This document shows positions 1 through 64,000 of a stretch of DNA of 64,000 nucleotides, piece after piece. Origin of the DNA: Microlunatus soli (GTDB taxonomy: Bacteria > Actinomycetota > Actinomycetes > Propionibacteriales > Propionibacteriaceae); contig NZ_LT629772.1 of the NCBI RefSeq assembly GCF_900105385.1, forward strand, positions 2,976,001-3,040,000, given 5' to 3'. Each line of letters begins with the position of its first letter. The first letter of the stretch is position 1. A model generated the notes under the pieces. It was not told the origin of the DNA and ran no database searches. It saw only the letters and a program-made list of their open reading frames with translations. A program made the translations under genes and the position numbers.

Positions 1-736
1 CGTTCCCGATCTCGCGGATCGTCTGGATCGCGGCAGCAAGATCACCGGCATCGCCGGACAGCACCGGTGTCCTGGTCCCCAGCATCGCCGCGCGGGCCGG
101 AGCGGCGGCATCGGTCCGGACGTGATCGTAGAACCGCCAGCCACGCAACGCGGCCCGGACCGCGCGGATCTCCGGAGCATCGACCTCGTCGAGCATGCTC
201 TCCCACGGTTGGAGTTTGCGCTCCGACGTCCAGCCGGTGTCTTCCCGGATCCGCACCTGGCTGCCACGCCGCTCGGCCAGCAGAGTGGACGGGCGCAGGA
301 TCGGTCCGTGCCAGATGCTTTCGACCTTGATCTCGGGATCCCGTTCGAACATCGACCCGCTCGGGGTCGGCAGCCCGAGGTCGACGGCATAGCTGAAGCC
401 GTCGCCGGCGAACCCCAACCGCAACGCGACCGGTCCCTGCCGTACGGTGCCCTGAGCCGGGGCACGGCCCTGTCTGACGGCGCGGCCGATCACCTCCGGC
501 CCGGCCCACAGCGTGGACGGCAGCCCGCCCTCACCGGCCAGCGCTGCCACCGCTCCGTGCCGTCCGGCCGCCGCCAGCAACCGGAGTCCGCGGTAGAGGC
601 TGGACTTGCCGCTCCCGTTCGGGCCGGTCACCACGGTGACCCGGCCGAGCGCGACCCGCAGGCTCCGGATCGACCGATATCCGTCAATCGCCAATGTCGA
701 CAGCACGCGGTCAACCGTAATGATCGACACCGACAC
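1..736 (-). CDS. AAA-family ATPase (ABC/RecF-like head), cut by the window edge
   Basis: The minus-strand frame from about 736 to the window edge is open throughout. Its N-terminus reads like an AAA_15/AAA_21 ATPase of the RecF/SMC-head type: a segment 'LAIDGYRSIRSLRVALGRV', then the Walker A motif GPNGSGKSS near residue 40, then 'LYRGLRLLAAAG'. This layout is typical of predicted ATPases that act on DNA or in defence/OLD-like systems. The signature and Walker B motifs would lie beyond the left edge. Start candidates are GTG at 736 and at 730; neither has a clear ribosome site. The gene begins about 15 nt after the LysR stop on the same strand, so the two may be co-transcribed. Function beyond ATP binding cannot be read here. 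Confidence 0.75.
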   Translation of the reverse strand, partial: MSVSIITVDRVLSTLAIDGYRSIRSLRVALGRVTVVTGPNGSGKSSLYRGLRLLAAAGRHGAVAALAGEGGLPSTLWAGPEVIGRAVRQGRAPAQGTVRQGPVALRLGFAGDGFSYAVDLGLPTPSGSMFERDPEIKVESIWHGPILRPSTLLAERRGSQVRIREDTGWTSERKLQPWESMLDEVDAPEIRAVRAALRGWRFYDHVRTDAAAPARAAMLGTRTPVLSGDAGDLAAAIQTIREIGN

Positions 737-751
737 GGCCGGTCGCGCTGG

Positions 752-1657
752 TCAACGGTGCCGGGCCGTCGGCGAGTGTTGGCGTGCCAGCACATCGAGC
801 AACAGTGCGACGGCGGGACGCCGCCGGCCAGGCCGGGTCGCCAGCCGCAGCCGCCAGATCGGCTGCTCCCGCTCGGGTAACCGTACCGTCCGCACGCCGA
901 GGTCTGGGTCGACCTCGCCCGGCGCGAAACCGACCCCCAGTCCGGCGGCGACCATCCCCGGGATCATCTGCACGTCGGGCACTTCGAGCACGACGGTCCG
1001 CGTCAGACCGGCGTGCACGAACGCGGCGTCCACCGCGATCCGGGTCCCGAATCCCGGCGGCGAGTCGACCCACCGCTCGCCATCCAGGTCACCCAAACGC
1101 ACCCGGGACCGCCGCGCCAACCGATGCGTCGGCGGCAGCAGCAGCGGCATCGGCAGGGTGGCGATCGGCTCCAGCCGAACCGTCGGCGGGGCCGCCTCGC
1201 TCGGGCCGACGAAGGCCAGATCGAACTCGCCGGCGTCGACACCGCGCACCAAGTCGGTCGATCCCCGCGGCCGGACGTGCAGTCGGACCTGAACTCCGGG
1301 AGCGGCCCGGCCGAAATCAGCCAGCAACCGGGGCAGGTCGACCGGCGCCAGCGCGGTCATGATGCCGAGATCGACCTCGCCGCCCAACTGATCATCGGCA
1401 CGTTGCACCACCTCACGGGTCGCCCGGGCGGAATTGATCAAGGTCCGGGCCTCCGTCAACAGTGCCTGGCCGGCGGCGGTCAACCGTGGCGCACCGGTGC
1501 CGGCCGAACGCTCGAACAGGCGGACCCCGAGATCGCGCTCCAGTGCCCGGATCGTCGTACTGACCCCGGACTGGACGACATTGAGCCGCGCGGCGGCAGC
1601 GGTGAACGTCCGCGACTCGGCAACCGCTACGAAGTACTCGAGTTGACGCAGCTCCAT
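752..1657 (-). CDS. LysR-family transcriptional regulator
   Basis: A 301-residue protein of normal LysR length. Residues 1-60 form the winged helix-turn-helix ('MELRQLEYFVAVAE', then 'AAARLNVVQSGVSTTIRALE'). From about residue 90 the chain reads as the two-lobed periplasmic-binding-like effector domain. It is transcribed divergently from the MFS exporter at 1740, with only 82 nt between the start codons, so the exporter is the likely target. A T-N11-A dyad at 1667-1681 lies just upstream of the LysR start and fits autoregulation. The inducer cannot be read from the sequence. Confidence 0.93.
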   Translation of the reverse strand: MELRQLEYFVAVAESRTFTAAAARLNVVQSGVSTTIRALERDLGVRLFERSAGTGAPRLTAAGQALLTEARTLINSARATREVVQRADDQLGGEVDLGIMTALAPVDLPRLLADFGRAAPGVQVRLHVRPRGSTDLVRGVDAGEFDLAFVGPSEAAPPTVRLEPIATLPMPLLLPPTHRLARRSRVRLGDLDGERWVDSPPGFGTRIAVDAAFVHAGLTRTVVLEVPDVQMIPGMVAAGLGVGFAPGEVDPDLGVRTVRLPEREQPIWRLRLATRPGRRRPAVALLLDVLARQHSPTARHR

Positions 1658-1666
1658 CCCGCCATT

Positions 1667-1681
1667 ATCTCCATTTCAGAT
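1667..1681. promoter_or_regulatory. LysR-type T-N11-A operator
   Basis: The 15-bp sequence ATCTCCATTTCAGAT is a dyad (ATCT/AGAT arms around 7 nt) that contains the T-N11-A core bound by LysR proteins. It sits 10 bp upstream of the LysR start in the shared LysR/MFS intergenic region. This is the usual place for an autoregulatory and co-activating site. Confidence 0.55.
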
Positions 1682-1726
1682 GACGGCGATCATCGTTCAT
1701 CGCTTTTCCTGACAGCCGATCGGGAT

Positions 1727-1732
1727 CAGACT
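1727..1732 (+). promoter_or_regulatory. Candidate -10 box for a leaderless MFS transcript
   Basis: CAGACT ends 7 nt before the GTG start at 1740. This is the spacing expected if transcription begins at the start codon itself. No Shine-Dalgarno sequence precedes that codon, which agrees with a leaderless mRNA. No good -35 hexamer is evident. Confidence 0.4.
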
Positions 1733-1739
1733 TGAGCCC

Positions 1740-2942
1740 GTGACCATCACAAGGGCGGCGAGCCGCCGCGGATTCTGGCTGATCGCGATCGCGTTCTTGA
1801 TCACGATGGCGTTCACCACCCTGCCGACGCCGCTGTGGCCGCTGTACCAGCAAGCCAACGGGATGAGCACCAGCAGCGTCACGATCGCGTTCTCCGCCTA
1901 TGCGGTCGGGGTGTTGATCAGCCTGTTCCTCGGCGGTCACGTCTCGGACTGGGTCGGCCGCCGGCCGATCATGGTCGCGGCGGTGCTGGCAGAGATCGTG
2001 GCCGCAGTCATCTTCGTGACATCGACCGCTCTGCCCGCTCTGCTGGTCGCCCGACTGATCTCCGGCTTCGGGATCGGACTGATCACGGCAACCGCCACGG
2101 CCTATCTGGTCGACCTGCACGGCCGGGCCGATGCGGACCGACACCCGCTGCTGGCCGACCATGTCGCCACCGCTGCCAATCTCGGCGGCCTGGGCCTCGG
2201 CCCGATCGTCGCCGGGATCCTGGCCGGGCTGCTGCCGCGGCCGCTGAGCATGGTGTATCTGATCTTCATCGCCCTGTTGATCATTGCGGTGCCGATGATC
2301 ATGATCGCGCCGGAGACTGTGAGCCGTAGCCGGCGTCGTTATCGGCCACAGCGGGTCTCGGTGCCGGGCGGTGCTCGCAGCCGCTACCTGTTGCTCGGGT
2401 TGACCGGGTTCGTCGCGTTCGCCCTGTTCGGGCTGTTCAGCGCACTGGGCCCGAAGATCCTCGGCAGTTCGCTCGGGCTGCACGCGACGGCGATCACCGG
2501 GGCAGTGTCCGGCGCGGTGTTCCTGCTGGCCGTGATCAGCCAGTTGGTCCTCGGTTTCGTCGACCGAGCCCGACAGGTCGGCTTCGGACTCGTCGGACTC
2601 GCCGTCGCCTTCGCGCTGCTGCTGACCAGTGGTGCGACCGGCTCGGTGATCGCGTTCCTGGCCGGCGCTGCCGTCGGCGGCGTGGGCGCCGGTCTCGCCT
2701 TCAAGGGCGCGATGGCCTCGGCACGGGAGCTGGCCGAACCGGCGGTCCGGGCCGAAGCCATCGCCGGCATGTTCCTGGCCGCCTACCTCGGCCTGGTCGT
2801 CCCAGTGGTCGGGCTCGGCGTCGCGACCCACGCCGTCAGCCTGGACACCGGGCTGGCCGGTCTCAGCGTGCTGATGGTGCTGATCACGGCATCGGTCCTG
2901 CTCGGACTGGGTCGGACGCGGGTCGATTCCCGTCGGGTCTGA
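1740..2942 (+). CDS. Major facilitator superfamily transporter
   Basis: A 400-residue integral membrane protein with about 12 hydrophobic segments, the normal MFS size. The loop between segments 2 and 3 carries the MFS signature ('GGHVSDWVGRRPIMVAA', residues ~63-79). After the central basic loop ('SRSRRRYRPQR', ~195-205) a second six-helix half follows. The fold is that of proton-coupled drug or sugar efflux permeases; the substrate is unknown. The GTG start lacks a ribosome site and has a -10-like box 7 nt upstream. It is divergent from a LysR regulator that probably controls it. Confidence 0.92.
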   Translation: MTITRAASRRGFWLIAIAFLITMAFTTLPTPLWPLYQQANGMSTSSVTIAFSAYAVGVLISLFLGGHVSDWVGRRPIMVAAVLAEIVAAVIFVTSTALPALLVARLISGFGIGLITATATAYLVDLHGRADADRHPLLADHVATAANLGGLGLGPIVAGILAGLLPRPLSMVYLIFIALLIIAVPMIMIAPETVSRSRRRYRPQRVSVPGGARSRYLLLGLTGFVAFALFGLFSALGPKILGSSLGLHATAITGAVSGAVFLLAVISQLVLGFVDRARQVGFGLVGLAVAFALLLTSGATGSVIAFLAGAAVGGVGAGLAFKGAMASARELAEPAVRAEAIAGMFLAAYLGLVVPVVGLGVATHAVSLDTGLAGLSVLMVLITASVLLGLGRTRVDSRRV

Positions 2943-2965
2943 CGACGGAATTCTCCGGTCCGGGC

Positions 2966-3220
2966 TCAGCCCAGATAACCCTCGACCTCCGACGCCGGCC
3001 GGACGGCCGCGTCGTCGCCGTCCTTGCCGACCTCGCGCAGCGCCCGTCGTTGTCGCAGCAGGTCCCAACACTGGTCGAGTTCGACCTCCACCGCCGACAG
3101 CCGGGAGCGTTCATCATCGGCAGAGATCTCCGATTCGGCCCGCTGTTCGCGCAGTTGTCGTTCCTCCTCCACCAGCTCGCGGATTCGGTCCAGGATCGAT
3201 TGTCCGTCGGTCATCTCCAT
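2966..3220 (-). CDS. DUF2630 family protein
   Basis: A small acidic protein of 84 residues. The pattern 'ILDRIRELVEEERQLRE', then 'LSAVEVELDQCWDLLRQRRALRE', then a 'VRPASEVEGYLG' tail matches the actinobacterial DUF2630 family. It is predicted to be two antiparallel helices, mostly coiled coil (residues 8-65). Its function is unknown. It is convergent with the MFS gene, with a gap of only 23 bp. Downstream toward the sulfatase lies the long palindrome at 3280-3439. Confidence 0.85.
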   Translation of the reverse strand: MEMTDGQSILDRIRELVEEERQLREQRAESEISADDERSRLSAVEVELDQCWDLLRQRRALREVGKDGDDAAVRPASEVEGYLG

Positions 3221-3279
3221 CGCCTCCTGCTCACATAGTGCGCCCTGCGGATACCGATGCCGACGGCGGGCGGGATCTC

Positions 3280-3439
3280 AGCCTCGATCCGTGGACGGGC
3301 GCCGTAGCGAGCGGCACCAGAGGGGTGTGCTGGCAAGGCGCCGGCGTGAGGGTGGTCTGGTTGACCATTGAGCGTCGGCAACGCCGCCAGCGCGCCGCTC
3401 TGGGGCCGCGCAGTAGGCGCCCGTCCACGGATCGAGGCT
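3280..3439. repeat. Long imperfect palindrome (about 160 bp)
   Basis: The outer 24 bp are a perfect inverted repeat: 3280-3303 (starts AGCCTCGATCC) pairs with 3416-3439. Inside, the arms keep pairing imperfectly; for example CCAGAG-GG-G-GCTGGC on the left matches the reverse complement of the right arm. They end in a TGGTC-TGGTT-GACCA hairpin at 3353-3367. The whole interval could fold into one hairpin with arms of about 75 nt. It lies between the DUF2630 start and the sulfatase stop, where no gene is evident. Confidence 0.75.
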
Positions 3440-3443
3440 CAGC

Positions 3444-4928
3444 TCACCAGAACGCCTTCCGCGGTTGACTGCGATCCTCGGTGGCGACCAGCACGTCCAG
3501 CGTCAGTTCGGTCATCTCGGCCCGCAAACCGGCGCTGTCCGGCCGATCCCACAGATTGATCAACTCCTGCGGGTCGGCGGCGAGATCGTAGAGCTCGCCG
3601 GTCCGTTCCCGGGAACTGCTCGGCTGTCCGTGGTGGGTGACGATCTTGATGTCGCCGCGACGCACCATCGTGGTGTGCACCGGCGGATCGTACGGGTGTC
3701 CGCTGTTGCGGTATTCGCTGAGCGCCCAGCCGCGGTGGCCGGTGGTGCTGCCGTCGGCCAGGCCCAGCAGCGACATGCCCTGGCAGGCGGGCAGCTCCGC
3801 TTCGGCGACCTCGGTCAGCGTGGCGGTCAGATCGATCCACTCCACCAACTCACTGATCACGGTCCCGGCCGGGATTCGCCCCGGCATCCTGATCAGCAGC
3901 GGGACCTTGATCGCGCAGTCGTACATCATCGGACCCTTCAGCATCAGCTGATGATCACCGAGCATCTCGCCGTGGTCGGAGGTGAAGATCACCATCGTGT
4001 CGTCGGCCAGGCCCTCGGCGTCCAGGGTGTCCAGGATCCGTCCCACCTCGTCGTCGATCAGACTGACCATCGCGTAGTAGCTGGCCTTGATCTCCTGCAG
4101 ATCGTCGGCGGAGTAGTCCCGATAGCCGGGGGCGTGACCGCCGTAGGACCTCTCCGAGGCCTCGGTGAGGATCGGCGGCTTGTCGGCCAGCTCGCCATCG
4201 ACCGTGTTCGGCCGGGACAACTGGTCGGGGCGGTACCGGTCCCGATACTCCTTCGGTGCGCCGAAGGAGTGGTGCGGATCGAAGAAGTTCGCGATCAGGA
4301 AGAACGGCTCTTCCGGCGGTCGCGATCCGGTCAGATACCGTACCGTCTCCTCGCCGACCCAATGCGAGTAGTGCGCCTCGGTCGGTACCACGTCGATCGG
4401 CGAACCGCCGACGCCGGCGGTCTTCCCCCGGTTGGGGTCGTCCCGACGCTTACCCAGCACGTCCTCGTACACATCGGGATGGGCCACCGACAACCACCGG
4501 TGGTACGCGTTCTCCGAGCTTCCGCGGTAAGGATCATGGGCCCATTGCCAGACCCGGAAGCCCGGCGACTTCTCCTCGGTGCGGCCGGCGAAACAGGCGT
4601 CCAGGTGCCATTTGCCGATCAGTCCGCAGTCGTAGCCCGCTTCGGCGAGCGCCTGCGGGAGGAGGCGGGTGCCGGTGGGCATCTGAACGCCGTTGGCATA
4701 CAAGCCATGGTTGTGGACATATTGCCCGCTCATCAGCGATGCCCGGGACGGAGCGCACACCGGTGCCTGCACGTAGCAGTTCTCATACACCGCCGACTGG
4801 GCGGCCAACCGATCAAGGTTCGGGGTGTCGATCTCGGTGTTGCCGTAGGCCTTGAGGGTGTCGAAGCGTTGCTGGTCGGTGCAGATCAGCAGGATGTTGG
4901 GGCGACCCTGGTCGGGTTGGTCGGGCAT
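3444..4928 (-). CDS. Type I sulfatase (arylsulfatase/choline-sulfatase-like)
   Basis: A 494-residue sulfatase of the alkaline phosphatase superfamily. It starts 'MPDQPDQGRPNILLICTDQQ', placing the metal-binding Asp pair region near residue 18. The formylglycine motif C58-A-P-S-R62 follows, then the sulfatase signature segment 'GYDCGLIGKWHLD', and later 'VIFTSDHGEMLGDHQL', which supplies further metal and substrate residues. It hydrolyses sulfate esters after Cys58 is converted to formylglycine; the maturing enzyme is not in this window. No signal peptide is seen, so it is probably cytoplasmic. The ATG at 4928 is preferred over in-frame starts further upstream because AAGGA lies 5 nt before it. 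The gene stands alone. Confidence 0.93.
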   Translation of the reverse strand: MPDQPDQGRPNILLICTDQQRFDTLKAYGNTEIDTPNLDRLAAQSAVYENCYVQAPVCAPSRASLMSGQYVHNHGLYANGVQMPTGTRLLPQALAEAGYDCGLIGKWHLDACFAGRTEEKSPGFRVWQWAHDPYRGSSENAYHRWLSVAHPDVYEDVLGKRRDDPNRGKTAGVGGSPIDVVPTEAHYSHWVGEETVRYLTGSRPPEEPFFLIANFFDPHHSFGAPKEYRDRYRPDQLSRPNTVDGELADKPPILTEASERSYGGHAPGYRDYSADDLQEIKASYYAMVSLIDDEVGRILDTLDAEGLADDTMVIFTSDHGEMLGDHQLMLKGPMMYDCAIKVPLLIRMPGRIPAGTVISELVEWIDLTATLTEVAEAELPACQGMSLLGLADGSTTGHRGWALSEYRNSGHPYDPPVHTTMVRRGDIKIVTHHGQPSSSRERTGELYDLAADPQELINLWDRPDSAGLRAEMTELTLDVLVATEDRSQPRKAFW

Positions 4929-5025
4929 CGATGTCCTTGTCTGGAAGGGATTCAGGTCCTGGCTCCGGTCCTCGACCAACCTTCTCATGATCTGCGCCGA
5001 CTCGGTCAAGGACGGCGCCGCGGAG

Positions 5026-5175
5026 GGGCCTGAACAATTGGCTCGTCGTGAGCGCCCGATGTGCGTGCGGGGGGCACGTCGCGGGAGCGACGGCGGGCCG
5101 CGGCCTGTCGGGCGAGCGCGGCGCCGCCCGTGTGCGTGCGGCGTGGCGCGCTGCAGAGCGAGTTGTTCAGCGCCC
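5026..5175. repeat. Long GC-rich imperfect palindrome (about 150 bp)
   Basis: CTGAACAA at 5030-5037 is mirrored by TTGTTCAG at 5163-5170, each flanked by GGGC/GCCC-type pairs. GC-rich arms then continue inward with partial complementarity. Within it, GTGCGTGCGG occurs twice as a direct repeat. It fills the gap between the HxlR stop and the sulfatase start, and no coding sequence is convincing here. Confidence 0.5.
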
Positions 5176-5183
5176 TCCTGGGG

Positions 5184-5666
5184 TCACTCCGCGAGCGAGA
5201 TCGGGGTCCTCGGATCGCGGGCACGGAACCAGATCGTGTTGCTCCGGGTGAGTGGGCGGCGGCAGCCGGTACACCAGTCCGCCGATCGGGCGTCGGTTCC
5301 GCAGTCCGCACAGCGGACGGTCATGATCCGTCCGGGGTCCGGGCTGGTGGTGTGGCCGGCACCCCAACGCGCGACGGCGTGCAGCACGGGCAAGGTGTCG
5401 GCACCCGACGGCGTCAGCCGGTACTCCCAGCGCGGCCGCACCGATCCGGCGTAGGCGACCTTGTCCAGCAGTCCGGCGTCGACGAGTTCGGCCAACCGCC
5501 GGCTCAGCACCGCATCGGAGATCCCGAGATCGGATCGGATCGGATCGAATCGCCGGTTCCCGGCGAACACTTCGCGCAGGATCAGCAGCGCCCATGCGTC
5601 GCCGAGCACATCGACGCCGCGCGCGATCGGGCAGACCTGCTCCGACCAGTTCGTTCGCAATGCCAT
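5184..5666 (-). CDS. HxlR-family winged-helix regulator with a C-terminal zinc ribbon
   Basis: 160 residues. The core is typical HxlR: 'NWSEQVCPIARGVDVLGDAWALLILREVFAGNRRFDPI', then 'SDAVLSRRLAELVDAGLL', then a wing 'RWEYRLTPSG'. Cys12 is in the position of the conserved redox-sensing Cys of this family. Residues ~124-146 carry two CxxC-like pairs ('CADC', 'CTGC'), a zinc-ribbon tail that some HxlR proteins have. The ATG at 5666 is chosen because AGGAGG lies 9 nt upstream. It is divergent from the ketopantoate reductase-like gene and probably represses it and itself through the site at 5733-5756. Confidence 0.88.
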   Translation of the reverse strand: MALRTNWSEQVCPIARGVDVLGDAWALLILREVFAGNRRFDPIRSDLGISDAVLSRRLAELVDAGLLDKVAYAGSVRPRWEYRLTPSGADTLPVLHAVARWGAGHTTSPDPGRIMTVRCADCGTDARSADWCTGCRRPLTRSNTIWFRARDPRTPISLAE

Positions 5667-5732
5667 CCGCGACCACCTCCTGATCTCCATCGGTCTCCTT
5701 CTCCGAGACTCGCTGTCCGCGGCAACACCCAT

Positions 5733-5756
5733 ACTGTAGCTTTCTTCACGATAGCT
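5733..5756. promoter_or_regulatory. Candidate HxlR operator (AT-rich direct repeat)
   Basis: Two related 9-mers, ACTGTAGCT (5733-5741) and ACGATAGCT (5748-5756), lie 15 nt apart in the only AT-rich patch of the intergenic region between the HxlR gene and the reductase gene. HxlR proteins are dimers that bind paired half-sites, so this is the best operator candidate. Confidence 0.35.
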
Positions 5757-5775
5757 ATTACGCGGAGGAGTGCTG

Positions 5776-6693
5776 ATGCGGATCCTGATCGTCGGTGCCG
5801 GCGCGGTCGGCGGCTACTTCGGTGCGCGATTGGCCCGGGCCGGCCGCGACGTCACCTTCCTGGTCCGGCCGGCGCGTGCGCAGCGGCTTCGCGAGAGCGG
5901 CCTGGCCGTCGCCTCGCCGGCCGGCAACGATGTCGTCTCCCCCACGGTGCTCACCCGGGAGCAGATCACCGACAGTTACGACGTGATCCTGCTGACCGTG
6001 AAGGCCTACGGACTGGCCGCCGCACTCGATGATCTCGGGCCGGCCGTCGGTCCGGAGACGGTGATCATCCCGACCCTGAACGGGATCGCGCACATCGATC
6101 AGTTGCAGCGCCGCTTCGGATCCGAGCGGGTCTTCGGCGGCGTCTGCGTGATCGCCGCCCAGCTCGACGCCGACGGCACGATCCGACATCTGGGCATGGA
6201 TCCGTCGCTCCGGTTCGGTGAACTCGACGGTCCGATATCACCACGGGCACAAGAGATCGGCGCGCTGTTCACGGTGCCCGGATTCGACGTCACGCTGTCG
6301 GAGGCGATCCTCACCGACCTCTGGGAGAAGTGGGTCTTCCTGAGCTCAGCGGCGGCGACGACGTGTCTGCTCGACGGCACGATCGGGGAGATCGCCGCTG
6401 CCGGCGGCGAGGGGGTCGTGCACGCCATCATCGACGAGGCGACGGCGGTCGCGCGGGCTGCCGGGCGGCCGCCCCGACCGGCCTCCGATCGACGGACCCG
6501 CAGCGTGCTGACCACTGCCGGGTCGACCTTCACCGCCTCGATGTTCCGCGATCGCGCGGACGGGCTGCCGATCGAGCGTGAGCAGATCATCGGCGATCTG
6601 GTCGACCGCGGCCGGGCCGCCGGCCTGGCGCTGCCGTTGCTGACCGCGGCGAACGTCACGCTGACCGGCTACGAGCAGCGCAGGACGTGCTGA
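5776..6693 (+). CDS. Ketopantoate reductase family (ApbA/PanE-like) oxidoreductase
   Basis: 305 residues. The N-terminal Rossmann fold starts 'MRILIVGAGAVGGYFGARLARAG' with the GxGxxG NADP-binding loop. 'VILLTVKAYGL' follows, and the C-terminal helical ApbA_C domain contains 'LWEKWVFLSSAAATTCLLDG'. The family reduces 2-dehydropantoate to pantoate for CoA synthesis. This copy is regulated on its own by an HxlR protein rather than clustered with pan genes, so it may be a paralogue with another 2-oxo substrate. The ATG at 5776 is preferred over GTG at 5770 because GGAGGAG ends 5 nt before it. Confidence 0.88.
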   Translation: MRILIVGAGAVGGYFGARLARAGRDVTFLVRPARAQRLRESGLAVASPAGNDVVSPTVLTREQITDSYDVILLTVKAYGLAAALDDLGPAVGPETVIIPTLNGIAHIDQLQRRFGSERVFGGVCVIAAQLDADGTIRHLGMDPSLRFGELDGPISPRAQEIGALFTVPGFDVTLSEAILTDLWEKWVFLSSAAATTCLLDGTIGEIAAAGGEGVVHAIIDEATAVARAAGRPPRPASDRRTRSVLTTAGSTFTASMFRDRADGLPIEREQIIGDLVDRGRAAGLALPLLTAANVTLTGYEQRRTC

Positions 6694-6708
6694 CCGGGCG
6701 CGGCGTTC

Positions 6709-6837
6709 TCAGACCCCAGGGCTGACGTGATCGGTGGCCTCGGCCCACAGGTCGGCCTCGGCGGTCTTGCGGGTGTATTGCCGGACCAACACCGCGACAC
6801 CTCCGGCGACGGCGAGGGCGAGCAGGAACTTCTTCAT
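6709..6837 (-). CDS. DLW-39 family small membrane peptide
   Basis: A 42-residue peptide: 'MKKFLLALAVAGGVAVLVRQ', one transmembrane helix, followed by a charged tail containing the diagnostic A-D-L-W (residues 28-31). This matches the actinobacterial DLW-39 family, whose function is unknown. In many actinobacteria the gene lies beside gyrA and tRNA-Ile/Ala; here it is about 41 kb from them. It is convergent with the reductase gene, and the gap is 15 nt. Confidence 0.85.
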   Translation of the reverse strand: MKKFLLALAVAGGVAVLVRQYTRKTAEADLWAEATDHVSPGV

Positions 6838-7034
6838 CACACCAGCCTACCGACTCCCGACCACGGATCGGCCGGACGACAGCAAGGATCGGCCTGGTGG
6901 TGCGGCCGGATCGCCGGCAGCACCACACCCGCACGACCACCACACCCGTACGACACGGGTCCGGGTCGGCGGCGGCAACCTCAGACCCAGGTCCGATGGG
7001 TCGGAGTCCGGCCCGGCTTACGCTGGCTGTTGTC

Positions 7035-8690
7035 ATGACCCACCAGCAGCATCGGTCCGCCGGCATGCCCGGAGCCGCCCCCACGCCGGCCGCCGAACCC
7101 TCATCGGGCGATCCGGAGGGTGCGGCGCACCGCACCGGGTTCACCGGGGCCGTCCGTACCGTGCTCGGACTGGCCGGCACCGGCCGGTCCGAGGGTGGAC
7201 TCCCGCACGCCAGCGGCAGCGACCCGGATCGGGCGTTCCTGTTCGACGTCGCCACCGGGCTGCTGCTGGCCGCGTCCTGCGGACTCCTCGACAGCACCTA
7301 TGGTGGCGCCACGTTGCTGGCCTCGCTCGGGCTGACGCTGCCCTGGGCGGTCCGGCGGCGGTGGCCGCTGGTCGCGTTGATCGTGGCGACGTTGGCCGCG
7401 CTGTTCCAATTGGTGGTCTCCGACCAGCCGCTGTTCGCGATCGTCGCCGTGCCGGCCCTGATCTACACGTTCGCCCGCTGGACCAATCGCACCTTCGCCC
7501 GGACCGGGCTGGCGGTCGGGCTGGCCGGCGCCTTCCTCGGCCCGATCCGCTGGGCGCTACCGACCTCCCCGGCATCGATCGGTGTCTTCGTGGTCACCGC
7601 GCTGGCATGTTCGGGGCTGGTCGCACTGGCCTACGTGATCGGCAGCCGCCGCCGGGAACGCGCCGAACGCGTGCACCAGGCCGTGCAGACCCGGATCGAA
7701 CGCGAACGGCTGATGGCCGCCGAGCAGGAGCAGCGCTCACGGGTTGCAACCATCAACGAGCGGAACCGGATCGCCCGCGAGTTGCACGACATCGTCGCGC
7801 ACTCGCTGTCGGTGATCGTGGTGCAGGCCGAGGGTGGACGAGCGCTGGCGACCAAGCGGCCGGAGAAGGCGCCGGAGGTGTTGAGCACGATCGCCGACAC
7901 CAGCCGGGAGGCGTTGGCCGAGATGCGGCAGATGGTCGGTCTGCTGCGCAGCGGCGGTGCGCCGGGTGAGACCGGCCGGGCCGGCAGCCCGGAGAGCTAT
8001 CTGCCCACCCCCGGACTGGACGATCTGCCCGACCTGGTCGCACGCACCGGCGACCGCTTCGACCTGACCGAGTACGGCGCCCGACCGGCGGTCAGCCAGG
8101 CGCTCGGCCTCAGTGTCTACCGGGTGGTGCAGGAGTCGCTGACCAACGTGTTGAAGCACGCCGGGCCGTCCGCGCATGCCGCCGTCGGTGTCACCTATGC
8201 GCCGGAGGGGATCGGCATCCGGGTGGTCGACAACGGCAAGGGACCCGATGCCACCAGCGACGGCAAGGGCCATGGCGTCCGCGGGATGGGCGAACGGGTC
8301 GCCCTGCACGGCGGCACCGTGTCGGCCCTGCCCCGTGCCGGTGGTGGCTTCGAGGTGCTGGCCTGGTTGCCCTACCCGAATCATCCGGCCCAACAGCCGG
8401 GCTATCCCCGGCGCCCTGCCGATCCTCCCGGGCGTCCCGATGCTCCCGGACGCCCCGAACAACCCGGCCACCCCGAACAACCCGGCTACCCCGAACAACC
8501 CGGCTACCCCGAACAACCCGGATACCCCGCGCAACCCGGCTTTCCCGAACGATCCGGTTACCCTGAACGACCGGCCCACCGGCCACGCCCGGACCACCAC
8601 CAGACCGCGACAGGACCCATGATCACCGATCCGCGAAGCTCGCAGCCGGACCCGACCGACCCCTACCGCGGGGAGGGGGCACGGCGATGA
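7035..8690 (+). CDS. NarL/DesK-type sensor histidine kinase with a Pro-rich repeat tail
   Basis: 551 residues. A cytoplasmic Pro/Ala-rich start is followed by about five membrane helices (~residues 70-210) and a short coiled coil. The HisKA_3 phosphoacceptor box is 'ARELHDIVAHSLSVIVVQAEGG' with His251. The HATPase domain follows, with an N-box ('VVQESLTNVLKHAGP') and a glycine loop ('GHGVRGMGERV'). After residue ~450 the chain becomes a 100-residue Pro-rich tail of 'PEQPGY' repeats, which is unusual for this family. ATG 7035 was chosen by family alignment; it lacks a clear ribosome site, and TACGCT at 7019-7024 could be its -10 box. The gene overlaps the response regulator by ATGA and probably controls the ABC exporter that follows. 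Confidence 0.9.
   Translation: MTHQQHRSAGMPGAAPTPAAEPSSGDPEGAAHRTGFTGAVRTVLGLAGTGRSEGGLPHASGSDPDRAFLFDVATGLLLAASCGLLDSTYGGATLLASLGLTLPWAVRRRWPLVALIVATLAALFQLVVSDQPLFAIVAVPALIYTFARWTNRTFARTGLAVGLAGAFLGPIRWALPTSPASIGVFVVTALACSGLVALAYVIGSRRRERAERVHQAVQTRIERERLMAAEQEQRSRVATINERNRIARELHDIVAHSLSVIVVQAEGGRALATKRPEKAPEVLSTIADTSREALAEMRQMVGLLRSGGAPGETGRAGSPESYLPTPGLDDLPDLVARTGDRFDLTEYGARPAVSQALGLSVYRVVQESLTNVLKHAGPSAHAAVGVTYAPEGIGIRVVDNGKGPDATSDGKGHGVRGMGERVALHGGTVSALPRAGGGFEVLAWLPYPNHPAQQPGYPRRPADPPGRPDAPGRPEQPGHPEQPGYPEQPGYPEQPGYPAQPGFPERSGYPERPAHRPRPDHHQTATGPMITDPRSSQPDPTDPYRGEGARR
8453..8578 (+). repeat. 18-bp coding tandem repeat encoding PEQPGY units
   Basis: Seven consecutive 18-nt units related to CCCCGAACAACCCGGCTA. 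The first four are nearly identical and the last three have drifted. They encode PEQPGH, three PEQPGY-like units and degenerate PAQPGF/PERSGY/PERPAH units in the kinase tail. Near-identity at the DNA level points to recent slippage expansion. Confidence 0.85.
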
Positions 8691-9358
8691 CCACCTCCGT
8701 CTTCCTGGCCGATGATCAAGGACTTGTCCGCGGCGGCTTCCGGATGTTGATCGAGGCCGAAGATGATCTTGACGTGATCGGTGAGGCGGCCGACGGTGCC
8801 AGCGCGGTACGGATGCTGCAGCAGCGACCCGCCGATGTCGTGCTGATGGACATCCGGATGCCGATCATGGACGGCGTCGAGGCGACCCGCCGGCTGGTGT
8901 CGGCCGGGTTGGCAACCCGGGTGCTGATCCTCACCACCTTCGATCTCGACGAGTACGTCTTCGCGGCCTTGAAGGCCGGCGCCTCCGGCTTCCTGCTGAA
9001 GGACGCCCGGCCGGAGGACCTGTTGTCCGCGATCCGTAATGTCGCGGGCGGTGATGCAGTGGTCGCCCCGAGTGCCACTCGGCGACTGCTGGCCCACGTG
9101 GTCCGGTCGCTGCCGGGTGAGGGCAGTGCCGATCATGGTGAGAAGGTCGACCTGTTGACCTCCCGTGAGGTCGAGGTGCTGCAGCAGATCGCCGCCGGCG
9201 CCACCAACGCCGAGATCGCGAGCACCCTGTACATGGCGGAGGGGACGGTCAAGACCCACATCGGCCGGCTGCTGTCCAAGCTGGACTGCCGGGACCGGGT
9301 CAGCCTGGTGCTCTTCGCGTTCGAGGCCGGGCTCGCCGACCCGTACGCGCCGCGCTGA
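8687..9358 (+). CDS. NarL/FixJ-family response regulator
   Basis: 223 residues. The receiver domain (1-120) has the acidic pair D9-D10, the phosphoacceptor D55 in 'VVLMDIRMP', and the switch Lys in 'FLLKDARP'. A LuxR-type helix-turn-helix ('LTSREVEVLQQIAAGATNAEIASTLYMAEGTVKTHI') occupies ~150-205. It overlaps the kinase gene by 4 nt, so the pair is translationally coupled. The likely target is the ABC exporter starting 158 nt downstream. Confidence 0.95.
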   Translation: MTTSVFLADDQGLVRGGFRMLIEAEDDLDVIGEAADGASAVRMLQQRPADVVLMDIRMPIMDGVEATRRLVSAGLATRVLILTTFDLDEYVFAALKAGASGFLLKDARPEDLLSAIRNVAGGDAVVAPSATRRLLAHVVRSLPGEGSADHGEKVDLLTSREVEVLQQIAAGATNAEIASTLYMAEGTVKTHIGRLLSKLDCRDRVSLVLFAFEAGLADPYAPR

Positions 9359-9458
9359 TCGGCAGCTGAGCCCGTACTCCCAGCCGGGTCGGACCCTGGG
9401 GGTAGTACGGGCGGAGTCGGAAGGCACCGCGCTCCGATGTGATCACCGTGCCCCCAAT

Positions 9459-9505
9459 CGTACGTTCGTGTTGGCTCGTCGATCCGACGCGAACCCCAAC
9501 GTACG
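9459..9505. promoter_or_regulatory. Inverted CGTACGTT/AACGTACG pair upstream of the ABC exporter
   Basis: CGTACGTT (9459-9466) and its reverse complement AACGTACG (9498-9505) lie 31 nt apart just before the ribosome site of the ABC ATPase gene. Each also contains the self-palindrome CGTACG. They are candidates for response-regulator binding sites, but the second one overlaps the start of the ribosome site region. Confidence 0.3.
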
Positions 9506-9516
9506 AAGGGAATCCG

Positions 9517-10272
9517 ATGTCCGCACCCGCGATGACACCGACCACGACCCGGGTGGCAGCCCGCGGTCAGGACGTGACCAAGATCTACGGCAGTGGTGAT
9601 ACCGCCGTGACCGCCCTGGACGGGGTCACCGTCGACTTCGGAACGGGGACGTTCACCGCGATCATGGGACCGTCCGGATCGGGCAAATCGACCCTGATGC
9701 ACTGTCTGGCCGGGTTGGACACGCCGACCGGTGGTCGGATCACGATCGGCGACATCGAGATGACCGGGCTCCGGGATCGGGACCTCACCACGGTCCGCCG
9801 GGACCGGATCGGCTTCGTCTTCCAGTCCTTCAATCTGCTGCCGACCCTGACCGCACGGCAGAACGTCCTGCTCCCCCTCGACCTCGCCGGCCGGCGCGCC
9901 GACGCCGAGCGGTTCGGCACCCTGGTCGACTCCCTCGGCCTGTCCGACCGTCTTGATCATCGTCCGAGCGAGTTGTCCGGCGGACAGCAGCAGCGGGTGG
10001 CCATCGCCCGGGCGTTGATCACCGGCCCGGAGGTCGTCTTCGCCGACGAACCGACCGGTGCGCTGGACTCTCGGACGGCCGCCACCCTGCTCGGATATCT
10101 GCAGCATTCCTGTCGAGAGCTCGGTCAGACCATCGTGATGGTCACACACGACCCGATCGCCGCGTCGTACGCCGACCGGGCGCTGCTGCTCAGCGACGGC
10201 CGGATCACCGACGCCATCGCCGACCCGGACACCGATGCCGTGTTGGCCGCGATGAAGCGGCTGGAAGCCTGA
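9517..10272 (+). CDS. ABC transporter ATPase, MacB/LolD type
   Basis: 251 residues. It has Walker A 'GPSGSGKST' (~residue 50), a Q-loop '[14 protein letters not shown]', the signature '[15 protein letters not shown]', Walker B '[13 protein letters not shown]' and a switch His in 'VTHDPIAA'. This is the family that energises FtsX-like permeases for export of antimicrobial peptides, macrolides or lipids rather than uptake. The ATG at 9517 is supported by AAGGGA about 6 nt upstream. Its TGA overlaps the permease ATG. Confidence 0.95.
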
Positions 10273-12776
10273 TGCCCGCACTCTCCCCGGCGGCCGGGAC
10301 CGCCCGACCGACCCGGCGGGTCATGATCAGCATTGCAGCGAGCCAGCTGCGCCGGCACCCCGGACGGATCGTGGCGGTGCTGCTGGCGGTGACGATCAGC
10401 GTCGGCTATCTGGTGGCGACGCTGGGATTCATGGCGACCGAGACCCATGCCATCACCAGCCAGGTGACGGCCCGTACGGCCGGTGCCGATGTGGTGATCA
10501 GCTCCGACGGACTCAATCCGGCCGAGCTCACCGAGCGGTTGCCGGCGATCCGCGAGACCGCCGGGGTAACCGCTGCCGAACCTGCTTACGAACTGCGCAG
10601 CAGCCTCGACCGGTCGTCCTCGATCGACCTGCAGAATCTGCCGTCCGACGACCGGTTGCGCTGGGCGCGGCTGAGTTCGGGACAGTGGCCCCGGCAGACC
10701 GATCAGCTCGCGCTCGGCCGGACCGCGGCCGAGACCAATCGGGTCGGCGTCGGCGACCGGGTCTCGGTCGAGGTCGGTGACAAGACCCGCACCATGACCG
10801 TGACCGGCATCACCGACGAGACCAAGTCGCTGTTCTCGGGCCAGGCCCAGACCGGGTTCGTCACCGACGGCTTGATCCACGCAGCGGACCACTCCCCGAC
10901 CGGGCAGCCGCAGGTCGAGCTGCTGGTGATCGGCGACGGCAGCGTCGGTGATCAACAACTCGCCGACCGCCTGGCTCACGTGCTCGGGTCCGGTGTCACG
11001 GTGCAGACCCAGGCCGCCTACGGCGCGGAACGGGTCACGTCGTTGACCGCCGGTGCCGACGTGTTCCAGAGCCTGTTGTTGATCTTCGGTGCGATCGCCC
11101 TGCTGGTCGGTGCGATCTTGATCGTGAACACGTTCCTGATCCTGTTGGCACAGCGGCGCCGTCAGGTCGGCCTGTTGCGGGCGGTCGGCGCCAGCGGCGC
11201 CCAGGTGCGCCGCAGCATGCTGGTCGAGGCGTTGCTCACCGGTGCGATCGGGTCGGCGCTCGGGGTCGGCCTCGGGGTTGCCGCGACGGCTGCGGCGACG
11301 GCCTTCACCGGGAGTCTGCCGGGGGGTCTGGTGATCCCACCGACCGTGGCGATCGCAGCCGGTGTCGGGTTGCTGGTCACCCTGCTGGCGGCGATCGGTC
11401 CGTCGGGTCGGGCCACCCGGGTGAGTCCGCTGGAGGCGTTGCGTCCGGTCGACGACGCCGCCACCGCGCTCCGCGGCTCGGCCCGCAGCGCCGTCGCGGC
11501 TGCTGTCCTCGCTGTTCTCGGCGGTGGGCTGATCATCCTCGGCCTGCGGACGACGCTGCAGCCGTTGCTGCTGTGCATCGCCGGCTCGATGCTGATCGCG
11601 ATCGCCGTCCTGCTCGGCGCCAAGATCTACTTCCCGCTGGTGCTCCGGTTGATCGGCTTGCTGACTCGCGGCCTCGGTCCGGTCGGCCGGCTGGCGACCG
11701 CGAACACCGCCCGTAATCCCGGCCGGGCCGCAGCGACCGGCGCGGCTCTGATGTTGGCCACCGGCCTGATCGTCACCCTGCAGGTCGGCGCGTCGAGCGT
11801 GAAGGCGTCCACCAACCTCACCCTCGATCAGCATTACCCGGTCGACGTGACCGTGACCGGCCCGGATCCGTTGCCGGCGGAGGTCGTCGGTCAGGTCGGC
11901 CGGACCGACGGCATCGCTGCCACCGCGACCCTCCGCTCCGCCGATGTGACCCTGCGTCACGGCCAGGACCGGATCGAGCTGCCGCTGCAGGCCGGCGCCG
12001 ATGTCGGCCGGGTGATCAACCCGGGTGCGGGCGGCGTCCCTGCCGACCGGGTCCTGATCGACGAGTATCTGGCCCGATCGTCCGGGATCAAGGACGGCGA
12101 TCGGGTGACCGTCGAGCACGGCGGCACGACCCGGACGCTGATCGCCCGGCCCAGCCGGATCGCCGCCGACAACATCGCCCTGGTCACGCCCGCCGTGCTG
12201 TCGGAGATCGCGCCGTCCGCTCCGGTCACGACGGTCTGGGCCAAGGCAGGTCCGGGCGCCGACGTCGCCAAGATCAACAGTGCGCTGACGGCACTGACCG
12301 ATGATCATCGCAGCCTGCAGCTCAGCGGGTCACTGACGATGAAGGCGGCCTACGCCACCCTGCTCGACACGCTGCTCACCGTCGCCACCGTGCTGCTCGC
12401 GGTCGCCGTGGTGATCGCGTTGATCGGTGTCGGCAACACCCTCGGCCTGTCGGTGATCGAACGGAGTCGGGAGTCCGCGCTGTTGCGTGCGCTCGGTCTG
12501 CACCGTCGACAACTGCGGTTGATGCTCGCCGTCGAAGCGGTGCTGCTGGCCGTCGGTGGGGCGCTGATCGGCATCGCCGCCGGTGCCTTCTTCGGCTGGG
12601 TCGGCACCGCCGCGCTGGGGTCGGAACTGGACTACAGCACCACGGTGTTCTCGATGTCGGCGACCCAGACCGGAGCCGTTGCGGCGGTCGCGATCATGGC
12701 CGGCGTGCTGGCGTCGGTGTTACCGGCCCGCCGCGCCGCGCGAGCCACACCGGTCTCCGCCCTGGTGGAGACCTGA
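10272..12776 (+). CDS. ABC transporter permease with two FtsX domains
   Basis: 834 residues. One N-terminal helix (~25-45) is followed by a large extracellular MacB_PCD-like domain. An FtsX three-helix bundle lies at ~260-380 ('LLLIFGAIALLVGAILIVNTFLILLAQRRRQVGLLRAVGA'). A second helix cluster is followed by a further extracytoplasmic domain and a C-terminal FtsX bundle (~690-834, 'RSRESALLRALGLHRRQL'). It pairs with the upstream ATPase (1-nt overlap) to form a two-gene exporter, probably induced by the adjacent two-component system. The substrate is likely a lipophilic compound or cell-envelope antibiotic; this is inferred from family and context only. Confidence 0.93.
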   Translation: MPALSPAAGTARPTRRVMISIAASQLRRHPGRIVAVLLAVTISVGYLVATLGFMATETHAITSQVTARTAGADVVISSDGLNPAELTERLPAIRETAGVTAAEPAYELRSSLDRSSSIDLQNLPSDDRLRWARLSSGQWPRQTDQLALGRTAAETNRVGVGDRVSVEVGDKTRTMTVTGITDETKSLFSGQAQTGFVTDGLIHAADHSPTGQPQVELLVIGDGSVGDQQLADRLAHVLGSGVTVQTQAAYGAERVTSLTAGADVFQSLLLIFGAIALLVGAILIVNTFLILLAQRRRQVGLLRAVGASGAQVRRSMLVEALLTGAIGSALGVGLGVAATAAATAFTGSLPGGLVIPPTVAIAAGVGLLVTLLAAIGPSGRATRVSPLEALRPVDDAATALRGSARSAVAAAVLAVLGGGLIILGLRTTLQPLLLCIAGSMLIAIAVLLGAKIYFPLVLRLIGLLTRGLGPVGRLATANTARNPGRAAATGAALMLATGLIVTLQVGASSVKASTNLTLDQHYPVDVTVTGPDPLPAEVVGQVGRTDGIAATATLRSADVTLRHGQDRIELPLQAGADVGRVINPGAGGVPADRVLIDEYLARSSGIKDGDRVTVEHGGTTRTLIARPSRIAADNIALVTPAVLSEIAPSAPVTTVWAKAGPGADVAKINSALTALTDDHRSLQLSGSLTMKAAYATLLDTLLTVATVLLAVAVVIALIGVGNTLGLSVIERSRESALLRALGLHRRQLRLMLAVEAVLLAVGGALIGIAAGAFFGWVGTAALGSELDYSTTVFSMSATQTGAVAAVAIMAGVLASVLPARRAARATPVSALVET

Positions 12777-12798
12777 CAGGATCGTAGAGACGAGCAGC

Positions 12799-12833
12799 GC
12801 AGGCGACCCGGCGAGATGGTCCGGGTCGCCTGC
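12799..12833. terminator. Strong GC hairpin between convergent genes
   Basis: A perfect 13-bp stem, GCAGGCGACCCGG at 12799-12811 and its complement at 12821-12833, encloses a 9-nt loop. It lies 22 bp after the permease stop and before the stop of the convergent NmrA-like gene. No T-tract follows, as is common in high-GC actinobacteria. It could serve both strands. Confidence 0.7.
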
Positions 12834-12856
12834 CTGCCGCTGTTGACGGGATCGAG

Positions 12857-13609
12857 TCACTTCCGGCCGTCGGTGGCGAGCCATTGGGCGAAGGTCACGG
12901 TGCCGAGTCGTGCGTCCGGACCGGCGGTGATCGAATCGTCGGTCAGTTCGGTGCCGAAGTAGCGGGCGTGCTCGTCGGCCTGCACGGTCCGTGGATCGTG
13001 ATCGGCCTCCAACACTCCGCGCATCAGGTCGGGGAAGGCGATCCGCTCCGGGCCGGCGATCTCGAAGAATCCGTTGACCGGTTGGGAGATCGCCGCTCTG
13101 GTCACCTCGGCGGCGACGTCGGACGCGGCGATCGGCTGCAGTCGGGCTGCCGGTACGCGGACGGTGCTGCCGTCGGTCGCAGAGTCCGCGATCGCCCGCA
13201 TGAACTCCATGAACTGGGTCGCGCGGACGATCGTGTACGGCACGCCGCCGTCCTTGATCACCTGCTCCTGGGCGATCTTGGCTCGCATGTAGCCGCTGTC
13301 CGGCACCCGGTCGGCGCCGACGATGGTCAGCGCGACGTGGTGTCCGACCCCGGCATTGGCCTCGGCCTTGAGCAGATTGCCACCCGCGGTCCGGAAGAAG
13401 TCCAGCACCGCGGCATCCTCGAAGGACGGCGAGTTGGCCAGGTCGACCACGACCTGCGCCCCGGCCAATACCTCGTCGAGCCCTTCACCGGTGTAGCTGT
13501 TGACTCCGCTCGACGGCGACGCCGCGACGGCCTGATGTCCTTGCTGCGTGAGGTTCTGCACCACCTTGCTGCCGATCAGTCCGGCGCCGCCGATCACGAT
13601 GATCTTCAT
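12857..13609 (-). CDS. NmrA/SDR-a type NAD(P)-binding protein
   Basis: 250 residues. It begins with the atypical-SDR nucleotide loop 'MKIIVIGGAGLIGSKVVQNL'. The segments 'VVVDLANSPSFED', 'HVALTIVGADRVPDSGYMRAK' and 'VPYTIVRATQFMEF' are characteristic of NmrA-like proteins, which lack the classical YxxxK pair and often act as redox or NADP sensors or quinone reductases. The ATG at 13609 is supported by GGAAGGA about 6 nt upstream. The next gene upstream on the same strand is a type II NADH dehydrogenase, which suggests a shared theme of nicotinamide redox balance. Confidence 0.87.
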   Translation of the reverse strand: MKIIVIGGAGLIGSKVVQNLTQQGHQAVAASPSSGVNSYTGEGLDEVLAGAQVVVDLANSPSFEDAAVLDFFRTAGGNLLKAEANAGVGHHVALTIVGADRVPDSGYMRAKIAQEQVIKDGGVPYTIVRATQFMEFMRAIADSATDGSTVRVPAARLQPIAASDVAAEVTRAAISQPVNGFFEIAGPERIAFPDLMRGVLEADHDPRTVQADEHARYFGTELTDDSITAGPDARLGTVTFAQWLATDGRK

Positions 13610-13712
13610 GGTTTCCTTCCGTTGTGGTGCCCTGGTCCGGGCATCCGAGCTTTGTGATGAAAGACCCGTTCGTGCTGAGAAGACGGTCCCGTCAGGAAGA
13701 CAGGACGGCCCA

Positions 13713-15098
13713 CTACTTCGTGACAACCGACGGGCGATGATGAGCGGCGTCCGCCGGGTGATGATCAGTGACAGCCGCCGGTGCACCGATCTCACCGCCG
13801 GTGACGAAGGCGTCCCGGGGATGCTCCACCGAGGCCAACGACACCGTGTCCCGGCCGAAGATCAGCGCGGCCAACCAGACCGCCGACACCCGTACGGTCC
13901 GTTCGACGCTGGGCACGGCGAGGACGTGATAGCCGCGGTGCATCAGCCAGGCCGGCAGACCCTTGATCACGATCGGTCCGCGCTGGTAGATCCCGCGGCC
14001 GACTCCCAGGGTGGCAACCGATCCCAGGCTGTGGTGCAGATAGCTCCGGGTCGGTCGGCCACGCAGATCGGCCAGCAGGTTGTGAGCCAGCAGCTTGCCC
14101 TGGCGGAATGCGTGCTGAGCGTTCGGCACGGTGGTGGGGCCGGGTTGGTCCGCGGCCAGGTCCGGCACCGCCGCGTCGTCGCCGGCCGCCCAGGCGTCGG
14201 GGACCGGTTCGCCGTCGGCCAGGATGCGCAGATCGGCGGCGGCGATCAGCCGGCCGCGTTCGTCGGTCGGCAGGTCGGTGTGCCGGTGGACGACCGGATT
14301 GGCAGCGTTCCCGGCGGTCCAGACGATCAGTCCGGAGTCGAACGCCGCGCCGTCGGACAGCTCGACGTGGCCGTCGACGGCGGACCTGACCTGGGTGTTC
14401 AGATGGATCACCGCACCCCGCCGCTGCAGCGACCGCAGCACCCATCGCCCGGAGTCGATCGACACCTCGGGCAGGATCCGGCCGGATGCCTCCACCAGAT
14501 GGAACTGCAGCTCATCCGCGGTGATCCGTGGGTAGCGCTTCACGATCGCCGCGGTCAGCGAGAGCAGTTCACCGAACCCTTCGACGCCGGCGAACCCGCC
14601 GCCCACAAAGGTGATGGTGAGCAGCTTGTCCCGCTCCGGGCCGGCCGGCAGTTCCTCGGCCCGATCCAACGCGGTGAGCAGCCGGTCCCGGATGGCGACC
14701 GCTTCTTCGACGTGCTTCATCCCGATCGCCTGGTCGGCGATCCCGGGCACCGGGAACCGACGGGTGACCGCCCCGGCGGTCACGGCGATGATGTCGTAAC
14801 TGAGCCGATAGTCCTCGCCGGCGATCGGCCGGACCGTCACCTGTCGGTGCGCGTGGTCGACCGCGGTCACCGTGCCGGAGACGATCGTCGTCCGGCGCAG
14901 GTGCCGACGCAGCGGCACGGCGGCGTGTCGGGCTTCGATCGATCCGGCCGCGACCTCGGGCAGGAACGGTTGATAGGTCATGTACGGACGCGGGTCGACG
15001 ACGGTCACCTCGGCTTCTCCCGGGTGCAGCCGCTTCTCCAACTCGCGGGCCGCGTTGAAGCCGGCCGAGCCGGCACCGACGATCAGGATGCGTTTCAT
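13713..15098 (-). CDS. Type II NADH:quinone oxidoreductase (NDH-2-like)
   Basis: 461 residues. It has two Rossmann motifs: 'MKRILIVGAGSAGFNAAREL' for FAD (residues 4-23) and 'ITFVGGGFAGVEGFGEL' for NADH (~165). A third conserved block, 'AWAAGDDAAVPD', precedes 'NAQHAFRQGKLLAHNL', and a C-terminal hydrophobic/amphipathic stretch probably docks the enzyme on the membrane. It would feed electrons from NADH to menaquinone without pumping protons. The ATG at 15098 has AAGAGG 7 nt upstream. Upstream lies a 640-bp non-coding region rich in palindromes. Confidence 0.92.
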   Translation of the reverse strand: MKRILIVGAGSAGFNAARELEKRLHPGEAEVTVVDPRPYMTYQPFLPEVAAGSIEARHAAVPLRRHLRRTTIVSGTVTAVDHAHRQVTVRPIAGEDYRLSYDIIAVTAGAVTRRFPVPGIADQAIGMKHVEEAVAIRDRLLTALDRAEELPAGPERDKLLTITFVGGGFAGVEGFGELLSLTAAIVKRYPRITADELQFHLVEASGRILPEVSIDSGRWVLRSLQRRGAVIHLNTQVRSAVDGHVELSDGAAFDSGLIVWTAGNAANPVVHRHTDLPTDERGRLIAAADLRILADGEPVPDAWAAGDDAAVPDLAADQPGPTTVPNAQHAFRQGKLLAHNLLADLRGRPTRSYLHHSLGSVATLGVGRGIYQRGPIVIKGLPAWLMHRGYHVLAVPSVERTVRVSAVWLAALIFGRDTVSLASVEHPRDAFVTGGEIGAPAAVTDHHPADAAHHRPSVVTK

Positions 15099-15407
15099 CT
15101 GAACCTCTTGTCCTGGGGATGTTCCCTCATCAGCAGGACAAGGCAGCGGGTCGTTCTGTGACACCAGCCGCGCGAACACTTCCACGGTCCGGATCGAAAA
15201 GTGCCGGATCGATCACCGGGCACGCGAGCAGCGGCCCGCAGCCGCGGGGCACCGATCTCTTCGGGCTACTGCGGCCCGCGATGCCCGCCCGCTCGCTGCG
15301 TTGCGCTCGTTTGACGGGCCCCGGACCGCCTGCACTCGTGTGCCCCGTGATGCGGACACGCATCGCGGCTCCTCGGAACGCCCGTAGAGATCAGCGCTCC
15401 CTCGTGC

Positions 15408-15560
15408 CCTGCGCCAGGAATCCGGCACATCATTCGACCACCTGACGCGGCAATCTGCTGCGTTGGCGTCAGCTGGCATACACCCGGTAACCGCACCCTC
15501 CGCCGCCTTGCAGCTCACCACTTCAGCCTCCCGACTCATGCACCGGATTCCTGGCGCAGG
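15408..15560. repeat. Long imperfect palindrome (about 153 bp)
   Basis: CCTGCGCCAGGAATCCGG (15408-15425) is repeated as a perfect 18-bp inverse at 15543-15560. The inner arms keep pairing with many C/T and A/G differences. Most of these would become G-U pairs if the minus strand were transcribed, so an RNA hairpin on that strand is possible. Confidence 0.7.
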
Positions 15561-15563
15561 AGA

Positions 15564-15730
15564 CTAGTGGGCTGGATGCCGGATTCCTTGACGTTGAGCG
15601 GCGCCCGGACGCGCACATCGCGGCGTCCGGCTCGGTTGCGTTACGTCCGGTAGCCCTTCCCTCGCCGTCCTTGCGCTGCACGCACCTGGACGCCGCCGAA
15701 CGTCAAGTTGTCCGGCTTGCAACCCACTAG
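15564..15730. repeat. Second long imperfect palindrome, directly adjacent (about 167 bp)
   Basis: CTAGTGGG at 15564-15571 mirrors CCCACTAG at 15723-15730. Moving inward, GCCGGA and CTTGACGTT in the left arm match the reverse complement of the right arm in the same order, followed by GCGGCG. It starts 4 nt after the previous palindrome. Its right end abuts the -10-like TAGCAT of the DinB-like gene. Confidence 0.7.
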
Positions 15731-15740
15731 CATGCCGACC

Positions 15741-16460
15741 ATGACGCGCTACGTCGATCAGGACCTGCACGGTGCGGAGTTCCGCGAGTGCGACCTGACC
15801 GGGGCACGTCTGATCGGCGTGGTGATGCAGGATGCGGTGATCGACGGGCTGGTGTCCAACCTGGTGGTGAACGGTGTCGAGGTCACCTCCTATGTCGAGG
15901 CCGAGCTCGACCGGCGGCATCCTGTCCGGGCGCTGATCCGTTCCGAGGATCCAGCCGATCTCCGCGACGCGTCGCGCCAGCTTCACGCTGCCTGGGCCGC
16001 CACGACCGATCGGATACGCCAGCGGCCCGGCATCGAGAATCGCACCGTGAACGACGAATGGTCGGCCGCGCAGACCATGCGCCATCTGGTCTTTGTCCAT
16101 GACTCGTGGTTCCGCCGCTGCTGCCTGGGGTCGACCGAGCCGTTCACCCCGATCGGCATCGGACCGAACGTCGAGCCCTACCGCGAGGCGAACGGGATCG
16201 ACCTGTCGCTGGAACCGACGATCGACCGGATCGCGACGGTGCGGGCGAGGCAGACGAAGGAGCTGCACGTCTGGCTCGACCAGGTGACGCCCGCGCAACT
16301 GGCGGCTCGAGCGCCGGTGCCCGATGACGATGTCTGGCCGCCCTACGCCCGAGGCCGCTCGGTCCGGCAGTGCCTCGGCACGGTGCTCAACGAGACCTTC
16401 GAGCACCATCGCTTCTGCGTCCGCGACCTCGACCTGATCGAGGCGCAGGATGCTCGCTGA
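15741..16460 (+). CDS. DinB-like protein with an N-terminal pentapeptide-like segment
   Basis: 239 residues. The first 35 residues read as a short pentapeptide-repeat-like strip ('LHGAEFRECDLTGARLIGV'). From ~80 onward the chain resembles the DinB/YfiT four-helix metalloenzyme fold, with 'EWSAAQTMRHLVFVHDSWFRR' and 'NETFEHHRFCVRDLDL' supplying candidate metal-ligand His residues. Many such actinobacterial proteins are thiol-dependent hydrolases or transferases; the substrate is unknown. ATG 15741 was chosen over 15732 because TAGCAT at 15728-15733 ends 7 nt before it, which fits a leaderless transcript. Confidence 0.8.
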   Translation: MTRYVDQDLHGAEFRECDLTGARLIGVVMQDAVIDGLVSNLVVNGVEVTSYVEAELDRRHPVRALIRSEDPADLRDASRQLHAAWAATTDRIRQRPGIENRTVNDEWSAAQTMRHLVFVHDSWFRRCCLGSTEPFTPIGIGPNVEPYREANGIDLSLEPTIDRIATVRARQTKELHVWLDQVTPAQLAARAPVPDDDVWPPYARGRSVRQCLGTVLNETFEHHRFCVRDLDLIEAQDAR

Positions 16461-16578
16461 CGGACACGGCATCGAGCGCGATCCGCGTATCCACACGACG
16501 CCTTTCACGCCCGGCTCACTCCTCCGGGGCGGAAATCGACGCTCCAGGTCGAGCCGGTCGTCATTCTGGTCGTCCGGC

Positions 16579-17568
16579 TCACTCGACCGGCCGCCCGCTG
16601 ACCTCGTCGTCGGTGAACCCGTTGATCTTGCTCGGTGCGAGCTGCCAGAGGATCTGCTCGATGCCGCCGTCGGACACCGTGAGCACCACCATCGCCGCCA
16701 CTGCACCGTCCCGTCGTAGCAGTGCCGCGGGACCGCCGTTGGCTTCGACGTAGTCGACCGTGACGCCGGGCCAGAAGCGTGGCGCGAACGCCCGCAGGAA
16801 CCTGGCCACTGTCGTAGCACCGGACACCGGAATCGGCGCGACACCGCGGACCCGGGTGCCGCCGCCGTCGGAGTAGCTGACCACGTCGGCGCGGAACAGC
16901 CGCTCCAGCTCCGGCAGGTCACCGGTGCGCGCCGCGGTGATGAAGGATTCCAGCAGTCGCCGGTGTTGTCCGGCGTCGACCGGCCGATGTCGTTGTTCGG
17001 CCAGTCGCTTCCGGGCCCGACTGACCAACTGGCGGGCCGCGACCTCGGAGGTCTGGACGATCTCGGCGATCTGCTCGTACGGGTAGTCGAAGGCTTCCCG
17101 CAGGACGTAGCCGGCGCGCTCGGTCGGGGTGAGCTTCTCCATCAGCAGCAGCAACGCCGCATCCAGCGCTGCTGTTCGCTCCGCGCCCAGCTGCGGGTCG
17201 GCGGAGGTGTCGACCGGTTCGGGCAGCCAGGGCCCGACGTAGCTCTCGCGTCGGGCGCGTGCAGTCGTCAGCGTGTTGATCGCCAGCCGGGTGATGGCTG
17301 TCGCCAGGTAGGCCGGCGGGTTGCGGACGGCGGACCGGTCGGTGGCCTGCCAGCGGATCCAGACCTCCTGCACCAGGTCCTCGGCGTCGGCGACGCTTCC
17401 GGTCATTCGGTAGGCGATCCCGAACAGCCGTGGCCGGACTTCGGCGAAGACGGCGTCGGCATCAGGTCGGTCCAGCCCGTTGGGCCGGTCGGCCGACGGG
17501 GAGACAGCACCCCCGGACGCCTCGTCCTCGGATAGCCCGTCAACACCCGTCGCGCTGGTCTCCGGCAT
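16579..17568 (-). CDS. ECF sigma factor, SigJ type with C-terminal SnoaL-like domain
   Basis: 329 residues, longer than a minimal ECF factor. Sigma region 2 lies at ~42-105 ('FAEVRPRLFGIAYRMTGSVADAEDLVQEVWIRW'). Region 4 is at ~145-205 ('LTPTERAGYVLREAFDYPYEQIAEIVQTSEVAARQLVSRARKRL'). The C-terminal ~115 residues form a SnoaL/NTF2-like domain, as in SigJ (ECF41), where that domain modulates activity in place of a separate anti-sigma factor. No DUF4180 or carboxymuconolactone partner gene is adjacent. The ATG at 17568 is supported by AAGGA about 9 nt upstream. Confidence 0.92.
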   Translation of the reverse strand: MPETSATGVDGLSEDEASGGAVSPSADRPNGLDRPDADAVFAEVRPRLFGIAYRMTGSVADAEDLVQEVWIRWQATDRSAVRNPPAYLATAITRLAINTLTTARARRESYVGPWLPEPVDTSADPQLGAERTAALDAALLLLMEKLTPTERAGYVLREAFDYPYEQIAEIVQTSEVAARQLVSRARKRLAEQRHRPVDAGQHRRLLESFITAARTGDLPELERLFRADVVSYSDGGGTRVRGVAPIPVSGATTVARFLRAFAPRFWPGVTVDYVEANGGPAALLRRDGAVAAMVVLTVSDGGIEQILWQLAPSKINGFTDDEVSGRPVE

Positions 17569-17800
17569 CGCCGAGATCCTTTCTGGCCGTCCCTGGGCAC
17601 TCTGACAAACCCTATCCGGCACTGCGATCGCCGGGCCTGCGAACCCGCGACGTCCGGCAGCCGAGTGCCCGTCGACACCAAGAGGCAGCAGGCCGATGTC
17701 CTCCGTGGCGCGGAGCCGCGGCTCATCCGTACGGCGGAGGCGATCGACCCACACCTTGCCTAGGCTGGACGGAATGTCGTCGACGAGGTAGGTGTCCGCT

Positions 17801-19612
17801 GTGCTCCGGAACGTGTTCCGTTGGTTGGCCGTCTTGGTCGTCGGTGTCGCGCTGTCGATCGCGATCTCGCCCACTGCCCGGGCCGACAGCAGCGACGACG
17901 ACTCGATCACCCGTTACGACGTCCGCGGGACGCTGCGGACCGACGGGTCGCTCGACGTCACGCTGGACTTCGATTTCGATTTCGGGTCCGATGAGGGCCA
18001 CGGCCCCTACCTGGTGCTGCCGGAACGGATGGCGATCGAGGGCGACCGGGATCACTGGCGATCGCTGCCGATCAGTGAGATCACGGCATCGAGCAAGAAT
18101 GCTCCGGCCCAGACCGACATCGAACGCGAAGGCGGTGCGGTACTGATCAAGATCGGCGATCCCGATGTCGAGGTGAAGGGCACCCAGACCTATCACGTCA
18201 CGTACACGATCGGTGGTGTCGTCAACCCGAAGGCCACCGGCAGCGGCCTGGACGAGCTGAGCTGGAACGCGGTCGGTGATCAATGGGAGATCCCGCTGTC
18301 CGACGTCAGTGTCACGATCACCACGCCTGCCGAGATCGAACGGGTCGGCTGCTTCACCGGGTCGGACTACGGCACGCCGTGCCGGGAGCAACCGACGAAG
18401 TCGGGTCGGTCGGCGACCTTCGCCCCCGGCGTCGATCTCGAGCCGGGCGACGGGCTGCAGGTCGTCGCGGGAATGCCGGCCGGCAGTTTCCCCGGAGTAC
18501 AACCGATCCTGACCGAGCGGTACACCGCCGCCCGGGTGTTCGGGCTCAATCCGGTGTCCGGTGGCGTCGGTGTTGCGGTGCTGGCCGCGGGCGCGATCCT
18601 TGCCGTCCGGCTGGTTCGTCGGATCGGCGGTGATCTACGGTTCGCCGGCATTGCACCCGGGCAACAGCCGGCGGCCGGTGAGACCGCCTCGATCGAACGT
18701 GACCGGGCGCATCCGGTGGCGGTGCAGTTCCACCCACCGCAGGGGGTGACGCCGGGACAGATCGGCGTCCTGACCGATGCCACGGCGGACCAGAAGGATG
18801 TCACCGCGACGGTGATCGATCTGGCCACCCGCGGCTATCTGCGGATCGAGGAGACCGGCGAGGACGCCGACGACTGGCAGCTGGTCGCCACGGACAAGGC
18901 CCGGGATGGCCTCCGGCCCTACGAGTCCCGGCTGCTCGCCGACATCTTCGCCAAGGACACGGTGGTCAACCTGAAGCGGGGCGGCATCGTCAAGGCGTCA
19001 GGCAAGTGTCAGCAGGCGCTGTACCGCGAGGTCACCGACGAGTTGGGCTGGTACCGCGGCAATCCGAGCACGGTCCGCAGCCGCTGGATCCTGGCCGGCG
19101 TCGGGATCCTGGTGATCGGGATCGTCCTGATCTTCGCTCTCGGCTTCACCCTGCGTCTCGGGTTCGTCGGCCTCGGCGTTGCCCTCCTGGGCGTCCTGGT
19201 GGCGATCATGGCGATCTGGGCGCCCGGGCGGACCGCGGTCGGCACCGCCGTTCATGATCAGGCGCTGGGATTCAAGGAGTATCTGAAGACCGCCGAGGCC
19301 GATCAGATCAAGTTCGAGGAGGGGGTCGACATCTTCTCCCGCTATCTGCCGTACGCGATGATCTGGGGGTTGGCCGAGCGATGGACCAAGATCTTCGCCG
19401 AGCTGGCCCGCCGCGGTGTCGACGTGCCCACACCGAACTGGTACGTCGGCGCCGCGGTCTGGTCCTTCTCCGGGTCGGGTGATTCGCCGTTCGTGGACGC
19501 GATCAACGGCTTTGATTCCGCTGCCACCACGGCGATGACCGCATCGTCCAGTGGTGGATCCGGCTTCAGCGGCGGTGGCGGTGTCGGTGGCGGTGGTGGC
19601 GGCGGCTGGTGA
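17801..19612 (+). CDS. DUF2207 family membrane protein
   Basis: About 603 residues. A signal peptide ('FRWLAVLVVGVALSIAISPTARA') precedes an extracytoplasmic beta-rich DUF2207 domain (~35-225). A helix follows ('GGVGVAVLAAGAILAVRLV'), then a cytoplasmic part, two helices at ~430-470, and a low-complexity Ser/Gly tail 'GFSGGGGVGGGGGGGW'. This architecture is common in actinobacterial DUF2207 proteins, whose role is unknown. GTG 17801 is preferred over GTG 17792 because AGGTAGG sits 8 nt before the former and is too close to the latter. The gene is divergent from the sigma factor. Confidence 0.88.
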   Translation: MLRNVFRWLAVLVVGVALSIAISPTARADSSDDDSITRYDVRGTLRTDGSLDVTLDFDFDFGSDEGHGPYLVLPERMAIEGDRDHWRSLPISEITASSKNAPAQTDIEREGGAVLIKIGDPDVEVKGTQTYHVTYTIGGVVNPKATGSGLDELSWNAVGDQWEIPLSDVSVTITTPAEIERVGCFTGSDYGTPCREQPTKSGRSATFAPGVDLEPGDGLQVVAGMPAGSFPGVQPILTERYTAARVFGLNPVSGGVGVAVLAAGAILAVRLVRRIGGDLRFAGIAPGQQPAAGETASIERDRAHPVAVQFHPPQGVTPGQIGVLTDATADQKDVTATVIDLATRGYLRIEETGEDADDWQLVATDKARDGLRPYESRLLADIFAKDTVVNLKRGGIVKASGKCQQALYREVTDELGWYRGNPSTVRSRWILAGVGILVIGIVLIFALGFTLRLGFVGLGVALLGVLVAIMAIWAPGRTAVGTAVHDQALGFKEYLKTAEADQIKFEEGVDIFSRYLPYAMIWGLAERWTKIFAELARRGVDVPTPNWYVGAAVWSFSGSGDSPFVDAINGFDSAATTAMTASSSGGSGFSGGGGVGGGGGGGW

Positions 19613-19654
19613 GACCAGCGCGCTGGGGAACCACTGCTGCGACCCTCGGCAGCT

Positions 19655-21070
19655 TCAGCCGCGACGGACGGTCAGGGTCTGCACCTTCGGCGGGTTGGTC
19701 GGGGTCAGCCGGATCTCACACCGCAGCGAGCCGTGGCGGCCCGGAACCGTCCACGCCAGCTGGGCCGGGGTCCTGCTCACCGGCGCCGAGTCGATCAACG
19801 CCAACGCCTCGTCGTCCGGCGCGACCTCGGCGACCAGGTCGGCGATCGCCGACGCCCGTCGGGACAGTGCCTCGTCAAGATCGACATTGTCGGCGAACAG
19901 GGCCTCGGCCGCGGCATCGTCCCAGCGCCGCAACAGCTGCTCGACCGCGTCCCGCGCTGCGATCGTCTCCGGCCACAGGCCGGGCTCGGCGTCCGGGCGA
20001 AGGGTTTCGTCCAAGATCAACTGCAGAGCTCGGGTGACCGGTGCGATCGGTGCGGCGTAGCGCGCATTCTCGAACGCCAGTACGCCGATCCCCGACTCCG
20101 GATGCCAGCGCATGTGGGAGCCGAAGCCGGGGTAGCCCCCGGAGTGGGCGGCGATCGTGCCGTGCCTGCCGTTGTCCTCGATCACCAGGCCCATCCCGTA
20201 GGACTGTGGATCGACAGCACCGGAGGGGATCGTCGTCTGCGGCGTCTGCATCAGCCGCCGGCTGAGTCGACCCAATGGCTGATCATGATCGTCGAGCTCG
20301 GTGAACCCCTCGGTCAGCCAGCCGATCCATTGCGACAGTCCGCGTGCGGTGGCGAACACGCCACCGATCGGTGAGAAAGCACCAGGTGCTGAGAAGTCCT
20401 GCGACTCCCACTCGTCGTCGACCTTCACGAATCCGGTTGCCAACCCGTCGGTGCCCTCGACGCCCGTGTCGTAGCCGACCCCGGACAGTCCGAGGGGCTT
20501 GATCAGTTCCTCGGTCACCACGTCGACGTAGCCCCTGCCGGTCACGCGTTCGATCACCGCACCGAGCAGAGCAAAACCGAGATTGGAGTACTCGTACTGC
20601 CGACCCGGCCGCCCACTGAATCGGATGCCGTCGGCGATGATCGCGGCAAAGGCCTCAGCGGACAAGGATTCCTGGCGATCGGCCCAGGGATCGTCGGTGG
20701 GCAGTCCGGCGGCCATCGAGACCAACTGCCGCAGGGTCGGCGCCGCGGACGGCGCTCCGTCCGGGCCGATCATCGGCCCGACCTTGACCAGCGTGTCGAT
20801 CGGATCGTCCAGACCGACCAGGCCGCGTTCCACCATGATCAGCAGCGCCGCTGCGGTGAAGCTCTTGGTGCAGGAGGCGATCCGGAAGGCGGTGTCGGCG
20901 GTCGGCGGCCGACCGTCGCCTCGGTCGCCGAGCCCGTCGGCGTAGATGATCCCGGATCGATCGAAGACCGCGTAGACGCTGCCCGGCGCCCGACCCTGTT
21001 CGATCCGCTCGGTGAACAGTTCCCGGACGGCGCTGCGGGTCAGTGAGACCCGGTCGTTGAAGTAGCCCAC
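19655..21070 (-). CDS. Serine beta-lactamase-family hydrolase (class C/esterase-like)
   Basis: 471 residues. The penicillin-binding fold motifs are present: S66-C-T-K69 in 'RIASCTKSFTAAAL', the Y-S-N motif in 'QYEYSNLGFALLG', and 'HSGGYPGFGS' in place of KTG. There is no signal peptide, so it is probably a cytoplasmic esterase or peptidase rather than a resistance enzyme. Because its nearest downstream neighbours are a peptide importer and a D-aminopeptidase, a D-peptidase role is possible, but this is inference. A C-terminal ~110-residue extension follows the catalytic domain. Confidence 0.88.
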   Translation of the reverse strand: MGYFNDRVSLTRSAVRELFTERIEQGRAPGSVYAVFDRSGIIYADGLGDRGDGRPPTADTAFRIASCTKSFTAAALLIMVERGLVGLDDPIDTLVKVGPMIGPDGAPSAAPTLRQLVSMAAGLPTDDPWADRQESLSAEAFAAIIADGIRFSGRPGRQYEYSNLGFALLGAVIERVTGRGYVDVVTEELIKPLGLSGVGYDTGVEGTDGLATGFVKVDDEWESQDFSAPGAFSPIGGVFATARGLSQWIGWLTEGFTELDDHDQPLGRLSRRLMQTPQTTIPSGAVDPQSYGMGLVIEDNGRHGTIAAHSGGYPGFGSHMRWHPESGIGVLAFENARYAAPIAPVTRALQLILDETLRPDAEPGLWPETIAARDAVEQLLRRWDDAAAEALFADNVDLDEALSRRASAIADLVAEVAPDDEALALIDSAPVSRTPAQLAWTVPGRHGSLRCEIRLTPTNPPKVQTLTVRRG

Positions 21071-21127
21071 AGCCCTACCGTAGATGATCTTGCGACCGGC
21101 CCGGTTCCTTCCCGGCGGGAGTCCGGT

Positions 21128-21973
21128 TCAGCGGCTGTAGTCGTCTCCGAGGGCGGTGGTGCGGCGGCCGTCCAGTCGCGGCACCGCTGACAGCAGCCTG
21201 CGGGTGTAGTCGTCCTGCGGGTCGGCGAACAGGTCGGCTGCCGGACGGTCCTCGACGATCACTCCCTGATAGATCACCGCGACCCGATCGCACAACGACC
21301 GGACGACCGCAAGATCATGCGCGATGAACAGAATGGTCAACCCGAGCTCGGTCCGCAGATCGTCCAGCAGGTTGACGATGCCCGCCTGCACCGAGACGTC
21401 CAGCGCCGCCACCGCCTCGTCGGCGATCAACAACCGGGGGTTGACGGCCAGCGCCCGCGCGATCGCCACGCGCTGCCGCTGCCCACCCGACATCCCCGAC
21501 GGCCGGGAATCCAGCAGCCGGGACGGCAGCTGGACCAGTTCCAGCAGTTCGGCCGACCGGGTCCGCAACTGCCGACGGTCGACGATCCGATGGACGCCGA
21601 GCACCTCACCGAGGGTCTGCCGGATCGTCATCCGCGGGTCGAGCGAGGCGTACGGGTCCTGGAAGACCAGCTGGATGGCCCTCCGGTCGACGGTCCGACG
21701 ACGCGGGCCCAGGACCCGCCCGTCGAAGCGCACCTCACCGCCGTCGTAGCCCTGCAGGCCGCAGACCACCCGGGCCAGGGTCGACTTGCCCGATCCCGAC
21801 TCGCCGACCAGGCCGACCACTTCGCCGTCGTCGACCCGCAGCGATACCCGGTCCAGTGCGTGCACGGTCTGCGCGTGCCGACCGTGCCCGGTCCGGAAGG
21901 TCTGGCTGAGGTCGGTCAGTTCGAGCAGCGGTGCTCGTCCGGCACCGGCGCCGGGCTGGTCCGACAGCGTCAT
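21128..21973 (-). CDS. Dipeptide/oligopeptide ABC importer ATPase, DppF/OppF type
   Basis: 281 residues. It has Walker A 'GESGSGKST', a Q-loop 'LVFQDPYASLDPRMTI', the signature '[15 protein letters not shown]' and Walker B 'LLIADEAVAALDVSVQ'. The usual Asp-Glu-Pro of Walker B is Asp-Glu-Ala here, a mild deviation. It is the last gene of the six-gene peptide uptake operon and overlaps the preceding ATPase gene by ATGA. It powers the DppB-DppC permease together with the other ATPase. GAGGTG about 5 nt upstream supports ATG 21973. Confidence 0.93.
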   Translation of the reverse strand: MTLSDQPGAGAGRAPLLELTDLSQTFRTGHGRHAQTVHALDRVSLRVDDGEVVGLVGESGSGKSTLARVVCGLQGYDGGEVRFDGRVLGPRRRTVDRRAIQLVFQDPYASLDPRMTIRQTLGEVLGVHRIVDRRQLRTRSAELLELVQLPSRLLDSRPSGMSGGQRQRVAIARALAVNPRLLIADEAVAALDVSVQAGIVNLLDDLRTELGLTILFIAHDLAVVRSLCDRVAVIYQGVIVEDRPAADLFADPQDDYTRRLLSAVPRLDGRRTTALGDDYSR

Positions 21974-23019
21974 GACGGCACCTCGACTTCGCTTCCCAGC
22001 AAGGGATGCAGGCAGGCGACCAGTCGCCCGGCGGCGATCGGCTCGACCGGTACGTCGGTCTGTCGACACTCCTCCGTCGCCCGCGGACATCGATCATGGA
22101 ACGGGCAGCCGGCGGGCCGGTCGGCCAGCGCCGGCGCCGCTCCTGGGATGGCCTCCAGCCGTCGCACCGGGCCGTCGATCTGTGGCGTGGCCGCCAGCAG
22201 CGCGCCGGTGTAGGGATGAGCCGGATGCTCGAACACCGACTGCAGGTGCTGCCCGTCCTCCATCACCCTGCCGGCGTAGAGCACGCTGATCGTGTCGCAC
22301 AGCTGTGCCACCACCGCGAGATCATGGGTGACGTACAGCAGCGCGGCACCGAGCTCGTCGCGGAGATGGGCGAACAGCCGCAGGATCTGGTCCTGGATGG
22401 TGACGTCCAACGCCGTCGTCGGTTCGTCGCAGAGGATCAGCTCCGGCTCGCAGGAGACCCCGGCGGCGATCATCACCCGCTGCCGCAGGCCGCCGGACAG
22501 CTCGTGCGGATAGGCGTTCGCCCGGCGGCCCGGATCCGGGACGCCGACCAGCTCCAACAACCGGACGGCCTGCTCCCGCGCGGCCCGTCGGGAAAGCCCT
22601 CGATGCTCGCGCAGACCGTCGGCGACCTGGTCGCCGACGCGCAGCACCGGGTTCAGCGCGACGGCCGGCTCCTGGAAGATCATCGTGATGCCGGTACCGC
22701 GGATCTGCTGCTGCCAGCGTCCGCCGTCGGCGAGCAGATCCCTTCCCTGGAACAGGATCTGTCCCCCGGTCACCGTCACGTTGGTCGGCAGCAGGCCCAT
22801 GATCGCGCGCAGCGTCAGGCTCTTGCCGGATCCGGATTCGCCGACCAGGCCGCGGGCCTCGCCGGCCGCCACGGTGAAGGAGACCCGGTCCACCGCGAGT
22901 TCGCGGCGGTCCCCCAGATCGACCGCGACCGACAGATCGATCACCTCCAGCAGCGGATCTCCGACTGGGGCGGCCAGCGGTCCGTCGACAAGCTGCGGAC
23001 CTCGGTCATGCGCGGTCAT
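21970..23019 (-). CDS. Dipeptide/oligopeptide ABC importer ATPase, DppD/OppD type
   Basis: 349 residues. It contains Walker A 'GESGSGKSL', a Q-loop '[17 protein letters not shown]', the signature '[15 protein letters not shown]' and Walker B '[16 protein letters not shown]'. The C-terminal oligopeptide-transporter extension carries '[14 protein letters not shown]' (~310-325), which ligates an iron-sulfur cluster in DppD-type ATPases. The frame stays open far upstream, but ATG 23019, with its 4-nt overlap with the permease stop, is the true start. Confidence 0.95.
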
Positions 23020-23948
23020 CGGTTGATCCTCAGTCGATGCGCCAGACCGTCGCCGAGCAGTGACAGCCCGAGGCTGCTGAGCACGGTCGCCGCGGCGGGT
23101 ACCAGGGTCAGGCTGTAATAGCCGGCGGCGAGGAACTGCTGCCCGTCCGACATCATCCGTCCCCAGTCCGGCGTCGGCGGGGTGATGCCGAGGCCGAAGT
23201 AACTGAGCGTCACGATCACTCCGATGTTCATCACGATGTCGCTCATCGCGTACACGATCGCCTGGGTGACCACGTTGGGGATCAGGTGCCGGAAGACGAT
23301 CCTCGGCCCGCCGATGCCGCCGGCCCGACAGGCCTGGATGAATTCCCGGTCCCGCAGCACCAGCGCCTCGGCCCGGACGATCCGAGCATAGGCGACCCAG
23401 CTGACGATACTGATCGCGATGAAGATGCTGGTCTTGCCGCTGCCCAGCACGAACACCAGCGTGATCACCAGGACGTAGAACGGGAACGCCGACACGATGT
23501 CGGCGATCCGCATCAGGATCGCATCGAGCCAGCCGCCGACGTAGCCACTGATGGTGCCGACGATGACACCGATCACGAACGGCACCAGCACCGCGATGGT
23601 GGCGATCGCCAGGTCCTGCCGGGCGCCGTACAGCAGCCGGGACCAGACGTCCCGTCCGAGATTGTCGGTGCCCAGCAGATGCTTGCCGGAGAAGGGCTGC
23701 AGTGCCGCGCTCGGGTCCGGTTGCGCCGGGTCGTAGGAGGTCAGCAGCGGCGCGAACACGGCGGCGCCGACCATGATCACCATGATCAGCAACCCGATCC
23801 ACATCCCGAGGCCGCCGCCGCGCAGGAACCGTGGGGTCCACAGCCGAAGCGGTGACACTCCGACCTCGGCAACGGTCGGCTGCGCGACGCCGGCGGCGGC
23901 CGACGCCGGTTCCAGCGTGTCCAGCGGCCGCTGTTCCGGTGCCGTCAT
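23016..23948 (-). CDS. Dipeptide ABC importer permease, DppC type
   Basis: 310 residues. An N-terminal OppC_N segment with one helix ('[21 protein letters not shown]') is followed by a five-helix permease domain. The cytoplasmic EAA loop reads '[23 protein letters not shown]'. The motif '[18 protein letters not shown]' near residue 95 is typical of DppC. It forms a heterodimer with the DppB-type permease and overlaps both neighbours by 4 nt. Confidence 0.94.
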
Positions 23949-24877
23949 GACAGCCTCACCCGCGGGTCGAGCAACGCGTACACCAGGTCGGTCGCCAGGT
24001 AGACCAGGACGACCAAGATCGCGAACACCAGGGTGCAGGCCTGGACCACCGGATAGTCCCGATTCAGGATCCCGGTCATCAGCATCGATCCCATCCCGGG
24101 CAGCGCGAAGACCTGCTCGGTGACCAGGGCTCCGCCGGCCAGGCCTCCCACCTGGATGCCGAGGATGCTGACCCCGGAGATGCTGCTGTTGCGCAGCACG
24201 TAGCTGATCATCAGCCGCTTGCGGCCAAGCCCCTTGGACCGGCCGAAGGCGACGAACTCGCTGGACAACACCTCGGTCATCGATGCCCGCATGCTGCGCA
24301 CCAGCAACGGTGCCAGGGCGATGCCGAGGGTGATCGCCGGCAGGATCAACGCATACAGCTTCGTCAGCGGAGTGTCGCCGTAGCCGCCGGCCGGGAAGAG
24401 CCGGATCCGCAGCCCGAGCAGGACGATCAGCATGCTGCCGATGAAGAACGACGGCATCCCCTGCACGACCGCGTTGAAGATCCGCACGAACTGCGCCGGC
24501 ACACCGGGCCGGGTGGCCGCCAGCATCGCCAGTGGCACCGAGATCAGTACGCCGGCGACGGCGCCGAGGACCATCAGCGACAGGGTCACCGGCAGTCGGA
24601 CCGCGAACAGTTGCACGATCGGTGTCCGGAAGTAGACCGAGTCACCGAGTTGGCCGGTGACCGTCTCCCCGAGGAACCGCAGATACTGCTTGCCCAGGCT
24701 CTGGTCCAGTCCCCATTGGTGCCGCAGCGCTGCGATCGCCTGCGGGGTGGCTTTGTCGCCCAGGAACGTGAGCACCGGGTCGCCCGGCGTCAGGTGCATC
24801 AGGATGAACGCGATGGTGATCACGCCGTAGATCACCACCAACAGCAGCAGCAGCCGCCTGCCCAGATACCGTGCCAC
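23945..24877 (-). CDS. Dipeptide ABC importer permease, DppB type
   Basis: 310 residues with six membrane helices. The N-terminal signature 'RYLGRRLLLLLVVIYGVITIAFILMHLTPGDPV' is followed by an EAA loop 'FVAFGRSKGLGRKRLMISYVLRNS'. It lies 25 nt downstream of the substrate-binding protein gene and overlaps the DppC-type gene by 4 nt, so the operon order is binding protein, B, C, D, F. Confidence 0.94.
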   Translation of the reverse strand: MARYLGRRLLLLLVVIYGVITIAFILMHLTPGDPVLTFLGDKATPQAIAALRHQWGLDQSLGKQYLRFLGETVTGQLGDSVYFRTPIVQLFAVRLPVTLSLMVLGAVAGVLISVPLAMLAATRPGVPAQFVRIFNAVVQGMPSFFIGSMLIVLLGLRIRLFPAGGYGDTPLTKLYALILPAITLGIALAPLLVRSMRASMTEVLSSEFVAFGRSKGLGRKRLMISYVLRNSSISGVSILGIQVGGLAGGALVTEQVFALPGMGSMLMTGILNRDYPVVQACTLVFAILVVLVYLATDLVYALLDPRVRLS

Positions 24878-24902
24878 CAGATGGCCCTCTCCGCCCGACG
24901 GG

Positions 24903-26465
24903 CTACTTCGACAGTGAGACGTCGACCAGGTTGTAGTTGCCGGTCGGGAACGGCTTGAAGCCGTGCACGGTGTCGGAGTAGGTGTACAGCCCCGGCGTGT
25001 AGTACAGCGGCACGTGCGGCATGTCCTGGTTCACCTTCTGCTGGATCTGGTCGTAGATCTTCTTCCGTGCCGTCTGATCGGTGATCTTGGTCGCCTGGTC
25101 GGCGAGTTTGTCCAGTTCCGGGTTCTTGTAGAAGGAGTAGACCGCGTGGGAGCCGCCGTCATAGAGACCGGCGAACCGGATGATCTCGTCGGGGTCGATG
25201 ATGTCGGTGGTACAGCCGGTGAAGCCGATGTCGAAGTCGCCGGCCTGCCGGGCCGCGTAGCTGGCCGACGCGTCGAGGGTCTTGATCTTGACCTTGATCC
25301 CGATCTTGCCCAATGACGCCTGGATCAACTGCGCCGACGTCGCCGAGTCCGAATCGCCGGAGCTGATCAACAGGGTGGTGCTGAAACCGTTCGGCTTGGA
25401 GGACTTCGCCAGTGTCGCCTTGGCCGCCTGGAGATCGTAGGCCGGTGGCTTGACCGAATCGTCATGCGCCCACAGCGCCGGGGTCAGGTACGAGGTCGCC
25501 GGCTTGCCGTTGCCGAACAGCACGGTCTTGATCAACGCCTGCCGGTCGACGGCCTGAGCGATCGCCTTGCGGACGTTCGGATCGTCGAAGGGCTTGTGTT
25601 CATTGTTCATGGTCAGGTAGCTGACCCAACTGGACTCGAACTTGCCGACCTTGACGCCGCTCTGATTCTCCAGCCCCTTGATGGTGGAGTAGGCGGGGCC
25701 CTCGTTGATCTGGATCTGGCCGCTCTGAACCTGGGTGGCGCGGGTGTTGCTGTCTCCGACGACGTTGAAGGTGACCGAGTCCAGGTAGGGCCGCCCGGGC
25801 TTCCAGTAGTTGGGGTTCTTGACCAGCTTGATCTGTTGGCCTTTGGTCCAGTGATCGAAGCTGAACGGTCCGGTGCCGATCGGCTTCTTGGCGAACTCGT
25901 CCTGGCTCATGCCCGCGTAGTCCTTGGGCACGATCGAGTTGGCGTACAGCGCCATGTCCGAGGGCAGCGGCGACCACGGCTTCTTGGTCTTCACCACCAC
26001 GGTGTGATCGTCGGGGGTCGTCACCGAGGCGATCACGCTGTTGATGAAGGAGAACGGTGCGTCGGACTTGCTGGCCTGCGCGAGGGAGAACTTGACGTCG
26101 GCCGAGGTCATCGGCTGGCCGTTGCTGAATTTCACACCGTCACGCAGCGTGAAGGTCCAGGACAACTTGTCGTCCGACTGCTTCCATTCGGTGGCCAGTG
26201 ACGGCTTCAAGGATTTGCCGTCCGGTGACGGCGCGAGCAGCGTGTCGTACATCTCCTCCATCGTCCAGATCGCGGCGTTGTCGGTCGGCACGGTGGGGAC
26301 CAGGCTGGTCGGCTCCTCGGCGCGGGCCATCACCAGATCACCCCCGGCCTGCGGCTTCGACCCGTCGGCTCCGGACGTCCCGCCGGGACTGCCCCCGCCA
26401 CAGCCGGCCACCGCGATGGGCAGGACGGCGGCCGCGATCAGGGTGACGATCTTGGTGCGTTTCAT
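24903..26465 (-). CDS. Peptide-binding lipoprotein, DppA/OppA (SBP family 5)
   Basis: 520 residues. The lipoprotein signal is 'MKRTKIVTLIAAAVLPIAVAGC' with lipobox V-A-G-C at residues 19-22, followed by a Gly/Ser linker. The mature part is a standard SBP_bac_5 fold (start 'LVMARAEEPTSLVPT', later 'FTLRDGVKFSNGQPMTSADV' and 'RKAIAQAVDRQALI'). It captures peptides outside the membrane and passes them to the DppBC-type permease. It lies between the D-aminopeptidase and the permease genes. Confidence 0.94.
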   Translation of the reverse strand: MKRTKIVTLIAAAVLPIAVAGCGGGSPGGTSGADGSKPQAGGDLVMARAEEPTSLVPTVPTDNAAIWTMEEMYDTLLAPSPDGKSLKPSLATEWKQSDDKLSWTFTLRDGVKFSNGQPMTSADVKFSLAQASKSDAPFSFINSVIASVTTPDDHTVVVKTKKPWSPLPSDMALYANSIVPKDYAGMSQDEFAKKPIGTGPFSFDHWTKGQQIKLVKNPNYWKPGRPYLDSVTFNVVGDSNTRATQVQSGQIQINEGPAYSTIKGLENQSGVKVGKFESSWVSYLTMNNEHKPFDDPNVRKAIAQAVDRQALIKTVLFGNGKPATSYLTPALWAHDDSVKPPAYDLQAAKATLAKSSKPNGFSTTLLISSGDSDSATSAQLIQASLGKIGIKVKIKTLDASASYAARQAGDFDIGFTGCTTDIIDPDEIIRFAGLYDGGSHAVYSFYKNPELDKLADQATKITDQTARKKIYDQIQQKVNQDMPHVPLYYTPGLYTYSDTVHGFKPFPTGNYNLVDVSLSK

Positions 26466-26545
26466 GATGTTCCCTCTCCCCGATGGCCCCGGCCGGTGTG
26501 GTCCGGGTTCAAACTGTCGGCTGGGTCACGGCCTCCGCCGGCTGA

Positions 26546-27367
26546 TCAGCCGTAGGACTCCTCCATCGCACCGGCGGCGATCGCGGTGACGATCTTGAAG
26601 GTGGTCATCGCCTCGGTCATCGTCGCTGCGCTGTAGCCGACCCGTCGGTGATCGACCTGTTCGACCGTCGGGATGATCGCCGTCGCGTCGGCGAGCTGGA
26701 CGGCGTCGAACTCGACCTCGATCCGGTGCCGGCCGGTGATCGGTGCGACCTTGCCGATCTTGGTGGCGGCCGATCGGGCCGCCGATCGCTGCAGCTCCTG
26801 GGTTCGCGCCGGTGGCAGGCAGATCGCCGAGTATCTGCTGATGTAGGTCTTCAACGCCGCGACCTCGGCATCGGGCGCGTAGTCGGCGGCATCCTGGCAG
26901 GTCTTGTCGTCGCCGGTCACCAAGATCACCGGTACGCCGTATTCGGCGGCGAGCGCGGCGTTCAATCGACCCTCGCTGGCGATCACTCCGTCCAACCAGA
27001 CCGAGGTGATCGAGTTGGCCAGGTAGGTGTGGGCCAGGATGCCCCGCTGACCGGCGGCGGCGTGATAGCCGGCGAACACCACGCCGTCGGCCTGATCGAT
27101 GCCCTCCATCATTCCGAGCCGCTTGTGCTTGCCGGTGAGCATCCGGACCCGTTCGTCCAACTCCTCCAGCACCAGGTTGCGCATGGTGGCGTGGGCTTCG
27201 TTGATCAACACCTCGGCGCCGACGTCGAGCAGCCCGAGTGAGATCGCGTTCACGTCGGCGGTGAACAGGTGGCGGAAGCGGTGCCATTCCTCGCTACGTG
27301 GCCGGACGTCGCGCGGGTAGGTGACGCCGGTCGCCCCTTCCATGTCGGCCGAGATGAGCACCTGCAT
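26546..27367 (-). CDS. M55 family zinc D-aminopeptidase (Bacillus DppA-like)
   Basis: 273 residues. The start 'MQVLISADMEGATGV' gives zinc ligands D8 and E10. H59 in 'NEAHATM', H102 in 'GYHAAAG', H113 in 'LAHTY' and E132 in 'SEGRLN' match the positions known from Bacillus subtilis DppA (D8, E10, H60, H104, H115, E133). The family cleaves N-terminal D-amino acids such as D-Ala-D-Ala and forms a self-compartmentalising ring. It is the first gene of the peptide-uptake operon, which suggests import and hydrolysis of D-amino-acid peptides from cell walls. Confidence 0.94.
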   Translation of the reverse strand: MQVLISADMEGATGVTYPRDVRPRSEEWHRFRHLFTADVNAISLGLLDVGAEVLINEAHATMRNLVLEELDERVRMLTGKHKRLGMMEGIDQADGVVFAGYHAAAGQRGILAHTYLANSITSVWLDGVIASEGRLNAALAAEYGVPVILVTGDDKTCQDAADYAPDAEVAALKTYISRYSAICLPPARTQELQRSAARSAATKIGKVAPITGRHRIEVEFDAVQLADATAIIPTVEQVDHRRVGYSAATMTEAMTTFKIVTAIAAGAMEESYG

Positions 27368-27642
27368 CGCTGTTCATGACCTCGTTTCGCTCGCGTCGAA
27401 CTGACAATACGGGCACCCGACGAGCAGTGGAAGGATTTACGATCAACACAGCTGTCAGGTAACTCAGCAACATCCTGCCCAGCACGGCAAGATCATCGAT
27501 ACCGACCCGCCCAATCCGTAACGGAAGCTTTACCGCGGCCGGGAGCTCGGTCGACCTGCGTCGATCTGTTCGCGCCGACCGTCGCAGCGCGAGCCGGCGC
27601 GCTGCTGCCGGTCGTCCGCCGACGGCATAGGTTGAACCGATC

Positions 27643-28159
27643 ATGGCTCTTCCAGCCGCCGAAGCAGGCACCTGGCAACTGGGTGACCGGGTCGTTCATC
27701 GGATGGGTTTCGGGTCGATGCGGCTCACCGTCGATCCGGATCCGAGCACCGCTCATCGGGTTCTGCGACGCGCCGTCGACCTGACGATCGCCACCAAGGT
27801 CGGACCGGGCATCACCGCCGGCGGCTTCGAGCACGCCGACACCCGTGATCAACTTCGGCGGCAGGTGGAGGAGAATCTGCGGCGACTCGGTGTCGAGCGG
27901 CTCGACCTGGTCAATCTGAGGATCGTCCGCAAGCCGGGTCACGACTCCATCGGTGATCGGTTCGGCTGGCTCACCGAAATGCAGGCCGATGGCCGGTCGG
28001 CACCACGCCAGCGCCGCACAGATCCGTCTGGCCTGGACCCTGCAGTATCGACCCAACATCCTGGCGATCCCCGGGACCGGCGATCCAGCGCACCTCGAGG
28101 AGAATGTCGCCGCGGCCGGTATCCGGCTGACCGCCGACGATCTGGACCTGATCGGTTGA
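27643..28159 (+). pseudogene. Decayed aldo/keto reductase
   Basis: The start 'RVVHRMGFGSMRLTV' and later pieces are clearly aldo/keto reductase, but the gene is broken. After 'VLRRAVDL' the reading jumps straight to 'TIATKVGPG', losing the usual N-H-I-D-T-A-x-x-Y block with the catalytic Asp and Tyr. After 'GWLTEMQADG' (about 27985) roughly 70 residues are missing and the frame shifts. The C-terminal part ('HHASAAQIRLAWTLQYRPNILAIPGT', 'LTADDLDLIG') is read in another frame and ends at 28159. The remains total about 170 residues instead of about 280. Confidence 0.85.
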
Positions 28160-28228
28160 TCAGGGGTCGGCTGCCCGGTCGGCGATCAGGCAGATCTGGA
28201 CGCGGAGCCGCCGTGACATCATCTCGGC

Positions 28229-29032
28229 ATGCCCGATGACGATCTCCCTCAGGATGCTGCGTTGCCCGCCGATTCCCGTGACGTGCCGCCGGATCACCCG
28301 GTCGCGGTCGTCACCGGTGCCGGCTCCGGGCTCGGGCGGGCGACGACGACGGCGCTGGTTGCGGCCGGCTTCCGGGTGGCGCTGCTCGGACGGCACCGGC
28401 AGACGCTGGAGGAGTCCGCGGGATTGGCCGGCGGATCGACGATTGTGCTCCCGACCGATATCTCCCGCCCCGAGGAGGTCGAGTCGGCGTTCGCAGCGGT
28501 CGTCGCCGAGTGGGGCCGGATCGATCTGCTCTACAACAATGCCGGCCGGTTCGGACCTACCGGTGATGTGGACGAGGTCGAGGTCGACGACTGGCTGGCG
28601 TCGGTGGCCACCAACCTGACCGGGACGTTCCTGTGCTCGCGGGCGGCGTTCGCCCAGATGAAGCGCCAGCGTCCACAGGGCGGTCGGATCATCAACAACG
28701 GCTCGATCTCCGCGCACTCCCCGCGACCCGGCAGCGCGGCCTACACCGCGACCAAACATGCGATCTCCGGGCTGACCAAGACGCTGTCCCTGGACGGTCG
28801 GCCGTACGACATCGCCTGCGGCCAGATCGACATCGGCAATGCGGCGACGGCGATCACCGCCGGCATCGGGACCTCGACACGCCAGGCGGACGGGTCGATG
28901 CGTGCCGAGCCGACCTTCGACGCCCGACATGCCGCCGATGCCGTTGTCCGGATGGCACTGCTCCCGCTGGACGTCAACGTCCAGGAATTGACGATCATGG
29001 CCACCGCCATGCCGTACGTGGGCCGCGGCTGA
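28229..29032 (+). CDS. Short-chain dehydrogenase/reductase
   Basis: 267 residues of classical SDR. The cofactor loop 'VVTGAGSGLGRATT' is at ~28-40, followed by 'LLYNNAGRFGP', a Ser in 'IINNGSISAHSPRPG', and the catalytic pair in 'YTATKHAISG'. About 20 residues precede the Rossmann fold, so a later start is possible, but none has a better ribosome site. CATCAT at 28217-28222 lies 6 nt before the ATG, compatible with a leaderless mRNA. The substrate is unknown. It stands beside the decayed aldo/keto reductase and convergent with the MerR gene. Confidence 0.88.
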   Translation: MPDDDLPQDAALPADSRDVPPDHPVAVVTGAGSGLGRATTTALVAAGFRVALLGRHRQTLEESAGLAGGSTIVLPTDISRPEEVESAFAAVVAEWGRIDLLYNNAGRFGPTGDVDEVEVDDWLASVATNLTGTFLCSRAAFAQMKRQRPQGGRIINNGSISAHSPRPGSAAYTATKHAISGLTKTLSLDGRPYDIACGQIDIGNAATAITAGIGTSTRQADGSMRAEPTFDARHAADAVVRMALLPLDVNVQELTIMATAMPYVGRG

Positions 29033-29041
29033 CTGGCGCAG

Positions 29042-29776
29042 CTAACTCTGGAGCTCGGCGATCAGTCCGTAGAGCTCGTGGGTCGCCCGGGCGGCCTCCC
29101 GGCTCTGGTGTCGCAGCTGGCTCTGCCGGGTGGCCAATGCGCGACGGGCCTGGGCAGGGTCGTCGGTCTTCAGGCCGGCGAGCAGCTCGGCGATAGCGGC
29201 GAAGCTGTAGTCGGCGCTGCGCAGCACCTGCACCAGTTCGAGCTGACCCAGGTCGGTCGGACGGTAGTGCCGACGTCCGTTGGCGGCGCGCGGCGGATCG
29301 ATCACCCCGACCGACTCCCAGTGCCGCAAGGTCGCCGGCGTCACGCCGAGCCGGGCCGCTGCGGCACCGATGCTCAGCGGTCGGATCGTGTCCCCGGTCG
29401 ACCGCTGCTCCAGCTGGGCGTCATCGATGGCGTCGATCGCCCGGCCGAGGCGTTCGGCCTCCCGATGCAGGTCGGCGTGGCGCCGATTGGTCACGGCCAG
29501 TGCGCCGTCGATGTCGCCGGCATTGACCGCCCGCATCACCACTCGCGCGTCGGACCATCCGTAGCCGGTCCGCAGGGTGCGGGCGACGAGCAGCCGGCGC
29601 AGCTGGCTCGGGGTGTAGCGGCGGTGTCCGGTGGCCGTCCGAACCGCCGGCGGGATGAATCCTTCGGCTTCGTACATCCGGACCGAGGAGGGGCTGATGT
29701 CGGCGCCGCGGGCCAGATCGATCGGTCGCAGGGTTGCAGTTGGATCTTCAGGAGCCACTGCAAGATTCTCGGCCAT
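29042..29776 (-). CDS. Double-headed MerR regulator (two MerR HTH domains in tandem)
   Basis: 244 residues. Two complete MerR helix-turn-helix modules occur in one chain. The first is at ~17-85 ('RPIDLARGADISPSSVRMYEAEGFIPPAVRTATGHRRYT'). The second is at ~132-200 ('LSIGAAAARLGVTPATLRHWESVGVIDPPRAANGRRHYR'). A short helical C-terminus follows. Actinobacterial proteins of this kind (TioE-like) are known. A single chain could contact both half-sites, so it need not dimerise like ordinary MerR. It is divergent from an ABC exporter with 71 nt between the starts and is its likely regulator. Confidence 0.9.
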   Translation of the reverse strand: MAENLAVAPEDPTATLRPIDLARGADISPSSVRMYEAEGFIPPAVRTATGHRRYTPSQLRRLLVARTLRTGYGWSDARVVMRAVNAGDIDGALAVTNRRHADLHREAERLGRAIDAIDDAQLEQRSTGDTIRPLSIGAAAARLGVTPATLRHWESVGVIDPPRAANGRRHYRPTDLGQLELVQVLRSADYSFAAIAELLAGLKTDDPAQARRALATRQSQLRHQSREAARATHELYGLIAELQS

Positions 29777-29806
29777 GATCAGGCGGTGGTGATGGCCGGG
29801 TTACTC

Positions 29807-29840
29807 GTGATCTTGCAGGCTTGCATCACTTTCGTAGCGT
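29807..29840 (+). promoter_or_regulatory. Promoter and dyad operator for the ABC exporter
   Basis: A 23-bp dyad with outer arms GTGAT and ATCAC (29807-29829) and inner TTGCA/TTGCA elements lies between a -35-like TTGCAG (29813-29818) and a -10-like TAGCGT (29835-29840). The -10 ends 7 nt before the ATG at 29848, so transcription probably begins at the start codon. The dyad is the natural site for the divergent MerR protein. Confidence 0.5.
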
Positions 29841-29847
29841 AGCGACC

Positions 29848-30855
29848 ATGACAGCGATCCGCGACCGGGTGATCAGCGTCGACCGGTTGACGAAGAGCTT
29901 CAGGACGCCGGTCAGAGCCGCCGGACTGCGAGCAGCGGCGACGTCTCTGGTTCGCCGCCGACACCGTACGGTCCGGGCTGTCAGCGAGCTGTCCTTCGGT
30001 GTCGACGCCGGATCGGTTGTCGGATTCATCGGACCGAACGGCGCCGGCAAGACCACCACCATGAAAATGCTGACCGGCATCCTGCACCCGACGGCCGGCG
30101 TGGCCCAGGTGCTCGGCCATCAGCCGCATCGCCGGGAGCCGGAGTTCCTGTCGAAGATCGCGCTGCTCCGCGGCAGCCAGCCGATCAGTGGACCGAGCGA
30201 GCTGACCGTCGCCGACCACGTCCGCTACCGCTGCCTGCTCTACCGGGTGCCGCGGTCGGTCATCGACGACCGGATCGCCGAACTGGAACGGGTTCTGGGC
30301 CTCAGCGCGTTGATGGGCCGACAGGTCCGCGGGCTGTCTCTCGGTCAACGGATGCGGGTCGCGCTCGGGCTGGCCCTGGTCCATCGACCGGCGGTGATCT
30401 TCCTGGACGAGCCGACCATCGGTCTGGACGCGTCGGCCGCGCTGACGTTTCGCCGCTACATCGCCGAATACGCGGCGACGACGGGCGCGACGGTGATGCT
30501 GACCAGCCACTACCTGACCGAGGTCGAGGCGCTGTGTCAGCGGATTCTGCTGATCGACGACGGCACGATCCGCTACGACGGCACCCTGACCGACCTGGCA
30601 GCGAACCTGTCCCCGTGGAAGGAGCTGCGGCTCACCCTGTCGCCGGGCACCGATCGGGAGGTCCTGCGTCGGCACGGCGAGATCGTCGACCGTCCGGAGC
30701 CCGATCAGATCTCGTTGCGGGTGCCGCGGGCCTCGGTCGCCCGGACCACGGCGGCGGTCCTCGCCGAAGCCGAACCGCTGGATCTGTCCGTTGTCGATCC
30801 GCCGCTGGAGACTGTGCTCGACGCCTATTACCGGAGCCGACCGTGCGGATCCTGA
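29848..30855 (+). CDS. ABC-2 exporter ATPase (COG4586 type)
   Basis: 335 residues. It has Walker A 'GPNGAGKTTTMKML' (~65), the signature 'LSLGQRMRVALGLAL', Walker B 'VIFLDEPTIGLD' and a switch His in 'TSHYLTEVEAL', with the C-terminal accessory domain usual for drug-export ATPases. A basic segment 'RAAATSLVRRRHRTVRA' before the first strand is typical of the COG4586 group, which works with two different ABC-2 permeases, as found here. There is no ribosome site, and a -10 box 7 nt upstream suggests a leaderless start. Confidence 0.92.
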   Translation: MTAIRDRVISVDRLTKSFRTPVRAAGLRAAATSLVRRRHRTVRAVSELSFGVDAGSVVGFIGPNGAGKTTTMKMLTGILHPTAGVAQVLGHQPHRREPEFLSKIALLRGSQPISGPSELTVADHVRYRCLLYRVPRSVIDDRIAELERVLGLSALMGRQVRGLSLGQRMRVALGLALVHRPAVIFLDEPTIGLDASAALTFRRYIAEYAATTGATVMLTSHYLTEVEALCQRILLIDDGTIRYDGTLTDLAANLSPWKELRLTLSPGTDREVLRRHGEIVDRPEPDQISLRVPRASVARTTAAVLAEAEPLDLSVVDPPLETVLDAYYRSRPCGS

Positions 30856-31610
30856 TCTTGCTCGGCCTGTCGGCCTGGCGCAGTTGTCTCGACCAATGGA
30901 CCTGGCGATCGTTCCTGCTGACCTTGATCATCAACCAGGCGGTCGCGCCGATCATCGGCTTCGCGGTCTGGCGGGCCGTCACCCCGGGCGACCCGGAGAT
31001 CGCGAACTACTTCCTGGCGCTGTTGATCATCCAGCTGGCCACGGTCAGCTACGAGGACCACACCGTAGCCTCGGCGATCTTCAGCGGCGACCTCGCCGGT
31101 GATCTGCTCCAACCGCAGCCGATCCTGATCCCCTTTCTGGGTACGAATCTCGCGCTGCGGTTCTGGCATCTGGTGATCGGTGTCCCGCTGGTGATCGTGC
31201 TCGGCCTGCTCACCGGGACGGCGCCCCGGCCGGCCACCCTACTGGCCGCGCTGCCGGCACTGCTGCTGGCCGGCATGCTGCGCTTCCTGTTCACCACCAC
31301 CGTCGCGTTGACGGCGTTCTGGACCGACCAGGCACGCAATGTCGTCGGATTCGCCAACACGATCATCGCCCTGGCCGGCGGCATCGCGGCGCCGGTGTTC
31401 CTGCTGCCGTCCGGCCTGGCCGACGTGGCCCGGCTGCTCCCGTTCTGGGCCATGCTCGGTCTGCCGGCCGAGATCGCGGCCGGCGTGCTGCCGCGATCGG
31501 AGCTGATCGCGGGCCATCTGGTGCTGCTGGGATGGCTGCTGGTCGCCGGTGTGCTGGCCCGGCTGACCTGGCGGTCCGGCTTGCGTCGCTTCTCCGCCGT
31601 CGGCGCCTAG
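30843..31610 (+). CDS. ABC-2 family permease (first subunit)
   Basis: 255 residues with about six helices, beginning 'VRILILLGLSAWRSCLDQWTWRSFLLTLIINQAV'. The GTG at 30843 overlaps the end of the ATPase gene by 13 nt and has GGAG 7 nt upstream; the frame remains open further upstream but that part is a shadow of the ATPase gene. Together with the next gene it should form a heterodimeric channel. The substrate is unknown. Confidence 0.87.
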   Translation: MRILILLGLSAWRSCLDQWTWRSFLLTLIINQAVAPIIGFAVWRAVTPGDPEIANYFLALLIIQLATVSYEDHTVASAIFSGDLAGDLLQPQPILIPFLGTNLALRFWHLVIGVPLVIVLGLLTGTAPRPATLLAALPALLLAGMLRFLFTTTVALTAFWTDQARNVVGFANTIIALAGGIAAPVFLLPSGLADVARLLPFWAMLGLPAEIAAGVLPRSELIAGHLVLLGWLLVAGVLARLTWRSGLRRFSAVGA

Positions 31611-31643
31611 CAGCTCGCCGACACACCACGGAGGGAGTTGATC

Positions 31644-32426
31644 ATGCATCTGTTGCGGCTCTACGGCGCTCTGGTCTCGATGTCGTTGCGGCGGCAGTTG
31701 AGCTTCCGGACCGATCTGGCGTTCGAGGTGATCGCAACTGTTGCGACGGTGGCGAGCTCGGCAGCGGCGGTGCTGGTGCTCTTCACCCGGGTCGACACCA
31801 TCGGCGGCTTCAGCCCTGCCGCCGCGATCCTGCTGCTCGGGACGTTCCACATCGTCACCGGACTGCGCCGGGCCCTGGTCGAGCCCAACCTGCGGTTCAT
31901 CGCCGGCGACGTCGGCGACGGCAGCTTCGACGAGCAACTGCTGCAGCCGGCGCCGATCCTGTTCCTGGTCAGCCTCGGCGGGGTCGCACCACTGGCGCTC
32001 AGTCAGACCCTGATCGGGATCGTGGCCGCGGTGCTCGGCGTCTCCCGGTTGGACCGCGCCCCGTCGGTGCCGCTGATCGGTTGCTGGCTGCTGATGATCA
32101 TCTCGGCCGCGGTGATCATGTGGGCGACCCGCTGCCTGATCGCCGCGACGGTGTTCTTCTCCCTCGGGCTGACCCTGGACGTCGCCTATGACGCCGTCTG
32201 GCAGACGGCGCCGTACCCGACGACGATCTTCGCTCGGCCGGTCCGCTTCGTGCTGACCTATCTGTTGCCGGTCGCCTTCCTGGCGACCGTTCCCGCCGCC
32301 GTCCTGGCCGGCACGCTGTCGCCGTGGTGGACGCTGACCGGACCGGCAGTGGCGGTGATCAGTTCCGCCGCTGCCGTCTCGATCTGGCGGGTCGGGCTGT
32401 CCCGCTACACGAGTGCGACAAGCTGA
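31644..32426 (+). CDS. ABC-2 family permease (second subunit)
   Basis: 260 residues and six helices, starting 'MHLLRLYGALVSMSLRRQLSFRTDLAFEVI', a COG3694-like pattern. GGAGGGAG about 6 nt before ATG 31644 fixes the start. 'GDGSFDEQLLQPAP' resembles 'GDLAGDLLQPQP' in the first permease, which shows that the two are paralogues. The gene ends 20 bp from the stop of the convergent MinD-like gene, which marks the border with the secretion-like locus. Confidence 0.87.
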   Translation: MHLLRLYGALVSMSLRRQLSFRTDLAFEVIATVATVASSAAAVLVLFTRVDTIGGFSPAAAILLLGTFHIVTGLRRALVEPNLRFIAGDVGDGSFDEQLLQPAPILFLVSLGGVAPLALSQTLIGIVAAVLGVSRLDRAPSVPLIGCWLLMIISAAVIMWATRCLIAATVFFSLGLTLDVAYDAVWQTAPYPTTIFARPVRFVLTYLLPVAFLATVPAAVLAGTLSPWWTLTGPAVAVISSAAAVSIWRVGLSRYTSATS

Positions 32427-32446
32427 GCCCGAGACTCAGGGAAGCA

Positions 32447-35400
32447 CTAGAGTCCGTTGGCTACGGCGGCACCGGCGGCCAGCCAGGCCCGCTGGGTCTC
32501 CGCCTTGAGCAGCGCGAACTGCAACTGACCGTCGACCATGCCGGGATCGAACGGAATCGGCACCGTCGCCCGGGTCAGCGCCTGGTAGCCGGACCGGACT
32601 CGGCGTACGTCGTTGGCGGCGGCGTTGGAGTCGGCCTGCGTGATCACCGCGACCGACTGCTGGGCCAATCGGGCCGATCGTTCGTCCCTGGATGCCAGCG
32701 CCTCCAGCAGCAGCGCGCCGGCCTCGGCATGATCATTACGGGTCGTGGTAGCGACCACCAACTGGTCGGCATGATCGATCATCCGCAACCACATCGGATC
32801 AGACTCATCGTTGCCGCTGTCGATGAAGATCAGCCGATAGTACTTGCCGAGCACGGAGTGGATGGCATCCACGTCCCGCGGCTCGATCCGCTGTTCATGG
32901 GCCAACACCATCGGCTGTGATCGCAGCACGTCGAAGCGATCCCGGGTCTGGTGGTGCACGAAGTGCGCCAGATCGGCTGCCTGGGCACCGGTGCTGAGCA
33001 GTCGCGGGACCTCCGGCAGCAGGTCGAGCAGGGTTGCCTCGTGCCCACCCTGTTCGGTCCGCCAACCGAGCGTGCCGCGGGTCTGGTTGTTGTCCCAGGC
33101 CGCCACCCCTGCGCCACCGAACAGCGCGAACACCGCCGACAGCAGGATCGTGGTCGGGGTGTTGTGGGTCGGAACGCAGGATCGGGTGAGGAACAGATGA
33201 TCATCGGCGGCAACGGCGATGCAGACTGCCTCTCCCCGGCCCGCCGGTTCGATGCTGGCGATGCCTCGGTAGGCGGTGCGTTGACCGTTGCGGGTCTGCG
33301 AGCGCTTTCGTTTCAGCCGAAACAGCTCCAGTCCGACCGGTGCCTTGATCCGCACCGTCCAGGACGGTTTGCCCGATCGCCGTTCGCCGCCGTAGGTGTA
33401 CGCGCTCGTCCCGCGCAAGGACATGGTCACCACGCAGCCGAGGGTCTCGGCGATGAACTTGACGTCGTTCGCGAGACGTTCGCTGGTCGAGGTGAACGAC
33501 GCGGCAACTCCGCGCTCACTGCTCCCGTCGGTGTCCAGCAGCCCTTGCAGCACAGCGGTCCGGGTCGGGATGTCGCCGAGTTTGTAGACCCGCGGGATGA
33601 ACTTGTGCTCACTGGTCAGCCCGTACAAACCGAGATCGACCAACGCCTTGCGCAGCGGGTTCGGCCCCGATTGCGCTGAGCGGACCAGGCGGTAGTCACA
33701 GCGATCCTTGTAGCGGATCCGCACGCCGGCCGGCAGCGTCTGCTCCACCGCTTCGACGAGTTCGGGGTCGATGGTCGAGAACGACAGTGCCGGACTGCTG
33801 ATGCTGCCATCGCCGAGCAACAGACCGATCAGGTACGGATCGAGCGGCACCGGGCTGCCGGCGAATTGAACCGGCTCGGCCGTCGGAACGAAGAACTTGT
33901 GGCGTCGACCGCGCGGACCACGATCGGTGTGCAGCCCGGCATCGCGAAGCTGGTCCGTCGTCATGATCCGCGCACCGGACTCCGCGCGGACAACCGTCGT
34001 CGCCGTCCGCGCCGGACCGACCGCCGAAAGAACGGCCGCCGGCTTGCGGCGCTGCTGGCGATAGTGCGGGTGGCACAATCCGCTGGCGATCGCCTCTCGA
34101 TCGCAGACCTCGACCGCACAATCCTGGTGTCGGCCGCGGTCATTGACTCCCTCGACTTCCCACAGATGGTCGCCATCGGCCAGCACCGAGGTGCCGTCGG
34201 TGAACGTGACCGTGAAGAGCTCGCGCTCACCCTGAGGGAAGACGCCGAGGACGGCATGGGGTCGACCGTCCCGTCCGTAGACCTGATCACCGACGGCCAG
34301 AGACCCGATCGGCCGATACCCACTGGGTGTGAGAACCGGCTCGGTGACGGCCAACGCCTTTCCCGCCCCGCCCTTACCGTTGACGATGGCGATCGTCCGC
34401 GGTCCCGGCCAATGCTGGCTGACCGCCATCATGTCGTTGCGCTCGGAGCGTTCCAGCTCGCTCGGAGCGACCTTGAAGCCGGCCCGGGACAGGAAGCCGC
34501 GGAACCCTCGTGACGCCGGTTCCTCACTCGACTCCTGGACCAGGAACGACTGACGCTGCTGCGGACCGTCCGGGATGCCGTTCTCGGTCGGCGGCTGCTG
34601 GCCGGCCGCGAACCCCTCGGCCCCGGCCTGCGCAGGCACGGTGGCTCCGTTCTCGATCGGCGCGGGCCGCCCCGCACCGACCGGTGCTGCCTGTTGCTGG
34701 GTGAGCGTCCGCTCCGACGTCGACGCCGGTGAATCAGTGGCTGCCCCGTCGCGCCGGGCCGCAGCTGCCGGCAACTGTTCGGAGTGCTGTTGGGCGACCT
34801 GCGGCTGATCGGACTGCGGTTGGCCGAACGGTCGTCGGCCGAACTGCGGCTGATTGGGCTGGGCTGCCCCGAACTGGGCCTGATCGTGCTGGGCCTGATC
34901 TTTGTTGTTCTCGGCCGATGCCGGACCGCCGGCTGGCTCGCCGCGATCAGCGCTGGTCTGCCAGACCGGCCGCGGAGCCGCGTTCGACCCGTCGGCTCCG
35001 GCGACCTCGGTTTCGGTCACTGCCGACTCGACTGCACCAGGCTCGGCGGCACCCGGCTTGGTGGCCTCGGACGAGACAGCACCGGACGCAACAGAGCTCG
35101 CTTGTGCCCCCTCGATTCCCCCAGCAGCCGCCGAGGCTTCCTTCGGCTGCGGATCCGACCGGGTCCCGACCTCGGGTGCCGACGGGGCCGACTTCTCGGA
35201 CGGGGCCGACTCGTGGAAGCGCAGCTTCGGCAGGTCTTCTTTTTTCGTCTTGCGCCGGTTCCAACGCTCCGACGGCTCCCAGACCGACTTCCAGTCCAGC
35301 CGACGCGACTCGGTCACCTCGACGGCGGAGTCCGGCTTCGGCTGATCTCCGGCCAACAACTCGCCGACCAAGGAATCGTCCTCGCTGTCCTGATCCCACC

Positions 35401-35857
35401 CGGGCTCGGCCGGTGGCTCGGTCTCGGATTCGTCGGCGACCGGCGCCGGCGGTTCGGTTTCGGATTCCTCGGCAGCCGGCGCCGGCGGGCGCAGCGCCGT
35501 CCGCGGCGACTGCGGGACCGGCGATCCGTTGTACGCCTCGCGGTTCGGCAAGGTCGGCACTCCCGGCTCGACGGTCTCCGCGGCGTCATCGACGACCGGA
35601 CTGTCGTCGGCGGCCACGTGTCCGTTCGGGTGCACGACCAGTGGCCAGTGTCCGTCCGGGCCGTTCGTGCTGACCCGGACGGGTCGACCGAGTCGCTCGG
35701 CGGTCTCGGTCACCTTGCCGATGATCGCGACCCGTGCCCGATCCAGGTCCGGTTCCGCGACCGGAAAGGTTGCGCCGCCGACGATGACTTCGCCGGTACC
35801 GTCCTCCCGAGCCACTGCCTCGATGCGAGGCCAGCTGGGCACCGTTTCATTACTCAT
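32447..35857 (-). CDS. MinD/ParA-like ATPase with long disordered N-terminus, interrupted by an intein
   Basis: 1136 residues as encoded, 737 after predicted splicing. Residues 1-90 form a small domain. Residues ~95-460 are low-complexity Pro/Ala/Glu/Gln-rich and probably disordered. A P-loop domain follows: 'GPRTIAIVNGKGGAGK' up to Lys500, then a 399-residue intein, then 'TPTTILLSAVFALFGG' from Thr900. The spliced motif GKGGAGKT is the deviant Walker A of MinD/ParA/SIMIBI ATPases. Later 'VAAWDNNQTRGTLGW' and 'YRLIFIDSGND' supply the switch regions. Such ATPases position or energise membrane machines; this one is encoded with a secretion-type locus. Start ATG 35857 has GGGGAG upstream. The three-gene operon order is cell-wall enzyme, lipoprotein, this gene. 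Confidence 0.9.
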   Translation of the reverse strand: MSNETVPSWPRIEAVAREDGTGEVIVGGATFPVAEPDLDRARVAIIGKVTETAERLGRPVRVSTNGPDGHWPLVVHPNGHVAADDSPVVDDAAETVEPGVPTLPNREAYNGSPVPQSPRTALRPPAPAAEESETEPPAPVADESETEPPAEPGWDQDSEDDSLVGELLAGDQPKPDSAVEVTESRRLDWKSVWEPSERWNRRKTKKEDLPKLRFHESAPSEKSAPSAPEVGTRSDPQPKEASAAAGGIEGAQASSVASGAVSSEATKPGAAEPGAVESAVTETEVAGADGSNAAPRPVWQTSADRGEPAGGPASAENNKDQAQHDQAQFGAAQPNQPQFGRRPFGQPQSDQPQVAQQHSEQLPAAAARRDGAATDSPASTSERTLTQQQAAPVGAGRPAPIENGATVPAQAGAEGFAAGQQPPTENGIPDGPQQRQSFLVQESSEEPASRGFRGFLSRAGFKVAPSELERSERNDMMAVSQHWPGPRTIAIVNGKGGAGKALAVTEPVLTPSGYRPIGSLAVGDQVYGRDGRPHAVLGVFPQGERELFTVTFTDGTSVLADGDHLWEVEGVNDRGRHQDCAVEVCDREAIASGLCHPHYRQQRRKPAAVLSAVGPARTATTVVRAESGARIMTTDQLRDAGLHTDRGPRGRRHKFFVPTAEPVQFAGSPVPLDPYLIGLLLGDGSISSPALSFSTIDPELVEAVEQTLPAGVRIRYKDRCDYRLVRSAQSGPNPLRKALVDLGLYGLTSEHKFIPRVYKLGDIPTRTAVLQGLLDTDGSSERGVAASFTSTSERLANDVKFIAETLGCVVTMSLRGTSAYTYGGERRSGKPSWTVRIKAPVGLELFRLKRKRSQTRNGQRTAYRGIASIEPAGRGEAVCIAVAADDHLFLTRSCVPTHNTPTTILLSAVFALFGGAGVAAWDNNQTRGTLGWRTEQGGHEATLLDLLPEVPRLLSTGAQAADLAHFVHHQTRDRFDVLRSQPMVLAHEQRIEPRDVDAIHSVLGKYYRLIFIDSGNDESDPMWLRMIDHADQLVVATTTRNDHAEAGALLLEALASRDERSARLAQQSVAVITQADSNAAANDVRRVRSGYQALTRATVPIPFDPGMVDGQLQFALLKAETQRAWLAAGAAVANGL
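33161..34357 (-). other. Class 3-like intein with LAGLIDADG endonuclease (399 residues)
   Basis: It is inserted between Lys and Thr of the Walker A motif. It begins with Ala1 ('ALAVTEPVLTPSGYRPIGSL', block A) instead of Cys or Ser. Block B ends 'DGTSVLADGDHLWEV' with Trp66. Block F reads 'AVCIAVAADDHLFL' with Cys379, and block G 'CVPTHN' is followed by Thr+1. Ala1 with Trp/Cys/Thr is the class 3 signature. In that class the block F Cys starts splicing by forming a branched intermediate. Endonuclease motifs are 'YLIGLLLGDGS' (~175-185) and 'LQGLLDTDGS' (270-279). A Cys/His cluster, C80-x4-C85-x9-C95-x2-H98, resembles a small zinc finger. Confidence 0.9.
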
Positions 35858-35989
35858 TGCCTGTTTCTCCCCTTGTTCCCGCCCAGCGCCGACGTAGCAC
35901 CCCCGCCTCAGGAATGATCCGACGCTGGACATCAGACGCAGGAACAAGGACCCCAGGTTCCAACGTGCCGGGGCGCGTGCTGGAACGAG

Positions 35990-36673
35990 TCATTGGATCG
36001 TATAGCCGACAACGGTCCATCCGGCATCCTGCGACTGACGCCGGAGGGTGACGATGTAGGTCGAACCGGTGTCGGGGAACGCGATCCAGTCGCCGGCGCC
36101 GTGGTCGACCGGGGTGACGGACACGGCCCGGACGGCGGACCGATCCGTGGTCGGCGGGGGACCGAGACCGCCCAGCCGGGTGCGTACCGAGGTCCAGCCG
36201 CGGTGCTCGGCCAACTGGTTCCAGCGCGCCCCGGGGCCGGACCGCGGCTCGGCCGCCAGCAACCGGGACCGCAGCACCGGATCCGCGAACGCGACGGCAC
36301 GGCGGACGGCATCATTGGGGCGACGGTCGAGTGCGGTGTCCCACGCCTCGAGGCGGACGACGAACGCTGTCGCCACCTGATCGGCATCGCGTCGGTCAAC
36401 CCGACGCTGGCTCGCGGTCAACCCGCGGGCCGCGTCCGGCTCGGTCGACCGGGGATCGGCAACAGCAGGCCCCGATCCCGAGCTGCCGCGCGAGGGGTGA
36501 CCGCCGGGGAACGGCCGCGCCCCCTCGGCCGACGCGGCCGACGCGGCCGGCGACGGCGCTGCGATCGGCGACGGACGCTCCCCCGATCGGTCGTCGGCCG
36601 ACTGCCCTCGCGCACAGCCGGCGGCCAACGTCAGCAGGACGAGGATCACCAGCAGACGGCTCGCCGTCATCAT
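35990..36673 (-). CDS. Lipoprotein of the secretion-like locus
   Basis: 227 residues. A lipoprotein signal 'MTASRLLVILVLLTLAAGC' with lipobox L-A-A-G-C is followed by a ~60-residue Ala/Ser/Pro linker and a folded C-terminal domain of ~140 residues (from 'ASQRRVDRRDADQVATAFVVRLEAWDTAL'). The latter has the size and layout of the NTF2-like VirB8/TcpC-type domains found in Gram-positive conjugation systems; this is a structural guess, not a recognised motif. The start overlaps the upstream cell-wall enzyme gene by 4 nt. Confidence 0.75.
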   Translation of the reverse strand: MMTASRLLVILVLLTLAAGCARGQSADDRSGERPSPIAAPSPAASAASAEGARPFPGGHPSRGSSGSGPAVADPRSTEPDAARGLTASQRRVDRRDADQVATAFVVRLEAWDTALDRRPNDAVRRAVAFADPVLRSRLLAAEPRSGPGARWNQLAEHRGWTSVRTRLGGLGPPPTTDRSAVRAVSVTPVDHGAGDWIAFPDTGSTYIVTLRRQSQDAGWTVVGYTIQ

Positions 36674-37719
36674 CCGGCCACCACACGCATGATCATCGGG
36701 CTGCGGGACCGGTAGTAGTCGTCGTTGTAGACCTGGTACCGCACGTTCAGACCGGTGCGGGGCGCCTCGATCATCTTCTGGGCGTCGAAGACCATGCCGA
36801 CATGGTCGAACGGCCCGCCGGCTCCGTTCATCTTGAAGTAGATCAGATCGCCCGCTCGTCGTTGTCGGTAAGGGATCTGTCGCAGCCGCGCCGACTCGAC
36901 CTGGGTGAAGGTGGTCCGGGTGATCTGCACCCCGACCGACTGCCAGGCGTGTTGCATCAGCGATGAGCAGTCCCAGGTGTCGGGGCCGGCCGATCCGAAG
37001 ATGTACGGCTTGCCGAGCTCGGCCTGAGCGGCGGCAATCGCCTTGCCTGCCAGCGAATCCGGTACCGCATCAGCTGCTGCGCCCGCGTCCGCGGCGGCTC
37101 CCGGATCCAGCGGGTCACCGGTGGCGGGCGTGGACAGGGTCGCCATCGTGGCAGTCACCGACCGGACGTAGTCGGTGGTCTCGGGGATCGCCGGCACCCC
37201 TGCGGCGGCCAGCACCGCGCCCGGACCTGCGTTGTAGCCGGCCAGGATCAGGTCGGTGAGCTCACCATGCACCGATCCGTCCGCCAGCCACTGTTTCATC
37301 TGTCCGCCGATCGCACACAGGTAGTCGGCTTCGCTGCCGATCGCATCGAGCGGATTGCCGGCATCGGCCCTGCCGTCGGCGTCGTAGTCCTTGCCCCAGG
37401 CCGACCAGGTCGCGGGCATGAACTGCGCGATCCCACGGGCTCCGGTGCTGGCGTTGACAGCGTCGGAGCGGAACTCCGATTCGTGTTTCAGCTGCGCCGC
37501 GATCAGGGGCGCCGAGACCTCCGGACAACGTGTCCCGGCCAAGCTGATGGCCGATCGGAACTGATCGGGAACGCTTCCAGGTAAGAGATCTGCCTCGTCG
37601 TCGCCGCCATACATCACCGCCGGGACACCGGCCGCGAGCACCAGCACGAACATCAGCAGCATGATCAACAACGGCAGCACCGCGGTGCCGATCCAGATCA
37701 TGATGCGCAGACGCAGCAC
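36670..37719 (-). CDS. Bifunctional cell-wall enzyme: SLT transglycosylase plus NlpC/P60 (VirB1-like)
   Basis: 349 residues. One membrane helix (~6-36) is followed by a lytic transglycosylase domain (~52-195) with catalytic E80 in 'QLKHESEFRSDAVN' and 'GIAQFMPATW'. A linker leads to an NlpC/P60 domain (~222-345) with Cys251 in 'WDCSSLMQHAW' and His306 in 'DHVGMVF'. Such two-domain enzymes open peptidoglycan for conjugation machines in Gram-positive bacteria. The GTG start has GGGAGGA 7 nt upstream. It heads the leftward operon and is divergent from the DUF6668 gene; the 234-bp gap between them should hold both promoters. Confidence 0.93.
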   Translation of the reverse strand: MLRLRIMIWIGTAVLPLLIMLLMFVLVLAAGVPAVMYGGDDEADLLPGSVPDQFRSAISLAGTRCPEVSAPLIAAQLKHESEFRSDAVNASTGARGIAQFMPATWSAWGKDYDADGRADAGNPLDAIGSEADYLCAIGGQMKQWLADGSVHGELTDLILAGYNAGPGAVLAAAGVPAIPETTDYVRSVTATMATLSTPATGDPLDPGAAADAGAAADAVPDSLAGKAIAAAQAELGKPYIFGSAGPDTWDCSSLMQHAWQSVGVQITRTTFTQVESARLRQIPYRQRRAGDLIYFKMNGAGGPFDHVGMVFDAQKMIEAPRTGLNVRYQVYNDDYYRSRSPMIMRVVAG

Positions 37720-37953
37720 GACTGTTCCTCCCTCATGATCGTCAACGCTCAGCCTGAATTCACCGATCTGCGGCGTCGCGCAGTTGCCGCCGGTGGATTC
37801 AGGCTAGGCCCGGTCCTGAAGGCAATCCGGGCAGTTATCCACAGATATCGGCCGATCACCCCATGGGCGGCCGGAACCGGTGGCGAATCGTGCTGTTGTT
37901 GTCCCTGTCGCACGTTGCCGTACGTGCTGCGAGCGAGTAGGGAGGTCATCGAC
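37720..37953. promoter_or_regulatory. Divergent promoter region of the secretion-like locus
   Basis: This 234-bp gap lies between the two divergent operons. It contains a TTCAGG/CCTGAA inverted pair (about 37798-37820) and one perfect DnaA-box-like TTATCCACA (37835-37843). No clear -35/-10 pair was identified by eye. A frame open across the region encodes an unlikely Cys-rich peptide and was not called. Confidence 0.4.
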
Positions 37954-38730
37954 GTGTCGGACAAGATCAACCCGTGGTTGTTGCGGCGAGCGCCGTCGTC
38001 GCCGTCGCCGGACCGACAGGATTCTGATCGTGAGCCGCTGCGGACCGGTCCTGACCGACCGCAACGCGGTGGCCGGGTCCCCGATCCGGCGTTCCGGATC
38101 GGCGTCCATGAACAGCACGGACCGCCGGCTTCGCTGTGGGTGCTGGGCGTTCACGGCGGTGCAGGCGAATCCACGATCGCCGCCTTGCGGCCCGGCTGGT
38201 CCGCCGCCGGGCACGGCTTCCCGGCGACGATACCGTCGATCAACAGGAGCGGCGGACCGGACCGGCTGGTGCTGACCTGTCGCTCCCACGTGCCGGGTCT
38301 GTCGGCGGCGCAGGCTGCGCTGATCCAGTGGGCGGGCGGCGCGATCGGCTGGTTGGAGCTGCTCGGACTGGTGATCATCGCCGACGCCCCCGGAACGTTG
38401 CCCAAACCCGCCCGCGACCTGGCGACGGTCGTCGCAGGGGGCGCGCCGAGGTGTTGGCGATTGCCGTGGTCGGAGGCCTGGCGGATGGGTGAGAACCCTC
38501 CGCCCGCAGAGCTGCCGCGCCCGGTTCGTCGGCTGCTCAGCGACCTCGACGCGCTGGTCGGCTCGTCCGACGCGCCCGCTCCACCCAGCATTGCCGGCAT
38601 CCCACCCGCGCCCGAACCCGAATTTCCCGATTCTGTAAGCCTGGAAGGAATCCACCATGCACGTTCTCGAAACGATCATCCCGCTGACCCAACACATCGC
38701 GGCGTTCGTCCCGTTGCAGATCCCCGGTGA
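37954..38730 (+). CDS. DUF6668-like protein with a degenerate P-loop
   Basis: 258 residues. The start GTG at 37954 ('VSDKINPWLLRRAPSS') has GGGAGG 7 nt upstream. The core reads 'LWVLGVHGGAGESTIAAL' (~68-85), which looks like a MinD-type P-loop with Glu replacing the catalytic Lys. 'LLGLVIIADAPGTLPKPARDLATVV' and 'WRLPWSEAWRMGE' follow. This pattern fits the actinobacterial DUF6668 family found with conjugation genes. It may be a non-hydrolysing partner of the MinD-like ATPase. Its 3' end overlaps the next gene by 74 nt. Confidence 0.75.
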   Translation: MSDKINPWLLRRAPSSPSPDRQDSDREPLRTGPDRPQRGGRVPDPAFRIGVHEQHGPPASLWVLGVHGGAGESTIAALRPGWSAAGHGFPATIPSINRSGGPDRLVLTCRSHVPGLSAAQAALIQWAGGAIGWLELLGLVIIADAPGTLPKPARDLATVVAGGAPRCWRLPWSEAWRMGENPPPAELPRPVRRLLSDLDALVGSSDAPAPPSIAGIPPAPEPEFPDSVSLEGIHHARSRNDHPADPTHRGVRPVADPR

Positions 38731-38965
38731 TCCGGCGGTCAAGCAGCCGCCCGGAACCGAAGGCATCACCGCTGTGATGGGTTGGGCCAAATGGATCGCG
38801 CTGGCGGTCTGCATCCTCGGCCTGGTGATCGCCGGCGCCCTGATGGCCATCCAGTCCCGACGCGGTGAGGGCGGCGAGCACGTCGGGAAGATCGGAATGG
38901 CCCTAGGAGGAGTTGTGGTGATCTCCGCGGCCGGATCACTGGTCGGCTTCCTGGTCAGCGCCTGA
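38657..38965 (+). CDS. Small two-helix membrane protein, VirB2/TrbC pilin-like
   Basis: 102 residues. An N-terminal hydrophobic stretch and processing-like region is followed by two membrane helices, 'WAKWIALAVCILGLVIAGALMAI' (~44-66) and 'IGMALGGVVVISAAGSLVGFLV' (~79-100), with a basic loop between them ('QSRRGEGGEHVGK'). This hairpin topology is that of VirB2/TrbC pilins, and the gene occupies the matching place ahead of SCO6880 and VirB4. GGAAGGAA 7 nt before the ATG gives a strong ribosome site, as expected of an abundant subunit. Confidence 0.7.
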   Translation: MHVLETIIPLTQHIAAFVPLQIPGDPAVKQPPGTEGITAVMGWAKWIALAVCILGLVIAGALMAIQSRRGEGGEHVGKIGMALGGVVVISAAGSLVGFLVSA

Positions 38966-38975
38966 CCGCGACCCT

Positions 38976-39010
38976 GCATTGTTGATCATGAACCCGCATT
39001 GTTGATCATG
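38976..39010. repeat. Direct repeat of GCATTGTTGATCATG
   Basis: Two identical 15-mers, 38976-38990 and 38996-39010, lie 20 bp apart in the short gap before the SCO6880-like gene. Each includes the palindrome TGATCA. They lie just before the ribosome site AGGAGG (about 39014-39019), so they may influence translation or be a protein-binding pair. Confidence 0.6.
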
Positions 39011-39029
39011 GACAGGAGGCAAGCCGCCG

Positions 39030-40535
39030 ATGAGTGATCTCACCGCCAAGGCATCGCGATCGTACGGCAATTGGCGCCGGCCGAGCTCCGCCGGCCTGCT
39101 CGGCCTCGGCTCGATCGGCACAGCGGTGCTGCTCGGCGGTCTGATCATGGTCGTGGTGACCGTGATGACGGCCGGCATCGTCGCCGCCGGCATCGTCGCG
39201 GCCGCCCTGGTCGGGACGCTGGGACTGGTGGTGTTCAAGGACGCGCACGGCCTGAGTCTGTTGGCCCGCGCCGGTGCCCGGGTCGGCTGGTGGTCGACGC
39301 GCACCCGTGGTCAGCACCTCTACCGATCCGGTCCGCTCGGTGCCGCGCCGTGGGGCAGCCACCAGCTCCCCGGTCTGGCCGCACCGACCCGACTCAGTGA
39401 ACATCAGGACTCCTACGGCCGCCCGTTCGCGTTGCTGTACACGCCGGCCACCGGGAGCTTCTCGGTGGTGATCGGCACCGAGCCGGACGGTGCCGCGCTG
39501 GTCGACCAGGAACAGGTCGACGACTGGGTGGCCGACTGGGGTCATTGGCTGGCCAACCTGGGCGACGAACTCGGCATCCAGGGGGCCGCCGTGACCATCG
39601 AGACCGCGCCGGATTCGGGCACCCGGCTGCAACGAGAGGTCGCGGCCAACACCGACCCGGACGCTCCCGAATTCGCCCGGGCGATGCTCGCCGAGACCGT
39701 GCTCCGCTATCCGGTCGGCTCCTCCACGGTCAAGGCGTTCGTCAGCATCACCTACTCCGCCGTGCCGCGAGCGGGCGCGAAGAGGCGGTCGACCGACGAG
39801 ATGGCGCGCGAGCTCGCTTCCCGGCTCCCGGGGCTGACCGCAGGGCTCCAGGCCACCGGTGCGGGTGCGGCCCATCCGTTGTCGGCCCGCGAGCTCTGCG
39901 AGACGGTGCGGGTCGCCTACGACCCGTCCGCGGCGCTGCTGATCGACCAGGCTCACGCCAACGGTGACGATCCGGAGCTGTCCTGGACCGACATCGGCCC
40001 GTCCGCGGCGGAGGCCGGCTGGGACGGCTACCGTCACGACGGCGCCTACTCCTGCACCTGGGCGATGACCCAGGCGCCGCGGGGCAACGTCCAATCCTCG
40101 GTGTTGGGCCGACTACTGGCACCGCACCGCGACATCGCCCGCAAGCGCGTCACCTTGTTGTACCGACCGATCGATGCCGCCCGAGCAGCGGCGATGGTGG
40201 AGGCCGATCTGCGAGCAGCAGAGTTCCGGCAGACATCGACCAACAAGCCGGCGGCCCGCGACGTGCTCGCGGTGCGCGCCGCGGCAGCGACGGCCGGTGA
40301 GGAGGCCGGCGGTGCGGGCTTGATCAACTTCGGCATGTTGATCACGGCGACGGTCACCGGTGCCGACCAGCGGGCCGACGCGCTGGCAGCCATCGACAAT
40401 CTGTCGGCCACCGCCCGGCTCCGGGTGCGTCCGGTCTACGGGAGCCAGGACAGCGCCTTCGCTGCCGCATTGCCACTCGGTCTGGTGTTGGCCAAACACC
40501 TGCGGCTGCCCGCCGAACTGAGGGAGAAGCTGTGA
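39030..40535 (+). CDS. SCO6880 family conjugation/secretion protein
   Basis: 501 residues. Two close membrane helices (~25-75) follow an N-terminal 'SRSYGNWRRPSSAGLLGLGSIG'. The rest is a large soluble domain with segments 'FALLYTPATGSFSVVIGTEPDGAALVDQEQVDDWVADWG' and 'AYSCTWAMTQAPRG' typical of the SCO6880 family. In Gram-positive systems these proteins sit between PrgI/VirB3-like and VirB4 functions. The stop overlaps the VirB4-like GTG by 4 nt, which indicates tight coupling. Confidence 0.87.
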   Translation: MSDLTAKASRSYGNWRRPSSAGLLGLGSIGTAVLLGGLIMVVVTVMTAGIVAAGIVAAALVGTLGLVVFKDAHGLSLLARAGARVGWWSTRTRGQHLYRSGPLGAAPWGSHQLPGLAAPTRLSEHQDSYGRPFALLYTPATGSFSVVIGTEPDGAALVDQEQVDDWVADWGHWLANLGDELGIQGAAVTIETAPDSGTRLQREVAANTDPDAPEFARAMLAETVLRYPVGSSTVKAFVSITYSAVPRAGAKRRSTDEMARELASRLPGLTAGLQATGAGAAHPLSARELCETVRVAYDPSAALLIDQAHANGDDPELSWTDIGPSAAEAGWDGYRHDGAYSCTWAMTQAPRGNVQSSVLGRLLAPHRDIARKRVTLLYRPIDAARAAAMVEADLRAAEFRQTSTNKPAARDVLAVRAAAATAGEEAGGAGLINFGMLITATVTGADQRADALAAIDNLSATARLRVRPVYGSQDSAFAAALPLGLVLAKHLRLPAELREKL

Positions 40536-42163
40536 TCATCAGCAGCCGCCGTCGCAACGCCAAGGACGGTCGGGGCGACGGCCCGGAACGGGACATCGAG
40601 AGCGGTGATCAACGGTCCGGATCCACACCGCGCAAGGGCGTTCGTCCGCTTCGACCGACGACCCGCGGCTGGCTCGGCCGAGGCCGAGGCGGGTCGAGCT
40701 ACCTGCAGGCACCCGCCGAATGGCGGGGCACGACGGTCCAGGTCTGCGGGATGTGGCCGTACGCGGTCGGCACCGGCACCCCGATGGTCGGCGTACCGCT
40801 CGGCCGGCACGTGCACACCGGTGCCACCCTGTGCTGCGATCCGATCTCCTGGTTCCAGCGGGCGAAGTTGATCAGCAACCCGAGCGTCTTCGTACTCGGC
40901 AAGCCGGGTCTGGGCAAGTCGACGATCGTCCGTCGGATGGCGACCGGTCTGGCCGGGTACGGCGTCATGCCGCTGGTCCTCGGCGACCTCAAACCCGACT
41001 ACGTGGATCTGATCCGGGCGCTGGGCGGTCAGGTGATCTCGCTCGGTCGTGGCCGCGGACACCTCAACGTCCTCGACCCCGGCGAGGCCGGGCAGGCCGC
41101 CGACCGGTTGCACGCGGCCGGCCACGGGCGGGAAGCCGCGCAGGTGCTGGCCGATGCCCACGGCCGGCGGCAGACGATGGTTTCGGCGTTGTTGACGATC
41201 ATGCGGTCGGCGCCGCCGAGCGATCGTGAGGAGACGATCATCGACCGGGCGCTGAAAGTGCTGGACTCCAGACATGACGGCGTACCGGTGCTGGGTGACC
41301 TGTTGCGGGTCATCCGGGAAGGTCCCGACGAGGTCCGCGCGGTGGCGTTGGACCGTGGGGACGACAACCGATATCAGCAGATCACCGAGGAGTTGGAGGC
41401 GTCGCTGATCGGCCTGGTCGGTGGCGGCCGACTGGGTGAGACCTTTGCGGCGCCGACCACCAATCCGATGCGCCGGGACGCCCCGGTGGTCTACGACGTG
41501 TCGGCGATCGACGACTCGGAGATGGATCTGCAGGCGGCCACGCTGTTGGCCTGCTGGTCGGCGGGCTTCGGCACGGTCAACGTGGCCAACGCGCTCGCCG
41601 ATGCCGGCCTGGAGCCACGTCGGCACTACTTCGTGATCACCGACGAGTTGTGGCGGGCACTCCGCGCCGGACGCGGGATGGTCGACCGGGTCGACGGCCT
41701 GACCCGGCTGAATCGGCAACGCGGCGTCGGGATGGCGATGATCAGCCACACCATGAGCGACCTGCTGGCGTTGTCCTCGGAGGAGGATCGGATGAAGGCG
41801 CGAGGCTTCGTTGAACGTTCCGGGATGGTCATCTGCGGCGGCCTGCCGTCGGCCGAGATGCCGCAGCTGACCGCAGCCGTCCCGTTCTCCTCCGCCGAGC
41901 AGGACCTTCTGATCGGCTGGCAGGATCCGCCCGCCTGGGATCCGGCCAGTGGTCGCGAGGTCGACCCGCCGGGGCGCGGCAAGTTCCTGGTCAAGGTCGG
42001 CGGGCGGCCCGGCATCCCGGTCTCGGTCGAGCTGACCGACATCGAACGCTCGATCAACGACACCAACCGGCTCTGGCACGAACAGAGCAGGGTCGGTGCC
42101 CGCCGGGCCGTGGGGGAGCCCGACGGCACCGACACCGGGGCCGCAGCAGGAGGTGCGTCATGA
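40532..42163 (+). CDS. VirB4/TraC-like secretion ATPase
   Basis: 543 residues. The N-terminal 60 residues are basic and flexible. A P-loop 'VFVLGKPGLGKSTIVRRM' (Walker A ~123-131) is followed by 'MPLVLGDLKPDYVDLI' and Walker B 'HYFVITDELWRALRAG'. Then comes 'RQRGVGMAMISHTMSDLLAL', the conserved region after Walker B in VirB4. It should energise pilus assembly or substrate transport at the cytoplasmic face. It lacks the long N-terminal VirB4 domain, which the SCO6880 protein encoded just upstream probably supplies. Confidence 0.88.
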   Translation: MIISSRRRNAKDGRGDGPERDIESGDQRSGSTPRKGVRPLRPTTRGWLGRGRGGSSYLQAPAEWRGTTVQVCGMWPYAVGTGTPMVGVPLGRHVHTGATLCCDPISWFQRAKLISNPSVFVLGKPGLGKSTIVRRMATGLAGYGVMPLVLGDLKPDYVDLIRALGGQVISLGRGRGHLNVLDPGEAGQAADRLHAAGHGREAAQVLADAHGRRQTMVSALLTIMRSAPPSDREETIIDRALKVLDSRHDGVPVLGDLLRVIREGPDEVRAVALDRGDDNRYQQITEELEASLIGLVGGGRLGETFAAPTTNPMRRDAPVVYDVSAIDDSEMDLQAATLLACWSAGFGTVNVANALADAGLEPRRHYFVITDELWRALRAGRGMVDRVDGLTRLNRQRGVGMAMISHTMSDLLALSSEEDRMKARGFVERSGMVICGGLPSAEMPQLTAAVPFSSAEQDLLIGWQDPPAWDPASGREVDPPGRGKFLVKVGGRPGIPVSVELTDIERSINDTNRLWHEQSRVGARRAVGEPDGTDTGAAAGGAS

Positions 42164-43965
42164 GTCGGCCGAGCAACCGGCGGCGCGACCCCGGTGGCCT
42201 GTCCGGTGAGATGATCTTGGCGTTCGTCGGTCTCGGGCTACTCACCGCGATCGTCGGGATCTGCTACCTGGGCGTACGGGTCGGCAATCGGATCGACGGC
42301 GTCGACCCGGCCATCCCGGATGATCCGTTCGGTGTGTTCTTCGGGTTGATCCGCGGCGACGTCGGCTGGCCGGCGTCGGGCGACCTGGTGTTGATCGCGG
42401 CCGGGTTGTTGTTGATCATAATCGCGGCCGCCGGGTTCCTGCTCCGGCGGAGGCTGCACAAGCCACGGTCCCGGGTCGACCGGTCGGCCGGCTATCTCGG
42501 CCGTGGCGCCGACATCGCCGGCCTGAGCCGGCGCAGCGCCGAACGGAAGTCCGATCGGCTCGGGGTCGACGGGTCCCCGGGAGTGCCGATCGGGCGGACC
42601 GTCACCGGTGATCATGAGCTGGTCGGGTCCTGGGAGGACATGCACATCGACGTGTGGGGACCCCGGACCGGTAAAACGACCAGCCGGGCCATCCCGGCGA
42701 TTCTGGATGCGCCGGGCGCGGTCCTGGTCACCTCGAACAAGCGTGACGTGGTGGACGCGACTCGCGACGTCCGTGCCGCCGACGGTCCGGTGTGGGTGTT
42801 CGATCCGCAGCAGATCGCCGAGCAGGAACCGGACTGGTGGTGGGATCCGCTGAGCTACGTCACCGACGAGGTGCAGGCGGCTCGACTGGCCGGCCATTTC
42901 GCTGCTGGGTCACGAGAACCCGGCGCCAAGACCGACGCCTTCTTCGATCCCGCCGGGCAGGATCTGCTGGCCGGACTGCTGTTGGCAGCGGCCTGTGAAC
43001 GCAAGCCGATCACGCAGGTGTACAGCTGGGTCACCCGGCCGACCGACGAGACCCCGGTCGACATCCTTCGTGATCATGATTTCCCGCTGACCGCCGATCA
43101 GGTGTCCGGTGTGGTGACCGCTCCGGAACGCCAGCGCGGCGGGATCTACGGCACCGCCCAGCAGATGGCCGCTTGCCTGACCAACCGCAAGGTCGCCCGC
43201 TGGATCACCGCCGGCCCTGGCGATCAGCGGCGGGCGTTCGATCCCGGCGTCTTCGTCCGCTCCGGCGGAACGCTGTATTCGCTGTCCAAGGAGGGCAAGG
43301 GCACGGCCGGGCCGTTGGTGACCGCGCTGACCGTCGCGGTGGTCGAGGCCGCCGAGCAGTTGGCTACCCGATCACCGAACGGACGGCTACCGGTGCCACT
43401 GCTCGGCGTGCTGGACGAGGCGGCCAACGTGTGCCGCTGGAGCGATCTGCCCGACCTCTACAGCCACTACGGTTCCCGGGGCATCGTGCTGATGACGATC
43501 CTGCAGTCCTGGTCCCAGGGTGTCGACGTCTGGGGCGAGTCCGGGATGAAGAAGCTCTGGAGCGCGGCCAACATCAAGGTGTACGGCGGCGGCGTCGCCG
43601 AGGCGCAGTTCCTGGAGGACCTGTCCAAGATCGTCGGCGACTACGACCGGCTGTCCTCCTCGGCATCGGTGACCAAGGGGCAACGGACCGTCTCCCAGCA
43701 GCTGCAGCGGGAACGGATTCTGGACATCGCCGATCTTGCCTCGATGCCGCAGGGCCGGGCCCTGGTGATCGCCTCGGGATCGCGGCCGACACTGGTCCGG
43801 ACCGTGCCGTGGATGTCCGGCCCGTACGCGAGCAGGATCCGAGACTCGATCGCCGCTCACGGCCCACGCCGTACGACGCCGTCCGATCCTGAACCTGCCG
43901 AGGTCGAGCGCACCGACCTGCCGTCAGGAACACCGCAGCAAGATCAACAACCGCAAGGAGCTTGA
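42160..43965 (+). CDS. VirD4/TraG-type coupling protein
   Basis: 601 residues. Two N-terminal membrane helices (~18-38 and 76-97) precede a cytoplasmic motor domain with Walker A 'WGPRTGKTTS' (G167-T174). 'VLVTSNKRDVV' and 'VWVFDPQQIAEQEPDWWWDP' follow, then Walker B 'LLGVLDEAANVCRW', then the TraD/TraG C-terminal region ('LMTILQSWSQGVDVWG'). Coupling proteins deliver relaxase-bound DNA or proteins to the secretion channel. It overlaps the VirB4-like gene by 4 nt. Confidence 0.93.
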   Translation: MSRPSNRRRDPGGLSGEMILAFVGLGLLTAIVGICYLGVRVGNRIDGVDPAIPDDPFGVFFGLIRGDVGWPASGDLVLIAAGLLLIIIAAAGFLLRRRLHKPRSRVDRSAGYLGRGADIAGLSRRSAERKSDRLGVDGSPGVPIGRTVTGDHELVGSWEDMHIDVWGPRTGKTTSRAIPAILDAPGAVLVTSNKRDVVDATRDVRAADGPVWVFDPQQIAEQEPDWWWDPLSYVTDEVQAARLAGHFAAGSREPGAKTDAFFDPAGQDLLAGLLLAAACERKPITQVYSWVTRPTDETPVDILRDHDFPLTADQVSGVVTAPERQRGGIYGTAQQMAACLTNRKVARWITAGPGDQRRAFDPGVFVRSGGTLYSLSKEGKGTAGPLVTALTVAVVEAAEQLATRSPNGRLPVPLLGVLDEAANVCRWSDLPDLYSHYGSRGIVLMTILQSWSQGVDVWGESGMKKLWSAANIKVYGGGVAEAQFLEDLSKIVGDYDRLSSSASVTKGQRTVSQQLQRERILDIADLASMPQGRALVIASGSRPTLVRTVPWMSGPYASRIRDSIAAHGPRRTTPSDPEPAEVERTDLPSGTPQQDQQPQGA

Positions 43966-43970
43966 TCATC

Positions 43971-44423
43971 ATGACCGAATCGCTGTCCCAGCTGCTGCCC
44001 GAACCGGGACCGGAGCTGATCATCGACGACAACCTCGCTGTCGACGAAGAGCCCGAGGAGGAGATCGAGCTCCAGTTCGGCAGCGTGGACGAGTTCGTCC
44101 GGGACTACCTGCGACACATGTACAAACGCCGGATCGACGGCCGCAACCGGGTCTGGTCCGCCCGCTGGTGGGAGGTCGGCGAGGCGATCGTCCGGCTGGA
44201 GGCGTTGTGGCGCTCCTGGGAGTACCTGCGTCAGGACCCGTCCACCGGGATGAGTGTCTGGTGGCGCGACCATGCCGACTACCACCTGGCGATCCTGCTC
44301 TCCCCCGACGGCCCGTTCGCCGAGACCGCCGACGAACCGGAGAACACCAACCGCCGCGGAGATCCGCTGCCCTACCTGCCGCCCCCGGAGGGTCTGTTCG
44401 CCGACGTTCGGGACGCGGAGTGA
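43971..44423 (+). CDS. DUF4913 family protein
   Basis: 150 residues. An acidic N-terminus is followed by a conserved core 'FGSVDEFVRDYLRHMYKRRIDGRNRVWSARWWEVGEAIVRLEALWRSWEYLR' and 'SVWWRDHADYHLAILLSPDGPF', which fits DUF4913. These soluble proteins accompany VirD4-like genes in actinobacterial mobile elements and may be accessory to the coupling protein; their role is unknown. ATG 43971 is preferred to TTG 43962, which lies too close to the AAGGAG site at ~43955. It is the last gene of the rightward operon. Confidence 0.87.
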   Translation: MTESLSQLLPEPGPELIIDDNLAVDEEPEEEIELQFGSVDEFVRDYLRHMYKRRIDGRNRVWSARWWEVGEAIVRLEALWRSWEYLRQDPSTGMSVWWRDHADYHLAILLSPDGPFAETADEPENTNRRGDPLPYLPPPEGLFADVRDAE

Positions 44424-44462
44424 CGAAGACCTCGCGCCCGACGGATCGATCTTTCTGCGGGC

Positions 44463-44493
44463 TTGACTTCGAGCGCTCGAAGTTGTGCAGCAT
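44463..44493 (+). promoter_or_regulatory. MerR-type promoter with an 18-bp perfect palindrome
   Basis: The -35 TTGACT (44463-44468) and -10-like CAGCAT (44488-44493) are separated by 19 bp, the over-long spacing that MerR activators correct by DNA distortion. The spacer region carries a perfect palindrome, ACTTCGAGCGCTCGAAGT (44466-44483). The -10 ends 6 nt before the GTG at 44500, so the message is probably leaderless. Confidence 0.85.
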
Positions 44494-44499
44494 GGTCCC

Positions 44500-44964
44500 G
44501 TGACTGTTGTCGTGGGTTCCCGATCGTCGCTGACGATCCGCCAGATGGCCGACCGCTCGGGCTTCAGCGAGCACACGCTGCGCTACTACGAGGAGATCGG
44601 ACTGATCGGGCCGGTCGATCGCGACCCGTCCAGTGGGCACCGGCGATACTCGCCGGCACTCGCCGAACGGGTGGAGGCGCTCGGTTGTCTGCGGGCTACC
44701 GGGATGAGCATCGAGCAGCTGCGTTCCTACCTCACGGGACTGGCGGCCGGCAGGAAGGCTGCTCCGGCGATGACGGCTCCGTTCGCCGGGCACGCCGAGC
44801 ATCTGGAGTCCGAGATCGCGGCGCTCACGCTGCGGCTGGACTATGCCCGGGCCAAGGCTGACCTGTGGAGATCGCGGATGGACGACGACGCGGTCGGCGA
44901 ACAGGAGGCCGTCCGGGTCGCCGAGGAGCTGGCACATCGACTGAAGGGATCCGTGACGCCATGA
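44500..44964 (+). CDS. MerR-family regulator
   Basis: 154 residues. The MerR helix-turn-helix and wing lie at ~11-80 ('LTIRQMADRSGFSEHTLRYYEEIGLIGPVDRDPSSGHRRY'), followed by a coiled-coil dimerisation helix (~90-130). It has no Cys cluster like SoxR or CueR, so it probably senses an organic ligand. It lies immediately downstream of a palindromic 19-bp-spacer promoter and overlaps the SDR gene by ATGA. It therefore probably autoregulates the MerR-SDR operon. Confidence 0.93.
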   Translation: MTVVVGSRSSLTIRQMADRSGFSEHTLRYYEEIGLIGPVDRDPSSGHRRYSPALAERVEALGCLRATGMSIEQLRSYLTGLAAGRKAAPAMTAPFAGHAEHLESEIAALTLRLDYARAKADLWRSRMDDDAVGEQEAVRVAEELAHRLKGSVTP

Positions 44965-45881
44965 CGGAGCGGATCAAAACCCCGTTCGGCTTCTCCAGTA
45001 CGACCGACGAGGTGCTCGCCGGCGTGCACCTGAACGGGAAACGCGCCATTGTGACCGGCGGCTACGCCGGCCTCGGCTACGAGACGGCCCGGGCGCTCGC
45101 GGGCGCCGGGGCCTCGGTGACCATCGCCGGCCGCAAGCCGTCGGCCGTCGACTCGGCGGTCACCAAGATCATCGCGGCCACCGGCAATCCGACCGTCGAC
45201 GGCCTGGTCCTCGATCTCGCCGACCTCGATTCGGTCGCGACAGCCACCGCCGAGTGGGCGGGCCCCTTGGACATCTTGATCAACAATGCCGGCGTGATGG
45301 CGATCCCGAAGCTCACCCCCAGCAGGCAGGGCCATGAGCTGCAGTTCGCGGTGAACTTCCTCGGCCACTTCGCCCTGACGGTCGGCCTGCGGGACGCTCT
45401 CGCCGCGGCGCCGGACGCGCGGATCGTCAATCTGAGCTCGAATGCGCACCTCTACTCGCCGCCGGTCTTCGGCGATCTCGATTACAACTTCCGTGGTTAT
45501 CATCCTCTGGCGGCCTACGCCGAGGCCAAGGCCGCAATGGTGTTGTTCGCCGTCGAAGCCGATCGGCGATGGGCCGCGGACGGGATCCGCGCCAACGCCT
45601 GCAACCCCGGCGCCATTGCCACCGGACTGCAGCAGCACACCGGCGGCCTGCAGACACCGGTCGAGCGCCGCAAGACCGTCGAGCAGGGTGCCGCGACCTC
45701 GGTCCTGCTGGCGGCTTCGCCGCTGCTCAACGACATCGGCGGCCGATACTTCGAGGACGTCGCCGAGGCCGAGGTCCGTCATCGGGCGCCAGGCGGGTTC
45801 GGTACCGGTGTCGCCGCTTTCGCCCTTGATCATCGGTACTCCGAACTGCTCTTCGAGCTCGCACTCGAGTTGATCAACTAG
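44961..45881 (+). CDS. Short-chain dehydrogenase/reductase (retinol dehydrogenase/WWOX-like)
   Basis: 306 residues. After ~25 residues comes the cofactor motif 'AIVTGGYAGLGYETARAL', then 'DILINNAGVMAIPKLT', a Ser in 'RIVNLSSNAHLYSP' and the catalytic 'YAEAKAAMVLF'. The long N-terminus and 'GHELQFAVNFLGHFALT' are typical of the protochlorophyllide/retinol-dehydrogenase-like SDR group. The substrate is unknown; it is probably the compound sensed by the co-transcribed MerR. Confidence 0.9.
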   Translation: MTERIKTPFGFSSTTDEVLAGVHLNGKRAIVTGGYAGLGYETARALAGAGASVTIAGRKPSAVDSAVTKIIAATGNPTVDGLVLDLADLDSVATATAEWAGPLDILINNAGVMAIPKLTPSRQGHELQFAVNFLGHFALTVGLRDALAAAPDARIVNLSSNAHLYSPPVFGDLDYNFRGYHPLAAYAEAKAAMVLFAVEADRRWAADGIRANACNPGAIATGLQQHTGGLQTPVERRKTVEQGAATSVLLAASPLLNDIGGRYFEDVAEAEVRHRAPGGFGTGVAAFALDHRYSELLFELALELIN

Positions 45882-45888
45882 GAGTGCG

Positions 45889-46458
45889 CTACCGCGTACG
45901 TCCTCGACCGGTACGCGGCTGCTCGCGACGGTTCCGGTGGTCGGCGGCGTGCTGCGGCACGGATCGTTGCGCCCGCCGGCCGGACGAGACCGAGGTGCCG
46001 CGACCGGCCGCCGCATTTTTCCTGATCGCACTGGCCGGGGCGGCGTGACTGCGTTCGGCGCGGATCCGGGTCTCCGCCAATTGGCCACCGATGCCGTTGC
46101 CGGCCAGCCGCTCGGCCAACCGACGGGCCTGCGGGTCGGCCGATCCCTCCGGATGCGCGGCGCGGGCGGGCGGCCGTTCGGACCGGTCCAGGTCGGACGA
46201 CTCCGTACCGGATCGGCCGCCAACCCGATCGGCCCGCCGGCTTTCACGCCTCGCCCGCTGCTCGGCTCGGAGGCGCTCGTCGCTCGGCTGCTGTTGCCGC
46301 TGGTCGTTTCGGGCCGGTTGCCGGGTGTTCTGTTCGGCGCGTTCGCGTTGGGCTGCGCGCGCAGCAGATCGGTCGGCGAGCGTGCGCAGGATCCGTTCGG
46401 TCTCTCGTTGCAGCTCGTCGATCGGGCCGGGATCGGGTGGATCGTTGGGATCGGGCAT
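45889..46458 (-). CDS. Arg/Ala-rich hypothetical protein
   Basis: 189 residues, rich in Arg, Ala, Gln and Glu and probably mostly disordered. An N-terminal helix ('IDELQRETERILRTLADRSAARAAQRERAEQ') may form a coiled coil. It resembles no family I know. GAGGAG 9 nt before the ATG supports expression, and it follows the HTH gene by only 13 nt, so the two form an operon. Its basic character suggests nucleic-acid binding, which is only a guess. Confidence 0.6.
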   Translation of the reverse strand: MPDPNDPPDPGPIDELQRETERILRTLADRSAARAAQRERAEQNTRQPARNDQRQQQPSDERLRAEQRARRESRRADRVGGRSGTESSDLDRSERPPARAAHPEGSADPQARRLAERLAGNGIGGQLAETRIRAERSHAAPASAIRKNAAAGRGTSVSSGRRAQRSVPQHAADHRNRREQPRTGRGRTR

Positions 46459-46471
46459 CGGCTCTCACTCC

Positions 46472-46945
46472 TCAGGCGGAAGCCGGGCCCGCTCTCTCCG
46501 AAGTCGAACCCGAGCTCAGTTCGAGCTGGCGTGCGAGAACCATCCGGTAGGCGTCCTCGTCCAGCAGCCCGTCCCGGACAGCTTTGCGCATCTCGCTGTT
46601 GGGGTCGGCCGGGTTATCCACAGCTCGAACCGTCGGATCCGGCACCCAGCGAGCGAGCTCGTCGATCAGTTGGTCGCGATCCAGCTCCCCGGCAACGTAG
46701 CGCTGGGCGATCTCGTACGGACCGGCACCGGAGAATCCGGGTCGCAGATCGGCGACCTTGGCCGCCGACTTCAACGCCGAGCTGATCGATGGCTGGGTCA
46801 GCCCGAGGGCTCGCGCCAGATCGGTCTGGGTCATCCCGTCAGCAAGCCGCCGTAATCCGCGCAAGTAGTCCAGCCGGTCCAGGATGTGCCGGTGCCGCAA
46901 CTGCCGGACGCCGGACAGAACGGGATCGGGATAGGTCTCGGCCAC
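46472..46945 (-). CDS. Small HTH DNA-binding protein
   Basis: 157 residues from GTG 46945 (AGGGGG 9 nt upstream). A helix-turn-helix of Cro/Xre-like form is at ~35-65 ('GMTQTDLARALGLTQPSISSALKSA'). The rest includes 'FSGAGPYEIAQRYVAGELDRDQLIDELARWV' and 'NSEMRKAVRDGLLDEDAYRMVLAR', which resemble small helical repeats found in toxin/antitoxin-type or element-borne regulators. It is the first gene of a two-gene operon with the Arg-rich protein. The target is unknown. Confidence 0.75.
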   Translation of the reverse strand: MAETYPDPVLSGVRQLRHRHILDRLDYLRGLRRLADGMTQTDLARALGLTQPSISSALKSAAKVADLRPGFSGAGPYEIAQRYVAGELDRDQLIDELARWVPDPTVRAVDNPADPNSEMRKAVRDGLLDEDAYRMVLARQLELSSGSTSERAGPASA

Positions 46946-47108
46946 ACTGCATCGCCCCCTCTGCTGTTGGCCCCTCTGTTGTCGGCCGGGACGATCGGCT
47001 CGTGGCCGCATCTCGCGCTCCCAACGAGAGGGTCCGGACGGCGTCAACATAGCCAGTGGAGGGATCACCTTCGGACCTCTCGGGCGACAAATCTGCCGAC
47101 GACCCGGC

Positions 47109-47603
47109 TCAGCCGTGTTGTTCGCTGATCCGCACCCGGGCACCGATCGGCACCCCATCCAGTGCACCGGCGGGCACCTCGAGCAGTGCATCGACAGGTT
47201 GCGGGGAGATCCAGGTCGGACAATCCGATGCCTCGGCTCGCCCGCACGGTTTCAGCGTCCGGATCGCGACCACCGCGTCGTCGGAAATCCAGGCTGCGTC
47301 CAACGGCACCAGGGTGTCGGCCATCCACACCTTCTGCACCCGGCGCCCGGAGAAGTCGAACAGCATCCCGCTGCCGGCCGGCACCGTGGATCGTTCCGAC
47401 AAGCCCTGTTGCTGTTGGCGGCCGGTCCGCGCGACCTCGACCCGGAAGGACCGGCCGTCGACCGACACCTCTGCCTTGTCCAGGACGCCGATGCCACAGC
47501 CCGCCGTCGACAGCAGCACAACGACGGCGGTCGGCACGGCGAACACGGTTCCCATCCGGGGATGACGCGGCCGCGGGCCGGCACTGGAAGTCGTCATCGT
47601 CAC
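47109..47603 (-). CDS. DUF192 lipoprotein
   Basis: 164 residues. A lipoprotein-like signal ends in 'LLSTAGC' (~30-36). The DUF192 domain follows: 'VEVARTGRQQQQGLSERSTVPAGSGMLFDFSG', 'VWMADTLVPLDAAWISDD' and 'ALLEVPAGALDGVPIGARVRI'. This small beta-barrel family is widespread in bacteria and archaea and its function is unclear. The GTG at 47603 overlaps the stop of the DUF1990 gene (GTGA); ATG 47597 is the alternative start. Confidence 0.87.
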   Translation of the reverse strand: MTMTTSSAGPRPRHPRMGTVFAVPTAVVVLLSTAGCGIGVLDKAEVSVDGRSFRVEVARTGRQQQQGLSERSTVPAGSGMLFDFSGRRVQKVWMADTLVPLDAAWISDDAVVAIRTLKPCGRAEASDCPTWISPQPVDALLEVPAGALDGVPIGARVRISEQHG

Positions 47604-48154
47604 AACGCCCGCACGGTTCGCAGATAGCGGGTGTTGACGCGGGACTGCACGGCTCTGCTGATCGGGCCGCCGAGCCGCGCCAGCGGACTGGACAGCCGGG
47701 AGAAGGCGGTCAGCGAGAACCGTACGGAGTCGCCGTCCAGTCGCTCGACCAGGAATCGTTCCTCACCCCGCTCGGGATGACCGGGCAACGTCCCGTACGC
47801 AAACCCGACCGCGTCCGGCTCGTCGATCAGATAGACCACCCGGCAGCGGGTCCGGACCGGGAACGGGCCGAGCGCCAGAGTCGCGATCAGCACCACCTCG
47901 GGTTCGGCGCGCAGCGCCGACACCCGCATCTGCAGGCCGGCTGCGCTGTGCATCCGCCAGCCCAGCAGCGCCTCGGCGACCCGTACGAACCGGTCCTCGC
48001 CGGTTGGGTCAGGACCGAGGATCACCTCTCGACGCAGCTGCCGGTAGCCGGTCGGCAACGGGCCCGATCGGGTTGCCCCGACCTCCGGGTAGCTGAACGG
48101 CGCTCGGCTGAGTTCGGTCGCAGTCACCGGCGGCAGCAGCACCGGTGTCGTCAT
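47600..48154 (-). CDS. DUF1990 family protein
   Basis: 184 residues. The pattern 'FSYPEVGATRSGPLPTGYRQLRREVILG', 'FVRVAEALLGWRMHSAAGLQM' and 'FAYGTLPGHPERGEERFLVE' matches DUF1990, a START-like fold of unknown role found in actinobacteria and plants. GGAGAGGA upstream supports ATG 48154. It is translationally coupled to the DUF192 gene. A strong terminator separates it from tRNA-Ile. Confidence 0.87.
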   Translation of the reverse strand: MTTPVLLPPVTATELSRAPFSYPEVGATRSGPLPTGYRQLRREVILGPDPTGEDRFVRVAEALLGWRMHSAAGLQMRVSALRAEPEVVLIATLALGPFPVRTRCRVVYLIDEPDAVGFAYGTLPGHPERGEERFLVERLDGDSVRFSLTAFSRLSSPLARLGGPISRAVQSRVNTRYLRTVRAL

Positions 48155-48212
48155 CACGATCCTCTCCGATCGGCAGCGCAACGGTCGTCGACCAGTCTGC
48201 CGCACAGAAAGC

Positions 48213-48244
48213 AAAAACCCTTGGCAGCGTCATGCGACCAAGGG
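48213..48244 (-). terminator. Rho-independent terminator after tRNA-Ile
   Basis: On the minus strand the stem CCCTTGG/CCAAGGG (7 bp, 13-nt loop) is followed by TTTTT. It begins 7 nt after the tRNA 3' end. It would end the tRNA transcript before the DUF1990 gene. Confidence 0.9.
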
Positions 48245-48250
48245 ATGCGG

Positions 48251-48327
48251 TGGTGGGCCTAACTGGACTTGAACCAGTGACCTTTGCCTTATCAGGGCAA
48301 CGCTCTAACCGACTGAGCTATAGGCCC
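48251..48327 (-). tRNA. tRNA-Ile (anticodon GAU)
   Basis: 77 nt including a genome-encoded CCA. The acceptor stem GGGCCTA/TAGGCCC is perfect. The D-arm (GCTC/GAGC), anticodon stem TTGCC/GGCAA with loop CTGATAA, and T-arm ACTGG/CCAGT with TTCAAGT all fold. The discriminator base is A. It lies downstream of gyrA and DUF3566, the order usual in actinobacteria. Confidence 0.97.
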
Positions 48328-48421
48328 GCAAACGGTGGCGGTGGTCGGCCTCGGACTCGGTCCGTGCACGCCTCACGCCGAAGCGCAACGCTAGCCCATC
48401 AGGCGGCATCGTTCCAAATCG

Positions 48422-48454
48422 AAAGCCGCCGCCCCGCGTGAACGGAACGGCGGC
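48422..48454 (-). terminator. Terminator of the gyrA-DUF3566 transcript
   Basis: On the minus strand the stem GCCGCCG/CGGCGGC (7 bp, about 16-nt loop) is followed by TTT. It lies 19 nt after the DUF3566 stop and before the tRNA gene. Confidence 0.75.
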
Positions 48455-48472
48455 CGACGTCGATGCAAAAGA

Positions 48473-49558
48473 TCAGTCCTCGGCGAGGGTGACCTCAAGG
48501 CCGCCGAGCATGGTGGCGGCCAGGTTGTACAGGAACGAGGCCAGGGTGGCCAGCGCGGTGAAGATCACCACGTCGATGCAGGCCAGGAAGGCCGTCACGC
48601 CCATCACCTTCTGGGTGTTGACGTAGTCCTCGATCCGGAACGGCGTGGTGTCGCCCGGGCTCTGCAGAACGCTGCCGACGATCGAGTCGACCGAGTCGAA
48701 CAACCCCGACGATCCGATCACCAGCCAGACCGCGTAGACCGCGACGACCATCACGATGCCGGCCGCGATGGAGAACAGGAAGGCCGTCTTCATCACCGAC
48801 CACGGATCCAGTCGGGACAGCCGCAGCCGCGCCTTACGGGTGCCGCGGGCCGTTCCGACCTTCGGCTTGTCGGCCTTGGCCGGGTCGGCGCTGTCGGCGC
48901 CCGCGGTTGCCGAGGCCGGCGGGCCGACGGGCTCACGGTTCATCGCGGTGGTCGGCTCGTTCGCCGGGTCGGCGGACGATCTCTGCGTCGTCGCGGTGTT
49001 CTTCGCGGCCGTCGCACCGGCGGCGGCAGTGGCGGTTGCCCCGGCGCCCGCAGCCGTCTTGCCGGTGGCAGGCTGCTGGCCGGCGGACTTCGCCGCATCG
49101 GACTTCGATTCGTCGGACTTCGCGGGGTCGGGCTTCGCGGGGTCGGACTTGCCTCCCGACCGCACCCGGCCCAGCACGCTGCTGGCCACGGCACTCAGCT
49201 TGCTGGTCGGCTCGCCGCCCGATTCGGTGCCGGCGGTCGCACCGGCGGCGTTCCCGTTGGCAGCGGGCTGCGTCGCGGTGTCCGGAGCGCCGCCGTTCCG
49301 GCTGCCGTTGGCCTGCGCGCTGCGAGCGTCGTCATCGACCGGTTGAGCCCGGGCTGCCGTCGACGTGCCGTCGGTCTGTGCCTCCGGCGCCGAGCCCGCA
49401 CTGCGTGCCGGTCGAGCGGATGCGCTGCGCTTGGCGTTCCGTCCGGCGGCACTGGCCGCTGCGGCGGCGTAGATGTCGTCGCCGCCGGAGGGGCCGCTCT
49501 GAGTGCTCGCCGGGCTGGAGGCCCCTTCGGGTCCCCTGCTGCGTTCGCTCACCGTCAT
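48473..49558 (-). CDS. DUF3566 membrane protein
   Basis: 361 residues. Residues 1-235 are low complexity (Ala/Ser/Lys/Asp/Thr) and include a run of '[10 protein letters not shown]' repeats. The C-terminal DUF3566 domain follows: '[36 protein letters not shown]', a loop, then '[41 protein letters not shown]', with two membrane helices. The family almost always follows gyrA in actinobacteria; its role is unknown. It overlaps gyrA by ATGA. Confidence 0.93.
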
Positions 49559-52275
49559 TCCTCCGGTTCATCCTCGTCGGCGTCTGTGCTCGAGTCAGTC
49601 TGGCTACTCGATTCTGCCTGGTCAGACCCCGCGGTCGTGGCGGACTCGCCCTCCACGATTCCAGATTCGTCCGCAGGATCCGAATCGACGCTCGTATCGG
49701 ACGCGTCCGGGGCGGAGCCGTCCTGCTCCGACCCGGCCTCGACCGGCGCGCTGCCAGGAGTAGTCTCCTCGCCCGATTCAAGCTCCTCCAATTCCGGCGT
49801 CGTCTCCGGGTTCAACGCGATCACAGCCACCGAGTCGCCGCCACGGACACCGACGAACTTGATGCCCATCGTGTCCCGGCCCTTGACCGGCACTTCGGCG
49901 ACAGCGCTGCGGGTGATCTGGCCGCTGGCCTTGATCGCGATCACCTCGTCGTTCTCCCGCAGCACCAGCCCGCCGACCAATTCGCCGCGCGCGTCGTTCA
50001 GCTTCATCGCCTTGATACCCAGGCCGCCACGGCCCTGCTGACGATACTGCGACACCGCGGTCCGCTTGCCGAAGCCCTCGTCGGTGACGGTGAAGACGTA
50101 CCACTCGTCCTCGGCCAGATCACTGGAGATCCGGGTCAGGCTGAGCAACTCGTCGCCGTCGCGGAACTTCATACCGGTGACGCCGGAGGTCGCCCGGCCC
50201 ATCGGCCGCAGCTGGGCATCGGTGGCCGGGAACCGGATCGCCTGGCCCTTCTTGCTGATCAGCAGCACGTCGTCCTCGGGGCTGCACAGCTCGGCGCCGA
50301 TCAGCTCGTCGTCCTCGTCGCGGAAGTTGACCGCGATGATGCCGGCCTGCCGCGGCGAGTCGTACAACGACAGCTGGGACTTCTTCACCAGGCCCTTACG
50401 GGTGGCCAGCAGCAGGTACGGCGCATCCTCGTAGCTGCGCAGCGTGAGGACCTGGGCGATCTCCTCGTCGGGCAGGAAGGACAGCAGCCCGGCGACGTGA
50501 CCGCCGCGGGCGTCCCGGTTGGCCTCCGGCAACTGCCAGACCTTGGCCCGGTACACCCGGCCCTTGTTGGTGAAGAACAGGATCCACTGGTGGTTGCTGG
50601 TGGCGAACAGATGCACCACTTCGTCGTCGGCCTTCAACGACGCGCCACGTACGCCCTTGCCACCGCGCTTCTGCACCCGGTAGGCGTCGGTGTTGGTGCG
50701 CTTGGCGTAGCCGCCGCGGGTGATGGTGACCACCACGTCGTTGTCGGGGATGAAATCCTCGGCGCTCATGTCGCCGTCATCGGCGATGATCTCGGTCCGC
50801 CGGTCGTCGCCGTACTTCTCCACGATCTCGGCCAGCTCGGTGCTGACGATCTGCCGCTGCCGCTCGGGCCGGGCCAGGATGTCCTGGTAGTCGGCGATCT
50901 CGGCCTCGATCTTGGCCAACTCGTCGATGATCTTCTGCCGTTCCAGAGCAGCCAGCCGGCGCAGCTGCATGTCCAGGATGGCGTTGGCCTGCAGCTCGTC
51001 GATCTCCAGCAGCTCGATCAGGCCGGTCCGCGCCTCGTCGGTGGTCGGGCTGCGGCGGATCAGCGCGATCACCTCGTCCAGCGCGTCCAGCGCCTTGACC
51101 AGGCCGCGGTAGATGTGCGCCCGGGCCTCGGCCTGGGCCAGCCGATACTCGGTCCGGCGCCGGATCACGTTCAGCTGGTGAGTGATCCAGTACGAGATGA
51201 ACTGGTCCAGCCGCAACGTCCGCGGCACTTCGTCGACCAGCGCCAGCATGTTGCAGCCGAACGTGTCCTGCAGCTGGGTGTGCTTGTACAGGTTGTTCAG
51301 CACCACCCGCGGCTGGGCGTCCCGCTTCAGCACGATCACCAGCCGCTGGCCGGTCCGGGCCGAGGAGTCGTCCCGGATGTCGGCGATGCCGGCCAGTCGA
51401 CCGGCGTTGACCAACTCGGCGACCTTCAGACTGAGGTTGTCCGGGTTGACCATGTACGGCAACTGGGTGACCACCAGCTGGGTACGGCCGGCCTTGTCCT
51501 CCTCGATGTCGACCACCGCGCGCATCGTCACCGAGCCGCGACCGGTGCGGTAGGCGTCGTCGATGCCCTTGCGGCCGACGATCAACGCACCGTTGGGGAA
51601 ATCCGGACCGTGCACCCGCTGGATCGCCGCCTCCAGCAGATCCTCCTCGGTCGCCTCCGGATTCTCCAGCGCCCACTGCACGGCGTCGGCGACCTCACGC
51701 AGGTTGTGGGTCGGGATGTTGGTGGCCATCCCGACCGCGATGCCGGTCGATCCGTTCACCAGCAGGTTGGGGAACCGGGCCGGCAGCACGACCGGCTCCT
51801 GGGTCTTGCCGTCGTAGTTGGCCCGGAAGTCGACGGTGTCCTCGCCGATGTCGCGGACCATCTCCATCGCCAGCGGCGCCATCTTGCACTCGGTGTAGCG
51901 CATCGCCGCGGCCGGGTCGTTGCCCGGCGAACCGAAGTTGCCCTGACCGTCCACCAGCGGGTAGCGCTTCACCCAGCTCTGGGCCAGCCCGACCAGGCTG
52001 TCGTAGATCGCGGAGTCGCCGTGCGGGTGGTACTGGCCCATCACCTCGCCGACGACCCGGGCGCACTTGTTCCAGCCACGGTCCGGCCGGTAGCCGCCGT
52101 CGTACATCCCGTACAGGATCCGGCGGTGGACGGGCTTCAACCCGTCGGTGACGTCGGGCAGTGCACGGCCGACGATCACGCTCATCGCGTAGTCCAGGTA
52201 GGACTTCTGGATCTCGTCCTGCAGATCGACCGGTTCCAGCCGATCATGCCCCGGTGGCGGCGTAACTTCCGTCAT
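49555..52275 (-). CDS. gyrA: DNA gyrase subunit A
   Basis: 906 residues. Near the N-terminus '[30 protein letters not shown]' leads to the quinolone region '[19 protein letters not shown]', with Ser and Asp at the classical resistance positions (wild-type pattern). The catalytic Tyr is in 'AMRYTECKM'. The GyrA box is '[10 protein letters not shown]' in the C-terminal beta-pinwheel. The last ~75 residues are a Glu/Asp/Ser-rich tail. It cuts and reseals DNA to introduce negative supercoils, with GyrB supplying ATP. AAGGAAAG precedes the ATG. gyrB lies 125 nt upstream. Confidence 0.98.
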
Positions 52276-52400
52276 ATCTCAACTTTCCTTACCTACAAGC
52301 GATGTACGTGTCCGAACCGACCCAAGATGATCAGCCCAACTCGACCCTCAAGGCGACCACGCCCGGGGGTCCGGGGGTCGCCCCCCGCGAGCGGAGCGAG
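52276..52400 (-). other. gyrB-gyrA intergenic region with a GC hairpin
   Basis: This 125-nt spacer contains GGGGG-TCG-CCCCC (52373-52385) beside a GCTCGC-TCC-GCTCGC element on the minus strand, and the gyrA ribosome site. The hairpin directly after the gyrB stop could attenuate or stabilise the message. No separate gyrA promoter is obvious. Confidence 0.45.
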
Positions 52401-54473
52401 CTAAATATCAAGGAACCGAACGTCCTTGGCGTTGCGCTGGATGAACTGCCGGCGCTGTTCGACGTCCTCACCCATCAGGATCGAGAACATCTCGTCGGCC
52501 CGGGCGGCGTCCTCCATCGTGACCTGCAACAGGATCCGGGACTCCGGATTCATCGTGGTCTGCCACAGATCCTCGGCATCCATCTCACCCAGACCCTTGT
52601 AGCGCTGGATCGCTGCCTCCTTCGGCAGCCGCTTGCCGGCCTCGGCGCCGACCCGGAGCAACGCGTCCCGCTCGGCATCGCTGTAGGCCAGTTCGTGGGT
52701 CGCGTTGGTCCACTTCAACCGATACAACGGCGGCTGGGCGAGGTAGACGTGACCGGCCTCGATCAACTGCCGCATGAAGCGGAACATCAACGTCAGCAGC
52801 AAAGTCCGGATGTGCGCACCGTCGACGTCGGCGTCGGCCATCATCACGATCTTGTGATAGCGCAGCTTCTCGATGTCGAAGTCGTCATGCACGCCGGTGC
52901 CGAGCGCGGAGATGATCGCCTGCACCTCGTTGTTCTGCATGATCTTGTCGATCCGCGCCTTCTCGACGTTCAGGATCTTGCCACGGATCGGCAGGATCGC
53001 CTGGATCCGCGGATCACGGCCACCCTTGGCCGAACCACCGGCCGAGTCACCCTCGACGATGAAGACCTCGCACTCCTCGGGGTTGGTCGAGGAGCAGTCC
53101 GACAGCTTGCCGGGCAGACCGGAGCGTCCGAGCAGACCCTTGCGGTCACGGGCCGCATCGCGCGCCTTCCGGGCCGCGATCCGGGCGATCGACGCGGCCA
53201 TGCCCTTGCGGACGATGTCCTTGCCCTCCTGGGGATTCTGCTCGAACCAGTCGCCGAGCCGATCGTTGACGGCCTGCTGGACGAAGGTCTTGGCCTCGGT
53301 GTTGCCGAGCTTGGTCTTGGTCTGGCCCTCGAACTGCGGATCGGTCAGCTTGACCGAGATGATCGCGGTCAACCCCTCCCGGACGTCATCGCCGGAGAGC
53401 CGATCCTCCTTCTTCTTGATCATCCCCCAGGTCTCACCCCACTTGTTGACGGTGTAGGTGAGCGCGGCCCGTAGGCCCTCCTCGTGGGTGCCGCCCTCGT
53501 GGGTGTTGATCGCGTTGGCGAAGGTGTGCACCGACTCCTGGAACGAGGTGTTCCACTGCATCGCCAACTCGAGACCGAGCTCGTCCCGCTCGAGCTCGAT
53601 GTCGATCACCGAGGCGTGGATCGGATCCTTCGCGACCGTCAGGTACTTGACGTAATCGATCAGGCCGTCGTCGAACTTGAAGGTCTCGGCGTGCTTGCCG
53701 CCCTCGGAGTCCGGGCGGTCCTCCCGCTCGTCGGTGATCGAGATCTGCAGGCCCTTGTTCAGGAACGCCATCTCCCGCAGCCGGGTGGCCAGGGTCTCGT
53801 AGCTGTAGGTGGTGGTCTCGAAGATGTCCTCGCTGGCCCAGAACGTGGTCGTGGTGCCGGTCTCGTCGGTGGCCTCGTGCTGCTCCAGCGGTCCGGTCGG
53901 GACGCCGAGCTCGAAGGCCTGGGTCCAGCGGTAGCCGTCACGCTTGATCTCCACCTCGTAGCGGCTGGACAGGGCGTTCACCACCGAGGCGCCGACGCCG
54001 TGCAGACCGCCGGAGACCTTGTAGCCGCCGCCGCCGAACTTGCCGCCGGCGTGCAGCACGGTGAGGATCACCGTGACGGCCGGGATCTTCTCGGTCGGAT
54101 GTTCCTTGACCGGGATGCCACGTCCGTTGTCGGTGACCTGGACCCCACCGTTGGCCAACAGGGTGACCCCGATGGTGTCGCAGTAGCCGGCCATCGCCTC
54201 GTCGACCGCGTTGTCCACGATCTCCTGCACCAAGTGGTGCAGACCCCGTTCACCGGTCGAGCCGATGTACATACCGGGCCGCTTGCGGACGGCCTCCAGG
54301 CCCTCCAGCACGGTGATCGACTCGGCGTCGTAATCGCCGGCCGGAGGCAGGCCGGGCGACGTCGGCGACGTGGGGTCGCCGGCTTCGGCATCGGCCGGGG
54401 TGTCCGGGGCGGAGAGAGAATCGGGGATATCCTGCGGGGTCTCGGGGAGATCTTCGTTCGGGGTATCGCTCAC
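52401..54473 (-). CDS. gyrB: DNA gyrase subunit B
   Basis: 690 residues from GTG 54473 (AGGAA close upstream). An acidic ~50-residue extension precedes '[19 protein letters not shown]' and the GHKL ATP site '[12 protein letters not shown]', 'DNGRGIPV' and '[13 protein letters not shown]'. The TOPRIM domain has '[32 protein letters not shown]' and '[19 protein letters not shown]'. It hydrolyses ATP to drive strand passage with GyrA. The gene immediately upstream is a divergent-control GntR regulator rather than recF. Confidence 0.98.
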
Positions 54474-54857
54474 CGGTTCCTGGCTCCTGTCACACGTGGG
54501 CCGCCGGATCCGCAGACTTCCGCGGAGATGCGGCGGCGCCAAGTTGCTCACCGCGATCCGAGTGCTCGGACCGCTCTTCACATGCTCGGTCCATACTACC
54601 CCGTAACACCCGGATTTCCGGTTCTGCAGGGCCGACTATCCACAGCCGAATGCCTCTGGGAGGCGCGCTAGCCGGGTTTGGCGCGGCTGCCAGGGGCGTT
54701 GACAAGGCCCGGTACGCACCCCGGCCCTCCTGATGCGTTCCCGGGCCGCTGACAGATGTTGTCCCGGGTCTCCAGGACGGCCCGGCGGGACGTTCGACCC
54801 GACCGTTCGACCCGTCCGTGGGCCTGATCGTTCGCCGGGATGGTCCGAGCCGGGCGA
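54474..54857 (-). promoter_or_regulatory. gyrB upstream region (384 bp)
   Basis: No gene is visible. On the minus strand a TAGTAT -10-like hexamer (54593-54598) is the best promoter element and would give a leader of about 110 nt before gyrB. A single DnaA-box-like CTATCCACA occurs near 54637. GGTCGAACG occurs twice in tandem (about 54790-54812), and the distal end contains a hairpin after the GntR gene. Confidence 0.4.
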
Positions 54858-54862
54858 TCAGG
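54823..54862 (-). terminator. Hairpin at the end of the GntR gene
   Basis: CCTGATCG (54823-54830) pairs with CGATCAGG (54855-54862), with further inner GC pairing. The structure overlaps the GntR stop codon and could terminate its transcript ahead of gyrB. There is no T-tract. Confidence 0.45.
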
Positions 54863-55637
54863 GTCGGTCGACGAGCGCGCCGACCTCGTAGGCCGGCTCA
54901 CCCTCATGGTCGACCGGATCGGCGTAGGCGTGCTTCTCCTGGTCGATGTCGAAGACGAACCGATCGCCGACGTAGCGGGTCACCGCCAGCTGCACCGGTC
55001 GGTCGTCGGCATCGAGCACGATCTGTCGCTGGACGATCAGCGCCGCACCGACGGCGACGTCGAGCAGTCGGGCCAGCTCCGGCATCGCCGATTCCGCGGT
55101 CACGGTTCCCTTCGAGCGGGTGGGTTCCCGGCCGATCGCGGCCAGTGCCGCGAACAGCGATCCGGTACCGAGATCGAGCTCGAGGACCGAACAGCAATCG
55201 TCGGGCAACCGCACCTCCTCGACGCCGATCGGGATCCCGTCCCCCTTCAGGAGTCGCTTCAGCTCACCGACCTGCGCGTCGCTGCCCTGAGCGAGATCGA
55301 CGTTCTCCTGCCGGTTGCCCGCACGACGGCCGGACTCCAGCACGACGGCGGACGGTTGCCTGCCCTGCCGGTGCATGTGTTCGGCGAAGGACAGCAGTCG
55401 TGTCACCCGCCGGTGCACCGGATGGTCGGCGACGTAGGTGCCGCTGCCCGAGACGCGGTACAGCCTGCCCTCCCCCACCAACGCCGAGATCGCCTGCCGT
55501 GCCGTCATCCGGCTGACGTGAAAGGTCGTGCTCAGCTCCCGATCACTGGGTAGCCGATCACCGGGAGCAGCGGCCGCGATCACGGTCCGCAGGTGTCGAG
55601 TGATCACCTCATGGGCCGGGGTCGGCCGTTCGGGCAT
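54858..55637 (-). CDS. GntR-family regulator, HutC/UTRA subfamily
   Basis: 259 residues. The winged HTH is at ~8-75 ('VITRHLRTVIAAAAPGDRLPSDRELSTTFHVSRMTARQAISALVGEGRLYRVSGSGTYVA'). A UTRA ligand-binding domain follows (~85-255), ending 'RYVGDRFVFDIDQEKHAYADP'. UTRA repressors usually sense sugars or sugar phosphates. AGGAGGT 6 nt before ATG 55637 fixes the start. It is divergent from the carbohydrate ABC importer and sulfatase genes, and two HutC-type half-palindromes lie in their promoter. Confidence 0.93.
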   Translation of the reverse strand: MPERPTPAHEVITRHLRTVIAAAAPGDRLPSDRELSTTFHVSRMTARQAISALVGEGRLYRVSGSGTYVADHPVHRRVTRLLSFAEHMHRQGRQPSAVVLESGRRAGNRQENVDLAQGSDAQVGELKRLLKGDGIPIGVEEVRLPDDCCSVLELDLGTGSLFAALAAIGREPTRSKGTVTAESAMPELARLLDVAVGAALIVQRQIVLDADDRPVQLAVTRYVGDRFVFDIDQEKHAYADPVDHEGEPAYEVGALVDRP

Positions 55638-55766
55638 CTGGTACCTCCTGGTGGCTACCACCGTCCATTCTCGCCGCATCCGGGCATCGTCGGGCGATTC
55701 GAGCGAGACTGCTCCGATCCGCCGGATCGTCTTCGGGTCGCTCTCGTCTCGGCGTCAGGCGGCAAG

Positions 55767-55800
55767 TGGTCTAGACAGCTTTATCACATTGGTCTAGCGT
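55767..55800 (+). promoter_or_regulatory. Promoter with GntR/HutC operators for the sugar importer operon
   Basis: The -35-like TAGACA (55772-55777) and -10-like TAGCGT (55795-55800) are separated by 17 bp. The -35 overlaps TGGTCTAGACA (55767-55777), which contains the perfect palindrome GTCTAGAC typical of HutC-type GntR proteins. A second copy, TGGTCTAG (55790-55797), overlaps the -10. Binding at both would block RNA polymerase. Confidence 0.7.
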
Positions 55801-56104
55801 GACGTCAGGCGCCGCCAGATCCGGTGCCAGCAGCTGGGCCATCGATGAGCGCGGCCGACCAGGCCGAGCGATCGGTACGAGATCTCCCTGCTCTGATCTG
55901 TGGCTCACGGGAAGCACCCCGGGTGATCCAGCCGGGAACCACACCCGAGATCGACCACACCTCAAGACGGGAAGGCGACCCGTTGTCCCGCTCCGCTAAA
56001 ACCTATCGTGCCACCAGGCTTTGAAGGGTATTGGGCCGTGCTGTTCATCGGCATCCGGCCGCACCCGCCGCGTACACACCTCGCACGGAGGAAGGAACTC
56101 CCCG
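55801..56104 (+). other. Long leader of the importer operon (about 300 nt)
   Basis: If the promoter at 55767-55800 is used, the mRNA carries about 300 nt before the binding-protein gene. Short open frames exist (for example from 55845) but have no ribosome site or recognisable product. No known riboswitch was recognised. A second promoter nearer 56020 cannot be excluded. Confidence 0.35.
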
Positions 56105-57649
56105 ATGTCCACACCCGTTCGCCGCCCGAGATTCAGCCGTCGGCACGCCCTGCAGCTCGCCGGCGCCGCCGGACTGACCGCCGCGGCGGCCGCCTGCACC
56201 GACACCAGTGACGTCTCCTCCGATGGGCCGACGGCCCGGTCCAGCGTCGGCGACTTCGCGATCCCCGACTGGTCCGATGCTCCGAAGTCAGCCTCGTTGC
56301 GCTGGGTCGACAGCGGTGACCAGAAGGCGCTCTACTTCAAGGCGTTCTTCGACGCCTTCGGTAAGAAGTTCAGCGGCATCGACGTCGACTACAAGGGCAC
56401 CAACTGGAACACCATCCAGCAGAGCATCACCCTCGGACTGCGCAACGGCACTGCGCCCGACGTGTTCCAACTGCCGTCCACGATCTCCACGCCGGTTGCG
56501 GTCAAGGAGGGTTGGCTGCGGCCGTTGGACGACGTGGTTCCCGGCTGGCCGCAGATCAAGGACCGGCTGCCGACCGGGTTGATCGCCAACGGGGTGAACG
56601 TCTTCGACGGCAAGACCTACTCGTTACCGATCACCAAACCGGCGCTCGGGACGATCGTGTTGATCAACGCCGATCTCGCCGCCCAGGCCGACGTCGACAC
56701 CGGTCAGGACTTCACCCTGGACAGCTTCGGCAGCGCCGTCCGGGCCGCGACCAAGAAGGGCGCCGGCAAGTACTACGGGCTGGTCGACTACCTCGCTCAG
56801 CCGAACGGGATGAACGCCGCCTGTTCGATGATCGCCCGGCTGTCCGGGATGGTCGGCGGCGTCGACAACAACCCGGAAGGCTCGATCAACTACCGGACCG
56901 GTGAGCTCACCTACACCGATCCGATCCTGGCCGACGTGATCGACTGGTATCTCGGGCTGCAGAAGGACGGCTGCTTCCTGCCCGGGTCGGTCAGCCTCGA
57001 TGCACCCGGTGCTCGGGAACGGTTCCCGCAGGGTCAGTCGGCGTTCATCTTCCAGGGACCGTGGAACATCGGGCTGTGGGGCAAGGAGTTCCCCGACCTG
57101 AAGCTGGACGTCGCTCTGGCACCGGTCCAGGAAGCCGGCAAGGTGTCGCCGTTCAACCTGTTGCCCGGCGGTGGAAACAACTACTGCGTCGCGGCCAGCA
57201 GCAAGTCCGCCGAGGTTGCCGGCAAGGCGTTCGAGTACATCTTCTCCGACGACGGCCAGACCCATTGGGCCTACTACGCCGGCTCCGGTGATCCGGCGGT
57301 GTTCCCGACGCCGAGCCTGAAGCCCAAGCCGCTGGACGCCAAGGTGAACGGCTGGATGAAGCAATACGGTCTGCTCGGCCCGTCCCCCACGGTGCGCAAC
57401 CCCGACATGATCAAGGTCAGCCAGGCGCTCGTCGCACCCCAACCGGCACTGCACGACGTCTGCACCGCGTTGTTCACCGGCAAGGCGACCAACATCAAGA
57501 AGGAATTGAAAGCTCTGCAGGACCGTGCCGACAAGGCGATCGACACCGCCATCGCGACCGCCAAGAAGAGCGGAGCCAAGGTCTCCCGGGACGACTACGT
57601 CTTCTCCGACTGGGACCCGACCAAACCGTACGTGGGCCTGTACAAGTGA
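56105..57649 (+). CDS. Carbohydrate ABC importer substrate-binding lipoprotein (SBP family 1)
   Basis: 514 residues. The signal 'RPRFSRRHALQLAGAAGLTAAAAAC' has a twin-arginine motif (S-R-R-H) and a Cys that could be lipidated. The mature part is an extracellular solute-binding protein of the sugar type ('LRWVDSGDQKALYFKAFFDAFGKKF', 'QSAFIFQGPWNIGLWGKEF'). It probably binds an oligosaccharide, perhaps sulfated given the sulfatase in the operon. GGAGGAAGGAA upstream gives a strong ribosome site. Its stop overlaps the first permease gene by GTGA. Confidence 0.92.
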   Translation: MSTPVRRPRFSRRHALQLAGAAGLTAAAAACTDTSDVSSDGPTARSSVGDFAIPDWSDAPKSASLRWVDSGDQKALYFKAFFDAFGKKFSGIDVDYKGTNWNTIQQSITLGLRNGTAPDVFQLPSTISTPVAVKEGWLRPLDDVVPGWPQIKDRLPTGLIANGVNVFDGKTYSLPITKPALGTIVLINADLAAQADVDTGQDFTLDSFGSAVRAATKKGAGKYYGLVDYLAQPNGMNAACSMIARLSGMVGGVDNNPEGSINYRTGELTYTDPILADVIDWYLGLQKDGCFLPGSVSLDAPGARERFPQGQSAFIFQGPWNIGLWGKEFPDLKLDVALAPVQEAGKVSPFNLLPGGGNNYCVAASSKSAEVAGKAFEYIFSDDGQTHWAYYAGSGDPAVFPTPSLKPKPLDAKVNGWMKQYGLLGPSPTVRNPDMIKVSQALVAPQPALHDVCTALFTGKATNIKKELKALQDRADKAIDTAIATAKKSGAKVSRDDYVFSDWDPTKPYVGLYK

Positions 57650-58620
57650 CGGCCTTCTTCGCCCTGGACCGTGAGGTCGGCCAACGGCACCGTGGCTGGA
57701 GTGCCTTCTGGGACGCGCGACACAGCTACCTGCTGATGCTGCCCGGCGCGATCCTGGTCGCGCTGTTCTCCGTCTATCCGATGGTGATGTCGTGGTACTA
57801 CTCCCTGTTCCGCTGGGACGGGTTCTCCTCCGACATGACCTTCATCGGACTGCAGAACTACCGGGAGGCGATCGGTGACAGCTACTTCTGGAACGCCTTC
57901 GGCCGGTCCCTCGTCTTCGCCGCCGTCGCCACGCCGATCGAACTCGCGCTGTCACTCGGATTCGCCCTGCTGCTCAACGATGCTTCGCTCCGGTTGCGGA
58001 CGGTCTACCGGACGTTGATCTTCATCCCAGTGGTCACCACCACCGCCGTCGTGGCGATCGTGATGAGCTTCGTGTTCTCCGCCTTCAACGGTCCGGTCAA
58101 CCAGGTGCTGATGCTGCTCAAGATCACCGACAGCTCGATCGACTTCCTCGGTGATCCGCGAACAGTGCTGTGGACCTCGATCGGGATCTTCATCTGGAAG
58201 TGGTGCGGGCAGCCGATGATCTACTGGCTGGCCGGACTGCAGACCATCCCGAGCGAACTGTACGAGGCCGCCAAGGTCGACGGTGCCGGGCTGTGGAGCC
58301 AGTTCAAGAACATCACCGCACCGCTGCTGACGCCGTTCGGGGTGATGATCACCCTGATCGTCGCGATCGGCAACCTGCAGGTTTTCGCCTTCCTGCAGGC
58401 ACTCACCGGCGGCGGACCGACCTTCGCCTCCGAGCTGATGGAGCTCTACATCTACCGCAATGCGTTCGGTGCCTCCGGTGCCCAGTCGGTGCAGCGGCTG
58501 GGTTACGCCTCGGCGGCCGGCGTGATCTTCGGCGTCACACTGATGATCTTCGGCATCGTCCAACTGCTGGCCGTCCGGCGGGTCCGGGCCGCCGGCTCGG
58601 ATCGGGAGGAGAGCCGATGA
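57646..58620 (+). CDS. Carbohydrate ABC importer permease (MalF/UgpA type)
   Basis: 324 residues with six helices, first 'YLLMLPGAILVALFSVYPMVMSWYYSLF'. The EAA loop 'ELYEAAKVDGAGLWSQFKNITAPLLTPF' (~205-230) contacts the ATPase. The GTG start lies within the stop of the binding-protein gene. No ATPase gene is in this operon, so a shared MsmX-like ATPase encoded elsewhere is expected. Confidence 0.93.
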   Translation: MTAFFALDREVGQRHRGWSAFWDARHSYLLMLPGAILVALFSVYPMVMSWYYSLFRWDGFSSDMTFIGLQNYREAIGDSYFWNAFGRSLVFAAVATPIELALSLGFALLLNDASLRLRTVYRTLIFIPVVTTTAVVAIVMSFVFSAFNGPVNQVLMLLKITDSSIDFLGDPRTVLWTSIGIFIWKWCGQPMIYWLAGLQTIPSELYEAAKVDGAGLWSQFKNITAPLLTPFGVMITLIVAIGNLQVFAFLQALTGGGPTFASELMELYIYRNAFGASGAQSVQRLGYASAAGVIFGVTLMIFGIVQLLAVRRVRAAGSDREESR

Positions 58621-59522
58621 CCACCGGCACGATCGCGAGTACGCCGAAGTCCGTTCGATCGTCGTCCGCCGGCAACGCGCCGCCGCGCCGCCGGAAGCGG
58701 CCGGGCAGGATCCGTCGGATCATCACCTATGTCGTCCTGACCCCGGTCAGCCTGATATGGATCTACCCGTTCATCTGGATGATGTCGGCCTCGGTCAAGC
58801 CGAACAGCAAGGTGTTCGCCGACCTGGGGATCTTCCCGACCAAGTTCTTCTTCTCCAACTACGCCGAGGCGTGGGTGAACGGCAACATCGGCCGATTCTT
58901 CATCAACAGCGTGGTGGTGTCGGTCGGCGGCGTGATCATCGTCGTGCTGACCACCGCCTCGATGGGGTACGTCCTGGGCCGCTATCGCTTCCCGGGCAAG
59001 AAGATCGTCATCGCGACGCTGGCCGGGCTGGCCATCCTGCCGCAGGGCTACACGATCATCCCGATCTTCGATCTGATCGACTCGCTGCATCTGGACGGCA
59101 CCCTGTTCGGCATCATCATCGCCGAGAGCGGGTCGGCCCACATCATCCAGTTACTGCTCTACGCAGGATACTTCGCGCAGCTGCCGGCAGCCTTGGAGGA
59201 ACAGGCCAAGATCGACGGTGCCGGCTACTTCCGGATCTTCTTCACCATCTTCCTGCCGTTGGCGGCACCGGCGACCGCAACCGTGATCATCCTGCAGTTC
59301 ATCGCCAGCTGGAACGACTTCCTGCTGCCGCTGGTGCTGACCCTGAGCCAACCCGATCTGCAGACGTTGGCCGTCGGGGTGTACAGCTTCCAGGGGGAGA
59401 ACATGACCGACTACGCGCAGATGTCGGCTGCCAGCACGATCAGCCTGGTGCCGGTGATCGTGGTCTTCCTGTTCTTCCAACGCTATTTCGTCGAAGGCCT
59501 GGCCGGCGCCGTCAAACAGTGA
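58617..59522 (+). CDS. Carbohydrate ABC importer permease (MalG/UgpE type)
   Basis: 301 residues. A basic N-terminus is followed by six helices ('IITYVVLTPVSLIWIYPFIWMMSASVK', and so on). The EAA loop reads 'EEQAKIDGAGYFRIFFTIFLPLAAPA'. The ATG overlaps the preceding stop by 4 nt; the frame is open further upstream, but that part is a shadow of the first permease gene. It pairs with that permease to form the channel. Confidence 0.94.
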   Translation: MTTGTIASTPKSVRSSSAGNAPPRRRKRPGRIRRIITYVVLTPVSLIWIYPFIWMMSASVKPNSKVFADLGIFPTKFFFSNYAEAWVNGNIGRFFINSVVVSVGGVIIVVLTTASMGYVLGRYRFPGKKIVIATLAGLAILPQGYTIIPIFDLIDSLHLDGTLFGIIIAESGSAHIIQLLLYAGYFAQLPAALEEQAKIDGAGYFRIFFTIFLPLAAPATATVIILQFIASWNDFLLPLVLTLSQPDLQTLAVGVYSFQGENMTDYAQMSAASTISLVPVIVVFLFFQRYFVEGLAGAVKQ

Positions 59523-59568
59523 GCCAGGCTCCCGTTCCACCCGTCATCACCAGCCACGAAGGAGAAAA

Positions 59569-61008
59569 GTGTCCGACCCGGACCGTCCGAACATCGTCTT
59601 CATCCTCACCGATGATCATGCCGCGCATGCGATCAGTGCCTACGGCAGTCGTGTCAACAGCACCCCCAACATGGACCGGATCGCCGCCGACGGCGCCCGG
59701 CTGGACGCCTGCTACTGCACGAACTCGATCTGCTCGCCGTCCCGGGCGACGATCCTGTCCGGCACCTACAGCCACGTCAACGGCGTCAAGTCGATCTTCG
59801 ACGAGATCGAGTATCGGGTGCCCAACTTCACCGGCTGCCTGCGACAGGCCGGCTACCGGACGGCACTGTTCGGCAAGTGGCATCTCGGCCATCGACCGGA
59901 GAATCTGCCCCGGGCGGAGGACTTCGATGCCTGGCAGGTGTTCCCCGGCCAGGGCGACTACAACGATCCGGTGATGATCACCGCCGAAGGCGAGCGTCAG
60001 GTGTCGGGTTACGCGACCGACATCGTCACCGATCTCAGCCTGGACTGGCTCGACCAGCAGCCCGACGGGCAGCCGTTCTGCCTGATGGTGCATCACAAGG
60101 CGCCGCACCGTCCCTGGGTGCCCGACCCCAAGCACGCCGACCTGTATCCGGTCGGTTCGATCCCCGAACCGGACACCCTGTTCGACGACTACGCGACCCG
60201 CGGCCGCGCAGCGCACGAAGCGACGATGCGGATCGCCGATCACCTGCCACCGAGCGACATCAAGGAGCAGCAGATCCCGGCCGAATTGATCGGCGAGGAA
60301 CATCGGACCGAGCGGACCCGCTGGTTCTATCAGCGTTACATGCGGGACTATCTGCAGACCGTGCAGTCGGTGGACGACAACGTCGGGCGGGTGCTGGACT
60401 ACCTCAATGATCATGATCTGGGCCGGAACACGATCGTGGTCTACACCTCCGACCAGGGCTTCTTCCTCGGTGATCACGGCTGGTACGACAAACGCTTCAT
60501 CTACGACGAGTCGCTACAGATGCCGTTCTTGATCAAGTGGCCGGAGCGGATCGTGGCCGGTAGCCGGATCGACGAGATCATCACCAACGCCGACTTCGCC
60601 GCAACCTTCCTGCAGGCCTGCGGGCTGGACCCCGCCGAGGTGTTGCCGACCTCCCAGGGACGCAGTGCGCTACCGGTGTTGCTCGGCGATACTCCGGACG
60701 ATTGGCCGACGTCGATGTACTACCGCTACTGGGAACACGACGATCCGAACCACCACGCCTGGTCGCACTACGGCGTCCGCACCGCCACCCACAAGTTGGT
60801 CTACTTCTACGCCGCCGGACTGGGCACCACCGGCGCATCGGACAAGATCTACCCGCCGGAGTGGGAGCTCTACGACCTGGTCGCCGATCCGCAGGAACTG
60901 AACAACGTCGCCGATGATCCAAGCTACGCAGGGATCCGTGCCGAGTTGGAAACCGAACTGGCCAGGCTGCAGCAGCACTACCAGGACGAGCCCTACCTTC
61001 CCGTCTGA
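59569..61008 (+). CDS. Type I sulfatase in a carbohydrate importer operon
   Basis: 479 residues. 'MSDPDRPNIVFILTDDHAAHAISAYG' supplies the metal-binding Asp pair. The formylglycine motif is C55-S-P-S-R59. 'GYRTALFGKWHLG' and 'VVYTSDQGFFLGDHGW' complete the active site. There is no signal peptide, so it would act on sugars after uptake by the adjacent importer. It shows only the family motifs in common with the sulfatase at 3444-4928. The GTG start has AAGGAG about 4 nt upstream. It ends just before a strong palindromic hairpin. Confidence 0.94.
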   Translation: MSDPDRPNIVFILTDDHAAHAISAYGSRVNSTPNMDRIAADGARLDACYCTNSICSPSRATILSGTYSHVNGVKSIFDEIEYRVPNFTGCLRQAGYRTALFGKWHLGHRPENLPRAEDFDAWQVFPGQGDYNDPVMITAEGERQVSGYATDIVTDLSLDWLDQQPDGQPFCLMVHHKAPHRPWVPDPKHADLYPVGSIPEPDTLFDDYATRGRAAHEATMRIADHLPPSDIKEQQIPAELIGEEHRTERTRWFYQRYMRDYLQTVQSVDDNVGRVLDYLNDHDLGRNTIVVYTSDQGFFLGDHGWYDKRFIYDESLQMPFLIKWPERIVAGSRIDEIITNADFAATFLQACGLDPAEVLPTSQGRSALPVLLGDTPDDWPTSMYYRYWEHDDPNHHAWSHYGVRTATHKLVYFYAAGLGTTGASDKIYPPEWELYDLVADPQELNNVADDPSYAGIRAELETELARLQQHYQDEPYLPV

Positions 61009-61025
61009 TCGAGCCACCCCCAACC

Positions 61026-61086
61026 GCCGACCCGTCAGTTCCTCCCCGACACGCCGGGCGTGTCGGGGAGGAACTGACGGGTCGGC
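61026..61086. terminator. Perfect 29-bp palindrome after the sulfatase gene (repeat copy 1)
   Basis: The arms at 61026-61054 and 61058-61086 are perfectly complementary around a 3-nt loop, with core GACCCGTCAGTTCCTCC. The pairing extends imperfectly outward through CCCCCAA. It lies between convergent genes and would terminate both. A diverged copy is found at 62475-62531, so it is also a dispersed repeat. Confidence 0.85.
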
Positions 61087-61109
61087 CGGGTTTGGGGGTC
61101 CTGCGGGCG

Positions 61110-62294
61110 CTATTCCTTGGCGAGCTTGATCGTGACGAATCGCGGACGGTTGTTGTTGGCGTCGGCCAACAGGTCGTCACCGTTGCCGCTGTTCACGTTG
61201 TAGCAGATGATCAACTCGCCGGGCTTGCTGATCGCCGGATGCGCGGCAACGTTGTACGGCGCATAGATGTTGCCGACACCACCCTCGGGTGCGGTGTAGA
61301 CAGCGGTCCGCTCGGTGAAGGGTCCGACCGGGGTGGGTGCGCTCGCGACGTAGATCTTGTGATCGGTGAAGATCGACGCCGAGGTGGTGGTCAGGACGAA
61401 CCGGCCGTCCACCGGAGTCACGCTGTACGACGCTCCGAGGTCCGGGACCAGGGGGCCGGCCGCAGCCGGGTCGGCAGACCAGGAACTGCCGGTCCAGAAG
61501 TCCCAGTCCTTGTCAACCAGATGCCCGACCCGGGCCCGGGCGACGTACATCGTGCTGTCCTTCTCGCCGTAGATGTAGGTGTAGCCAGCACAGCGAACGA
61601 GTTCGTTACCCCAGTTGACCGTGCCGGGCTCACCGTAGGTCCGGACGATCGACTCGACGGTGAAGTCCTTGCTGTAGGTGACGATGTCGCTGCCCAGCCA
61701 GCCGAAGTTCCACGGCGGATCGCCGTCGGTCTTGCCGATCCGGCCCTGGAAGACGCGGAGCTTGCCGCCGTCGACGATGCCGTCGGCGTTCCAGTACCAG
61801 GGATCGCCGTCGACGCCGTCGGGTGGTGAGGCGATCGATTCCGGCGCGGCCTGGGTGCCGCCGGTGATCGTGGTGTCGGGCAATCCGTCCCGGCCCGCCG
61901 GCAGGATCGATCCGTGGATGAAGCCCGGCTCGGTCATGCTCTCGTCGGCGTTGACCGGTCCGAGGAAGGTGTCGTTCATCAGCCAGGCGACCTTGTGGCC
62001 GGGCAGTTCGGCGGAATAGACGCCGTCGGAGGCGGCCCAGCCGCCCTTGTTCGCCCAGCCGCCGCCGCTGTTGCCGAAGGCGCGGAAGGCCTGGGTCAGC
62101 TCGGTGTTGGCGGTCGCGGTGGGCTTCAGCACCGCGCCGGTGTCACCGGTGGCGCACGATCCCAGGTCACCGACGGCCGTTGGGGCGTCGGCTGGGTTCG
62201 AGGTGTCTGCTCGGGCCGGCAGGCCGACCAGCGCGACGGTGGCGACGCCGGCCAGCAGGGCCGCGCCGAGCGCGGGTCGAGGTCGGATTCTCAT
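61110..62294 (-). CDS. Secreted DUF4185-like beta-propeller protein
   Basis: 394 residues. A Sec signal peptide 'MRIRPRPALGAALLAGVATVALVGLPARA' is followed by a domain rich in Asp/Gly/Trp motifs ('HKVAWLMNDTFLG', 'WYWNADGIVDGGKLRVFQGR', 'RFVLTTTSASIFTDHKIYVASAPTPVGPF'). These are reminiscent of five-bladed propellers such as DUF4185 and GH43-like proteins. It probably binds or cleaves an extracellular polysaccharide; no catalytic set was confirmed. A good promoter with a palindromic site lies upstream, and the gene is bracketed by two copies of a palindromic repeat. Confidence 0.78.
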   Translation of the reverse strand: MRIRPRPALGAALLAGVATVALVGLPARADTSNPADAPTAVGDLGSCATGDTGAVLKPTATANTELTQAFRAFGNSGGGWANKGGWAASDGVYSAELPGHKVAWLMNDTFLGPVNADESMTEPGFIHGSILPAGRDGLPDTTITGGTQAAPESIASPPDGVDGDPWYWNADGIVDGGKLRVFQGRIGKTDGDPPWNFGWLGSDIVTYSKDFTVESIVRTYGEPGTVNWGNELVRCAGYTYIYGEKDSTMYVARARVGHLVDKDWDFWTGSSWSADPAAAGPLVPDLGASYSVTPVDGRFVLTTTSASIFTDHKIYVASAPTPVGPFTERTAVYTAPEGGVGNIYAPYNVAAHPAISKPGELIICYNVNSGNGDDLLADANNNRPRFVTIKLAKE

Positions 62295-62375
62295 GTCAGG
62301 TGGTTTCCCCTCTGGCGCTCACCATCGATCTGACCGGCGCCCGATGGCGCTCACGAGTCGGCGTGGGAGACACAA

Positions 62376-62432
62376 TGTCAACGTTGTCATCGGCTTCGTC
62401 GGAACACTATGGGAGGCCCACGACGCTGTCAA
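62376..62432 (-). promoter_or_regulatory. Sigma-70 promoter plus LacI-type operator for the DUF4185 gene
   Basis: On the minus strand TTGACA (62432-62427) and TAGTGT (62409-62404) are separated by exactly 17 bp. Downstream of the expected start, at 62376-62389, is the near-palindrome TGTCAACGTTGTCA with core CAACGTTG, the form of a LacI-family operator. No LacI gene is present in this window. Confidence 0.7.
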
Positions 62433-62474
62433 CCAGCTGATCACTACGGCTGACACCGCGTCCGCCCCAACCCG

Positions 62475-62531
62475 CCGACCCGTCAGTTTCTCCCGCAGTT
62501 TCGCGGTGTGTCGCGGAGGAATTGACGGGTC
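62475..62531. repeat. Diverged palindromic repeat (copy 2)
   Basis: CCGACCCGTCAGTTTCTCCC on the left faces GGAGGAATTGACGGGTC on the right, and both arms resemble the perfect palindrome at 61026-61086. It lies upstream of the DUF4185 gene, so the two copies bracket that gene and its promoter. Confidence 0.75.
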
Positions 62532-62686
62532 ACCCCTGGACGAAGAGGTCGACCCGGCCGGAACGCACCCTCAGATCGCGACCGGCTCGATCTCGAGTTC
62601 GTGCGCCTTCTCCGGCCGCGCCCGCCCGGCTCCGACTGGGCCCCGTCCGGCCTGCAGCGGATCGATGGTTCGCCCCGCTCGACCTC

Positions 62687-62692
62687 TAGACT
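62687..62692 (+). promoter_or_regulatory. Candidate -10 box of a leaderless gene
   Basis: TAGACT ends 7 nt before the GTG at 62700, and no ribosome site is present. The arrangement matches that before several other genes in the window. Confidence 0.45.
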
Positions 62693-62699
62693 GCGTGCC

Positions 62700-63398
62700 G
62701 TGGATGGGACCGAACGCGGGCGGGTGTGGATCGACGAGACCCCGCCGCAGGACTGGGCGGCCCCGCAGCTGGTGCACGACTTCCCGGCCGATCCGGGTCC
62801 GCGGCATTCGAAATGGATGACCCGCGGGATCCCGATCTTGGTGATCGTTCTGGTGCTGGTGGCGATCTGGGCGCTCGGCGGATTCAGGACCCGGCAGGAT
62901 CGCGCCACGGTGCTGCAGCCGGGTCAGCATTTCACCAATGGCGCCTACGTCCTGACCCTTGATCGGGCGACCGTCCAACGCAAGAAGGGCTACGGCGACG
63001 ACCCGTACATCCAGGAGCTCGTCGTGCACGGCACGGCCAAGAACATCTGGACCGAGACGGCGCGGCCCGACGGCCGATGGTTCCTGGCCACCAACGATCA
63101 CCAGAGCTCCATCAAGGAAGGCGAACTGGTCTCGATCGATTACGGCGACGACGCCCCGTCCGACACCCCCGACGACCTGACACCGGGGCTGCCGGCGATG
63201 CCGATCACCGTCGACTTCGAGTTCGCCGACACGTTCCGGCCCGAACACAAGTCGATCATCGTCGCGATGCGCGGAATCGATTACAGCAACCACTCCGTCA
63301 CGACCACCAGTGATGAGAAGACCTGGGGACCGAGCAACAACGGCAGCTTCCGCGTCCGGCTGCCGGTCACCGTCCTTCCGGCCGACGACGACTACTGA
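62700..63398 (+). CDS. Membrane-anchored protein of unknown function
   Basis: 232 residues. A short cytoplasmic part precedes one helix ('GIPILVIVLVLVAIWALGGF', ~42-61). A beta-rich external domain follows, with 'LQPGQHFTNGAYVLTLDRATVQRKKGYGDD', 'VHGTAKNIWTETARPDGRWF' and 'FRVRLPVTVLPADDDY'. This order (helix, then a DUF4352-like sandwich) is common in actinobacterial surface proteins. It is convergent with a similar-looking gene at 63439, and the two may be distant paralogues. GTG 62700 is chosen for the -10 box 7 nt upstream. Confidence 0.75.
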   Translation: MDGTERGRVWIDETPPQDWAAPQLVHDFPADPGPRHSKWMTRGIPILVIVLVLVAIWALGGFRTRQDRATVLQPGQHFTNGAYVLTLDRATVQRKKGYGDDPYIQELVVHGTAKNIWTETARPDGRWFLATNDHQSSIKEGELVSIDYGDDAPSDTPDDLTPGLPAMPITVDFEFADTFRPEHKSIIVAMRGIDYSNHSVTTTSDEKTWGPSNNGSFRVRLPVTVLPADDDY

Positions 63399-63438
63399 TC
63401 GACCGTTGGCGGCGCCGACACCGTGCGCGAGCCGAGGA

Positions 63439-64000
63439 TCAGGCCGGCCGCAGCACCTTGGTCGGTGCCGACGAGGCCGGATCGGGAGTGGCCAGGCCGT
63501 AGATCCTGTCCTTGAACCGGGCCGGGACCTCGAACACCTGCTCCAGCCGCCACGGCTTCTTCGGAGTGATCGGGTGGTCGTAGTCGCCGCAGTACTGCGG
63601 CAACTTCCGGTTGTAGAAGGAGGTCTGCGGCTCCCAGGCGCGGCGGTCGTCCGACACCAGCAGGAGCGAGCACGGCACGGTCTCCATCTTGCGCGGGATC
63701 GTGACCTCCACCTCCGCGACCACCCAGATCGCTCCGGCCGCCGCCGGATGCGTCTCCTCCCCATCGGTCACGGTCTCGGTCTGTCGCAGTGCGACCACCC
63801 GGTAGGTGGTGTCGTCGATGGTCGACGACGCTCCGGGCGGGAGCTGTTCGAAGCGCTCGTAGGTGTGCGCACCGGCATAGGTGACCCAGACCGCGAGGAA
63901 GATGATCACCAGGCAGAACGCCATCCCGGCCACCACCCAGGAACGGGAACGTTCGGACAGGGAGCCCTCCCGGAAGGAGCGCTCGCGGGGTTGCGTCGCG
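63439..64000 (-). CDS. Membrane-anchored protein of unknown function (5' end beyond the window)
   Basis: The frame is open to the window edge. A GTG at 63936 would give 165 residues, but 'SFREGSLSERSRSW' directly upstream reads like a genuine cytoplasmic segment, so the start is probably outside. One helix ('AGMAFCLVIIFLAVWVTYAG') is followed by an external domain with 'YRVVALRQTETVTDGEE' and 'AIWVVAEVEVTIPRKMETVPCSLLL', and a Cys pair that may form a disulfide. The architecture mirrors the convergent neighbour at 62700. Function unknown. Confidence 0.7.
   Translation of the reverse strand, partial: ATQPRERSFREGSLSERSRSWVVAGMAFCLVIIFLAVWVTYAGAHTYERFEQLPPGASSTIDDTTYRVVALRQTETVTDGEETHPAAAGAIWVVAEVEVTIPRKMETVPCSLLLVSDDRRAWEPQTSFYNRKLPQYCGDYDHPITPKKPWRLEQVFEVPARFKDRIYGLATPDPASSAPTKVLRPA

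Follow-up and report, generated by a model that had tools for sequence, protein, structure and literature searches.

A class 3 intein with a LAGLIDADG endonuclease and a predicted zinc finger splits the Walker A motif of a MinD-like ATPase in Microlunatus soli

Our analysis of a 64,000-nucleotide stretch of the Microlunatus soli genome (hereafter, the window) identified an in-frame insert of 399 residues in the gene for a MinD-like ATPase that, by all of the sequence and fold tests run, is a genuine intein of the rarer class 3. The explanation that best covers the results as a whole, and which we consider very probable, is that of a mobile class 3 intein equipped with a homing endonuclease of its own. 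The insert lies exactly between the Lys and the Thr of VNGKGGAGK/TPTT (slash, insertion point), the Lys being residue 500 of a 1136-aa precursor. An earlier note on this DNA, which placed the insertion between Lys500 and the Thr of GKGGAGKT, is thereby borne out, with an exact Walker A split at 33161-34357. The intein is read from the minus strand, and the plus-strand reading of 33161-34357 is not the intein. The open reading frame (35947..32447, minus strand) is open throughout and comprises 1166 codons when counted from TTG; the start codon is likely the ATG at 35857, behind GGGGAGAAACAGGC, which yields the 1136-aa precursor. The intein begins ALAVTEPVLTPSG, has GDHLW as residues 62-66, reads CIAVAADDHLFL from Cys379, and ends in CVPTHN, after which comes Thr. 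The computed masses are 121.1 kDa for the precursor, 43.2 kDa for the intein, and 77.9 kDa for the predicted spliced product (737 aa), the last agreeing with the 75-80 kDa that had been expected in the note. The precursor is laid out as follows.

32447..35857, minus strand: precursor gene including the intein, 1136 aa when counted from the likely ATG
34358..35857, minus strand: N-extein, 500 aa, terminating in IVNGKGGAGK, with long Pro/Ala/Gln-rich stretches (by eye)
34358..34378, minus strand: Walker A part GKGGAGK, preceding the insertion point
33161..34357, minus strand: class 3 intein, 399 aa, ALAVTEP...CVPTHN
32447..33160, minus strand: C-extein, from the +1 Thr (33158-33160) through the stop, remainder of the MinD-like ATPase

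The residues that mark class 3 are all in place, namely, Ala1, Trp66, Cys379, Thr397-His398-Asn399, and a hydroxyl nucleophile, Thr, at +1 of the C-extein. Their positions are as follows.

34148..34357, minus strand: splicing (Hint) domain, N-terminal portion (residues 1-70), containing D61-x-x-H64-x-W66 (PDB sequence matches to 6bs8, 6rix, and 6riy; model; fold match)
34160..34162, minus strand: Trp66 codon, W of the Trp-Cys-Thr (WCT) triplet
33161..33274, minus strand: splicing domain, C-terminal portion with blocks F and G, approximately residues 362-399
33221..33223, minus strand: Cys379 codon, block F initiating nucleophile
33167..33169, minus strand: Thr397 codon, T of the WCT triplet

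These marks recur across a clade of 15 MinD/ParA-type inteins to which the Microlunatus intein belongs. Position 1 carries Ala, here and in 14 of the 15, in place of a Cys, Ser, or Thr nucleophile (P0007 has Ser); the block B Trp (W66 here) is present in 15/15, with DxxH (D61-x-x-H64 here) in 14/15; and both the block F Cys (position 4; C379 here) and the block G THN (T397-H398-N399 here) are found in 15/15, although, as HN before T, S, or C was a condition for extracting the inteins, the Thr alone of these three residues was observed independently. In the excerpt available of PMC6195587, the class 3 triplet is Trp-Cys-Thr in blocks B, F, and G (Trp67, Cys118, and Thr137 in DnaBi1, with the Thr within T-H-N), that of PMC7664689 gives Thr143 as the block G Thr of the triplet in MchDnaB1, and the initiating block F Cys and two branched intermediates of class 3 splicing appear in an excerpt of PMC4031507. 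The earlier note had named a Trp/Cys/Thr set, of which W66 and C379 are present as claimed; the Thr of the triplet is T397, within THN, and not the +1 Thr that the note had chosen, and the class 3 assignment stands because T397 is present.

Comparisons beyond the motifs point the same way. The Pfam family Intein_splicing (PF14890) has no match in the Microlunatus genome and is carried by only 2 of 120 listed relatives; as there was no match in the genome, sequence and fold evidence were used instead. Specifically, the first 70 intein residues match mycobacterial class 3 DnaB mini-inteins among PDB sequences (E 1.7e-9 and similar), the splicing half of the predicted structure agrees with solved class 3 inteins at an rmsd of 1.4 Å over 123 residues, as required for a Hint fold, and the whole predicted structure matches PI-SceI end to end. 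The triplet, the PDB matches, and the 1.4 Å fold match together uphold the class 3 intein that had been proposed from the letters alone. The Mycobacterium DnaB inteins (M. smegmatis DnaBi1, 6bs8/6own; M. chimaera MchDnaB1, 6rix/6riy) have the class 3 residues, the P-loop insertion, and the Hint fold in common with the Microlunatus intein. They differ in that DnaBi1, as described in the excerpt of PMC6195587, is without an endonuclease and has a redox Cys48, whereas the Microlunatus intein has a LAGLIDADG endonuclease, a zinc finger, Leu47, and a MinD-like host.

As judged from sequence, the spliced product is a MinD-like ATPase. The Walker A motif is of the ParA/MinD type (KGGxGKT) in the host and its orthologues, several close host relatives carry the names MinD-like or MinD/ParA family in their source records, P0126 from Microlunatus sp. 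Gsoil 973 is 79% identical to the host over the conserved 302 residues, and the C-extein is conserved with orthologues at 79-81% identity. In Pfam, AAA_31 and CbiA match the intein-free homologue P0129 above cut-off, AAA_31 falls slightly under cut-off for the near orthologue P0126 (25.0 vs 27 bits), and the C-extein alone has no match. The MinD/ParA-like host named in the earlier note is supported by the Walker A motif, the orthologue alignment, and Pfam on P0129. The same genome holds six other AAA_31 (ParA-type) matches, two of them nearly full length and without a break.

Intein-free alleles, which the note had suggested seeking among MinD-like orthologues, were found. The joined host sequence is matched in 47 of 77 genomes (own included), and the best matches, G012 and G007, run unbroken across the insertion point. 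Walker A is uninterrupted in 12 of the 13 loci inspected among 29 non-own host loci, with L041 having no line with the motif used, and, of 119 listed host proteins besides our own, 115 have Thr directly after the Walker A Lys and 2 have Ser, the motif not being found in the other 2. Contigs C17 and C19 of G042 (L083 and L084) end in the Walker A codons flanking the site, reflecting either an unassembled intein or an assembly break, and were excluded from the empty-site count. In the nearest intein-free alleles of the genus (L036 in G012 and L037 in G007), Ser occupies the +1 position, and the Thr at +1 of the window's host was perhaps carried in with the intein. The empty sites, together with homologues in unrelated hosts, refute the reading of the insert as an ordinary inserted domain of the ATPase, to which we attach virtually no probability. 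Rather than carrying the same sequence as a normal domain, a case that the earlier note had raised against itself, orthologues lack the insert exactly; further, the same module occurs in PhoH, SNF2, DnaB, FtsH, and terminase-like hosts, the splice-junction residues are conserved, and the fold is that of solved inteins.

The genes around the precursor make more exact the secretion-type locus of the earlier note: the locus is a T4SS cluster of the conjugation type, with SCO6880, VirB4-like, VirD4/TraG, and NlpC/transglycosylase genes as listed here.

36670..37719, minus strand: NlpC/P60 plus lytic transglycosylase, conjugation wall hydrolase type (syntenic in G012)
38657..38965, plus strand: small membrane protein resembling a T4SS pilin (sub-threshold, with 20.2 bits against a Pfam cut-off of 26.6; syntenic in G012)
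39030..40535, plus strand: SCO6880 family protein (NF042935, E 3.8e-171)
40532..42163, plus strand: VirB4-like ATPase (only partial matches under curated cut-offs)
42160..43965, plus strand: VirD4/TraG coupling protein (PF12696 and PF02534 above cut-off)
43962..44423, plus strand: DUF4913 protein, final gene of the cluster (syntenic in G012)

The gene arrangement is identical in G012, where the ATPase gene is intein-free. With a coupling protein, a VirB4-like protein, and an SCO6880-type protein in synteny, the setting qualifies, by its gene content, as a conjugative T4SS cluster. Beyond the cluster lie a tRNA-Ile (48251-48327) and, as read by eye, gyrA and gyrB (49555-54581), a stretch that is a possible integration region.

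Mobility of the intein would depend on the endonuclease domain in its middle.

33293..33850, minus strand: LAGLIDADG homing endonuclease, approximately residues 170-355, with LLGDG (D183) and LLDTDG (D277) (PF14528; PI-SceI sequence and fold matches)

Pfam PF14528 (LAGLIDADG_3) matches at E 5.8e-10, with 39.7 bits against a cut-off of 22.5, the middle of the intein matches PI-SceI among PDB sequences, and the acidic residues D183 and D277 are both invariant in 15/15 of the clade. P0014 and P0017, whose hosts are of the ParA type, have inteins of 457 and 461 aa; the excess of about 60 residues falls within the endonuclease. Decay of such elements has precedents, in that Arth_1007 of Arthrobacter FB24 is a reported case of an intein pseudogene (excerpt of PMC3196547) and one endonuclease Asp has apparently been lost from a DnaB intein of the Microlunatus genome itself (LLDTAG). 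The MinD-type intein could likewise have an intact splicing domain and a dead endonuclease, or the entire gene could be a pseudogene, but we regard this as highly unlikely, given that the frame is open end to end, that both LAGLIDADG Asp residues, the WCT triplet, and the zinc ligands are intact, and that the C-extein is conserved to the extent given above.

Between block B and the endonuclease, the intein carries a further element.

34064..34120, minus strand: zinc-finger motif C80-x4-C85-x9-C95-x2-H98 (CCCH; predicted zinc ligand set), invariant in 15/15 (matches to phage HNH-endonuclease PHROGs)

The pattern C-x3/4-C-x9-C-x2-H occurs at this place in 15/15 MinD/ParA-type inteins, and the CCCH finger was found in 0 of 132 other class-3-type inteins extracted by the same script and in 0 of 90 further database matches. 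The finger segments match the phage HNH-endonuclease families phrog_19978, 1271, and 5351 (13/15 each; best E 8.3e-9), our own segment doing so at E 1.2e-5 to 2.5e-5, and none of eight control proteins with finger-free inteins matches HNH PHROG families at E 0.01. The likeness to these phage proteins consists of the stretch that matches the zinc-finger residues of the intein; the families are named HNH endonucleases, whereas the intein carries LAGLIDADG, and its matches to them end at the finger region. Pfam Zf_WRKY19 is weakly similar to 7 of the 15 finger segments (best E 9.4e-4), our own being outside these seven. Model confidence over the finger stretch is moderate (pLDDT block means of 64-86 over residues 71-110), and its matches against the PDB are at chance level only (best E 0.09).

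PI-SceI, the intein of yeast VMA1, is a class 1 intein that has a DNA recognition region at the place corresponding to the zinc finger of the Microlunatus intein. The excerpt of PMC7282813 describes this protein (VDE) as having no zinc finger, unlike the Microlunatus intein with its CCCH finger. An excerpt of a 2020 paper gives yeast HO/WHO as the only known intein-zinc-finger fusions, and no bacterial intein with a zinc finger is among the literature matches listed. HO/WHO are similar in that an intein-like LAGLIDADG protein is fused to a zinc finger. However, their finger, made of Cys-x-x-Cys repeats, follows the intein-like region, they have no exteins, and HO is non-splicing (same excerpt of PMC7282813), whereas the Microlunatus element has exteins on both sides, one internal CCCH finger, and intact splice residues, and hence falls outside the HO/WHO type. 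A zinc finger within a splicing-type intein looks to be a new feature.

The relatives come from a protein database search in which 7990 candidates were scored and 1590 similar proteins were found, the best 120 of the 1590 being examined. Among these are 14 relatives besides our own, 44-68% identical and all split at K/T. The hosts of P0002-P0013 align with the MinD-like ATPase, a label that derives from this alignment, as Pfam on P0002 and P0008 named the intein alone, and those of P0014 and P0017 have ParA domains above the Pfam cut-off. The next-best relatives are approximately 31-40% identical and have FtsH, PhoH, SNF2, DnaB, terminase-like, and other hosts. A tree was built from 58 of the 147 inteins extracted, restricted to relatives found by similarity and with no class 1 outgroup, and in it the 15 MinD/ParA-type inteins form one clade with a support of 100/100. 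Of 154 rows, the extraction script dropped 7 in which a start or an end could not be recognised, and several of the viral rows are nearly identical to one another. The other class-3-type inteins have the block F Cys and THN in 132/132 and the block B Trp in 125/132 by the pattern used. Those of PhoH, SNF2, DnaB, and terminase hosts, in actinobacteria and phages, have the same triplet at approximately 31-40% identity, and those in PhoH sit at another motif (after MRGR), unlike the K/T site of the MinD-like host. A second class 3 intein of the Microlunatus genome lies approximately 107 kb away in the Walker A motif of DnaB (GMGK/ALALDTP...IPTHN/S; G000:C1:3117977-3119287, plus strand; loci L002/L003); its second endonuclease motif reads LLDTAG, and its endonuclease may be dead. 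The zinc finger, this second intein, and the group of relatives sharing the K/T site had all escaped the earlier note.

The MinD-type intein is rare in the collections scanned. With four candidates scored per genome and our own genome counted, a MinD-type match is confined to our genome both in the order (391 genomes, 13 of which have some match at E 1e-20) and in the phylum (396 genomes, 17 of which have some match); the non-own matches have main segments that are 32-45% identical and short N-terminal pieces at 54-58%. When genome contigs were scanned with the clade alignment, two distant loci were all that matched (38% and 29%), and viral contigs yielded 30 loci at no more than 39%, with no MinD-type intein in either. 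Matches in 39 plasmid records and 538 phage records are all below 60% identity, the best being 34.8% among 25 of the 39 listed and 35.6% among 25 of the 538 listed, respectively, and an intein-only protein search gave no further MinD-type member among the 120 matches listed. Enterobacterial plasmids (H10-H14) carry a distant relative (30.8%), which in one record lies under an annotated traD, and the plasmid match H4 falls within an ATPase of the T2SS/T4P/T4SS family; intein insertion may recur among transfer ATPases. Two literature leads to a ParA intein were rejected, as in the excerpts available one is a cyanophage TerL intein and the other an intein purification tag, and no MinD/ParA-like or conjugation-element host of an intein is among the literature matches listed.

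Within the clade, 10 of the 13 relatives with a usable extein alignment resemble our own protein more closely in the intein than in the extein (P0014, with 27 aligned residues, was not counted, and P0017 has only 116 aligned). For example, the intein and extein identities are 61.5 vs 32.2% for P0003, 58.1 vs 28.7% for P0006, 57.3 vs 28.2% for P0007, and 56.9 vs 30.7% for P0009. The other three (P0002, P0008, and P0012) show the reverse order, with the higher identity in the extein, which is what vertical descent predicts. In the extein tree, P0003 and P0006 are set off from the rest by a branch of 1.95 changes per column (100/100), and in the intein tree they group with P0001 (our own), P0002, and P0004 (98/96). 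When the intein data are constrained to keep a six-member host group together, the likelihood drops by 27.2 log units (p-AU 0.0067), a conflict that is moderate and lends support without being decisive, as the group has a support of 61/70 in the extein tree and was picked after the identities were seen. The simplest reading of these comparisons is that the intein moved laterally among distant MinD-like genes.

By analogy with the class 3 literature, Cys379 would attack the peptide bond ahead of Ala1, after which the N-extein would be transferred to the +1 Thr, Asn399 would cyclise, and the ATPase halves would be ligated, restoring GKGGAGKT. Given the split Walker A motif, the precursor should not bind ATP before splicing. 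We infer that the LAGLIDADG endonuclease would cut intein-free MinD/ParA P-loop codons, into which the intein would be copied, and that the zinc finger most likely supplies added DNA contacts for the target. No result points to splicing as a regulated switch, and the simplest reading is the constitutive splicing of a selfish element, with no signal needed.

Alternatively, as the earlier note had suggested, the intein could be a conditional switch, in which splicing, and hence the ATPase and conjugation, would await a signal, such as redox, zinc, or DNA. In DnaBi1, which is also class 3 and occupies the same point of the P-loop, oxidants and zinc act as inhibitors via the block F Cys (excerpts of PMC6195587 and PMC7360933), and the Microlunatus intein has the block F Cys, the zinc finger, and a clade-typical Cys394 (33176-33178, minus strand), which lies five residues before the terminal Asn, near the splice junction in sequence, and is found in 12/15 of the clade vs 5/132 other class-3-type inteins, where Phe is commonest (91/132). 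We nevertheless consider a switch improbable, as the DnaBi1 redox partner Cys48 aligns with Leu47, invariant in 15/15, which leaves the intein without a DnaBi1-type redox pair, the closest orthologues are intein-free, so the host gene manages without the intein there, and the distribution is rare and patchy, as described above for the order and the phylum. Further, insertion between the P-loop Lys and Thr is the classic P-loop insertion, and approximately 70% of bacterial and archaeal inteins are in ATP-binding proteins (excerpt of PMC5050341), so the position alone is no sign of regulation. A more far-reaching proposal, which we offer as a long shot, is that the finger was captured from phage HNH endonucleases and retargets the LAGLIDADG domain to MinD/ParA P-loops for jumps between distant conjugation ATPases, and that zinc or DNA occupancy couples to the splicing centre, such that the ATPase would mature only in certain zinc, redox, or DNA states.

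The insert adds MinD/ParA-like ATPases, here beside conjugation genes, as a host class for inteins; the host protein looks to be new for inteins, and the kind of element is already known. If the finger contributes to target choice, the clade would show a homing intein shifting to a new P-loop family, and its 15 natural variants allow a direct test of the part that the finger plays in that choice.
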